From Gammaproteobacteria bacterium (GTDB lineage: Bacteria; Pseudomonadota; Gammaproteobacteria; Steroidobacterales; Woeseiaceae), in the NCBI GenBank assembly GCA_030425905.1, contig JAUHZT010000008.1:1-45290 (forward strand): a stretch of DNA of 45,290 bases. The letters are read 5' to 3'. The position numbers and the translations under genes were made by a program. Shown piece after piece: positions 1-45,290 of the stretch; the stretch's first letter is position 1, and each line of letters begins with the position of its first letter. The notes below the pieces were generated by a model. That model worked only from the letters and a program-made list of their open reading frames with translations, searched no databases and had not been told where the DNA came from.

Positions 1-527
1 TTAGCGCCTGGCAGACGAAGAACGAGATACTGACGCAAACGGATTTTCCGCTGCGAGCGCTCGTCATCGGCGTCGCAAAAGAACAGCGTCTCGCATTGAA
101 AGCCGGCCAGATACAGCTCAGGCTCGACGTTGAGGACATCATAGTGAACGCCGACCGTGACAAGATTCGGACCGTTCTCGACAATTTGCTGTCGAATGCG
201 ATCAAGTTCACCCCGAAGGGCGGATTTGTGACCATTCGCGCCCACCGGGCAGTATCGAGTTTTGTTATCGAGTTCGCAGACACTGGCCCCGGAATCCCCG
301 AGGATGAGAGTCCAAGGATTTTCGATGCGTTTTTCCAGGGCCGGCGGGAACAGGGTGGACAAGTGGCCGGCACAGGGATAGGCCTGTCGGTAGTCATGGA
401 GTGCATTCAGGCCCATGATGGGTCGGTTATGCTGGTGAACGACAATGAATTTTCGGGCGCACATTTTCGCGTCGAAATACCGCAACAACGCGCTTTACAC
501 ACTGAGAAAATTGCAGCTAATGCCTAG
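1..527 (+). CDS. glrK: Sensor histidine kinase, C-terminal part (GlrK/QseE-like), truncated at left edge
   Basis: Frame open from base 3 (SAWQTKNEILTQTDFPLRALVIGVAKEQRLALKAGQ...); N-box DNLLSNAIKFTP, G-boxes ADTGPGIP and GTGIGLSVV; followed by QseG-like lipoprotein and GlrR-like regulator as in enterobacterial glrK-qseG-glrR. Confidence 0.85.
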   Translation, partial: SAWQTKNEILTQTDFPLRALVIGVAKEQRLALKAGQIQLRLDVEDIIVNADRDKIRTVLDNLLSNAIKFTPKGGFVTIRAHRAVSSFVIEFADTGPGIPEDESPRIFDAFFQGRREQGGQVAGTGIGLSVVMECIQAHDGSVMLVNDNEFSGAHFRVEIPQQRALHTEKIAANA

Positions 528-1149
528 TATCAGCAAACGAACATGCCAGATTGCCGCGACGGTTGGCGCCGTGCTGGTGCTGTCTGCGTGCGGTACGACG
601 GCAAGCTGGCTCGACCGTGTCGGGCCGCGATCTGATCGAAGCGCTGAGCCGGTGAATACCGGCGCTCCCAGCGCCGACGAGTACCTGCGCGAGCTGGACC
701 TGCTGGCAACCGGTGACCCGGCAACCCAGATCGAGATATACGCCGATGCCGAGTCGCGTTCCACGCTCACGCCCGACCCGTCCACAAACCTGCGTTTTGC
801 ACTCGTGCTTGCCACCCCGGGGCACAGCGAAATGAACTTGCAGCAGGCGCAAAGCATGCTTCGCGAACTGCTGACGCAGACAGCGCTGATGACGCCGTCC
901 GAGGTCGCGCTCGCGCATATCTACCTGAACTCTGTCGAGGAACGGCTGGTACTGGAATCCGAGGCCCGGCGACTGCGCGAGAACTCCAGTGATTCACGGC
1001 AGAACCGCACTGCCGAACAGGCGCTCAACCAGCGGCTGGCTGCCGTGGAGGCCGAAAACCGGCGGCTGCGCTCGCAACTGGCCGAAGCGGAGGAAAAACT
1101 GGAAGCAATTACATCGATCGAACGCTCGATTCGCGAACAGGGCCAGTAA
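520..1149 (+). CDS. qseG: QseG/YfhG-like lipoprotein between GlrK and GlrR
   Basis: ATG at 520 overlaps the kinase stop (525-527); lipobox-like VLVLSAC; C-terminal coiled coil (AEQALNQRLAAVEAENRRLRSQLAEAEEKLE); synteny. Confidence 0.75.
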   Translation: MPSISKRTCQIAATVGAVLVLSACGTTASWLDRVGPRSDRSAEPVNTGAPSADEYLRELDLLATGDPATQIEIYADAESRSTLTPDPSTNLRFALVLATPGHSEMNLQQAQSMLRELLTQTALMTPSEVALAHIYLNSVEERLVLESEARRLRENSSDSRQNRTAEQALNQRLAAVEAENRRLRSQLAEAEEKLEAITSIERSIREQGQ

Positions 1150-1267
1150 GCACCCTCACCGTCGCCATTCCGCGACAAGTGCTTATTTCTGAAAGGATTA
1201 CCTTGCCCCGGCCCGGTCTTCGCACTACCCTTGCAGTTCATTCGCTACGCGCACAAGCTAGTTATTC

Positions 1268-2611
1268 ATGGCCGCAAAATCCATTGGAAAAATTCTCCTG
1301 GTCGATGACGACCCGGGCCTGCTCCGACTTCTGTCTATTCGACTGCGTGCCGAAGGCTACGAAGTGGACGCCGTCGACAGCGCCCAGAATGCGCTGGCAA
1401 GACTGCCGCGCTTCGCACCTGACCTCGTAATTACCGACCTGCGCATGGACAAGATGGATGGCATTGGCCTCCTGAAAGAATTGCAGACACGTTCGCCCGG
1501 CTTGCGCGTCGTGATCATCACCGCCCATGGCACGATTCCGGACGCAGTAACCGCAACGCAGAGCGGTGCCTTTGGTTTTCTCACGAAACCCATCGACAAA
1601 GATGAGTTGATGGAGACCGTCGAAAAAGCGCTGCGGGTGTCCGGCTCTGCCAATATCGACGAAGACTGGGCTTCCGGCATTATCACGCGTAACCAGGGCA
1701 TGAAGGAAGTGCTGAACCAGGCCAAGATGGTCGCCGCTACCGATGCGCGAGTGCTGATCACGGGTGAATCCGGTACAGGCAAGGAACTACTGGCGCGTGC
1801 CATCCACAATGCGAGCCCGCGCAAGAATGAAGCCTTTGTTGCCATCAATTGCAGCGCCATGGCAGAAAACCTGCTTGAGTCGGAATTGTTCGGTCATGAA
1901 AAAGGCGCGTTCACCGGCGCTACCCGCAGCCACAACGGCCTGTTCCAGTCGGCTGAAGGCGGCACCCTGCTGCTCGATGAAATTGGCGACATGCCCATGC
2001 GACTGCAGGTCAAGCTGCTGCGGGTTCTGCAGGAAAACCAGGTGCGCCCGGTCGGCAGTACCGATGCTGTCGAAGTCGATGTCCGTGTGATCTCGGCAAC
2101 GCACCGCGATTTGCAGGACCTCATGAAGCACGGCGGATTCCGCGAAGACCTGTATTACCGCCTGAACGTCGTGAACATCAAGTTGCCCACGCTCGACGAA
2201 CGGCGCGAGGATATCCCGCTGCTGGTTGCACATTTCCTGCAGGTGATTGCGCGTGAAGCCGACCAGGAGCGCAAGGTCTACGCACCCGAAGCCGTTGAAA
2301 TGCTCGTGACCGCTGAATGGCCCGGCAATATCCGGCAACTGTCAAACGTGGTGCGGCAGAACGTTGCCTTGTCCCGCTCGCCGGTTATCAGTGCCGAACT
2401 GGTGCAACAAAGCCTTGGCGAACACGCCGGCAAATTGCTGTCATTTACCGATGCGCGAGATGAGTTTACCCGCAACTACCTTTCACAAATCCTGCAGATT
2501 ACGCAGGGCAATGTCAGCCAGGCGGCGCGACTCGCAAAGAGAAACCGCACCGACTTTTACAAACTCCTGTCGCGGCACGACCTGAACCCGGACCAGTTCA
2601 AATCTCGCTAG
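1268..2611 (+). CDS. glrR: Sigma54-dependent response regulator GlrR (QseF)
   Basis: Receiver (LVDDDPGLLRLL, DLVITDLRMDKMDG), AAA+ with GESGTGKE and GAFTGA, Fis-type HTH (GNVSQAARLAKRNRTDFYKLLSRH). Confidence 0.9.
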   Translation: MAAKSIGKILLVDDDPGLLRLLSIRLRAEGYEVDAVDSAQNALARLPRFAPDLVITDLRMDKMDGIGLLKELQTRSPGLRVVIITAHGTIPDAVTATQSGAFGFLTKPIDKDELMETVEKALRVSGSANIDEDWASGIITRNQGMKEVLNQAKMVAATDARVLITGESGTGKELLARAIHNASPRKNEAFVAINCSAMAENLLESELFGHEKGAFTGATRSHNGLFQSAEGGTLLLDEIGDMPMRLQVKLLRVLQENQVRPVGSTDAVEVDVRVISATHRDLQDLMKHGGFREDLYYRLNVVNIKLPTLDERREDIPLLVAHFLQVIAREADQERKVYAPEAVEMLVTAEWPGNIRQLSNVVRQNVALSRSPVISAELVQQSLGEHAGKLLSFTDARDEFTRNYLSQILQITQGNVSQAARLAKRNRTDFYKLLSRHDLNPDQFKSR

Positions 2612-3986
2612 TGGCTTTTTTCGAATAACCTTCGGCTGACAGATCGTACTTGTTCAGCAAGTCGTACAAAGTTGGCCGGGTAATGCCGAGCAGTTCCGCT
2701 GCTTTGGAAATATTTCCGTAGCTCCGCGTTAGCGCGACCCGAATCGCCTTTGACTCGGCACGCTGCCGCACTTCACGCAAATTCAGCGTTTCAACGTTGT
2801 CTTCGCCCGGAGACAAGCCAAGATCCTGCGCTGTTACCAGTTTGCCGTCTGCCATGATTACGGCACCCTTGATCTTGTTTTCCAGTTCCCGCACGTTGCC
2901 CGGCCACGAGTAGGCCTCGATGGCACTAATTGCATCGTCGCTGAAGCCACTCAGCGCCCGTTTCTGTTTCTCGCAATACTTTTGCAACAGCGTCCTTGCA
3001 AGTATCAATCGCCCTTCTTCGCGATCCCGAAACGGCGGGATGTTGATAGTGATTTCGGCAATTCGATAGTAGAGATCTTCGCGGAACAGGTTCTCGGCAA
3101 TGATGTGCTCGGGCTTTTGATTGGTTGCGCACACGACTCGCACGTCGACCGCAATTTCCTGCCGGCCGCCGACGCGCTCGATGACGCGCTCCTGCAGGAA
3201 TCGCAACAGCTTCGCCTGTAGCGACATTGGCATGTCACCGATTTCGTCGAGAAACAGGGTGCCACCGTTTGCTACTTCTACCTTGCCGATCGTTTGTTTG
3301 TGCGCGCCGGTGAACGAGCCTTTCTCATGACCAAAAAGCTCGGACTCGAGCAAATTCTCCGGGATAGCGGCGCAGTTGATCGCAACAAAATTGCCCTGCG
3401 CTCTCGGGCTCAACCTGTGCAATGCTCTCGCGAGCAATTCCTTACCCGTGCCAGACTCACCAAGAAGCAGTGTTGTTACATCAGTCGGCGCCACTTTTTC
3501 GATCATCTTGCACACCGACAACATGGCTTCACTCGCCGCGACAATGCCGTCGAGTGGCGATTCATTCACCTGGTATTGCAGCCGCCGATTCTCGGCTTCG
3601 AGTTCGTATATATTGAACGCGCGATCGACGAGCAACTTGAGCGTGTCGGTGTCGACCGGTTTTTCGTAGAAATCGTAGGCACCAAGGCCAATTGCTGACA
3701 GCGCATTCTCCTGGTCGCCGTTACCCGTCACCACAATGACCTTGGTATACGGTGCCAGCCGCAGCGTTTCGGTCAGTGTCGCAAGGCCCTCCTCCACACC
3801 TTCCGGATGTGGCGGCAGACCGAGATCCTGCAACACGACGGTTGGCTCATGCCGGCGCAGTTCCGTGATCGCTGATTCGCGATCAACCGCCGTGCAAACG
3901 TCGTAGTCTTCAAAACACCACTTCAATTGGCTTAGCAGACCGGGGTCGTCTTCAACTATTAGCAGCTTGCGGCTGGGTTCACTCAT
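2598..3986 (-). CDS. prsR: PrsR-like PEP-CTERM-box response regulator, sigma54-dependent activator
   Basis: Receiver with QDLGLPPHPEGVEEGLATL, AAA+ GESGTGKE/GSFTGA, Fis HTH GNISKAAELLGITRPTLYDLLNKY; overall layout as in the PrsR family; several PEP-CTERM genes nearby. Confidence 0.85.
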   Translation of the reverse strand: MSEPSRKLLIVEDDPGLLSQLKWCFEDYDVCTAVDRESAITELRRHEPTVVLQDLGLPPHPEGVEEGLATLTETLRLAPYTKVIVVTGNGDQENALSAIGLGAYDFYEKPVDTDTLKLLVDRAFNIYELEAENRRLQYQVNESPLDGIVAASEAMLSVCKMIEKVAPTDVTTLLLGESGTGKELLARALHRLSPRAQGNFVAINCAAIPENLLESELFGHEKGSFTGAHKQTIGKVEVANGGTLFLDEIGDMPMSLQAKLLRFLQERVIERVGGRQEIAVDVRVVCATNQKPEHIIAENLFREDLYYRIAEITINIPPFRDREEGRLILARTLLQKYCEKQKRALSGFSDDAISAIEAYSWPGNVRELENKIKGAVIMADGKLVTAQDLGLSPGEDNVETLNLREVRQRAESKAIRVALTRSYGNISKAAELLGITRPTLYDLLNKYDLSAEGYSKKATSEI

Positions 3987-4116
3987 CGTCTATCGCTCGT
4001 TACGTTGCAAAAAAGGTCGCGTGAATTGAAGTGCAATGGTGCCATGAGTGCGCCAGCGAATGCAGGGTTTGGATCACATTCGAACCCGGCACTCGGTCGC
4101 AAAATTACGCGGCGCT

Positions 4117-4896
4117 TTAAAGCGTTCGTGCAGAAGCCACGATACCGCCATCCACCGGTATTACCGCGCCGCTGACATACGCGCCCGCGCGCGACGCAAG
4201 GAAGATAGCTGTACCGGCCATATCGGACGGCTCGCCAATGCGTCCGAGCGGCACGCCGGCGCGAATCTCGTCGCCCCGCGTATTCAGCGTATGTGCCATC
4301 ATCTTGCTCGGGAACGGGCCTGGGGCTATCGCATTGGCTGTGATGTGACGCGCTGCCAGGTGTGCGGACAAGGTCCGCGTGAGATGGTGCACGGCCGCCT
4401 TGCTTGCGCCGTACGAATACGTCGGCATTCGATTGACGTTCAAGCCGTCGATGGACCCAACGTTGATGATCCGCGCGGGATCGCGCTCGCTGGCCGCCGC
4501 CTCCAGCAGCGGCAACAAAGCCTGGGTCAGGAAAAACGGGCCTTTGACGTTGATGTCCATCACCTTGTCCCAGCCCGACTCCGGGAATTCTTCGATGGGT
4601 GCACCCCAGGTCGCACCGGCGTTATTGACGAGGATATCGAGCTTTGGCTCACGTTCAGCGATGGCATTGGCAAGCTGTTCGATTCCTGCCCTGGTCGAAA
4701 GGTCGGCCGGGAGAGAGATACAGCTGCCAAGCGACGCCAGCCGGGCTGCCGTCGCATCGCATGCCTCGGCTTTGCGCGCGGATATATAGGTTTTGACGCC
4801 GTTGGCGACAAAGCCCTCGGCGATCATTTCCCCGATACCGCGTGAGCCCCCCGTCACCAGCGCCACTTTGCCCGAGACATCAAACAACTTGTTCAT
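4117..4896 (-). CDS. SDR-family oxidoreductase
   Basis: TGGSRGIG, NNAGA, YGASKAAV; start chosen at MNKLFDVSGKVALVTGG. Confidence 0.9.
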   Translation of the reverse strand: MNKLFDVSGKVALVTGGSRGIGEMIAEGFVANGVKTYISARKAEACDATAARLASLGSCISLPADLSTRAGIEQLANAIAEREPKLDILVNNAGATWGAPIEEFPESGWDKVMDINVKGPFFLTQALLPLLEAAASERDPARIINVGSIDGLNVNRMPTYSYGASKAAVHHLTRTLSAHLAARHITANAIAPGPFPSKMMAHTLNTRGDEIRAGVPLGRIGEPSDMAGTAIFLASRAGAYVSGAVIPVDGGIVASARTL

Positions 4897-5026
4897 ACCG
4901 CTCCTCACTATCGCATTGCTATCAGAACGAGGGGATCCGGATCTTTTTCACCGGACGCGCCGGGCATCTTAGCGTGAAATGCCGGCGCTCCCCTACTTCT
5001 GCTGCTGGACAGGAATTTGACGTAAT

Positions 5027-5045
5027 CGTATTGACAATCATTCTC
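5027..5045. promoter_or_regulatory. Fur-box-like operator upstream of bfd
   Basis: CGTATTGACAATCATTCTC, about 14/19 matches by eye to GATAATGATAATCATTATC. Confidence 0.6.
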
Positions 5046-5089
5046 ATTTGCAGTTGAATTAGCCCAGACCTGCGAACAAGGGCCCGAGA

Positions 5090-5308
5090 ATGTACGTTTG
5101 TATCTGCAATGCCATCACTGAAGACGAGATTCGCGCCGTCGCTCAATCCGGCGTCCGGGACCTTTGGACCCTGCAGAAAGAACTGGGGGTTGCTGCCGGT
5201 TGCGGTACCTGCAAAGAATCCGCCATGCAGGTTCTGAAGGAGGCTGAACAGCCGCATGCGACCCGCATGCCCGCAGAGCCGCGCATGTACAGCCCCTCCG
5301 CGGCCTGA
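5090..5308 (+). CDS. bfd: Bacterioferritin-associated ferredoxin
   Basis: MYVCICNAITEDEI...GCGTCKE: CxC and CGxC BFD-type [2Fe-2S] motif; 72 aa. Confidence 0.93.
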   Translation: MYVCICNAITEDEIRAVAQSGVRDLWTLQKELGVAAGCGTCKESAMQVLKEAEQPHATRMPAEPRMYSPSAA

Positions 5309-5330
5309 GATAACAGCACTGGAAAGACAA

Positions 5331-5360
5331 AAAAAAGCCCCGCACAAGCGGGGCTTTTTT
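5331..5360. terminator. Intrinsic (bidirectional) terminator between bfd and PEP-CTERM gene
   Basis: AAAAAAGCCCCGC-ACAA-GCGGGGCTTTTTT, perfect 13-bp stem with T-run. Confidence 0.9.
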
Positions 5361-5386
5361 GTTTATAGGAATTACCGCGGTTTGAA

Positions 5387-5944
5387 CTAGCGTCTGCGCA
5401 ATTTCCGACGACCGATAACGATCAGCAATAGACCACCACCCAGTAACACCAGCGTACCCGGCTCTGGAACGCTGACGTGTCCGTCACCGTTATCGTCGGG
5501 TTTCGGGTTGTCATGATCATCAATGCAGAAAATATCGCCCAGGTGGCTTAGCAGCGCATGCACTAACGAACCGAGGTCAGCGCCATTGCCGCCGAACCAG
5601 TCGCCAAGTTTCTTGCCGTTGTCGTTTTTCTGCTGGCCAGGGCCAAAGTCAAACAGTGAAGCGAGCCCGGCCAGGCCATTCGCATGCCCGCCCGACTTCG
5701 TGCCAACCTCCAGGAATTTGGCAAACAGGTCGTTCTTGTCGATCTGGCCCGACTGCCCGCCTTTACCAGACCACGCGTCCAGCCAGTTGCCATTCTTGTT
5801 CGAATGCTTGTCGCCCGTTGCGCAGGCTCCGCGTGCTGCGGCGCCATTTTCGTCGCAATCAATCCGGTCCGCATTCGCGGGGCCGGCAAGCGCAAGTGAT
5901 AATGCGACTATGGTTGAGAATTGGATCCAGTGTGTTTTTTTCAT
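5387..5944 (-). CDS. PEP-CTERM sorting-signal protein, small, Gly/Asn/Asp/Lys-rich
   Basis: Signal peptide; C-term VPEPGTLVLLGGGLLLIVIGRRKLRRR. Confidence 0.9.
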   Translation of the reverse strand: MKKTHWIQFSTIVALSLALAGPANADRIDCDENGAAARGACATGDKHSNKNGNWLDAWSGKGGQSGQIDKNDLFAKFLEVGTKSGGHANGLAGLASLFDFGPGQQKNDNGKKLGDWFGGNGADLGSLVHALLSHLGDIFCIDDHDNPKPDDNGDGHVSVPEPGTLVLLGGGLLLIVIGRRKLRRR

Positions 5945-5999
5945 TAGCTAAGTCTTAGTTTCTCGTTTCAGAACGAATTTCCGATGCCGGCACGGACGC

Positions 6000-6611
6000 C
6001 TAGATCTTTAGAGCTTTGCGCCGACGCATGCCAAGCAACAACAAGCCGCCACCTAGCAGGGCCAGTGTGCCGGGTTCGGGTACAGAGGTCGTACCGCCTT
6101 CTCCACGACCCCAAAGCCGGATGTTCGAGAAGCCGCCGCCTGTACCACTGATATAGTCATAAACCAGGTTGCCCATTGTCTCGCCGGGAGTGATCAGCCA
6201 TGCGAAATGGTCTGGTCCGCTCGTGTTGGCATTACCATGCCCAACATGAATAGTAATCACAGCCTCAGAGAACGTATTCCAGAATTCGGCCCCGATACCC
6301 CAATCGAGATCAAAGTCACCGCCGCCCCACATTCCGGAATTAAAAGAGACGGACAGAAAATCGTCAGCATCGTCGGCACTGCCAGAATTGCCTGCAATAT
6401 GCCCTGCATCGGACCATTCATCACCAGTCCAATAATCTTGCAGATCGTCGTCGTTCGGATTGCCGTTGCCCGTGTTGCAGGCCTCAGCCTCGGATAGAGT
6501 AGCGAGGATGTAGTCGTCGTCGCCACAGGTGATTTCGTCTGCGCCAGCCTGCGCCGCGAAGCCGAGCGTCAGAATCAAGCCGAATGCCGTTATTTTGTTT
6601 GTTGCTTTCAT
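6000..6611 (-). CDS. PEP-CTERM sorting-signal protein
   Basis: Start at MKATNKITAFGL (6611); C-term VPEPGTLALLGGGLLLLGMRRRKALKI; 55 bp upstream of the 5387-5944 gene, probable operon. Confidence 0.9.
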   Translation of the reverse strand: MKATNKITAFGLILTLGFAAQAGADEITCGDDDYILATLSEAEACNTGNGNPNDDDLQDYWTGDEWSDAGHIAGNSGSADDADDFLSVSFNSGMWGGGDFDLDWGIGAEFWNTFSEAVITIHVGHGNANTSGPDHFAWLITPGETMGNLVYDYISGTGGGFSNIRLWGRGEGGTTSVPEPGTLALLGGGLLLLGMRRRKALKI

Positions 6612-6668
6612 ATATTTATTTTCTCGCCCAAGCATGGGATCAAATTGAAGTTACTGCCAAGGTCTAAT

Positions 6669-6683
6669 GCAACAGCCATGCCA
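6669..6683 (-). promoter_or_regulatory. Sigma54 -24/-12 promoter for PEP-CTERM pair 6611->5387
   Basis: Minus strand TGGCAT-GGCTG-TTGC(AT). Confidence 0.75.
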
Positions 6684-6866
6684 CCATTATTTTTTATAAC
6701 AAGAACAGTTACTTGCCATTTTGGCAGGATATTCTGTTGTACAGCCTGTAAGTTTCTTCGACATTTTGTTTGCAGTGTTGTCGTTATGTTTAATTGGTGT
6801 CGGCTGAGTTGACAGGAATTACTATGTAAAAACCCTAACTAATTGTTTTTAAATGATTTAGTGATC

Positions 6867-6882
6867 TGGCACAGATGTTGCT
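6867..6882 (+). promoter_or_regulatory. Sigma54 -24/-12 promoter for PEP-CTERM gene 6962
   Basis: TGGCAC-AGATG-TTGCT. Confidence 0.82.
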
Positions 6883-6961
6883 TAGATACTGATAGCTCAA
6901 TAACCGACGGACGCGTGACGGCCCCGAGCTAAGAGGCCTGGCGCATTGATTCAAGGACGCT

Positions 6962-7642
6962 ATGAAAGTGAACATCAAGTCAAAGTTAATCGCAGGCATT
7001 GTCGCCTCGACATTTATTTCCTTATCGGCACTGGCCGATCCGATCATCGTTGAAATTGAAGGCGGTGAGGCTCCCGATACACTCGGCGGTTTTACGCTGA
7101 CACCGTTCGACGAGCCGACAGCTACTGATTGTGCAACCTCAACGGCATCACCCCTGGGTGGCGAAGTTGAGTTCCAGAATCAAAGCAACGACCCGATGTG
7201 CATGAACGTTAAAGACCCGAACTGGTGGGAGTGGGATCACGGCAACGTATTCACCACCGGCGAGAACTGGATCGAACTGGTCCTGCCCGCGAACACCAAC
7301 GCATTCGTCTTCTGGGTTGGCGGCAACATGGGCGGCACCGGCTGGATCGAAGCTTACGACAACAACGACGGCTTTAGCGGTCGTGTTAACTTCGGCGGCA
7401 ACACGGATATCGATTTTGGTCCGGGCAATTCACCGGGCTTCGGTGTTTACTCGAGCAATTGCTCGGCTATTTCCCGCATCATTATTGAACCGTTCGACTG
7501 GGGCACCGGCCACTTCTCAACCAGCCAGGGTGAGTGCGCATCGGTTCCGGAACCGGCTCCCATTACCCTGCTGGGTCTTGGATTGCTGGGCCTCGCGGTA
7601 AGCCGTCGCCTGCAACGTAAAGCGGTAAAGGTTTCATCCTGA
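6962..7642 (+). CDS. PEP-CTERM sorting-signal protein
   Basis: Signal peptide; C-term VPEPAPITLLGLGLLGLAVSRRLQRK. Confidence 0.9.
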   Translation: MKVNIKSKLIAGIVASTFISLSALADPIIVEIEGGEAPDTLGGFTLTPFDEPTATDCATSTASPLGGEVEFQNQSNDPMCMNVKDPNWWEWDHGNVFTTGENWIELVLPANTNAFVFWVGGNMGGTGWIEAYDNNDGFSGRVNFGGNTDIDFGPGNSPGFGVYSSNCSAISRIIIEPFDWGTGHFSTSQGECASVPEPAPITLLGLGLLGLAVSRRLQRKAVKVSS

Positions 7643-7688
7643 GTTTGCTCTTGCGGCGCGAGTCGCAACAGAAACTTTGACCGATCAG

Positions 7689-7726
7689 AATAGCCGCACC
7701 TCGCAAGGGGCGCGGCTATTTTTTTA
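7689..7726 (+). terminator. Intrinsic terminator
   Basis: AATAGCCGC...GCGGCTATT followed by TTTTTATT. Confidence 0.85.
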
Positions 7727-10108
7727 TTCCTCCCGTATCCGCAGTCGGCTACCTGCTCGTACATCGTTTACCTGGCTTTGCGCACCGGACGGCCAGTCGA
7801 CGCTGACCCGGTCAACGCGGGAGCAAGCTCCCAGCCCAAAGCTCAGACGCTGCGGCCCCTGGCTGAGATAGCCGGACCCCGAGACGTGGGTACGCCGTTG
7901 CACCCGGTCACCGCATTGCACCTCGACGACCGCGCCCACCCCGTCACGATTGCTCCTCTGCCCTTCCAGCTCCAGCTCGAGAAACTGGCCGACACCCTCA
8001 AGCTCGTTCCAGTAGACAAGCAATTTCGGATCATTGCGGCTCGCGACAACCAGGTCTTGTCGACCGTCGCCATCGAAATCAGCCGCGACAACACTGCGGC
8101 TATCCAGCACGAGGTCGGTGCCCGTGGTTGCGGCAACATCCCGAAATACGCCATCTCCAAAGTTCTGGAACAAGCGGTTTCGTTCATAGCCGGCGAAGGA
8201 ATACGACTCCTGCTGCAGCAAATAGGAAAAGTAACCGGTCGCATAGGAGACAGGAGGCACCCCGGTACTGATAGGTGCCAGTAAGTGGCGCCAGAATACC
8301 GGGTCGGTGTCTTGCCGGCGCAAATTCGAGTACATGCCATTGGTAACGTAAATATCGAGATCCGCGTCGTTGTCGTAGTCGAATAAGACGCTACCCCAGG
8401 CCCACTTCGCATCGCTGATTGCAGGTGACTCAACTTCCTGAAAGCCGCGGCCCGTTGCCACGAGCAAGGTATTGCCTTTCGCGAACCGACGCAGCTTGTC
8501 GCGGGCCGCATCATCGTCTGGAAAGTCGTCGCTGGCTGCGAGCCTTTTGCCCGCATGACTTATCATGTTGGATACGTAAAGGTCTTCGTGGCCGTCGCCG
8601 TTGAGGTCCCCCAGACTTACCGCCATGCCGTTTCCGTAATCGCTGCCGCCGGCCGTTGCTGTAACCTCCTCAAACCTTGCATCGCCCATATTGCGGAACA
8701 ACTGATTGGGCCCATAGTCGTTGACCACGTACAGATCCTGGTCGCCATCGTCGTCATAGTCGAACGACAAAGCCGCAAAACTCCAGCGATCGTTGCCGTC
8801 ATCGAGACCAGCCTCGACGGTCGTCATTCGGAACTGTCCGCTGCCACTATTCAGGAACAACTGGTTCTTGAAACCGCGATGGCTGTTAAAGTAATCAAGC
8901 ACTGGACTGCTTGCGAGGTCGCCGTAGTTGGCAACATAAAAGTCCAGCAAGCCATCGTTGTTGTAATCAGCAACCGTTGCGCCCGTCAGGCCGGTTGTCG
9001 ACATGCGGTCAAAATGCGATGCCGATGACACGTCGTTAAACTTGCCATCGCGATACTCCAGCAGGTACAGGCGCCGCGCTGTCAGAAGAAGCGCATCCTG
9101 ATCGCCATCATTATCCCAGTCGAAGAAATAGCCACTGCGCGCCTCGCGAACATTCGCTATGCCAGTTATCTCGCTGACGTTCGTGAAGGTCCGGCCGCCG
9201 TCATTTCTGTAAAGCGTCGCCGGGCCGAATTTCACTGGCGCAAACACGTCGAGGTCGCCGTCACTGTCAAAATCAACGACGCTTACGCCCTCGGCAAAGT
9301 AATCAACATAGGCGGTCAGAGGAACATCCGGAACGGCGGCCGGCTCACTCAGCGTTTGCATTTTGAAAAGTGTCGGCGAACGCAGCGATTCCATGCTCTT
9401 GACGTCAATTTCCTGAATTCGCCAATGCGCGTCCCCGGCTTCTTTTATAACTTCGATGCTCATATGGCCCTGGTCTTCATAGCCGATCTTGCCCGCCTTG
9501 CTCGAAGCGTGCGTACCGGTGAGCCGAAAAGGCATCTCGAGGCGCAAGCGGCGTCCGTCATCGAGTGCCGTAATACTGTCGACAAACTGCTCGGTGCGAA
9601 TCACCTGTCCGTACTGCTGCAGGCATTTCTTCCAGGAGTCAACGAACGCATTTCGATCCAGCCGCGGTTCGTCGCTCAGCTGCCAGCGCGACCAGGTCAG
9701 GGACCCGGCTTCTTCGTTCAGGAGACTTGAGCTCTGCAACTCGGTGCCGCGAAAATTTTCGGCAAACAACGATTCCGTTTGGTCGGCGACAAACTCGCGG
9801 CCATGCAGAGCGCCAAAGAACAACGTGAGCATTGGTTCAAGCTCGCGCAATAGTATTTCGCTGGGCCACTGTAGCTGATCGACCTGCCCTGCCCTTGTGC
9901 GCCATTCAAGTTGTTTGTCGTTGGGGTAGCTACGGCGTGAGTTGGCCGCAAACGCATCGAACAGGGTTTCCACCGCCAGGGCATCACTATTGCCCGGCGG
10001 CTCGCTGTGGGCGGCTACAGGCGCTATCGCCGTCAGTACCGCCGTGCCTAGTGCCAGCCTTTTGCGCAAGCCTTCAGACACCGGACTTATGTAAGGTCGC
10101 AGTCGCAT
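7724..10108 (-). CDS. CRTAC1-like FG-GAP/VCBS repeat protein with C-terminal ASPIC/UnbV domain
   Basis: Repeated D-x-D-x-DGxxD FG-GAP motifs (DFDSDGDLDVF, DWDNDGDQDALL, DYNNDGLLDFY...) and GVGAVVEVQCGDRVQRR...DRVSVDWPSG. Confidence 0.9.
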   Translation of the reverse strand: MRLRPYISPVSEGLRKRLALGTAVLTAIAPVAAHSEPPGNSDALAVETLFDAFAANSRRSYPNDKQLEWRTRAGQVDQLQWPSEILLRELEPMLTLFFGALHGREFVADQTESLFAENFRGTELQSSSLLNEEAGSLTWSRWQLSDEPRLDRNAFVDSWKKCLQQYGQVIRTEQFVDSITALDDGRRLRLEMPFRLTGTHASSKAGKIGYEDQGHMSIEVIKEAGDAHWRIQEIDVKSMESLRSPTLFKMQTLSEPAAVPDVPLTAYVDYFAEGVSVVDFDSDGDLDVFAPVKFGPATLYRNDGGRTFTNVSEITGIANVREARSGYFFDWDNDGDQDALLLTARRLYLLEYRDGKFNDVSSASHFDRMSTTGLTGATVADYNNDGLLDFYVANYGDLASSPVLDYFNSHRGFKNQLFLNSGSGQFRMTTVEAGLDDGNDRWSFAALSFDYDDDGDQDLYVVNDYGPNQLFRNMGDARFEEVTATAGGSDYGNGMAVSLGDLNGDGHEDLYVSNMISHAGKRLAASDDFPDDDAARDKLRRFAKGNTLLVATGRGFQEVESPAISDAKWAWGSVLFDYDNDADLDIYVTNGMYSNLRRQDTDPVFWRHLLAPISTGVPPVSYATGYFSYLLQQESYSFAGYERNRLFQNFGDGVFRDVAATTGTDLVLDSRSVVAADFDGDGRQDLVVASRNDPKLLVYWNELEGVGQFLELELEGQRSNRDGVGAVVEVQCGDRVQRRTHVSGSGYLSQGPQRLSFGLGACSRVDRVSVDWPSGAQSQVNDVRAGSRLRIREE

Positions 10109-10151
10109 TTGTTGTATTGAGAATCCTGCTCAACTCTCGCATTATTGCAGC

Positions 10152-11504
10152 ATGTTAACCGATTGCGCCGTGCCCGATCCAAGACACGTGCTGCTGGCGT
10201 TGGCCCTGGCTATGTCGACGCAAGCGGCAGGAGCCGATCTGCGGCCTTTGCAGGATAACGACTACTACTACGCCGGGCAGCCGGATACCCGGCAGGTAGA
10301 ACTGGGACGTTTCCTGTTCTATGACAAGCTTCTGAGCGGCAATCGCAACATTTCCTGCGCTACCTGCCACCATCCGGCACATAACACGGGTGATGGATTG
10401 CAATTGTCATTGGGGGAAGGCGGTGCAGGCCTCGGTGACCAGCGCAGCGCGGGCTTGGGTACCAGTGCCGCGGTCATGCGCGTTGGTCGCAATGCGCAAC
10501 CTCTCTTTAACCTCGGCGCACGCCAATTCAGCGTGCTGTTTCACGATGGTCGCGTTGAACTCGACCCTGCCAACCAAGAACGCATGCTCACGCCGGTCGG
10601 TACAGGGCTCCCGAACGGCCTCGATAACCTGTTGGCCGCACAGGCGTTATTCCCTGTGCTGGCGATTGACGAAATGGCGGGGCATCGTGGCCGCAATGAC
10701 ATCGCCGATGCGGTCAATGTTGAAGACCCGTTCGCAGCCTGGCGCATCATTGAAGCGCGTATTCGCTCGATACCGGAGTATGTTGAACTCATGGTGGATG
10801 CCTACCCGCACATCAATACAGCGGAAGATATCGACATAGTGGCTGTCGCCAACGCAATCGCCGCCTTTACCACTGTCGAATGGCGCGCCGACAATAGCCG
10901 TTTCGATGCCTATCTGCGCGGCGACTCTGGAGCGTTGAATGCTGAAGAACGCCGCGGCATGACATTATTTTACGGCGCTGCGGGTTGCGCCGATTGTCAC
11001 GCCGGAGTCCTGCAGTCGGACATGCAGTTCCACGCCATTGCCATGCCGCAGATCGGTCCTGGCAAGGGCCACGGTTTCGATGGCCGCGAAGACTTCGGAC
11101 GGGAGAACGTCACGGGTAATCCGGCGGATCGCTACCGCTTCCGGACGCCCTCTCTACGCAACGTTGAGCACAGCGGACCCTGGGGCCATAGCGGCGCCTA
11201 CAATTCGCTCCGCGAGGTGGTGCAGCATCACCTGGACCCTGTCAGCTCTTTGCACAATTATGCCGTACCCGAGAATATCGCCCCTGCCCGGCCTGATCTG
11301 ATCGCCAAAGATTTTCTTGTGCAGAACAATCCTTTGCGCCGCGAGGCCATTGCCAGCAGGAACGAACTCGACAGCCAGTCACTTGACGAAGCCGATCTGG
11401 ATGCATTGCTGGCCTTTCTGCGCGCCCTGACAGACGAGGACAGCCTGGCGACGGCCGGCGGGGTGCCAGCGCGAGTGCCGAGCGGTCTGCCAGTAGAAGA
11501 CTAG
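10152..11504 (+). CDS. Di-heme cytochrome c peroxidase (CcpA/MauG family)
   Basis: Two CxxCH motifs (CATCHHPAHNTGDGL; CADCHAGV), LGRFLFYDKLLSGNRNISC and FRTPSLRNVEHSGPWGHSGAY. Confidence 0.93.
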   Translation: MLTDCAVPDPRHVLLALALAMSTQAAGADLRPLQDNDYYYAGQPDTRQVELGRFLFYDKLLSGNRNISCATCHHPAHNTGDGLQLSLGEGGAGLGDQRSAGLGTSAAVMRVGRNAQPLFNLGARQFSVLFHDGRVELDPANQERMLTPVGTGLPNGLDNLLAAQALFPVLAIDEMAGHRGRNDIADAVNVEDPFAAWRIIEARIRSIPEYVELMVDAYPHINTAEDIDIVAVANAIAAFTTVEWRADNSRFDAYLRGDSGALNAEERRGMTLFYGAAGCADCHAGVLQSDMQFHAIAMPQIGPGKGHGFDGREDFGRENVTGNPADRYRFRTPSLRNVEHSGPWGHSGAYNSLREVVQHHLDPVSSLHNYAVPENIAPARPDLIAKDFLVQNNPLRREAIASRNELDSQSLDEADLDALLAFLRALTDEDSLATAGGVPARVPSGLPVED

Positions 11505-11548
11505 GCAGACAGACCTGCCTGCTGAATATCACAGGCCGAAATCAGTGC

Positions 11549-13687
11549 CTATGGCGTCCAAAGCAATGTGAGTACCAGGTTCCGTCCCGGTTCATTCACA
11601 CCGGAACCATGAATTCGGTAGTCCTCATCAAAGACATTTTCAACGGCGGCGGACAGCGAGAGAGCCTCGCTTACCTGCCAGCCACTGCGCAATCCGAATA
11701 CGGCAAACGCAGGCGTACCGCCCGGCGGAATTCGATCGGTGTCACCTGCGTCACGCGTCGACAGCCGGTCTTGCTTGTCTGACCAGGCAACCCGCGCCTC
11801 CACCCACCAGCGCGCAGTCTCAGGATTCCAGCGCAAACCCGCGAGCGCGGTTAGCGGCATCAAGCGGTCAATGGGTTCACGCACGCGTTCAGGAGAGGAT
11901 GTCGGATACGTATCGACCTCGCCGTCCATCCACGTGAGATTACCGAAAACCGACCACTCTGCACTAATCAGGTAGCGTGTCTGAAACTCGGCGCCGCGTA
12001 CAAAGCCATCGCCGGAATTTCGTTTGGTAATTTCAACCAAACCACCCACATCACGGCCGGTCGGTGTGCGAATAACCATGTCCTTGATGTCCGTATAGTA
12101 CGCCGCAATCTGGGTGCTCCAGCGGTCGCCATCGTGTTTGAGACCAAACTCGTAGGTCAGAAATTCTTCAGACTCAAGGCTGGATACCGGGATCTCGAAC
12201 TCGTTGCTGCGCGCCGTATCAAAGCGCGTCAGGTCGGAGAGATTGGGCGCCCGGAATCCTTGCGAGACACCGCCAAACAAAGTGCTTTGCCCCGCCGTGT
12301 CCAGGCGGTGGTTGAATCGCGCACTCAGCGTTGTCGCACTCCAGTCGTCCTTGATCTGTATCGGCAACCCTGTATCCGGGTCCTGGACGACCCTTGCATC
12401 GGCCTCAGTCTCTGTAAATCGCAGGCCCAGCGTAACGTCAGTTCGCGCACCGAACTCGAATTGGTCCTGCACAAACGCTGCCGCCGTCAGGTATGTCGCA
12501 TCGTCGGCGACCGGCCCCTGGATACTGATGCTGCGCAACGAGCCATCAGCATTGTAGTCTCGCCGGTAGGAATCGACATCGTCGTGATAAAACTCGGCCC
12601 CCATCGTCAAAGCGCCCACGCGACTGGGTACCGTCATTTGGGCGAACAATCCGGTGGTTCCGATGCTGGTTCCCTGTATGTCCGTCCTCAAATTGGCGCG
12701 GAGACGATTACGTTCCTCACTCTGGTCGTGGTAGGAAAGACTGACGATCAGTTCTTCCATCCAGCCCGTCAGGTCTGTTGCGTGGTATTGCAGGTAGCTG
12801 AGCGTGCGGTCCTGCGACAGCGAACGGCGTAACTCGTCGCCCGTCGTTGTCCCTTCCCACGAGGTGCCAAATACAGTCTTGTGCACGCGCCAGGCATCGT
12901 CCTGATTCACACTCTGTACCGCCAAACGTAGTTGCTGATTCTCGCTAATATCAAAGTGCAGCTTGAATTCGTAATCGCGTTCATCGTAGCCGGTCATCGG
13001 TTGTGTACCAAGTTCCTTACCGCCTTCCAGGTCGCCAAAGTCTTTCACTGACACCGCCGCCATGACATCGAAGCGATCGCCGGCATAACCGACTTCCGGG
13101 CGCAGGACCCACGAGTTTTCGGCCGATGCTGCACGCGCGTACATACGCCAGTGCATCCCCTCGTTCCAGCGGCCATCGCGGTAGCTACGGCTGATCGCAT
13201 TCACAGTACCGCCAATAGCGTCGCTGCCGTACAGGACAGAGGTTGGCCCTTTGACCAACTCTAGCCGGTGTGCACTTAGAGCATCGACTGTATTCCAGTA
13301 TTGATTCGGACCTTCACGAAACGTGGAATTATTGAGCCGAATGCCATCGATGAGAAACAGTGTACGCAGGCCAGTGAAGCCGCGAATGAATGGCGAACCC
13401 TGACCGTGTGCTGTCTTTTGGATCATTACGCCCGGCAAATCACGCAGCGCATCGGGTACCGTTCTGACCTGCCGCTCTACCTGTAACTCCTGCATATCAC
13501 GCACGTTAATCATGTACGGCTGGCTTAAGGCGTTCTCGGCACGGCGTGATGCCGTCACAACAATTTCTTCAATATCGTAGCTTGCTGCGTTTGCATGGGC
13601 TGCAGACACAACAAACCCGCACAAGCCATTAACAGCAAGCGCTCCCACGACACTCGTGCATCGCGCCAATCTCAGTTTGTTTTTCAT
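11549..13687 (-). CDS. TonB-dependent outer-membrane receptor
   Basis: TonB box/plug (IEEIVVTASRRAENALSQ, GVMIQKTAHGQGSPFIRGFTG, LVKGPTSVLYGSDAIGGTVN), C-terminal beta-barrel ending LVLTLLWTP. Confidence 0.93.
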   Translation of the reverse strand: MKNKLRLARCTSVVGALAVNGLCGFVVSAAHANAASYDIEEIVVTASRRAENALSQPYMINVRDMQELQVERQVRTVPDALRDLPGVMIQKTAHGQGSPFIRGFTGLRTLFLIDGIRLNNSTFREGPNQYWNTVDALSAHRLELVKGPTSVLYGSDAIGGTVNAISRSYRDGRWNEGMHWRMYARAASAENSWVLRPEVGYAGDRFDVMAAVSVKDFGDLEGGKELGTQPMTGYDERDYEFKLHFDISENQQLRLAVQSVNQDDAWRVHKTVFGTSWEGTTTGDELRRSLSQDRTLSYLQYHATDLTGWMEELIVSLSYHDQSEERNRLRANLRTDIQGTSIGTTGLFAQMTVPSRVGALTMGAEFYHDDVDSYRRDYNADGSLRSISIQGPVADDATYLTAAAFVQDQFEFGARTDVTLGLRFTETEADARVVQDPDTGLPIQIKDDWSATTLSARFNHRLDTAGQSTLFGGVSQGFRAPNLSDLTRFDTARSNEFEIPVSSLESEEFLTYEFGLKHDGDRWSTQIAAYYTDIKDMVIRTPTGRDVGGLVEITKRNSGDGFVRGAEFQTRYLISAEWSVFGNLTWMDGEVDTYPTSSPERVREPIDRLMPLTALAGLRWNPETARWWVEARVAWSDKQDRLSTRDAGDTDRIPPGGTPAFAVFGLRSGWQVSEALSLSAAVENVFDEDYRIHGSGVNEPGRNLVLTLLWTP

Positions 13688-13689
13688 TA

Positions 13690-14430
13690 TTATTCTCTGG
13701 GTTCTATTGGTTTGCTGGCTTCCCCACGTTTGTCTTGCTGGTTTAAAGAAACACTGACTGTCACCGTGGCCCCTACAGGCGGCAGCAGCACCCCGTTTCC
13801 GGTGATCGAGCCGTACTTGCCGACGCCGATCCCCGAATGATGATCAATGATGGCGAACGGGTCGTGCACGAAGCTGATCACAGAACCGATCGTCTCCGCC
13901 ATGAATTGTCCGTTCGCTTCTGTAACCGACCCGGTATACACCCACTCGTCGCTCGTAATGGGCTTGCGGTCGAACATCAATGCCTCGCTGGCCGTGATCG
14001 ACACTGAGCGGAATTCATCTGACCAGTCGATACGTATATCGACGGCAGGCCCCTCGGCCGGGCGCTCATCGAACTGGTAGCGAGGCTTGACGCTGCGCGC
14101 GTCATCAAGACCAATCAGGATACTCGCCAGCTGGAACTGGGTTGCGGTGGCGTCAAGCTCCAGCAAGCTCTCGTACTCTTTCGCGCCACCTCTTGCGACC
14201 GCAAAATATTCAAGTGGGTCGGTTGTATGTGCAACGCGCGCCGGCAGCGAGAATCGCCGCGCCGCTTTGTCGACAATGACGTTTCCAATCCTGAACTTCT
14301 CATTACCCAGTTTTTCAATACCGAGTTCTGCGTTGGGCGGCGGCTGTACCTTGGGCGATTCTGCCATCGCCGGCTGCACGCCTGCCAGCCACGACAACAA
14401 GAGGGTAGCCGCGAACACCTTGCCACTCAT
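13690..14430 (-). CDS. YdjY-domain periplasmic protein
   Basis: Signal peptide; FRIGNVIVDKAARRFSLPARV...DPLEYFAVARGGAKEYESLLELDATATQFQLASILIGL resembles the YdjY domain. Confidence 0.65.
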   Translation of the reverse strand: MSGKVFAATLLLSWLAGVQPAMAESPKVQPPPNAELGIEKLGNEKFRIGNVIVDKAARRFSLPARVAHTTDPLEYFAVARGGAKEYESLLELDATATQFQLASILIGLDDARSVKPRYQFDERPAEGPAVDIRIDWSDEFRSVSITASEALMFDRKPITSDEWVYTGSVTEANGQFMAETIGSVISFVHDPFAIIDHHSGIGVGKYGSITGNGVLLPPVGATVTVSVSLNQQDKRGEASKPIEPRE

Positions 14431-15452
14431 GGTTTAATACCTGTCACGACGCGATGCGGCATTGGCGGCGGAAACGCACAGGTCGTTACATCCTCCAAAC
14501 CACTTGCCTCCATCCACGCGCTGACGTCGGCATCCGCATGTACGCAACCGTCGTCGGCGGTGAGCATCATCGTAATGCCAAACAAGGCCGAGAACTCAGG
14601 CGTCGTGCCATCGGCGTCGGCGAAAACATCGTTGACAATCACTATCCCACCCGGCTCCAGGCAGTTTGTGGCTTTTTCGATAAGTCGCTGACAATTTTCC
14701 GCGCTTTCGCGGTGGAACATGCCCGACATCAACACGGCGTCATAGCCTGAACCAAACTCAGTCTCGTGATAGTTGCCACGAATCATGGAAACGCGATCAT
14801 CAGCAGCCGTAGCCTTGAGTATCTCTTCGGCCACATCCGCGACGCCCGGTAGCTCCAGCACTTCGGCCTGCAAACCTCCGTAGCGCGCTGTCAGCATCGC
14901 TGAAAACGTGCCGGGCCCGCCACCTACGTCGAGCAACTTCTTGCGTCCACTCAGGTCGACGACGTCCGGCAACGCGCGTCCGATCGCCATCGCCCGGTCG
15001 TGCATGCTGTAGACAAAATGCCGCGTCTGTTCCTTGTTGTTGCCAAGGTAGGTGGTTGCCGCCTTCGCTGGTTGCCCACTGCGCAGCGCCTGCTCCAGGT
15101 CACCCCAGGTTGCATAAATGTCGTCCATGAAACTCATGGAGTTTTGCATGGAAGCGGGACTGTTCGTTGTCAGGAAGACTTCGCTGACGCGCGCATTTGA
15201 GAAAAGCCCGTCACTCTTTTCGCACAGGCCGAGCCCGACACAGGCGTTCAGAAAAAGACCTGTCATGCGTGGGTCAAGTGACATCTTTTCGGCGATGTCG
15301 GATGCCCTCAGTGGCCCGCTGGAAAGCACATCGAACAAGCCCAGCCTGTTGGCCGTTAAGAGTGTCTGCGAGCCCCAGTACGCCGTACTCAGGGAGATCA
15401 GCTTGCTGGGGTCTATCGGCGGCAACGACATACTTGCTGGTTTACTGGCCAT
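14427..15452 (-). CDS. SAM-dependent methyltransferase, acetylserotonin O-methyltransferase-like with N-terminal dimerisation domain
   Basis: LLDVGGGPGTFSAML and N-terminal winged-helix/dimerisation segment (LGLFDVLSSGPLRASDIAEKMSLDPRMTGLFLNACVGLGL). Confidence 0.88.
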   Translation of the reverse strand: MASKPASMSLPPIDPSKLISLSTAYWGSQTLLTANRLGLFDVLSSGPLRASDIAEKMSLDPRMTGLFLNACVGLGLCEKSDGLFSNARVSEVFLTTNSPASMQNSMSFMDDIYATWGDLEQALRSGQPAKAATTYLGNNKEQTRHFVYSMHDRAMAIGRALPDVVDLSGRKKLLDVGGGPGTFSAMLTARYGGLQAEVLELPGVADVAEEILKATAADDRVSMIRGNYHETEFGSGYDAVLMSGMFHRESAENCQRLIEKATNCLEPGGIVIVNDVFADADGTTPEFSALFGITMMLTADDGCVHADADVSAWMEASGLEDVTTCAFPPPMPHRVVTGIKP

Positions 15453-16698
15453 TGCTTACCTGCCCTTCGGTCTGCCGATCCATATCGCACTCAAGCTGCA
15501 TGTAGGCGCAGCGGTTGCACATAAAGCCGTCCCAGACACTGAGTTCGTGCTGGCGCCGGATATCGCGGTAGCTAAGCGCGAGATGTTCAAAATAGCTGCG
15601 TAGCCGACTTTGGTAATCTGATCGGTCTTTGCCACCCGTGGGGTAATACAAGGAATAAATGGGGATGATTCCACGTGAGCATAAATCCTGCACGCCTTGC
15701 ACAGCCAGATCGGCGGCCTCCTCCCATTCCATGTCGTACTCCGGCTCCAGTTCGATGCCCGCAACCATTGCAGAGTAGACCCGCCCGCGGCCCCAGAGCT
15801 CAACCGCTCTTTCCAGGGATTTAATCCAGCGATCATAGCCCACGTAGTTGTTCTTGCCGGGGCAAACGCGCGCAAACAATGCCTCGGACCACACCTCCAG
15901 ATTGAAGCAAACAGCATCCACAAGTTGCTCATCATAGAACTGCTGCAGGATTTCATCGGGGAGTGCGCCGGAGCCGAGCGTGACGCTGATCTTACCGGGG
16001 TTGTTCGCCTGTACCGCGCGTGCGAGTTGCAGGAAGCGCTGACCTTCCTGTTCGTAGTCGGTCAGAGAGCCACCCACAAGATAGATATGATTGATCTCGG
16101 TTTCGCCGGTGACCGCATCCATCGCCTCGTGCATGCGCTTTATCGTCAATTCAGGTATCGCTACTTGTCCCGCGACCTGCCCGAGGTGTGCCGTGCGCTT
16201 GTCCGGCGCCCCGTAAGAGCAAAACGTGCAGCGCATCGACTTGCCGTCGACCTTGTTCAGGAAGTACTCACAGCCCGGTGCAACATTGATGACCATCATG
16301 TCGCCATGCGTGCTTACGCCAGCCTGCGCAATAGGAAAGCCATCGCTCGTCTGTTGTTGCAACCAGTCGTGCAGTGGTTCAAAACGGATCGCGACCGGAT
16401 CATCGCGCCGCTCATCATGCACCAGCTTGTAACCCTCTTGCCGGTTGCCAACTACCGACCAGGGAGAGTCACCGTTGCCAAGTACACGAATCAGTGTATC
16501 GTCCTCGGTGTTGATCAGGTAAGGAATGCTGGCCTTGCCGGTTCCGGTAGGATCGTGTTCTCCTGCCTTGAATCGGTAAGGAAAATAGTTGGGGAGCGAA
16601 TGTTCCGCTGCGGCACCAAGCGCATCACTATAGCGAATACCCTCAAACATGACGGTAGTCTTTAATGCCGGCGAGCCGGCTAGTTTTGCCATTGGCAT
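15442..16698 (-). CDS. Radical SAM protein with atypical Cx13CxxC motif
   Basis: GCEYFLNKVDGKSMRCTFCSYG; downstream YLVGGSLTD, NLEVWSEALFARVCPGKN, VAGIELEPEYD typical of radical SAM TIM barrel; C-terminal MCNRCAYMQLEC. Confidence 0.82.
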   Translation of the reverse strand: MPMAKLAGSPALKTTVMFEGIRYSDALGAAAEHSLPNYFPYRFKAGEHDPTGTGKASIPYLINTEDDTLIRVLGNGDSPWSVVGNRQEGYKLVHDERRDDPVAIRFEPLHDWLQQQTSDGFPIAQAGVSTHGDMMVINVAPGCEYFLNKVDGKSMRCTFCSYGAPDKRTAHLGQVAGQVAIPELTIKRMHEAMDAVTGETEINHIYLVGGSLTDYEQEGQRFLQLARAVQANNPGKISVTLGSGALPDEILQQFYDEQLVDAVCFNLEVWSEALFARVCPGKNNYVGYDRWIKSLERAVELWGRGRVYSAMVAGIELEPEYDMEWEEAADLAVQGVQDLCSRGIIPIYSLYYPTGGKDRSDYQSRLRSYFEHLALSYRDIRRQHELSVWDGFMCNRCAYMQLECDMDRQTEGQVSNGQ

Positions 16699-16746
16699 TT
16701 TAGTCAGTCCCTGCTATTTATTATTTGTAATGGGACGAGGATCAGA

Positions 16747-17370
16747 ATGAACAAGACACTCTATCGACCTCTCGTCGCAATTATAATCGCTCTTGCTGTT
16801 CCTATCATTCCTTTTGCCATAATTGGTGAAATACCTGGCGAAAGGTGGTTGTCTGCAAATGACGATAATGCACTGTTGTTCGCACTCAGCGGTGCGAGCC
16901 TGTTAGCACTTGATATCGTCCTGCCGTTCCCGTCCAGCATCATCGGCACACTGCTCGGAGCGCGTCTTGGTCTTGGCCCCGGTCTCCTGACCGTTTGGTG
17001 TGGCCTGATGACGGGCCACATTGTGGGTTACTCGCTCGGCCGACTAAGCCTTGCGCGCCTGCACGCCGAGTTACCCGCACGCCCGACCTTGTTGCTCGTA
17101 TTCCTGAGTCGACCCGTGCCCATCCTGGCCGAAGCCATGGCGATTGCATCAGGCGCCACAGCCCTTTCTTTCTCGCACTACCTGCTGGCATGCACCCTTG
17201 GCAACGCCATCTATGCCGCCGTGCTCGTGGCAACCGGCGCTGCTTTGCTGCCCGGAGAGTGGTTCATGGTAGGTCTATTGCTTCCGATGTTGCTCCCTGT
17301 CCTGGCCTGGTTAGTCTGGCGCATGAGCCAACGGATGAGCACATCCACCGACGGGACTGACCGACACTAA
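16747..17370 (+). CDS. VTT-domain (TVP38/TMEM64/DedA-like) membrane protein
   Basis: FPSSIIGTLLGARLGLGPGLLTVWCGLMTGHIVGYSLGRL; multiple TM helices. Confidence 0.78.
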   Translation: MNKTLYRPLVAIIIALAVPIIPFAIIGEIPGERWLSANDDNALLFALSGASLLALDIVLPFPSSIIGTLLGARLGLGPGLLTVWCGLMTGHIVGYSLGRLSLARLHAELPARPTLLLVFLSRPVPILAEAMAIASGATALSFSHYLLACTLGNAIYAAVLVATGAALLPGEWFMVGLLLPMLLPVLAWLVWRMSQRMSTSTDGTDRH

Positions 17371-17373
17371 ACT

Positions 17374-18081
17374 CTATTGCCCTGCTGCGCCTCGTGACAT
17401 CTCACCTGACGGGCTCAGATACAGAACGTCGACACCTGCGATGCTGCCACCAACCTCCAAGCGCACCGCTCTGCCTGCGTCCAGCTCGCGCTCCATTAGC
17501 TGCGCCGCTTGCCGAGGTCCCTCGACGACAGTGCGGTTAACCTTCGTAATATTCGTATAGGACTGCAGACCAACCGCCGCATTTACTGATTGTCCCACAG
17601 TCATTCTCTGCGCCACGCCCGACTCTGCATGTGCCGTTCCCGTAGCCTCGGGCGGGGGTACACCGCGAGGTCTTGAGCCCGTGATACTGGCGAGATTCTC
17701 TTTCACGTCTTCAAAATCCACAGTCAGGGTGGCATTGCCATCCGTTACTTGCATTTCGCCCGCCTTGATACTGGCCGAAACATCAGCGAGCAGCGTCGGC
17801 CTGCCTTGTAAAGGCAGAAAAATATCTTTACCGCCTTGCAAGAAGTGCAGATGGACGCCGTCGGGATTAATACTTGTTATCCGGTAGGTTTCGAGCAAAT
17901 CTCCCGGCCTGTACAGACCTTGCGTATCGTCAGACTTTTCGATGACCGCAAGCTGCTTGTCGCTCGTGTAGATTATGCCGGCGACTCGGTATCGCAAATT
18001 ACCGTCGAAGGCACTGGCTGAAACGCTGGCACAAGCCAGCAGCAAACAGACCAGAAATCTACCGCTCGATAATCTTGTCAT
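17374..18081 (-). CDS. Secreted protein with GspC homology-region-like domain
   Basis: Start MTRLSSGRF with RBS AAGGAAGG; signal peptide; AVIEKSDDTQGLYRPGDLLETYRITSINPDGVHLHFLQGGKDIFLPLQG resembles GspC HR domain. Confidence 0.55.
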   Translation of the reverse strand: MTRLSSGRFLVCLLLACASVSASAFDGNLRYRVAGIIYTSDKQLAVIEKSDDTQGLYRPGDLLETYRITSINPDGVHLHFLQGGKDIFLPLQGRPTLLADVSASIKAGEMQVTDGNATLTVDFEDVKENLASITGSRPRGVPPPEATGTAHAESGVAQRMTVGQSVNAAVGLQSYTNITKVNRTVVEGPRQAAQLMERELDAGRAVRLEVGGSIAGVDVLYLSPSGEMSRGAAGQ

Positions 18082-18143
18082 GTAAACCTTCCTTTTGGCG
18101 CAGTCTAACCAAGCCGCTGAATCGAGCACTGCCCGCATTGTGC

Positions 18144-18182
18144 AAAAAAAAGCGCGGGCCCATCAATAGGATGAACCCGCGC
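18144..18182 (-). terminator. Intrinsic terminator for the 1052-aa gene
   Basis: Minus strand GCGCGGGTTCATC-CTATT-GATGGGCCCGCGC-TTTTTTTT (13-bp stem with G-U pairs). Confidence 0.8.
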
Positions 18183-18211
18183 CCTGTTTTCTCAGCTATG
18201 AGCGAACACGC

Positions 18212-21200
18212 TTACCGGCGTCGAACTCTGCCAGTAGGCGTTCCCTCAACGGTATCGCTGACACAGACTTCCCCACCCGCGGCGTTGACGCCGACAACGC
18301 GGTAGTAGTAGGTCACTCCGTTCGTCAGTCCATCATCAAGGTAGGTTGCGTACGTAGTCTGGTGATTAGCCGCGATAACCGAGAAGCCACTATCCGGTCC
18401 GTCGGTGCTACGCAAGATGTTGTAGCTAACGACGCCTTGTACCGGATCCCATACGAGCTGATTCTTTTTCTCCTTGGATCGTACAGATACTTCACTGCAT
18501 TCGACTTCTTCTGCACAGAATGCATCGTCCGCCGGCAGAACCTGCACGGTCGTAAAGTCAGAGTTCGATAGATCAGGTGACTCGGCTGCGGGGAACGCAG
18601 CGGCCGTATTGTCCGTTACGCGCAGGCCAAGTTCGTAGGTACCCAGTGCTGTGTACGTTGTAGAGGGCGACACCCCACTCAGGTCATCGAATACGAGATC
18701 ACCGTTCAAGTCCCAGTTATACGCCGTAATTGTATCGAACGGCGGTGAACCAGACTGGCTTAGCCCTTCGTCGACGTCAAAGGAGGCAGAACCGTCAAAC
18801 GTAATCGGCTCGTTGATGCAGGCAAGGTACGGTCCACCAGCATCTGCCGTTGGCGCATGCGGCGGCACGGTAATTTGCACAATTACCACGTCAGTATCGC
18901 TATTCGCCGGGCTGGCATTGTCGGTCACCCGCAAGACGACCGGATAACTGCCCAGGTCCGCAAATGAAACGGTCGCGTTAACACCCGTGACATCAAACGT
19001 GCCGTCGTTGTCGAGGTCCCACTCGTACTGCACGAGTGAGCGTGACGGGTCCTGGTGGAACGAGTCGCTGCCATCGAGCGTTATGTCCTGATTGATAGCG
19101 CCCGGGTTCGGAGCTGCAACGGCACGCGCAACCGGGCCGGCCTGGAACAGGGTCTGCGTAAGAATCTGGATACACCAGGGCGTATTGTGATCATCTTGAT
19201 TCGATCCGTGGCTGTTGCCTGGTCGATCGGTGCACCCGCCAATATTGGTACCGGAAGGAATGACGTAGTCCACAATGGTCCGCGCCAAACCGTCGGTTGG
19301 GTCGTTGTACCAGTCTAATGGTGCCGGGCCGCCCGCCGCACATCCGGGGTTCGGGCCGCAACCAACACCGCCGTCTGCTGCACCCACTTCGGTACCAATA
19401 ATAACTACGGGCTCAGGTTTGGCCGTGCGCACACCTTTAACAAAGTTGAACATGCCGTAATAGTAGTTCTTGAAATTGTTTCCGGTCGCCGGGTTATTCC
19501 AGTTGCGGCGGAACAAATTTTCGGCACGAATCCAGCGTTCGTCCGGCGTATCGGCCGTTGTGGCGTCAATGCCGTTCATCGACATCTGCACAAGCGCAGC
19601 ACCCGTCGTGCTGTAAGGACCCCACAAGGCACCTGTGCTCGTATAGCCGTGGATACCGTCAACGTCGCTGACGTCACTCTCATTATCCGAGAATTCAAGG
19701 CTCGTGATATTTCGATCCTTGACCCACTGCGGCACGGTCGCACCGAAGATATCTTCCGCCGCCGACAGGCCAATGCCGGCCCAGCCATTGGTGGAATTGT
19801 CGTTAGCACCGCTCGAGTTATTGAATGCGCTGTATTGCCAGCCACCATGAACAGCGTTGTCGGACTGAGCCATCGCATACCAGTCGACCATGTCCTGAAT
19901 AATGTCGCCATAGGTCTCACCAACAACGCTGGCGGGACCCGTCGTTGCAACGGCGTTTGGCGTGCCGGATGCGATGATTGCGTCCATGATCATGCCGCCC
20001 TGGTAGGGTGCATCACGAAAATTATCCAGGACGTAAATGCCGATCCCGTTGCCATTGGTATCAGGGTCGTCATCGCGTCCTGCAGGCACTGTCTGCGGAA
20101 CAAGGTCTTGCGTCGCGAGGTGCGAAATGACGTACCTCAGGCCGCGCGCCACGGTCTCTGTGTAGGGGCTGTCGGCCGGGCCATCCTCACGATAACCGTT
20201 TGCTTCGAAGGCGTTTACGCTGGCCGCGGACACGGTTGTTGCCGCCTGGCCGTTTGTTTGCGGGTAGTCCCAGCGCGACATCGGGATATCGCCGTTCGCT
20301 GCACCCAGCGCGGTTCCGTCGAACGGAAACTGATTACGGTGCATATGCCAGAGACCTTCGTCGACGGCTGTATTAACCTCAACCGGCAACGTTTCGGCAC
20401 GGCAAACCATCCGGTAAGTATCCGTTAACTCATCCACACCGTTGGTGACCGTTATTTGTGCATTGAAAACATCGTCGGGTGAACAGTTGTAGGTATGCTC
20501 GGTCCAGATTGCGTACGAAGGCGTATAGCCAGGATCATCAAGCTGGGCAGTTGATGATGGTAGTTCATCGACGTCGCCGTAGATCACAGCACTGCCGTCG
20601 CCCGGATTCCATTCCCAGCTGGCACCTGCGCAAAAATCATCGCTGCACGCCGCTTTCAGGGTTGTGGGCTTTCCGGAAATAATGTCATGCCGACGCAGCC
20701 GGTCAAAAGGATCAAGGGGAACCGCATTAACCTGCGTCGATGCGCCAAATTCGCAAGCATCGCCGACGTTGTCGCTATTGTCGTCTTCCTGACCCGCGTT
20801 CGCGATGAATGGACAGTTGTCCAGGTCATCGTCGACACCGTCGTTGTCATTGTCGAGGTCATCACAGTCAAGAATGCCATCATCGTCCCGATCGGGGCCT
20901 GCCACCAATTGCAACGGGCCGGCATAGCGCTGATAACCTGCCTGGCAAGCATACGTGTCGTTCGGGTCGCCGATCAGGTTAATCCGCTTGGTACCGCTCG
21001 CGCTTACGATCTCCAGTCCCAGGGAACCGATCAGCAAGTTTTGATTGCTTGGATCAAAATCCACGCTCAACGTGTTCCCGCAGCTCTGCGTGTCAATGTT
21101 TGCAAGCTCGGCCGCATTATCGAAAACGTGATCGATAATCGTGTTACCACAGGTGCAGCCCTGAGTTGATGGCACGTCGGGCGACAGCGTTTGACCGTCG

Positions 21201-21370
21201 ATTGTTACGGTCAGGCTGGTTGCACCCGCACCGCCGGCCGTGCAATCGGCATGTGCGCTTATCAGCCTGATGCTGCTTACGTCCTGTGCCGTTGCAGTAC
21301 CGGCACCCAAGCCAAGCATCAGGCCACCGAGTATTAGCAGCGTCGTTTTAAATGTGTGCGCTCTGTTCAT
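18212..21370 (-). CDS. Modular secreted protein: TSP type-3 Ca-binding repeats, terpenoid cyclase/prenyltransferase-like toroid, two PKD domains, C-terminal FN3
   Basis: DRDDDGILDCDDLDNDNDGVDDDLDNCP; GGWQYSAFNNSSGANDNSTNGWAGIGLSAAED; ARAVAAPNPGAINQDITLDGSDSFHQDPSRSLVQYEWDLDNDG (PKD); second PKD; YYYRVVGVNAAG (FN3). Confidence 0.8.
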   Translation of the reverse strand: MNRAHTFKTTLLILGGLMLGLGAGTATAQDVSSIRLISAHADCTAGGAGATSLTVTIDGQTLSPDVPSTQGCTCGNTIIDHVFDNAAELANIDTQSCGNTLSVDFDPSNQNLLIGSLGLEIVSASGTKRINLIGDPNDTYACQAGYQRYAGPLQLVAGPDRDDDGILDCDDLDNDNDGVDDDLDNCPFIANAGQEDDNSDNVGDACEFGASTQVNAVPLDPFDRLRRHDIISGKPTTLKAACSDDFCAGASWEWNPGDGSAVIYGDVDELPSSTAQLDDPGYTPSYAIWTEHTYNCSPDDVFNAQITVTNGVDELTDTYRMVCRAETLPVEVNTAVDEGLWHMHRNQFPFDGTALGAANGDIPMSRWDYPQTNGQAATTVSAASVNAFEANGYREDGPADSPYTETVARGLRYVISHLATQDLVPQTVPAGRDDDPDTNGNGIGIYVLDNFRDAPYQGGMIMDAIIASGTPNAVATTGPASVVGETYGDIIQDMVDWYAMAQSDNAVHGGWQYSAFNNSSGANDNSTNGWAGIGLSAAEDIFGATVPQWVKDRNITSLEFSDNESDVSDVDGIHGYTSTGALWGPYSTTGAALVQMSMNGIDATTADTPDERWIRAENLFRRNWNNPATGNNFKNYYYGMFNFVKGVRTAKPEPVVIIGTEVGAADGGVGCGPNPGCAAGGPAPLDWYNDPTDGLARTIVDYVIPSGTNIGGCTDRPGNSHGSNQDDHNTPWCIQILTQTLFQAGPVARAVAAPNPGAINQDITLDGSDSFHQDPSRSLVQYEWDLDNDGTFDVTGVNATVSFADLGSYPVVLRVTDNASPANSDTDVVIVQITVPPHAPTADAGGPYLACINEPITFDGSASFDVDEGLSQSGSPPFDTITAYNWDLNGDLVFDDLSGVSPSTTYTALGTYELGLRVTDNTAAAFPAAESPDLSNSDFTTVQVLPADDAFCAEEVECSEVSVRSKEKKNQLVWDPVQGVVSYNILRSTDGPDSGFSVIAANHQTTYATYLDDGLTNGVTYYYRVVGVNAAGGEVCVSDTVEGTPTGRVRRR

Positions 21371-21510
21371 CCTGTTAAACCCCTTTGGAACGGGTGATCA
21401 GCGCCCCACACGCTATAAACACCGCCCACTCTGAAATTGCGTTGTCGGCTTATGTCAAACAAGCCGTCCAAAGCATCCGTGCTTTACTTTTTTGATTCCT
21501 GGAAAAAGAA

Positions 21511-21540
21511 AAAGGCGAACACCGATTGGTGCTCGCCTTT
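21511..21540 (-). terminator. Intrinsic terminator for PEP-CTERM gene 21548-22246
   Basis: Minus strand AAAGGCGAGCACC-AATC-GGTGTTCGCCTTTTTC. Confidence 0.85.
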
Positions 21541-21547
21541 GATAGCT

Positions 21548-22246
21548 CTAGCTCAAGCGCTGCCTGCGACGACGCGATGCAGCAAGTCCAAGCAGGCCCG
21601 CACCCAGCAGCAGTAACGTGCCGGGTTCCGGCACACCCGCTGGCTCATCACCGCGGATTTCGAGCGTGCTTGAAAAGTAGTAGCCATACTGGCTGTCAGG
21701 ATCAACATGGTTCAGCCAGAAGCCGCTGCCCGGCTGGTTCTCGGACAGGAAGAAGCTGATAACGGCCGTTTCGCCGTCTTCAAGCGAAAAATCCCAGCCG
21801 AGCCCCATTGACACGTCGTCTTCGAGGCCGCTCGGTACGCCGTTGGAATTGTCAAACGTGCTGTCGAAGAAATTGTCGACGATATCGCCGAAGAAGTAAC
21901 CCGGCTCATCAATCTCCCAACTCTGGCCACCGGCCGGCGCGCCACCGGAAACGCCAAACTCATTGAAATAAGTATTGGTATCTTCGTCGATCTCATAGTC
22001 GACAAACATTGAAACCAGGTAGTCACCGACACCGGTGAGCATAACAATAACACTGCCAAAGCCACTCGCAGCGATATTGTCATCAATATCGGGGGACGTT
22101 GGGTCTCCCTCCAGGCAACCTGCCTCGCCGACGCTGAACGTGTCGCCGTTGATGTTGACGCAGGTCTCGTATTGCCCGATCTCGTCTGCCTGAACCCCGG
22201 TAGCGAATGCCAGTGCGAGGATTGCCAGTAAGCTTCTTATTTTCAT
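21548..22246 (-). CDS. PEP-CTERM sorting-signal protein
   Basis: Signal peptide; C-term VPEPGTLLLLGAGLLGLAASRRRRQRLS. Confidence 0.92.
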   Translation of the reverse strand: MKIRSLLAILALAFATGVQADEIGQYETCVNINGDTFSVGEAGCLEGDPTSPDIDDNIAASGFGSVIVMLTGVGDYLVSMFVDYEIDEDTNTYFNEFGVSGGAPAGGQSWEIDEPGYFFGDIVDNFFDSTFDNSNGVPSGLEDDVSMGLGWDFSLEDGETAVISFFLSENQPGSGFWLNHVDPDSQYGYYFSSTLEIRGDEPAGVPEPGTLLLLGAGLLGLAASRRRRQRLS

Positions 22247-22380
22247 TATGTGCCACTCCTAGTATTCGTCGACCGCTTGCAATTCCCCATAGCGGCCCCG
22301 CTCCCGCGGGCGACTTCTTCCTTTTAAGGCAAGCCAATCTGCCCTTAAAGACTGTTTTTTTTGGTTCTGCTACCGGTAAA

Positions 22381-22395
22381 GCAAGATCCATGCCA
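22381..22395 (-). promoter_or_regulatory. Sigma54 -24/-12 promoter for PEP-CTERM gene 22246
   Basis: Minus strand TGGCAT-GGATC-TTGC(TTT). Confidence 0.75.
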
Positions 22396-22664
22396 TCGCA
22401 GGTATATTGCCCCGTACAGCGGCTACGGGCTCCAACCGCGGCTTTGCCGTAGCGGAAAACCCGCGCCCGGAGGCCCATTGTGTAAAAAAAGTTGACGTTT
22501 ACCTGCTCATTCAAGAAAAAACAGTCCGAATCGGACAAATTCAAACCGTGCTCGACTGATCCGATTCCTGCCGCGCCACGACCAGCAATTAAATAACTTC
22601 CGGTTAATTAATAAGTTGGATACACTTTGTTAGTCATTGGTGAATATCTACCGCGGCTGGCAAC

Positions 22665-24098
22665 GTGTCGAGGAATGCCGAAATCATGTACAAAAAACTG
22701 ACACGGCCGAGCAAACCCCTGGTAGAATGTATAATTTTTAGACAGACTAACAGCCTCTACCTGCGACTCTTTGTGCCACTGGCCGGCATTCTGCTGTTCG
22801 CCATGCTCAGCGCCTGGGCTATTTCCCTGCACTTCATGACCCGCGTCATGCAGGACAAACTGGATGCCCGGCTCGCCACCGCCACCGCCACCCTTAGCGA
22901 AGGCGCCTTCCCGCTCAGCTCAGACCTTATCGGCCGTCTTGGAGGCTTGCTCGATGCCGACGTTGTGTTGCTGTCGGCGGCCGGGACCGTGGGTGCATCC
23001 ACAGGCTCAGCCGAGCTCAACGAAGCGCTGTCGGGCGCAGCAATTGCGTTTCCTGGCGACGACAGTGCCCGACTGATTTTTCTGGATACCGCGGCGGGAC
23101 GCTGGCGCGCGGCGGTCCGCAAATTGCCCGCCGGACGCGATGACCGGTTTCAGTTTGTGAGCGCTGCGGCCTCGATGGAACCGACCAGTAGCGCGGTCCG
23201 CGAGGCGGCATTGTCACTGGCGGGCGCCATGCTTATCGCCGCACTCCTGTCCGCCGGGCTCGCCAGTATTTTCGTGCGTAGCATTACCCGCCCCGTCGAA
23301 GACCTTGCACAGATGGCCAATCGCATTTCTGACGGCCAGCGGGACGTCTCGGCCGCGATCAACGAACGCAATGAAATTGGCGTACTGGCCAGCGCTTTCA
23401 ACGACATGGCCGGTCGGCTCGCGGTCTTCGAACAGGACTTATCGGAGACGAGCCGGATGTCCGGCCTTGGGGATCTCGCGGCACGCATGGCGCATGAAAT
23501 TCGTAATCCGATGACAGCCATAAAAATGCAGCTGCAAATGCTCGAAGAGCGCATCGCCGGCCCGGACCAGAAACGCATCCGGACCGTGCTCGACGAATTC
23601 CGCCGTCTTGAGCTGATTGTTGACAGCTCGCTCACACTCGGCGGTGCCGCAACGGTCAACCCGGCACCAACCCGGATTGCAGCGACCATCAACGAAGTTG
23701 CGGAACTGCTCCGACCGTCACTTGCCCACCGCAACATCGAGCTGGAAACGCACATTGAAACGCTGCCCGTAGTGGCAATCGACGCAGACCGCATCAAGCA
23801 GGTGCTGCTCAACCTCGTCAACAATGCGGCCGATGAGCTCAGTGCAGGCGGGTGCATCTCAATTTCCGCCTCTGCCGGTGACGACGCGCACTTGCACATC
23901 AGTATCGCCGACTCGGGTCCCGGCTTGCAGGGTACAGAATCTGTGTCGAGCAAGCCGCTGGGACTGGGACTCGGCCTCAAGATCAGCCGGGAGATCGTCG
24001 AGCGCCACGGTGGCGAATTGCGGCACAATAGCAGCCACGAGCTCGGTGGTGCAGAATTCACGATTCGCCTGCCCCTGGCAAACGAGACCAACCGCTAA
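22665..24098 (+). CDS. Transmembrane sensor histidine kinase (HAMP, HisKA, HATPase)
   Basis: Two TM segments, HAMP SITRPVEDLAQMANRISDGQRDV, H-box LAARMAHEIRNPMTAIK, N-box NLVNNAADEL, GLGLGLKISREIVERHGG; ATG at 22686 is an alternative start. Confidence 0.92.
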   Translation: MSRNAEIMYKKLTRPSKPLVECIIFRQTNSLYLRLFVPLAGILLFAMLSAWAISLHFMTRVMQDKLDARLATATATLSEGAFPLSSDLIGRLGGLLDADVVLLSAAGTVGASTGSAELNEALSGAAIAFPGDDSARLIFLDTAAGRWRAAVRKLPAGRDDRFQFVSAAASMEPTSSAVREAALSLAGAMLIAALLSAGLASIFVRSITRPVEDLAQMANRISDGQRDVSAAINERNEIGVLASAFNDMAGRLAVFEQDLSETSRMSGLGDLAARMAHEIRNPMTAIKMQLQMLEERIAGPDQKRIRTVLDEFRRLELIVDSSLTLGGAATVNPAPTRIAATINEVAELLRPSLAHRNIELETHIETLPVVAIDADRIKQVLLNLVNNAADELSAGGCISISASAGDDAHLHISIADSGPGLQGTESVSSKPLGLGLGLKISREIVERHGGELRHNSSHELGGAEFTIRLPLANETNR

Positions 24099-24115
24099 TA
24101 AGGAAAGGTTCAAGC

Positions 24116-25528
24116 ATGGCCCTGGTGCTGGTAGCTGACGACGAACAAGGAATATGCGAGGCCTTCGCCACGCTGCTGGACGACGAAGGACACAAGTCTG
24201 TCGTTGCTTCAAGCGGCCCCGAAGCTGTGCGCCTGGTGCGCGAAAAGCGTCCTGCCCTCGCGTTTCTCGACGTGCGCATGCCGGGTGGCGATGGAATTGC
24301 AGCGCTGGCCGAAATTCGGCAACTCGCGCCGGACATGCCGGTTGTTGTAATGACGGCATTTGGCAGCCTCGACACAGCACGGCGCGCGATGGAACTCGGC
24401 GCCTACGACTACCTCGGAAAGCCTGTAGAACTGAAGCAGGTACGCGACCTGGTTGCGCGCGCCCTGCACCGGCCGAAGACCACCCGAACGGAATCCGTCG
24501 AGTCAACATTGGCAGACAGGCCGGTTCTCATTGGCCAAAGCGCCGCCATGCAGGAGCTGTTCAAGCAGATCGTACTGCTGACCGGTAACGACCTGTCCAT
24601 TTTGATCATCGGCGAAAGCGGCGTCGGCAAGGAGCTTGTCGCCCATGCAATTCATGACAATAGCCGTCGTGCCGCCGAGCCCTTCATCGCTGTGAATTGT
24701 GCGGCGATTCCAGATTCATTGATAGAAGCCGAACTGTTTGGCGCTGAAGCGGGTGCTTACACAGACTCCAAAGCCTCTCGCATTGGTCGCTTTGAAGCGG
24801 CTGGCAACGGCACCTTGTTTCTGGACGAAATTTCGGAGCTGCCCTATCACTTGCAGGGAACCCTGCTCAGGGTATTGCAAGAGCGTACGTTTGAGCGCCT
24901 CGGCAGCGTCAAGCCTATCGAATTCAAGGGCCGGCTGATTACCGCGAGCAATCGCGACCTTGACCACGCGATTGCGGCAGGCCATTTTCGCGAAGACCTC
25001 TACCACCGTCTGCATCTAGCGACCGTGCCGGTGCCGCCATTGCGCGAACGGCAGGACGATATCGAGCCACTGGTGCAGCATTTTGTTTCCCAGGCAAGCC
25101 GGGAAATGTCCAAACCTGTCGATAGCGTTGAATCAGAAGTGATCGACAAGCTTAAGGATTTCACGTGGCCCGGCAATGTGCGGGAACTGGAAAACTGTAT
25201 CAAACGCACCGTACTGGCGGCGCGTGGCAAGACCATCACGGTGCACGATCTCGAGCTCCCCAAGCCCAATCAGCGTGAGCGACGTCGCGCACCGAACCTC
25301 GAGCAAACGCTGCGCATGCAAGCCAATGACATGATCAGGAACCCTGAAAAATTCGGCGGCGAAGGCGAGCTCTATCAGTGCCTCGTCGACAATGCGAGTT
25401 ACGAGATAATCAGGGCGGCTCTCGACTCGACCAACGGCAACCAGGTCGCCGCCGCAAAGCTGCTCGGTATTAATCGATCCACCTTGCGCAAGAAACTCGC
25501 CGAAGCCGAGGGCAGCCAGCCCACGTAA
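24116..25528 (+). CDS. NtrC/AtoC-type response regulator with GAFTGA replaced by GAYTDS
   Basis: Receiver FLDVRMPGGDG, AAA+ GESGVGKE, LFLDEISELP, Fis HTH GNQVAAAKLLGINRSTLRKKLAE; paired with the upstream kinase (17-bp gap). Confidence 0.92.
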   Translation: MALVLVADDEQGICEAFATLLDDEGHKSVVASSGPEAVRLVREKRPALAFLDVRMPGGDGIAALAEIRQLAPDMPVVVMTAFGSLDTARRAMELGAYDYLGKPVELKQVRDLVARALHRPKTTRTESVESTLADRPVLIGQSAAMQELFKQIVLLTGNDLSILIIGESGVGKELVAHAIHDNSRRAAEPFIAVNCAAIPDSLIEAELFGAEAGAYTDSKASRIGRFEAAGNGTLFLDEISELPYHLQGTLLRVLQERTFERLGSVKPIEFKGRLITASNRDLDHAIAAGHFREDLYHRLHLATVPVPPLRERQDDIEPLVQHFVSQASREMSKPVDSVESEVIDKLKDFTWPGNVRELENCIKRTVLAARGKTITVHDLELPKPNQRERRRAPNLEQTLRMQANDMIRNPEKFGGEGELYQCLVDNASYEIIRAALDSTNGNQVAAAKLLGINRSTLRKKLAEAEGSQPT

Positions 25529-25653
25529 GAGTTGCTCACATTTCCCCCAGCAACTGTACAAAGTGCCGGCAGCGTCGCCAACCGCCCTTGCCTCGAACAA
25601 ACGGCTGCTTCATAAGTCATTGATACATTGTGCTTTATTCGGCGGCCCCCAGA

Positions 25654-25668
25654 TGGCACGAATCCTGC
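25654..25668 (+). promoter_or_regulatory. Possible sigma54 promoter upstream of the Bat-like operon
   Basis: TGGCAC-GAATC-CTGC(T), one mismatch in the -12 element. Confidence 0.4.
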
Positions 25669-25811
25669 TCCTGTAATGACTGGCAGTTGCCAATATTTTG
25701 CACATGACCGATCTGGGTACCCCACAATTTCCCTGTCGGTAGCACGCGGACTCCGGCCCCTTGTGATTCCGTGTTGGCAGCTTCCGGGCAGCGTCCGAAC
25801 TGGATGCCGGA

Positions 25812-25839
25812 CTGGCGTGCTCCGCAGGGAGCACGCCAG
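25812..25839 (+). other. Strong leader hairpin, no U-run
   Basis: CTGGCGTGCTCC-GCAG-GGAGCACGCCAG, perfect 12-bp stem, about 45-60 nt upstream of the first gene of the operon. Confidence 0.7.
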
Positions 25840-25882
25840 CCCTTGTCCGCAATAAAGCCGATACGCTAAGAAAAATAGTCGG

Positions 25883-26602
25883 TTGCCACGGGGTATAGGC
25901 ATGGTGCACACGAACTTGATAAGAGAAAGCAACGCCGGACGCAGCTTGCAGATGCTTGCAGTGCTTCGCCTGATGTTGATGCTAGCGGTGATCGTCGCGG
26001 TGCGGATGCTCGTGCCCATTGATAATTCGCCCGCGCAAGCACCTCTTTCAATTCTCCTCGAGTCTTCGGCTGCGATTGTGGCGCTGCTCCTCTTCGCGCC
26101 CGAGCAGCGAACGCTACTGGCTTACGTGCCCTGGTGTGTCGCAGTGATCGCGCTATTGTTGCTGGTTTACGCAATTGATCCACGTGTACCACTGCTCATG
26201 GGGCGCATCGGTCCGCTGCTGCTCGTAGTCCTTACGATGGCTTTGACAGTGGCAGCTCTGACGCTTTATCTCGCGCCAAAAAGCGTCGCCAGCCTGTTCA
26301 TCTTTCTCGCGCTGGCCCCCGTCTGGGCTGGTCCGGTCCTTGAAGCACTCAATAATCCGGCGTGGCTGAATCGATTGGTTGTCGGCGCAAGCCCGCTGAC
26401 CGCGATGGCGGTCGCTCTTGATGCTGACTACCTGCGGAGCCCCTGGTTTTACGAGCACAGTGCAATTGCTTCAATGCGCTACGTGTACCCCGACATGACT
26501 ACAGTACTGGCAGTCCTGGCGCTGCTGCCTGTAAGCGTGCTGCTACATCAATACAACAAACAACAACCAAAACGTGAACTTACTGGAGACGTTTCGTCAT
26601 GA
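25883..26602 (+). CDS. Multi-pass membrane protein, first gene of Bat-like operon
   Basis: Several TM helices; stop overlaps next ATG (ATGA); ATG at 25901 is an alternative start. Confidence 0.7.
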   Translation: MPRGIGMVHTNLIRESNAGRSLQMLAVLRLMLMLAVIVAVRMLVPIDNSPAQAPLSILLESSAAIVALLLFAPEQRTLLAYVPWCVAVIALLLLVYAIDPRVPLLMGRIGPLLLVVLTMALTVAALTLYLAPKSVASLFIFLALAPVWAGPVLEALNNPAWLNRLVVGASPLTAMAVALDADYLRSPWFYEHSAIASMRYVYPDMTTVLAVLALLPVSVLLHQYNKQQPKRELTGDVSS

Positions 26603-27687
26603 GAACAGGAAAACTTCGAGTCTGGCTTCTTTGCATACTGCTTGCCGGTGGCAATGCCGCGGCCGCGGAAGAGGCAAGCATGGATGCCGAGTTGCGTGAG
26701 AAAGCGCAGCGCGCAGTGGATTCCGGCCTGCACTACCTCAGGAATAATCAGGCTGACAATGGCAGCTGGTCTGAATCCGTTGGCATCACCGCGCTTGGGC
26801 TTCGTGCGTTCCTCGAGAGTCACCGAGGGTATGGCGAGCGCGACGGCGCATTTATCACACGACCTATCAACTACCTGCTGGAGCATGTCAATTCCGACGG
26901 GTCAATCAGCGAAACCAATCAGAATCGCAACTACAACACGGCCGTGAGTCTCACGGCGCTCGCCGCAACCGGCAATGATAAATACGCCGAGGTGATTGAG
27001 AACGGCCAGAAGTTCCTGCTTGGACTGCAGATCGACGAAGGCGACGGTTATGAAAGTGACCATGCTTACTACGGTGGCATCGGCTACGGCGGCGATGAAC
27101 GGCCCGACCTGTCAAATATCCACATGGCCCTTGAGGGCCTCAAAGCCACGGCAACCGACCCTGACGACCCGGTTTGGGACAAGGCCCTGATGTTTGTAAG
27201 CCGGTCGCAGAATCGCAGCGAAAGTAATGACCAGGAATGGGCTGCTGACGATGGCGGCTTCACCTACATGCCTGGCTACAGCCCGCACAAAGGCACGGCA
27301 TCCTACGGCGGCATGACCGCTGCCGGACTGCTCAGCCTGCTGTTCGCCGGTGCTGACAAAGACGACCCACGGGTGGTCGCCGCGTATGACTGGATTCGAA
27401 ACAACTACACGCTGGACGAGAACCCTGGAGCAACCGACGGTATTCAGGGCCTTTACTACTACTACAACGTGTTCGCCAAGAGCTTAAGCGCCTATGATGC
27501 GCCGCTGATGGTTGACGGCAACGGCGTCGCCCACAACTGGCGCAATGATATCGCAAGCAAACTTATCAGCCTGCAAAACAAGGATGGCTCGTGGGTTAAC
27601 CCCGACTCGCCGCGCTGGTGGGAGGGTAATGCGATGCTGGTGACTGCGTGGAGTGTGATCGCGCTTAACTCGGCACTCAAACAATAA
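26599..27687 (+). CDS. Prenyltransferase/squalene-oxidase-repeat (terpenoid cyclase-like barrel) protein, secreted
   Basis: Signal peptide; repeats LHYLRNNQADNGSWSESVGITALGLRAFL, ISLQNKDGSWVNPDSPRWWEGNAMLVTAWSVIAL. Confidence 0.82.
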   Translation: MRTGKLRVWLLCILLAGGNAAAAEEASMDAELREKAQRAVDSGLHYLRNNQADNGSWSESVGITALGLRAFLESHRGYGERDGAFITRPINYLLEHVNSDGSISETNQNRNYNTAVSLTALAATGNDKYAEVIENGQKFLLGLQIDEGDGYESDHAYYGGIGYGGDERPDLSNIHMALEGLKATATDPDDPVWDKALMFVSRSQNRSESNDQEWAADDGGFTYMPGYSPHKGTASYGGMTAAGLLSLLFAGADKDDPRVVAAYDWIRNNYTLDENPGATDGIQGLYYYYNVFAKSLSAYDAPLMVDGNGVAHNWRNDIASKLISLQNKDGSWVNPDSPRWWEGNAMLVTAWSVIALNSALKQ

Positions 27688-27694
27688 GACGTCG

Positions 27695-28990
27695 ATGGCT
27701 CGAAGCAGTAAAACCTGGCGCGCCCTGCTTCTGCTAATCGGATGCGCCGCCGCGTCCGGTTCCGCCACCGCCAGTTACTTTGCCGAATCGGCGACGCAAC
27801 ACCTGCAGGATGACTCCATCGAGCACACACGCTCGCTGGAGTCGCCCCTGCACGACAAACCCGTAGTACTCGTCGGTAAGCATGCATCCGCGGCCCTGCG
27901 ACACGCAGCCAATACCGTCACTGTCGCAGCGGCCGAACTGCCTGAGTTCAGTGGCATATGGCAGCATGCGGGCGCATTGGCAATAGACGGCGATGAACTC
28001 GCTGCACTTGGCAAGCCACAGCTTCAAGCCTTACTCGATTACGTTGGCAATTGCGGCCGGGTGTTGTTTTTCGATCTGAGCGATCAGATCGCCGATACGT
28101 TGCGACAACAAGCCGCGTGTTCGGCGCAGGCTTTGCGCTTTCTGCCTGCAACAAGTGTCCACCCGCTTGATGCCCAGCTTGAGATCACGCAACTGTTGAA
28201 TGTTGCGACACCTGCGTTGCCGGACGCCGCTGCGCTGCACAGGCTATCGTCGTCGGGTCGCAGCGGTATCGCCTATGTCAGCGTGTTGCTTGGCGGTTTC
28301 ACCTTGCTGTTCGCTCTGTTTTCAGCCTTCCCCGTTACGCGAGTGACGGCACTGCTAGCCTGCCCGCTCACCGCGGCGCTCGTCCTGCTAACAGGCGGTA
28401 GCCGGCAGTTTGAGGAAACCATTGCATGGGCCGAAACAAAGAACGGCGAGAGCGTTGCACGCTTTGTTGCGCAGCAAAGCATTCATGCGGCGAAACGCGG
28501 TTCCCAGACTCTACAGCCGGGCGCGCTTTCATCTGCGCCTGATCGTATCGCTGGCGAGAACGTGAGCATTGACTGGGATACGGAACCTAGTGCGCGCAGG
28601 CTGGACTGGCAAGCCACTCTGTTTCAGCCGCTGACTATTACAGCGCACGGCAGCTTTCCGGTTACAAACTTGCTGCGCGCACAAATTAGCAATGACAAGG
28701 TGATTGTTTGCAACCGAGGATCATTGCCATCTCCCGAGGCGTTCCTGCATTGGCAAGGACAAACCTACAAAGTACCGTCCCTCGCGCCTGCGCAGCAATG
28801 GCGTGCTGAAGCGGACGACTTCTTGGGTTCGTTTACAGCGCCGTTGCGGCTGCTGTCTGCAAGAACCTCTAGCGGAGTCGCGGCGATCCTTTACCGCGTT
28901 CCGTCGGCAAGCGGCGCCCCGGACTCAGCCACCGTCTGGCTGACACGTTTCGAATACCCACCAGTGGAGTCGGCCCCGTGCGAAGCGTGA
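27695..28990 (+). CDS. Uncharacterised membrane protein of Bat-like operon
   Basis: Signal peptide; central TM segments (GIAYVSVLLGGFTLLFALFSAFP); 13-nt overlap with next ORF. Confidence 0.6.
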   Translation: MARSSKTWRALLLLIGCAAASGSATASYFAESATQHLQDDSIEHTRSLESPLHDKPVVLVGKHASAALRHAANTVTVAAAELPEFSGIWQHAGALAIDGDELAALGKPQLQALLDYVGNCGRVLFFDLSDQIADTLRQQAACSAQALRFLPATSVHPLDAQLEITQLLNVATPALPDAAALHRLSSSGRSGIAYVSVLLGGFTLLFALFSAFPVTRVTALLACPLTAALVLLTGGSRQFEETIAWAETKNGESVARFVAQQSIHAAKRGSQTLQPGALSSAPDRIAGENVSIDWDTEPSARRLDWQATLFQPLTITAHGSFPVTNLLRAQISNDKVIVCNRGSLPSPEAFLHWQGQTYKVPSLAPAQQWRAEADDFLGSFTAPLRLLSARTSSGVAAILYRVPSASGAPDSATVWLTRFEYPPVESAPCEA

Positions 28991-29493
28991 CAGCGTTTTC
29001 CAACCAGCTGGCACTTGGTACCAGCCTCGCGCTGATTGCGCTGGCTACCTGGTGGCTCGGCATGCTGAGTGTCCAGTCGATGCATGGTTTTGCTGACTTG
29101 CCTGTCATCAGCAAGCAAGCTGTTGGTGTCCTGCTACTGACGCAATGGCTAATCATTGGCTTGTTGGCGCCTTCCGCCGCCCTGTCCGACCGCCCCCTGA
29201 AAAATGGGCAAGCCGCGGTCGCCGCTTTTGCCCCATTGCCGGTCTTGATCGTGCCGTTTTGGCCCTTGCTGGTCTTGTGCTGGATGAGCACCGATCTCGC
29301 CACTGTCCCGTTGTTGATGTCGCAAGCCGCTGCCCTGATTCTGGCCGTGGTGTTAATCGCGCTTTTTCATCGGCTTTCACGGCACGTGACCGAGCAAGCG
29401 TCGCGGGTACTGTTTGGCAACGCATTCGGCGCGCTGGTCGCGGCGCTACTTTGGTCCCAAAGAACGCTGCTGCACACCTGGTTTATCGAATGA
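28978..29493 (+). CDS. Small membrane protein of Bat-like operon
   Basis: Several TM helices; overlaps neighbours on both sides. Confidence 0.6.
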   Translation: MRSVTAFSNQLALGTSLALIALATWWLGMLSVQSMHGFADLPVISKQAVGVLLLTQWLIIGLLAPSAALSDRPLKNGQAAVAAFAPLPVLIVPFWPLLVLCWMSTDLATVPLLMSQAAALILAVVLIALFHRLSRHVTEQASRVLFGNAFGALVAALLWSQRTLLHTWFIE

Positions 29494-30542
29494 GCGCAGA
29501 CTCCGCCACCGCATTTCTCAGGCGCGTACGCCGGCGACTCTGGCTCGAGCGCGGTCTGCAGCAGCTTGCAATGGCGCTGGGCCTCGGTGCTGCATGCATG
29601 TTGCTAATGGCGATTGCAGACGTTGCCGGCATTTTAGTGTCCGCCAGGTTTATCGCAGCCACGACCGTCACGATTGTATTCGCACTCTCGTTGAAAGCCC
29701 TGTTGCGGCGCCCCACTCTCGCCGAATCGGCACGGCGCGCGGACCGCGCATTTGGCAGTAAGTCACTGTTCACGACGGCTTATGACATCGAACGATCCGG
29801 TCAAACGGCTACGCGCAGTGGTGCGCTTGTAGCGCGGCGTGCTGCACAGCTGGTCGCTCGTGACGGCTCGCAGAGACTGCCTGGTCTCTGGTCGGCGCCA
29901 CCCCTCAACCAGTTTGCGCTGTCTATGCTGCCGGCGTTTCTGGCCAGCGCATTGCTCGTATACACAACAGGCGCAAGAGTACCTGCCGCACCAGACAATG
30001 AACCCGCTGCTTTGGCAGCCGACCGGCAAACCGCCACTGCCCCGGAAGTAGAAAACCTGCAAGCCTCTATCCGCCGCGATCGCGCAACGGCAGCGCTTGC
30101 CGACGGTGCTGTAAGAACTACCCGTACGACCACTCAGTCCCCGGCTGCAGACACCGCCTCCAACCTGGCTGTAACCGAACCCGATCCGGAAACCGCCGAT
30201 CCTGCAGCACCCAGGGTTCGTGCGCCCGGTACGGGCGATGGTGACGAAGCGGGAAATGCAAGCAATGGCCCTGCAACCGCTATCGCGCAGCGCGACGTAA
30301 TTCTTCAACAAACGCAATCCGTTGAAATTGCGCGCGAGGGACTCGCTATCGCGGGCCGCCGCGCTGCGGCACCGGCATTCGATTCGCAGAACGGCGTTAC
30401 GAGCACGGCATTCGCGGCACCGACAGCAGCCGCAGCACCACCATCGGTTACCGGATGGTCTTCGTTGAGTACAGCGCAAAGTGCCTTTGCGCGCAATTAC
30501 CTGCATGCGCGGAATAAACAGGGAGAGGATAAGGATGAATGA
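29490..30542 (+). CDS. Membrane-anchored protein with long low-complexity tail (Bat-like operon)
   Basis: Start MSADSATAFLRRVRRRLW at 29490 (ATGA overlap); two TM helices, then Ala/Thr/Pro-rich region. Confidence 0.65.
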   Translation: MSADSATAFLRRVRRRLWLERGLQQLAMALGLGAACMLLMAIADVAGILVSARFIAATTVTIVFALSLKALLRRPTLAESARRADRAFGSKSLFTTAYDIERSGQTATRSGALVARRAAQLVARDGSQRLPGLWSAPPLNQFALSMLPAFLASALLVYTTGARVPAAPDNEPAALAADRQTATAPEVENLQASIRRDRATAALADGAVRTTRTTTQSPAADTASNLAVTEPDPETADPAAPRVRAPGTGDGDEAGNASNGPATAIAQRDVILQQTQSVEIAREGLAIAGRRAAAPAFDSQNGVTSTAFAAPTAAAAPPSVTGWSSLSTAQSAFARNYLHARNKQGEDKDE

Positions 30543-31533
30543 TTTTGCCGTCGAACTTGACGCAGTCTGCGATGACATCGCAAGAGTTCGACAAGCACTG
30601 GCGGGCGTGATTGTTGGGCAGGACGCGCTACTGGAGCAGTTGCTTATCGCGATGTTCGCGCGCGGTCATGTATTGATCGAGGGCCTGCCAGGACTTGGTA
30701 AAACACACTTGTGTAAAGCCGTGGCACGCATCCTTGGCGTGCAACTCGGCCGCATCCAGTGCACGCCTGACCTGCTGCCCTCCGACGTCACCGGCAGTGA
30801 AGTGCTCACCTCCGGCCCAGCCGCTGGTACCAATTCGATGCTCGAGTTCAGGCCGGGCCCCGTGTTCGCAAACCTGGCGCTGGTGGATGAAATCAACCGC
30901 GCGACTCCCCGCACCCAATCTGCGTTGCTCGAGGCCATGCAGGAGCAACAGGTGACGCATGCTGGTACCAGTTATCCATTGCCTGGTCCGTTCTGGGTTG
31001 TTGCTACGCAAAATCCGATCGAACTTGAAGGCACGTTCCCGTTACCGGAAGCACAGCTCGACCGCTTTCTCTTCAAGCTTGATGTTGCCTACCCGTCGGC
31101 TGACTGTCTCGAGTCCTTGCTGCAGACAACGCTGGACGGTGAACCCGCGGACAATGTCGCTCCCCTGCTTGATGCCCAACGCGTCCTTGCCATCATCGAC
31201 AGCACTCAAGAGGTACTCGTCTCCGCACCCGTCAGGCAAAGTGCGATCGACCTGGTACTCAGTACCCAACCCGGTGTCGGCAAAGGCGCTGCCGTGCAGC
31301 ATATTCGATACGGCGCAAGCCCGCGCGCATTGCAGGGGCTGGTACGCGCAGCTCGCGTGGTTGCCCTGTTTGACGGGCGTCCGCAAGTCGACTTCGAAGA
31401 CCTGGCCGCCGTCGCAAAGCCGGTCCTGTCCCATCGTTTACTGCTCAAGACTGTGAGCGAGCTTGACGGTGTCACAGTTGAAAATGTCGTTGATCAGCTA
31501 CTGAAGGACTGGCAGTCGGCCTTTCGCGACTGA
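30535..31533 (+). CDS. MoxR-family AAA+ ATPase
   Basis: GLPGLGKTHLCKAVA, LALVDEINRATPRTQSALLEAMQEQQVT, ATQNPIELEGTFPLPEAQLDRFLFKL. Confidence 0.95.
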   Translation: MNDFAVELDAVCDDIARVRQALAGVIVGQDALLEQLLIAMFARGHVLIEGLPGLGKTHLCKAVARILGVQLGRIQCTPDLLPSDVTGSEVLTSGPAAGTNSMLEFRPGPVFANLALVDEINRATPRTQSALLEAMQEQQVTHAGTSYPLPGPFWVVATQNPIELEGTFPLPEAQLDRFLFKLDVAYPSADCLESLLQTTLDGEPADNVAPLLDAQRVLAIIDSTQEVLVSAPVRQSAIDLVLSTQPGVGKGAAVQHIRYGASPRALQGLVRAARVVALFDGRPQVDFEDLAAVAKPVLSHRLLLKTVSELDGVTVENVVDQLLKDWQSAFRD

Positions 31534-32399
31534 TGGCAACGCACGCTATGGTTGATGAGGTTCGGCTACGGCGCTTCGCGCGACTTGCAGCGCCGCTTCT
31601 GCGCTCGTCAACACAACAAGGTTTTGGCCTGCAGGTCGCACAGGGCAAGGCCGGCACTGGTCTCGAGTTTCTCGATCTGCGTGCCTACGCGACAGGCGAA
31701 GATGCCAGGCACATCGATTGGCGACAAAGCCAGCTGCGTAACCAGTTGCTGATGCGCAGCTATCGCGACGAAACCGCAAGCGATTGGACGATCTGTGTCG
31801 ATGGCAGTGCATCGATGCAAGATGAACAAAAATGGCAGCGAGTTTGCGAACTCGCCGTTGCGCTTGCCTACCTGTTGCTGCACGTTGGCCACCGCGTCAG
31901 TTTCATTGTCTTTGCCGAACGGATCGTTGCCCGAATCGCAGCAGGCAGAGGCCAGCGTCAGTTTGCAGCGATCTCCCACGAACTACAGAACTACTTGCCA
32001 CCGGCCAGCGGCGGAGGCTCGCTGCCTGGTCTGTGTGCACCGTTACTGCACGGTCGTCAGGATGTATTCCTGCTAAGTGACTTCCTGCGCGCGGACTTGA
32101 TGCGCGAAGACCTGCTGCAACTTTGCGCGCACAGCAAATCACTTGCTGCACTGCAGGTTCTCGCAAGGGATGAAGTTGTTCTGGCGCGGCGTGGCTCGAG
32201 CTTGCTGACAGATACCGAGTCCGGTGAACGCTTGCGCCTCGATCTCGACAGCCGGGCGGTTCAATCAGCATCCGCTGCGCTTGCGGCACACAATGCGGCC
32301 TTACAGCGTGTAATGCAGTCTCTCAATATCCACTTCAGTGCTCCGCGCAGTGGCGGCTCGTGGGAGCAGACGCTAATGGCACATTTCGGTCACCGCTAA
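31533..32399 (+). CDS. DUF58 (VWA-like) protein
   Basis: LEFLDLRAYATGEDARHIDWRQSQLRNQLLMRSYRDE; canonical MIDAS DGSAS. Confidence 0.93.
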   Translation: MATHAMVDEVRLRRFARLAAPLLRSSTQQGFGLQVAQGKAGTGLEFLDLRAYATGEDARHIDWRQSQLRNQLLMRSYRDETASDWTICVDGSASMQDEQKWQRVCELAVALAYLLLHVGHRVSFIVFAERIVARIAAGRGQRQFAAISHELQNYLPPASGGGSLPGLCAPLLHGRQDVFLLSDFLRADLMREDLLQLCAHSKSLAALQVLARDEVVLARRGSSLLTDTESGERLRLDLDSRAVQSASAALAAHNAALQRVMQSLNIHFSAPRSGGSWEQTLMAHFGHR

Positions 32400-33943
32400 T
32401 GTTCGGTCTGCTCGAAGCCTGGTGGCTGCTGGGACTCGCCCTGATCCCGTTAGTTTGGTGGCTGCATCGCTGGCAGGCACCCCTCGGTCAGGTCCGGGTA
32501 AGCGCACTCTTTCTGTGGCAGGGTATTGGCAGTTCCGAAACACACGGCCGCGAGCGCCGGTCACCGGATCCAGCCTGGCTGCGCCGGGCCGTGATCGTGG
32601 CGCTGATTGTCGCCGCACTTGCTCAGCCCTGGTGGAGCGGGCAAGACAGGCATGTCACTGTCTGGATCGATGATGGGCCAAGCATGTACACGCTTGAGAA
32701 CCGACAGTCGCGACTACAGGACGGTCTGGATAAATTACAGCCGCTGCTTGCCAAGCACAGCGCCGAAAAATTTCTCCTGCGATCAGTGCATGATCCTGCA
32801 CGGCAATCCACCCTCACGGCGTCCGGCACCGTCGATGCGGGTATCTGGGAGGAACCGGCGGGCGGATCGCTGGTATTCAGGCCGGCAATGCTGTCGAGCG
32901 ATAGCGAACATTGGCTCCTGAGCGACGGCGCATCTGCAAGTACCCGGCGCTGGGCGAGTCGCGCGCCGTTTAGTCGTGTCATAAGTATTGGCACGCGTAC
33001 CGAAAACGCGGCTATTACCCGTCTTGCAGTAAGGCGCGACGCGCAGTTTGCCGGACGGCTCGCCGTACTTGTGGATGTGGCCAATCGCGGTACCGTAAGC
33101 ACGCGCCGGGAATTACGTGTCGGGCCTTCGCCCGGTGCCGAACAGGTATTCAACATCGAACTTGCCGCCGGCGAATTGCAGCAAATAGAACTGACACTGG
33201 ATACGCCGCACGAGACCTTGCATGCACGGCTTCTACCAAACGATGCGCTCATCATCGATGATGAAATCAGCCTGGATCTCGACCGGCTGTTGCCGATCAC
33301 CGCGGCCATAGATCCCGCCTGTCCAGCCGCGCTGGACGCAGCGCTGCAGGCTCACCCCGGATTGCGGACAGGCAGTAACGGGCAAGCGCTGCTCGCCATC
33401 CGGTGCTCGGATGCGATGCGCGGCGACATACCGCAAATTCTGTTTCATCCCGGCCCGGCTGAGCTCCTGACATCAGCGCCGGTCGCGCTGCCGCGCGCGC
33501 AGCCACTGCAAGACCTGTACCTGCAAGCAGAGTGGATTCAGGCTCGCTCCTGGCCGCGGCCGCCGGCGATCAACGACGCAGTGCTATTGCGGAATGACGC
33601 TGGGCCGCTGATCCTGCAGCGCGCCAGCACTGACACGCTTGAATCGGTTATCGATCCGGGCTTTAGGCCGCTGACGGAGCAGCCAGCGTTTCCCGTGTTA
33701 CTCGCAGGTATGATTAACACGGTGCTGCAGCGCGACGTACTGGACCCGGTGCTGACCGTGCAACGAGATCCTGCCGATACGGACATTATCCCTCGCGTTA
33801 TCGGCACGCAAGGCGGCCAGCAGGCTGCACTACGGCTAAACCGTTTCGGAGTGATGGACTGGCTGGTGGCACTTGCGCTTCTGTTGCTTATGCTTGATGC
33901 AGCCAGACTGATTCAGGCAGCCCGAGGCACTGGACATGCTTGA
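32399..33943 (+). CDS. BatA-like membrane protein with degenerate MIDAS
   Basis: N-terminal LEAWWLLGLALIPLVWWLHRWQ; VWA-like strand VTVWIDDGPSMYTL; C-terminal TM. Confidence 0.78.
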   Translation: MFGLLEAWWLLGLALIPLVWWLHRWQAPLGQVRVSALFLWQGIGSSETHGRERRSPDPAWLRRAVIVALIVAALAQPWWSGQDRHVTVWIDDGPSMYTLENRQSRLQDGLDKLQPLLAKHSAEKFLLRSVHDPARQSTLTASGTVDAGIWEEPAGGSLVFRPAMLSSDSEHWLLSDGASASTRRWASRAPFSRVISIGTRTENAAITRLAVRRDAQFAGRLAVLVDVANRGTVSTRRELRVGPSPGAEQVFNIELAAGELQQIELTLDTPHETLHARLLPNDALIIDDEISLDLDRLLPITAAIDPACPAALDAALQAHPGLRTGSNGQALLAIRCSDAMRGDIPQILFHPGPAELLTSAPVALPRAQPLQDLYLQAEWIQARSWPRPPAINDAVLLRNDAGPLILQRASTDTLESVIDPGFRPLTEQPAFPVLLAGMINTVLQRDVLDPVLTVQRDPADTDIIPRVIGTQGGQQAALRLNRFGVMDWLVALALLLLMLDAARLIQAARGTGHA

Positions 33944-36125
33944 TCGTCGCCCACTGTCTGGCATGCTTGCAGGACGCATTCTGGCCGGCGTATTGCTTCT
34001 TGCGGCCTTGTTGCAGACCGATGCACAGAACGACACGCTGCCGGTGCACATTTACCCGGACGATAGCGCATCGACACTTGCCGAGCAGCTTGAAGACGCG
34101 ATGTGGCGCTCCGCTGATGCCCGTCACTCTGCCATTGTCATCCATTCTGACGGTTACTGGCCCTCCCCGGCGCGTGCGTCGATCGAATCTGCCCGTGCTG
34201 CCGGCGCACCTGTTTTCTGGCACGCGCTTGCGCGCGAGGAAGCGGGTACACCGGTCATTGCAGTGCACATGCCGGATGTTGCTCGCCCGGGTCAGCGGGT
34301 CAGTATCGGCATTGAAGTTGCCGAACTGCCTGAACGCCCGCTGCAAGCGATGATCTTCCAGGAACATCGCTTGCTCGTCAGCGCCAGCCTGGTCGCACCC
34401 GAAACTTTTCTCGAACTGCTAGTCGATCGCGATTTTGCACTCTCGCTGGACCTCGAGATCGCAACCGCAGACGCTGGCGAAGTCATTTTGCCGAGACAAC
34501 CGATTGGCGTAATCAATGTACTTGCTGCGCCACGGCTCCTGCTGCTTGCGTCGGGTGCCAGCGCGCTCGGAACCAGCCTGAGCCACGGCGGTTGGCCAGT
34601 GACAATTATTTCGCCCGCGGAGTTCCCGGCCTATTCCGCGGCGCTCGGCAGCTATCGGGCATTGATTCTTGACGACGTTGCCTGGCACGCGCTGCCAGCA
34701 ACGCAATGGCAGCGGGTAGCGAACGCAGTTCGTGACGAAGGACTGGGCCTGATTGTGAGCGGCGGTCCCAACTCATTTGCGCTGGGAGGTTACCGGGCAA
34801 CGGAACTGGAATCGCTCCTGCCACTGGTGTCAGAACCGCCCGAACGTGAACCTGCCGCGGCCGTGGCGCTGCTGCTTGACGTGTCGGGCAGTATGAACCG
34901 CGAGCCGATGAGCCGACTTAGTATCGCGCGCAGTGCCGCACTGGCAGCCGTCCAGTCGCTGCGCCCGAAAGACCAGGTTGGCTTGTACTCGTTCGATGCA
35001 GACGCGCGACGCCTGCTGCCCTTGGCCGCACGCAGCGACCACGCGGCCGCCGTTGCCGAGGCCTGGCCCGATGCGGCAGGCGGCGGTACACGTGTCGCAG
35101 CCGCACTGGAGCTGGCGGTTGCCGACTTGAATGATCTGGCAACCGCGCAACAACTGGTGTTTCTGGTTACCGACGGGATGTTGAGTGACGCCGATATCGA
35201 CGCTATGTCCGCGCAAATTGCGGACACCCCAGTTCAGTTGGTCGCACTCATCATTGCCGATGGCCAGCGCGAACTTCCGCTCAAGAAACTTTCGGATTCG
35301 CAGCAGATTCGCCTGTTGCCAGTTGCTGACGTCGCGCAACTGCCGGTGCTGATGCAGGGAGAACTCGAGACGCTCGGGCCAGCGCTGGTGCAACAGCGCA
35401 CACAACCGGTGCGAGTCGGCTGGGCATCTGCATTTGACGATGGCCATTGGCCTGCTTTGACTGCCTATACGCAAACGCGCGCCCGCCCGGCCGCACACAT
35501 CAAATTGCAGGCACAGAATGGCGACCCGTTGCTTGCCCAGTGGTCGGTTGGGGCCGCAAGCGTGGTTGCCCTGCCTGGGGGCTTGGGTGGCTGGGCACAG
35601 GAATGGCTCACATGGGAGCACTGGCCATTATTTGTCGCCGACCTGGTCTCATCGGTGGCCAGCGCTGACACGCGTGGGCTATCAGTACTGCGCCAAAGCT
35701 CCAATCAGACATTGCTCGTCGAAACGCGCGATGCAGTCACCGGTCAACCAAACGCGCGCTTGGCGCGTCCCGGTGAACCCGTCCTCAACCTCGTACCGGA
35801 GCTCGTTGCGCCGCGCCGCTATGCACTTTCGCTTCCGCAATCGAGCCCTGGCCCGGCCGCATTGCTTTGGAACAATGAAGTTACTGCCGCCCGTCACGAA
35901 TTCTTCCTCTCACCCACCTCCGCGGAAATCATAGACGGTGGATCGCTTGCAAGCGCCCTGCTACGTGATGGACTGGTCCAGGAATGGCAAGGTGCGACCA
36001 ACAAAACAGCCATTACAGCATCTGGAGCGCAGTCATGGCTGGCCGCTATGGCACTGTTTACACTGTTGGCTACGATCGCGCTGGAACGTCTACCCTTTCG
36101 CAGACCTCATGCTCAGAAGCGGTAG
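33936..36125 (+). CDS. VWA-domain membrane protein of Bat-like operon (possible GATase1-like segment)
   Basis: VALLLDVSGSMNREPMSRLSIARSAALAAVQSLRPKDQVGLYSFD; C-terminal TM. Confidence 0.85.
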   Translation: MLDRRPLSGMLAGRILAGVLLLAALLQTDAQNDTLPVHIYPDDSASTLAEQLEDAMWRSADARHSAIVIHSDGYWPSPARASIESARAAGAPVFWHALAREEAGTPVIAVHMPDVARPGQRVSIGIEVAELPERPLQAMIFQEHRLLVSASLVAPETFLELLVDRDFALSLDLEIATADAGEVILPRQPIGVINVLAAPRLLLLASGASALGTSLSHGGWPVTIISPAEFPAYSAALGSYRALILDDVAWHALPATQWQRVANAVRDEGLGLIVSGGPNSFALGGYRATELESLLPLVSEPPEREPAAAVALLLDVSGSMNREPMSRLSIARSAALAAVQSLRPKDQVGLYSFDADARRLLPLAARSDHAAAVAEAWPDAAGGGTRVAAALELAVADLNDLATAQQLVFLVTDGMLSDADIDAMSAQIADTPVQLVALIIADGQRELPLKKLSDSQQIRLLPVADVAQLPVLMQGELETLGPALVQQRTQPVRVGWASAFDDGHWPALTAYTQTRARPAAHIKLQAQNGDPLLAQWSVGAASVVALPGGLGGWAQEWLTWEHWPLFVADLVSSVASADTRGLSVLRQSSNQTLLVETRDAVTGQPNARLARPGEPVLNLVPELVAPRRYALSLPQSSPGPAALLWNNEVTAARHEFFLSPTSAEIIDGGSLASALLRDGLVQEWQGATNKTAITASGAQSWLAAMALFTLLATIALERLPFRRPHAQKR

Positions 36126-38050
36126 CGCACTGCCAGGCGTGCGCGGCGGCTGGCTGCTGGGAAACCAATCGCTTCTGCATAATTTTCATCAAGCAGGTTA
36201 TCAACAGACAGTTGTACATTAAGTGACTTGCCGGCCAGCCAGGTGAGCGCCGTGTCGAGCCGGTTGTACCCGTCAAGCATCAGGCCACCCGTTGGGATTG
36301 AGGAATCAAACGTCTCACCCTGCAGCATCCAGCTCGCGTGCCAGCGCCAGGCTCTGTTGATATCCCAAAGCATCGACACGCTACCGCGCCAGTCGGGCCG
36401 CTGCCGCAATGGCGTATCCGAATCTTTTACATCGAGGTCCAGGTACATGGCTTCGGCGGACAGGTGCAAAGCATCGCTAAGTTGATAATCAAGCTGCAGT
36501 TCCGCGCCCTGTGCCGTTACTTCTGTTCGGTTCACATTCGTAAACAGGTCGAAGTCGAAATCGATAAGGTCCTCGAAGACGCTGCGGTACAGGGTCAGCG
36601 TCAGCGCCATGCGGTCATTGACGTGCTGCGTGATACCAATGTCCGCGCTGTCGCTTCGTTCAGACTTGAGGTCGGGATTGCCAACCAGGGGATTTGCCAG
36701 CGCGTAAAAGCTCGGCAACTTAAAGCCTTCCCCCCAGTTTGCCCGCAGGATACTGCGACCGCCGTTGAACTCGAACAGGCCACCCAGCTTGGCTGTCGTT
36801 TCTCCGCTTTCGCCGTCAGGATCGTCGTTCCGGAGGCTGGCGAGTAACGTGACGGACTGCACCGGGTGATAACGCACCTCGGCAAACACACCGGTTACGT
36901 TGCGGTCGATCTCAAACATTGTCGGAATTGAGAAGCCGGGTGCAAAATCGACGTAACCATCAGAACTGCCTTGCTCGTCGTAATAGTCCACGCCAAAGGT
37001 CGCACGAAAATTACTGCTGATATCGGCCACTACATTGGCAGACATACTTGAGCGATCCAGGCTGGAGTCAGCACCGTTCGGCGGCACGCCGTCGCGGACG
37101 CCTGGCGCAACGCCCGGCGATGCGTAGGAGTCATCATGATCGTACTGATTCGCTGTAACGTTCAGCGTCCAGTTCGACGCCAGCGGGAAAGAACCTGCTG
37201 CCCCAAAACTCACATCTTCAGATGACTTCACGTCGAGCAACCGCATAACGGCGAGCTCAGCACCACCGCTGTCTTCCGGAAAAGATGTGCCGGCGTTGTC
37301 CGAATATCGGCCAAAGACTCGCAATGACCAACCGTCTTCGGCTCCGAATATCAGCTTGCCGCTTACCGATTCGCTCGTATAGGTGTTTCCTTCAGTAATG
37401 TCGCCATCATCGACGCTTGCAGCACGTAACGAGAATCCACCGCCCGCACCGATCGGGCCGGCGATATCGATTGCATAGCGCTCAAACCCTTCTTCGCCAA
37501 TTTCGGCATTCAAGCCAACGCCCAGGGTTTCCGCACGACCTTTGGAGATGATATTGACGACACCACTTAGCGCGTCGGATCCGTAGATCGCGGATTGGGG
37601 CCCACGCACAATTTCAATGCGTTCGATGTCCTGCATGTTCAGGGTGGAGAAATCGAAAGACCCTCCGCGAGTATTGTTCGGATCGTTTACGCGGACGCCG
37701 TCAAGCATGACCATCGTGAAATTGGGCTCGCCGCCGCGAACGAAGAGGTTCGCGACTCCGCCACGCCCTCCAGGCTGGGACACCATGATGCCGGGTGAGT
37801 TGCGTAGCAAGTCGAGAACATTCGAATGGTTCTGGGCCTCTATTTGACTGCGACCAATCACGTTCGTGGAGTTTGACAATTCGGTGAGCTGGTCGGAGAC
37901 ACGCGAACCGGTCACGACGATTACATCAGCCGGATCGTCGGTTTCGTTGGCCATCGTCAGCGTCGGCAAAAAGGCAAGGGATGCAGCGAAAAAGCCACAA
38001 GCCGCCATGCCAGAACAAGTGCTCTTGTTTGTTTTTGTTGTCATGCGCAT
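36113..38050 (-). CDS. BtuB-like TonB-dependent receptor
   Basis: DVIVVTGSRVSDQLTELSNSTNVIGRSQIE, LVRGGEPNFTMVMLDGVRVNDPNNTRGG, IEIVRGPQSAIYGSDALSGVVNIISK, C-term RRARLAVRYRF. Confidence 0.92.
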   Translation of the reverse strand: MRMTTKTNKSTCSGMAACGFFAASLAFLPTLTMANETDDPADVIVVTGSRVSDQLTELSNSTNVIGRSQIEAQNHSNVLDLLRNSPGIMVSQPGGRGGVANLFVRGGEPNFTMVMLDGVRVNDPNNTRGGSFDFSTLNMQDIERIEIVRGPQSAIYGSDALSGVVNIISKGRAETLGVGLNAEIGEEGFERYAIDIAGPIGAGGGFSLRAASVDDGDITEGNTYTSESVSGKLIFGAEDGWSLRVFGRYSDNAGTSFPEDSGGAELAVMRLLDVKSSEDVSFGAAGSFPLASNWTLNVTANQYDHDDSYASPGVAPGVRDGVPPNGADSSLDRSSMSANVVADISSNFRATFGVDYYDEQGSSDGYVDFAPGFSIPTMFEIDRNVTGVFAEVRYHPVQSVTLLASLRNDDPDGESGETTAKLGGLFEFNGGRSILRANWGEGFKLPSFYALANPLVGNPDLKSERSDSADIGITQHVNDRMALTLTLYRSVFEDLIDFDFDLFTNVNRTEVTAQGAELQLDYQLSDALHLSAEAMYLDLDVKDSDTPLRQRPDWRGSVSMLWDINRAWRWHASWMLQGETFDSSIPTGGLMLDGYNRLDTALTWLAGKSLNVQLSVDNLLDENYAEAIGFPAASRRARLAVRYRF

Positions 38051-38104
38051 TCCTGATTGCGTTGCGGCCAGGCGCGCTACGGCCGCTAAGTGAATAAGAA
38101 AAAT

Positions 38105-38119
38105 GCAAACCCCGTGCCA
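38105..38119 (-). promoter_or_regulatory. Sigma54 -24/-12 promoter for BtuB-like receptor
   Basis: Minus strand TGGCAC-GGGGT-TTGC(AT), about 55 bp upstream of the ATG. Confidence 0.75.
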
Positions 38120-38159
38120 CTTCGTGGCTTGCGCACAAACCCTTGTATAAGCGCTATCT

Positions 38160-38219
38160 TGCCCGGCATGTACGAACCACGAACAAAATAGTGGCTATTT
38201 TTTCGACACCTGCCGGGCA
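38160..38219. repeat. Inverted repeat, possible enhancer (UAS) or hairpin
   Basis: TGCCCGGCA (38160-38168) and TGCCGGGCA (38211-38219), with inner CCAC/GTGG. Confidence 0.5.
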
Positions 38220-38358
38220 TATATTGTGCAAATTCCCGACAGCCAGATAGCCAGTGTTATGCTGCTATGCCTGCGTCCCACTGACATTAGCGCTTGCGCA
38301 CCCTTCTGTGGACGCTAAGATGTCTCGTTACCCCTGACGATCCTGCGCGGAGAAAGAC

Positions 38359-38823
38359 ATGAAAGGCGACAAAACGGTCATACAGCACCTCAACAAGGTA
38401 CTCAAAAACGAATTGACCGCAATCAACCAGTACTTTTTGCATTCGCGAATGTTCAAAGACTGGGGATTCACAAAGCTTGGCGACTACGAATACCACGAGT
38501 CGATCGACGAAATGAAACATGCGGATCAGCTTATCGAGCGCATACTTTTCCTGGAGGGGCTGCCGAATTTGCAGGAACTCGGCAAGCTGCGTATTGGCGA
38601 GAATGTACCCGAAGCGCTGCAATGCGATCTCGCGATGGAAATGGATGCGATCCCTGATCTTCGCGAAGCGATCGCTTACTGCGAAAGCATCAAAGACTAC
38701 GTGAGCCGTGATGTCTTCGAGAGCATTCTGGAATCAGAAGAAGAGCACGTAGACTGGCTGGAAACCCAGCTGGACCTTATCGGTAATATTGGCGTACAGA
38801 ACTTCCTGCAGTCCCAGACCTGA
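38359..38823 (+). CDS. bfr: Bacterioferritin
   Basis: [36 protein letters not shown]...[26 protein letters not shown]. Confidence 0.95.
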
Positions 38824-38848
38824 TTAGCCTGTAAGCATTTTCAAGACA

Positions 38849-38877
38849 AAAAAAAGCCCGCAGTTGCGGGCATTTTT
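38849..38877. terminator. Intrinsic (bidirectional) terminator after bfr
   Basis: AAAAAAAAGCCCGCA-GT-TGCGGGCATTTTT. Confidence 0.88.
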
Positions 38878-38899
38878 CGTTTCTATTGAACAAACTTGT

Positions 38900-39541
38900 T
38901 CAGGCGCTTGCATGCCCCTGGGTTCTGCGACGACGCGAAACCGCCAGCATCAGCAACCCAAGTCCCAGCAATGCCATGGTGCCAGGTTCTGGCACACTCG
39001 GTGTCGACGTCAGACCTGCGAGCGAATACTCGTTACCGCTGCGACCGTCGCTACCAAAGATCAGCTGATAGATTTCATAGGCACCACCGAAGGCCACCCA
39101 ATACTCACCGTTAGCCGAAGCCTCAGTCATGTGGAAGTCGAAACGCCCAAGAAACGCGTTACCGGCGAGGAATACATCCACCCAGCCACTCTCGCCGTCG
39201 CCACCATCGGGTGCCTGAAACAGGTCCGTCAGGAAGAAACCGTCGATCAAGCCGTGGCTGTCATAGTAGCCGTCTGCCAGAGTGATACTCAGGAGTTCGT
39301 CACCGTCAATTTCGTCGTTGTCGGCACCACCACGAATTCCGAGGCCATCGACGTTGTCGTGGTAAAGACCATCGTTGGAATTCTGCGCTGTAGCCGTCAC
39401 TCCGTCCACGGTGAAAGAATCACTGTGGTCCGCGGCATCCCAGTCACTGCCGCGAAAATCGACGGCGATAATCGGGTCTGCGAACACGTTGCCGAACGCG
39501 AACAACAGGCTCGCGAGGCAAATAATCCGGGATTTGATCAT
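38900..39541 (-). CDS. PEP-CTERM sorting-signal protein
   Basis: Signal peptide; C-term VPEPGTMALLGLGLLMLAVSRRRRTQG. Confidence 0.92.
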   Translation of the reverse strand: MIKSRIICLASLLFAFGNVFADPIIAVDFRGSDWDAADHSDSFTVDGVTATAQNSNDGLYHDNVDGLGIRGGADNDEIDGDELLSITLADGYYDSHGLIDGFFLTDLFQAPDGGDGESGWVDVFLAGNAFLGRFDFHMTEASANGEYWVAFGGAYEIYQLIFGSDGRSGNEYSLAGLTSTPSVPEPGTMALLGLGLLMLAVSRRRRTQGHASA

Positions 39542-39612
39542 TAAGTTTTACATCCTTGTTATTACAAAAAGGTCGAAGATATCCATTAAACATATTCTTC
39601 AGACATAATGTA

Positions 39613-39627
39613 GCAAGTTGCATGCCA
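39613..39627 (-). promoter_or_regulatory. Sigma54 -24/-12 promoter for PEP-CTERM gene 39541
   Basis: Minus strand TGGCAT-GCAAC-TTGC(TA). Confidence 0.75.
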
Positions 39628-39808
39628 ATCTATAAGTCATTGATTTTATACAGCTACCTATTTTTGGCATGTGAGGATTGTATGTTATCCCGACAGTTGG
39701 AGAGCAAATACTGCCTTTTACGCCGCGGCGACGGTACTTCAGCAACTTGAGCGGCCCTGGCCTACACTCTGATTCTTTGACGATGATCACCACGCCCTTG
39801 GCGGGGCT

Positions 39809-40981
39809 GTGGCAGGAAAGAATTTGCTGAAATTGGGGGTCGTATCGCGAAATTACCCGCCTGTTCAAGGCGGAATGTCGCGGCACGCTTGTGGTTTTGT
39901 ACAGGAAGTCGCAAAGCGTGCGGATGTAGATCTGTTTGTACCCCCCTCTCGCGGCCACCCGCAGCCTGGAGCGAGGGTGCACGAGACACTGAGCAATAAC
40001 GTGTCAGATAATATCGACATTGTGCGCAGCAGCGACGTTGATGTCTGGTTAGGCTTGAGTGCCATCTATGCACCGCTTGCACAGCACACTTCGGCACCTT
40101 TCGTTCTCTACTTTCATGGCAACGATTTTCTGCATCCGGTAATTGATCCGGACCGGCATCTTGAAGCGCGGCTGTCGCGGGTACCCGGTCTCTGGCGGTT
40201 TCGGAAAGCGCTGACCAGCCCGCTGCTAAAGCAAATTGTAAAGCGACGGCAGGCGGTAATTGACAATGCCCTGCCGGCAGTCCAATTAGTACTCTTTAAC
40301 AGTGTCTATACCCGCGAAATCGCAAGAAAACTATACGATTTTGGTCGGACCCCGCTTGAAGTTCTGTACCCGGGTTGTGATCAGCAGTTCTTCCAGGCGC
40401 GGACTGCACGCGGCGATGGAGTACTCCGCATCCTCACTGTATCGTCACTCGCAAGCAGCGCCAGGCGCAAGAACATCGATGCAGTTCTGGAAGCCCTTGC
40501 ACTCATAAAGGGCGAGCGTTTGCTACAGTATACCGTCGTTGGCAGCGGTGATGATCTCGACCGTCTGCGAAGAAAAGTCCAGGCGCTGAGGCTGACAGAT
40601 TGCGTTCGGTTTCTTGGCAAAGTCAACGATCAGGTCCTTCTGCACGAGTACGCCAGCAACGATATGTTTGTACTGACGCCACGTGCGAGCCAGCGTGACG
40701 TAGAGGGTTTCGGCATGGTTTACATCGAAGCCAACGCAGCTGGAATGCCTGTTATCGGTAGTGACCAGGGCGGCGCCGTCGATGCAATTGTTGCCGGCCA
40801 GACGGGCCTTGTCATTGCTGAATCAACACCGACGCAGGTTGCAGCCGCGATCACACAATTGGCTCAACACCCGCAAACCTTGTCCGAAGCTACCATTCGC
40901 GCGCACGCCGAGCGCTTCAGGTGGACAAGAATTGCCGAACAGTTTGAATATTTTCTTCACCTGCACCTGCACTTGCACTAA
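39809..40981 (+). CDS. Glycosyltransferase family 4 protein
   Basis: RNYPPVQGGMSRHA; EVLYPGCDQQFF; ...EGFGMVYIEANAAGMPVIGSDQGGAVDAI; TTG at 39824 behind AGGAAAG is an alternative start. Confidence 0.9.
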   Translation: MAGKNLLKLGVVSRNYPPVQGGMSRHACGFVQEVAKRADVDLFVPPSRGHPQPGARVHETLSNNVSDNIDIVRSSDVDVWLGLSAIYAPLAQHTSAPFVLYFHGNDFLHPVIDPDRHLEARLSRVPGLWRFRKALTSPLLKQIVKRRQAVIDNALPAVQLVLFNSVYTREIARKLYDFGRTPLEVLYPGCDQQFFQARTARGDGVLRILTVSSLASSARRKNIDAVLEALALIKGERLLQYTVVGSGDDLDRLRRKVQALRLTDCVRFLGKVNDQVLLHEYASNDMFVLTPRASQRDVEGFGMVYIEANAAGMPVIGSDQGGAVDAIVAGQTGLVIAESTPTQVAAAITQLAQHPQTLSEATIRAHAERFRWTRIAEQFEYFLHLHLHLH

Positions 40982-41107
40982 TGCGCTTGGGCGCAAATAT
41001 TTACGGCTTACGGGCGAACCGCGCCTTATGTAACACCGACAATTACAGAAGTATGACGGCGAATATATTAATATGCGTCCAAACTAGCTGAGAAAAGCGA
41101 GACTACA

Positions 41108-41839
41108 TTGCAGGGCAAACTCAACATCAATCCGCGGAAAGTAGCAGGCATCATGCTCGTTCTCGTGATCATTCTTGAACTTCTGCACCTCGTGTCGATG
41201 TACCTGCAGATGAACTTTGATTTTGGCGACCGTGTCCGCGGTGAGTTCTTCAGAAAAGTCGTCATGTTGTTTGACATGAACTCAGAACAAAGTGTGCCAG
41301 CTTTCTATTCCTCAACAGCGCTGTTGTTTGCATCCTGTATCGCCCTGTTTATCGCCTGGTTGAAGCGCTCAGCCGCCCAGTCGCAGGTGTGGTACTGGTA
41401 CGGCATCAGCTTTTTCCTGGTGTTTATGGCGCTCGACGAATCGGCATCTATCCACGAGATGTTTGATCAACCGGCCAAGACAGCCTTCAACGCGACAGGT
41501 TACCTTTCGTATGCGTGGATCATCCCTTACGGCATGCTGACATTAGTGGTTGCCCTTATTTATCTACGGTTCCTGCTGTCGCTGCCGCGTCGTACGCAGA
41601 TAATGTTTGTTTCCGCCGCGACCGTTTTTGTCACCGGCGCGATTGGCATGGAGTCCATTGGCGGCAAGATCTTTTACCAGGAACTGAACAAGACCAACAA
41701 GCCGTTCCTGATCGTGCAATCAGTCGAAGAGATCCTGGAAAAACTGGGGGTCATAATCGCGATCTACGCAATGCTCGACTATCTCGCCCGAAATTTACTA
41801 CCCGTCGATCTGAAAGTCAGAAGCCCGGCAAGCGCCTGA
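41108..41839 (+). CDS. Multi-pass membrane protein, unknown function
   Basis: About six predicted hydrophobic helices; LDESASIHEMFDQP motif. Confidence 0.7.
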   Translation: MQGKLNINPRKVAGIMLVLVIILELLHLVSMYLQMNFDFGDRVRGEFFRKVVMLFDMNSEQSVPAFYSSTALLFASCIALFIAWLKRSAAQSQVWYWYGISFFLVFMALDESASIHEMFDQPAKTAFNATGYLSYAWIIPYGMLTLVVALIYLRFLLSLPRRTQIMFVSAATVFVTGAIGMESIGGKIFYQELNKTNKPFLIVQSVEEILEKLGVIIAIYAMLDYLARNLLPVDLKVRSPASA

Positions 41840-41958
41840 CCAAGGACCTGTACTACGCGCTGAAGCACGAGCCTGCGCGTTTCACCCTCGCGTCGGCACG
41901 GGCCCGGCCATGGGGTAAACCGACGCCACGGCGCACCCAGGCACACGCCAGCTCGATG

Positions 41959-42000
41959 CTTGTGAAATTAACACTGTGAATTTTTGACTGTGAAGTTTTA
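41959..42000. repeat. Three 14-bp direct repeats with TGTGAA core upstream of isocitrate lyase
   Basis: CTTGTGAAATTAAC / ACTGTGAATTTTTG / ACTGTGAAGTTTTA; TGTGAA at 41961, 41975, 41989. Confidence 0.6.
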
Positions 42001-42082
42001 GACAAATTTCAGGGTAGCATCCTCCTCAACGTCGAAGGCCGCAGCCGTTGCTGCAGCCGAACGTGTCAGCCAAGGAGCCCTC

Positions 42083-43678
42083 ATGTCGAATTACCTGAAT
42101 GATATAAACCACGCAGCCGGCGTTGTCGCCAGTCACGGTAACGCCTGGCATTCCATTGACCCCGAGTACGTCGCACGAATGAAAGCGCAGAATCGCTTTC
42201 AGACCGGACTCGATATCGCCCGCTACACGGCGAAAATCATGCGCGACGACATGGCGCGTTACGATGCGGATCCGTCTTTGTATACCCAGTCGCTCGGCTG
42301 CTGGCACGGTTTTATCGGCCAGCAGAAAATGATCGCGATCAAGAAACACTTCAACAGCATGGATCGGCGTTACCTGTATTTGTCCGGCTGGATGGTCGCC
42401 GCTCTTCGGTCTGAATTCGGACCACTGCCAGACCAGTCCATGCATGAGAAAACCTCAGTTCCTGCATTGATCGAAGAGCTTTACACCTTCCTGCGTCAGG
42501 CCGATGCCCGTGAACTGGGTGGCCTGTTCCGCGACCTGGATGCTGCACGCGCTGATGGAGACGCACTGCGGGAACAGGCTGCCAAGAACAGCATCGACAA
42601 TTTCCAAACGCATATCGTGCCGATCATCGCCGATATCGATGCCGGCTTTGGCAATGAGGAAGCCACTTACCTGCTGGCAAAGAAGATGATCGAAGCCGGC
42701 GCGTGCTGCATCCAGATCGAGAACCAGGTATCTGATGAGAAACAATGTGGCCACCAGGATGGCAAGGTAACGGTGCCGCACGACGACTTTCTGGCGAAAA
42801 TTAGAGCGGTTCGCTATGCCTTCATGGAGCTGGGAGTAGACGACGGCGTCATCGTCGCACGAACCGACTCCCTCGGTGCCGGCCTGACCAAGCAAATTGC
42901 CGTAACAAAAGAACCGGGTGATCTCGGCGATTTGTATAACTCGTTTCTGGATGTCGAAGACGTATCGCCAGAAGACCTGAACAATGGAGACGTTGTACTT
43001 AATCGTGCCGGAAAGCTCGTGAGGCCCAAGCGCCTGCCAAGCAACCTTTTTCAGTTTCGTAGTGGTACGGGCGAGGATCGCTGTGTCCTTGACTGCATTA
43101 CGTCCCTGCAAAACGGTGCCGACCTGCTCTGGATAGAAACCGAGAAACCGCACATCGGCCAGATCGGTGGCATGGTAAAGCGAATCCGTGAACGTATCCC
43201 GAATGCCAAGCTGGTTTACAACAACAGCCCGTCATTCAACTGGACGCTGAATTTCCGCCAGCAGGTGTTCGACGACTGGAAGGCTGAAGGCAAGGATGTC
43301 TCTGCTTACCATCGGGATCAGCTGATGAGCGCCGACTATGATGACAGCGAACTATCGGCCGCGGCTGACGAGCGTATTCGTACCTTCCAGGCTGATGCCG
43401 CAAGGCATGCCGGTGTATTCCATCACCTGATTACATTGCCCACATACCACACCGCGGCACTCTCAACCGACGAACTCGCCAGGGAGTATTTCGGCGACAG
43501 TGGCATGCTCGGCTATGTACTCGGTGTCCAGCGCAAGGAAATCCGCCGTGGTATTGCCTGCGTTAAACATCAGAACATGTCTGGATCGGACATTGGCGAT
43601 GATCACAAAGAGTACTTTTCGGGTTCTGCGGCACTTAAGGCCTCCGGCGAAGGTAACACCATGAATCAGTTTTCCTGA
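42083..43678 (+). CDS. aceA: Isocitrate lyase (long, about 531-aa type)
   Basis: GACCIQIENQVSDEKQCGHQDGKVTVPHDDF, VARTDSLGA, NNSPSFNW. Confidence 0.95.
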   Translation: MSNYLNDINHAAGVVASHGNAWHSIDPEYVARMKAQNRFQTGLDIARYTAKIMRDDMARYDADPSLYTQSLGCWHGFIGQQKMIAIKKHFNSMDRRYLYLSGWMVAALRSEFGPLPDQSMHEKTSVPALIEELYTFLRQADARELGGLFRDLDAARADGDALREQAAKNSIDNFQTHIVPIIADIDAGFGNEEATYLLAKKMIEAGACCIQIENQVSDEKQCGHQDGKVTVPHDDFLAKIRAVRYAFMELGVDDGVIVARTDSLGAGLTKQIAVTKEPGDLGDLYNSFLDVEDVSPEDLNNGDVVLNRAGKLVRPKRLPSNLFQFRSGTGEDRCVLDCITSLQNGADLLWIETEKPHIGQIGGMVKRIRERIPNAKLVYNNSPSFNWTLNFRQQVFDDWKAEGKDVSAYHRDQLMSADYDDSELSAAADERIRTFQADAARHAGVFHHLITLPTYHTAALSTDELAREYFGDSGMLGYVLGVQRKEIRRGIACVKHQNMSGSDIGDDHKEYFSGSAALKASGEGNTMNQFS

Positions 43679-43702
43679 TCCGGAGCAGAATTTTGCAAAC
43701 TC

Positions 43703-43732
43703 ATGGGGCGAAGCGATTCGCCCCATTTTTTT
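43703..43732 (+). terminator. Intrinsic terminator after aceA
   Basis: ATGGGGCGAA-GCGA-TTCGCCCCAT-TTTTTT. Confidence 0.9.
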
Positions 43733-43914
43733 GCAATCTCACACACGCAATTTGGCAACCCGTTTAAATTCCCGGCCGCAGACCCCCATTTTCCATGGGT
43801 TCCACGGATACTTACGGCTTTTTTCGCCCTTTTTTCATGTCATTGATTCCTGTGTGTTTGTAACGTCGGAAGCGTGCAGTGGCAGCCTGGCCGCTGCGTC
43901 AAGAGGAGCTACCG

Positions 43915-44598
43915 ATGAACAAGACAAGCCACCTGGTCACCCTCATGCTGAGCATGATTATTTTGTCCGCCCTGTCCATAACCGACGCACAAGCAAACGG
44001 GTACTGGCGATGCGCTACAGAGCCCGCACAAAACTTCTGGGAGGAGCAAATTAACCAGAAGTCCTTTACCGGAAAAGGAACGCTGTGCATTACACCTCAT
44101 GGCCTTTGGTCTTCGTTGAAAGTACGCGGTCTAACACGAAACAATGCCTACACTGTCTGGTGGGTATACATTGACAAGCCCGAATCCTGCGTTAACTTCC
44201 CACTGCCCGAAGGCTTCGAACTTGCCGACGGCAGCACAATACCGTTTGCCGAACCCTCGGGCTATGCGGGAGGCTGTGGACTGGCAGATTTCTTTACGCT
44301 GGACCCGAGCGGTGAGTTCGTAAACCCGCTGGTAACCTACGGGAGAATGGATAGCACCGTTGCAGGTCGTCACGGCAAAGTTCGTTTCTATGGAGAATTG
44401 CGATCCTTTACGCCGTCGCCCGGATCGCAGGTCTGGATGTTCATTTTCGGCCACGGCCCCGCAAAGCAGGATGACAAGCGCGAACTGGCGCGGCAACTGC
44501 TAACGCCTGAGGACCCGCTCTCTGGCGCCCCACATCTCGGGATTGAAGGTCGGGGCTTTGGCTACCCGGCCGGCGTTGTCGTATTCGATATCCCCTGA
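43915..44598 (+). CDS. Secreted protein of unknown function
   Basis: Start MNKTSHLVTLMLSMIILSALSITDAQA after GAGGAG RBS; no recognised domain. Confidence 0.65.
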   Translation: MNKTSHLVTLMLSMIILSALSITDAQANGYWRCATEPAQNFWEEQINQKSFTGKGTLCITPHGLWSSLKVRGLTRNNAYTVWWVYIDKPESCVNFPLPEGFELADGSTIPFAEPSGYAGGCGLADFFTLDPSGEFVNPLVTYGRMDSTVAGRHGKVRFYGELRSFTPSPGSQVWMFIFGHGPAKQDDKRELARQLLTPEDPLSGAPHLGIEGRGFGYPAGVVVFDIP

Positions 44599-44790
44599 TC
44601 GAATCGAGCAGTTCCTGCAAAGATATGGCGGAAGCCGGTCCGTTTCAGCACAGGGCCGGCATTCCACCAGCATTGCGTCGGCCTGCTATTTGTCGACATG
44701 AGAAGCTTCGACCCCAAAAACACGCTGAAAAAATGCTATAAGTTCCTGTACGCATCGGCATTGGGCGATGTCGTCTTGATGCAGGGAACT

Positions 44791-45290
44791 ATGTCGACAC
44801 CTCCCCCGCAATACAACAAGTATACGTTCGGCGCCTTCACGCTGGACACACGACGTGGCACTCTCGAAAAAAATGGCGAACAGCTCAAGATTCGCGCTCA
44901 ATCATTTCAGGTACCCGCATTTCTGCTAAGCCGTCACGGCATCCTTACCAGCAAGGAAGAGCTGCATGCAGAAATCTGGGGGAAAAAGATTGTTTCAGAC
45001 GACTCACTGACCCATTGCCTGCTCGACATCAGGAAGTGCATCGAGGATGTTAACAAGGACATTATTCGAACCGTCCCGCGCCGTGGCTATATCTTTGAGG
45101 CAGCTTGCGAACAGGAAGCGCTGCCCGCGGACAATGATGAAGCACCAGTCACAACACCTCGCAAGCAACGGAAGACGTGGCTAACAGCAGCTATTGTCAG
45201 CGTTACAGCCGCCTGCATACTGATATACGCCTTTAAAGGTCCAGATCCGGTCATTGTGCCCGGTAATACAATCGCTGTGCTGCCATTTGC
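44791..45290 (+). CDS. CadC/ToxR-like winged-helix regulator with TM segment, truncated at right edge
   Basis: YNKYTFGAFTLDTRRGTLEKNGEQLKIRAQSFQVPAFLLSRHG...WGKKIVSDDSLTHCLLDIRKCIEDVNKDIIRTVPRRGYIF, TM WLTAAIVSVTAACILIYAF; ATG at 44779 also in frame. Confidence 0.88.
   Translation, partial: MSTPPPQYNKYTFGAFTLDTRRGTLEKNGEQLKIRAQSFQVPAFLLSRHGILTSKEELHAEIWGKKIVSDDSLTHCLLDIRKCIEDVNKDIIRTVPRRGYIFEAACEQEALPADNDEAPVTTPRKQRKTWLTAAIVSVTAACILIYAFKGPDPVIVPGNTIAVLPF

Follow-up and report, generated by a model that had tools for sequence, protein, structure and literature searches.

Does a tight cluster of genes for two SAM enzymes, a YdjY-domain protein and a TonB-dependent receptor in a gammaproteobacterium of the Woeseiaceae belong to an undescribed pathway, and what might such a pathway serve? 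The cluster lies in a 45,290-nucleotide stretch of DNA, referred to here as the window. The original prediction took it for one translationally coupled operon, divergent from a VTT membrane protein gene, that might make or modify a small molecule or metal chelate with its own uptake receptor. The tight packing holds to the base: in the gap table, the radical SAM (rSAM) and methyltransferase (MT) genes overlap by 11 nt, MT and YdjY overlap by 4 nt, and 2 nt separate YdjY from the receptor gene. The divergent VTT gene likewise lies exactly 48 nt from the rSAM start.

11549-13687, minus strand: TonB-dependent receptor (TBDT), above Pfam cut-offs; accessory, gamma loci only
13690-14430, minus strand: YdjY-domain protein (NF040466, 104 bits), predicted to be exported (hydrophobic N-terminus)
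14427-15452, minus strand: class I SAM methyltransferase (MT), DVGGGPGT motif; Dimerisation and Methyltransf_2
15442-16698, minus strand: radical SAM protein (rSAM), NF045502 variant_rSAM; C-x13-C-x2-C and C-terminal C-x2-C-x6-C
16747-17370, plus strand: VTT/DedA-type membrane protein, PF09335 just under cut-off; retained next to rSAM in 9 of 12 loci

The island around the operon

About 20 genes make up a rare and strongly conserved island to which this four-gene operon contributes one block, and no described counterpart of the island was found. The interval first proposed, 11549-17370, is undersized, as the conserved unit extends to about 36125, and most of that unit had been missed, including the toroid, the MoxR-DUF58-BatA-VWA genes, a histidine kinase (HK)/NtrC pair and the PEP-CTERM/dockerin genes.

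17374-18138, minus strand: secreted GspC-like (T2SS HR-domain-like) protein, weak GspC/T2SSC matches; conserved in gamma loci
18212-21370, minus strand: large secreted PKD/TSP3 protein whose repeats are toroid-like; corresponds to the beta dockerin toroid
21548-22246, minus strand: PEP-CTERM protein (PF07589, 30.6 bits)
22380-22395, minus strand: sigma-54-like promoter site before the PEP-CTERM/PKD genes
22665-24098, plus strand: sensor histidine kinase
24116-25528, plus strand: NtrC-family sigma-54-dependent response regulator
25654-25669, plus strand: sigma-54-like promoter site, conserved in six genomes, ahead of the toroid-MoxR operon
25883-26602, plus strand: membrane protein, no family (mem239)
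26599-27687, plus strand: secreted squalene-cyclase-like toroid (PF13243), very highly conserved
27695-28990, plus strand: conserved protein without assigned function (unk431)
28978-29493, plus strand: conserved small protein without assigned function (unk171)
29145-30542, plus strand: conserved protein without assigned function (unk465); start probably nearer 29490
30481-31533, plus strand: MoxR AAA+ ATPase (PF07726, E 5.6e-57)
31533-32399, plus strand: DUF58 protein, vWA-like, DxSxS
32360-33943, plus strand: BatA-type membrane protein (PF07584)
33936-36125, plus strand: VWA-domain protein (PF13519)
36113-38050, minus strand: second TonB-dependent receptor; sigma-54-like site at 38104-38119 (minus strand)
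38359-38823: ferritin-like gene

Conservation and co-inheritance

The comparison set comprised 12 loci in 11 beta- and gammaproteobacterial genomes; genome searches were made within Pseudomonadota, and the contig scan finds close relatives only. What stays constant across these loci is an rSAM–MT–YdjY core, which VTT and DUF3303 usually accompany. The three core genes are contiguous in every related locus uncut by a contig end except in genome G1288, where YdjY lies in another block of the same system. The larger island further encodes the secreted toroid, three proteins without assigned function, MoxR, DUF58, BatA and VWA, and many loci also carry the HK/NtrC pair, PEP-CTERM/cohesin and dockerin/PKD toroid proteins and the GspC-like protein. 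Beta loci hold a 12-gene operon (rSAM-MT-YdjY-mem239-toroid-unk431-unk171-unk465-MoxR-DUF58-BatA-VWA) with VTT/DUF3303 divergent. An ASPIC/UnbV neighbour, found in three loci only, was rejected as a part. The neighbourhoods of orthologues, the proposed check, are thus conserved, and the idea of a conserved undescribed system survives for both SAM enzymes, YdjY and VTT, which travel together, though not for the TonB receptor.

Within the window's order, rSAM and the toroid occur in the same six genomes, and the toroid is in none of the other 290 searched; over the full set it is present in 11 of 11 rSAM genomes. Indeed, in G430, G1302 and G1288 the blocks lie on different contigs and yet toroid and rSAM are both present, so the link is not one of mere proximity. 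Furthermore, when pairwise distances are compared, rSAM, MT and YdjY show correlations of 0.78-0.93 with the MoxR block, whereas VTT does not follow the other genes.

The SAM enzymes

The rSAM protein scores 158.6 bits against NF045502 variant_rSAM (cut-off 125) and 27.4 bits against Pfam Radical_SAM, where the cut-off is 29.5. Instead of the canonical CX3CX2C spacing it carries C-x13/14-C-x2-C, and this cluster motif (CX13CX2C; CX14CX2C in G430) is found in 12 of 12 homologues, as is the C-terminal CX2CX6C cysteine set. Assignment to a housekeeping pathway had been named as grounds against the original prediction; the protein matches no housekeeping family. Membership in the MSMEG_0568 family was rejected (TIGR04043, 41.9 against 303.7 bits), and its plasmid relatives are distant MSMEG_0568-type proteins only, at 20-26% identity. 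With a predicted structure of moderate quality (pLDDT 70), Foldseek returned generic rSAM barrels only (LipA, SuiB, MiaB) and no specific relative, and no significant PDB relatives were found for rSAM or YdjY. A RiPP or rSAM-SPASM system was also discarded: profile searches gave no SPASM or RRE family match, and the search for a precursor peptide came out negative, as the window gaps contain no conserved small ORF.

For MT the best solved relative is the DsyB/DSYB S-methyltransferase (7wdq, E 1.6e-36). The match is distant, the similarity extends to many O-methyltransferases (RedM, SibL, ASMT), and DMSP genes were not seen near MT.

YdjY, VTT and the receptors

The window's YdjY scores 104.2 bits against NF040466 (cut-off 50), and its likeness to E. 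coli YdjY is visible only via the family model; its predicted structure reaches a pLDDT of 55. Outside these loci it is very rare, occurring in 1 of 399 genomes of the phylum, namely the window's own. VTT falls just short of PF09335 (31.7 bits, gathering cut-off 33.9), and an HMM of its family finds E. coli YdjZ (2.4e-9) among seven proteins. The YdjY–VTT pairing of E. coli ydjXYZ, to which the original prediction had pointed, recurs in related loci. In E. coli ydjXYZ-ynjABCD, a VTT/DedA protein stands on either side of YdjY and an ABC importer comes after them, and beta loci likewise have YdjY, VTT and an ABC importer; the E. coli locus, however, lacks rSAM, MT, toroid and MoxR. Equating E. 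coli YnjBCD with the beta importer was rejected, as the ATPase alone matches and is uninformative. Among the four operon genes, the one for the TBDT shows the least conservation. It adjoins YdjY in only 3 of 12 loci, all gamma, and is missing from all beta loci, and therefore the core does not include an uptake receptor of its own.

The toroid and the MoxR module

The toroid scores 31-37 bits against squalene-hopene and class II cyclase cut-offs above 320, and conserves neither a Cys nor a catalytic motif by which a bound ligand might be recognized. Walker motifs are intact in all 10 MoxR homologues, and MoxR, DUF58 and BatA/VWA, with MIDAS-like DxSxS, share one operon, an arrangement of the mxa type. 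In mxaRSACKL, a MoxR ATPase, DUF58 and BatA/vWA membrane proteins, encoded in one operon, serve a periplasmic protein, and the radical SAM enzyme PqqE takes part in making PQQ, the ligand of methanol dehydrogenase. The likeness consists of a MoxR-DUF58-BatA/vWA operon serving a periplasmic protein together with an rSAM for a ligand. In contrast, the served protein here would be a terpene-cyclase-like toroid rather than a PQQ beta-propeller; no PQQ dehydrogenase is adjacent, the toroid standing in that place; no pqqA/D-like gene was seen, and rSAM falls in NF045502 and not in a PqqE model; and the island adds surface PEP-CTERM/dockerin partners. No literature was found on YdjY with radical SAM, MoxR with DUF58 and squalene, or MoxR with vWA and MxaR, and YdjY alone yielded incidental mentions only.

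Regulation and the ebo cluster

Conserved sigma-54 sites stand ahead of the toroid operon (6 gamma genomes) and of the PEP-CTERM/dockerin genes (7 loci), and the window contains 16 against 4.7 expected; 11 of 12 loci have none before the rSAM operon. The island shares an HK with an NtrC-type regulator, PEP-CTERM proteins and sigma-54 sites with the PEP-CTERM/exosortase regulons (PrsK/PrsR), although the window's regulator is under the TIGR02915 cut-off (360.7 against 502.6 bits).

Some of the island loci also have EboA-F in common with the ebo/edb metabolite-traffic cluster (PMC6282210, PMC5133447, PMC9235831), papers in which a text-string search found neither 'radical SAM' nor 'methyltransferase'. 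The ebo genes occur in 6 of 11 rSAM genomes, linked to the island in five, and in 4/4 beta rSAM genomes against 0/39 relatives; EboA-F genes are found in the beta loci, G430 and G1288. These genes favor the small-molecule part of the original prediction, the part about its own uptake receptor aside. The window's genome (88.8% complete) yielded no EboE, which is present in 6 of the 11 island genomes, and in five gamma genomes carrying the island neither EboE nor other ebo genes were found; therefore either the export step there differs or the molecules do.

A possible loading system and its alternatives

Gene content, conservation, co-occurrence, intact motifs and promoter sites are observed, and with them in hand we tentatively favor, short of thinking it probable, a system that loads a cofactor or ligand onto cell-surface proteins; every chemical and transport step of the scheme is one that we infer. 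In the cytoplasm, rSAM and MT would make or tailor a small molecule, which would cross the inner membrane via the ebo pathway where present, or via VTT, and be taken up in the periplasm by exported YdjY. MoxR, with membrane-bound DUF58, BatA and VWA, might then insert it into the secreted toroid(s) or help these to mature, a loading role proposed by analogy with mxaRSACKL and PQQ, which serve methanol dehydrogenase. The toroid, dockerin/PKD and PEP-CTERM/cohesin proteins would be shown on the cell surface under the HK/NtrC/sigma-54 switch, and TonB receptors in gammas, or the ABC importer in betas, may retrieve substrate or ligand. Rather doubtful is a more specific version, in which these loci define a new envelope-cofactor class: an rSAM/MT-made, ebo-exported molecule inserted by MoxR-vWA into a terpene-cyclase-fold toroid that is held at the surface by dockerin-cohesin/PEP-CTERM.

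It is somewhat unlikely that rSAM and MT, with ebo where present, instead make a metallophore or other diffusible natural product, a secreted chelator or protectant that TonB receptors and the ABC importer recover and that the toroid and surface proteins store or capture. This proposal is close to the original prediction. The two TonB receptors of the window's island, one of them with a perfect sigma-54 site, are consistent with it, as are the ferritin-like gene, the ABC importer of anion/iron type that betas carry between VWA and ebo, and an EboC homologue that farnesylates the quinoline 8-HQA in vitro (PMC9235831). However, the receptors are not core, the conserved genes include no peptide-synthetase or siderophore synthase, and neither the MoxR-vWA machine nor the toroid's extreme conservation would be explained.

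Direct protein modification, whereby rSAM, and perhaps MT, would act on the toroid or a surface protein with MoxR/DUF58/BatA/VWA as unfoldase or chaperone for the product, seems unlikely. Strict rSAM–toroid co-occurrence agrees with it, and the CX2CX6C set could hold an auxiliary cluster. A MauG-like di-haem enzyme also adjoins, but in no locus other than the window's and that of its closest relative, and was rejected as a part of the system. Moreover, rSAM and MT are cytoplasmic whereas the toroid has an export signal, neither a SPASM/RRE match nor a precursor peptide was found, and in G1288 ebo sits directly behind rSAM-MT with IPP isomerase (Idi), a small-molecule context.

VTT proteins are lipid scramblases, which lends something to an isoprenoid or lipid pathway, in which a prenylated cyclitol or another terpenoid lipid, produced with Idi/EboC, would be modified by rSAM and MT, flipped by VTT and bound or processed in the envelope by the toroid. 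Idi adjoins ebo in G430 as in G1288, the toroid is related to terpene cyclases, and the ebo product has been proposed to be an isoprenoid-cyclitol (PMC5133447). Yet the toroid does not conserve DxDD, the acid motif of class II cyclases, PD[LM]SN occupying its likely place, and with EboE not found in the five gamma genomes this pathway is quite improbable. Finally, despite a sporadic distribution (6/396 genomes of the order, 2/401 of a beta family and 1/369 of the class), unrelated operons that share no function and co-travel on a mobile genomic island are largely refuted and very improbable, given that blocks apart in the genome still co-occur, that two blocks form one operon in betas and that a common sigma-54 signal has been kept.

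Implications

The island brings together, in one co-inherited unit, the questions of what YdjY does, what ebo makes and which clients most MoxR-DUF58-BatA-vWA operons serve, and the unit also holds a pair of SAM enzymes and a definite set of secreted proteins. The closed genome G943 and the record of a strain, Ideonella sp. A 288 (L003), open it to experiment. Should the toroid carry a ligand, a new cofactor could become identifiable, and MoxR/vWA and ebo could gain a substrate. Should a new envelope-cofactor class be involved, YdjY, the ebo product and the toroid-MoxR module would at once be given a function.

Conservation of the core operon

The original prediction described a four-gene minus-strand operon with a divergent membrane-protein gene (11549-17370), and gene calls and a table of gaps bear out its coordinates and strands, the two overlaps (11 nt and 4 nt), the gap of 2 nt and the VTT/DedA-type (VTT) gene at a distance of 48 nt. 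The families first read also stand: a TonB receptor, YdjY (NF040466), a Dimerisation/Methyltransf_2 methyltransferase (MT) and a radical SAM protein (rSAM; NF045502, 'variant_rSAM'). The match of the VTT gene to its family is borderline.

One search of genome contigs with rSAM as query returned seven further loci, in all of which MT and YdjY adjoin it and in five of which VTT lies divergently beside the three genes. Additional genome searches, which covered Pseudomonadota only and in which most genomes are MAGs (the window's own is 88.8% complete), brought the total to 12 rSAM loci in 11 genomes, with G1407 and locus L001, and likewise G1297 and L002, treated as the same and each counted once. 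The gene occurs in 6 of 396 genomes of the order, 1 of 369 in a sample of the class and 2 of 401 in the Ideonella family; despite this rarity its sequences are highly conserved (58-83% identity), and the motifs CX13/14CX2C and C-terminal CX2CX6C are intact in 12/12. YdjY is single-copy in the window's genome, lies at or beside the rSAM locus in the six further genomes first searched, and was found in only 1 of 399 genomes of the phylum, the window's own. In G039 the contig stops just past rSAM, and YdjY was not found elsewhere in that genome. G428, a Rubrivivax MAG, has YdjY twice, corresponding to two rSAM-MT-YdjY-toroid islands on separate contigs (L036 and L037) that reflect either true duplication or a mixed bin. 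Downstream of the core in G426, a 462-aa protein contains a weak second YdjY-like domain (L033:4086-4445; 39.5 bits, below the cut-off).

A larger island

Five recurrent blocks around the rSAM loci emerged when neighbouring ORFs were clustered and placed with HMMs, with families from Pfam and NCBIfam; gene starts are approximate in GC-rich loci.

Recurrent blocks of the island
Block A: DUF3303, VTT, rSAM, MT, YdjY
Block B: mem239, a secreted squalene-cyclase-like toroid (26599-27687, + in the window), unk431, unk171, unk465, MoxR, DUF58, BatA, VWA
Block C: sensor histidine kinase (HK) and sigma-54-dependent NtrC regulator, in gammaproteobacterial genomes
Block D: PEP-CTERM/cohesin-like protein, dockerin or PKD toroid, GspC-like protein
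Block E: ebo genes, in some cases with IPP isomerase (Idi)

Transcription in the window runs leftward for the rSAM operon and block D and rightward for blocks C and B (22665-36125). In betaproteobacterial loci, rSAM-MT-YdjY and block B form a single 12-gene operon with VTT and DUF3303 divergent, and G430, G1302 and G1288 retain all four of blocks A to D, spread over two contigs. The ATPase and MIDAS-like motifs are intact; unk431, unk171, unk465 and mem239 match no Pfam or NCBIfam family. Planctomycetota probably also have genes resembling toroid-MoxR and YdjY.

The toroid (alignment A2) is present in 11/11 rSAM genomes. Within the order, the same six genomes are positive for toroid (296 searched) and for rSAM (396 searched; the genomes listed are consistent with the 296 being among these), and the toroid was not found in the other 290 of the 296. 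In their pairwise protein distances, rSAM, MT and YdjY correlate with MoxR, DUF58, BatA and VWA (r 0.78-0.93); VTT distances do not follow those of the other island proteins. Judged by motif, the toroid is no class II cyclase, as DxDD is missing.

EboE, of the 'metabolite-traffic' ebo genes, is found in 6/11 island genomes, sharing a contig with part of the island in G943, G428, G429 and G430 and lying on another contig in G427. In the sixth, G1288 (L054:470-8372), Idi, EboA, EboB and EboF come immediately after rSAM-MT, and EboC, EboE and EboD, in convergent orientation, complete the cluster; YdjY and VTT are absent from beside it, and YdjY accompanies the toroid block on another contig. EboE occurs in 4/4 rSAM-positive betaproteobacteria versus 0/39 other genomes of the betaproteobacterial family, and was not found in the window's genome or in the gammaproteobacteria G039, G425, G426 and G1302. 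Scytonemin precursors need the ebo cluster to reach the periplasm (PMC6282210), the cluster's proposed product is an isoprenoid-cyclitol (PMC5133447), and an EboC relative farnesylated 8-hydroxyquinoline-2-carboxylic acid in vitro (PMC9235831).

In the beta loci, as at L039:9718-13328 in G429, VWA is separated from the ebo genes by an ABC importer of iron/thiamine/phosphonate type (binding protein, double permease, ATPase). Type II secretion genes (GspD, GspG, other pseudopilins) beside the ebo/Idi end of the G430 island (L081:7699-12148) fit with the GspC-like island protein.

Regulation and window neighbours

The window has 16 near-consensus sigma-54 sites where 4.7 would be expected, a count reached in 0/100 shuffles. 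Block B is preceded by such a site in the window (25654-25669), as it is in five further genomes where an HK/NtrC pair is adjacent. Sites also stand before the PEP-CTERM or dockerin genes of seven loci and before a second TonB receptor in two. No site was found within 450 bp of the rSAM operon, a distant one in G1288 being the exception.

Other genes and sites in the window
2598-3986 (-): NtrC-type regulator, near the 5387-7642 PEP-CTERM/sigma-54 group
5387-5944 (-), 6000-6635 (-), 6962-7642 (+): three more PEP-CTERM proteins
6867 (+), 6668-6683 (-): perfect or near-perfect sigma-54 sites by these genes
7724-10108: ASPIC/UnbV FG-GAP protein, divergent from the next gene
10152-11504: MauG-like di-haem peroxidase (TIGR03981, 289.5 bits; cut-off 340); the pair is common to the window and its closest relative, G425, only
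36113-38050 (-): second TonB receptor; its perfect sigma-54-like site is at 38104-38119 (-)
38359-38823: ferritin-like gene adjoining the receptor

A possible ligand-loading system

The mxaRSACKL genes, together with PQQ, serve methanol dehydrogenase. The island's MoxR, DUF58, BatA and VWA genes, which neighbour those for a secreted client and a radical SAM pathway, may be a comparable arrangement. Structure models were weak. What the analysis shows is the gene content and its co-occurrence, the intact ATPase, MIDAS-like and rSAM motifs and the promoter sites; the chemistry, the route of export, the parts played by YdjY and VTT and the loading of a ligand are inferred. Because the ebo genes and rSAM-MT point to a small molecule, and the distribution of the toroid is that of rSAM, the most economical reading is that a ligand derived from the SAM enzymes would be loaded onto surface toroid proteins.
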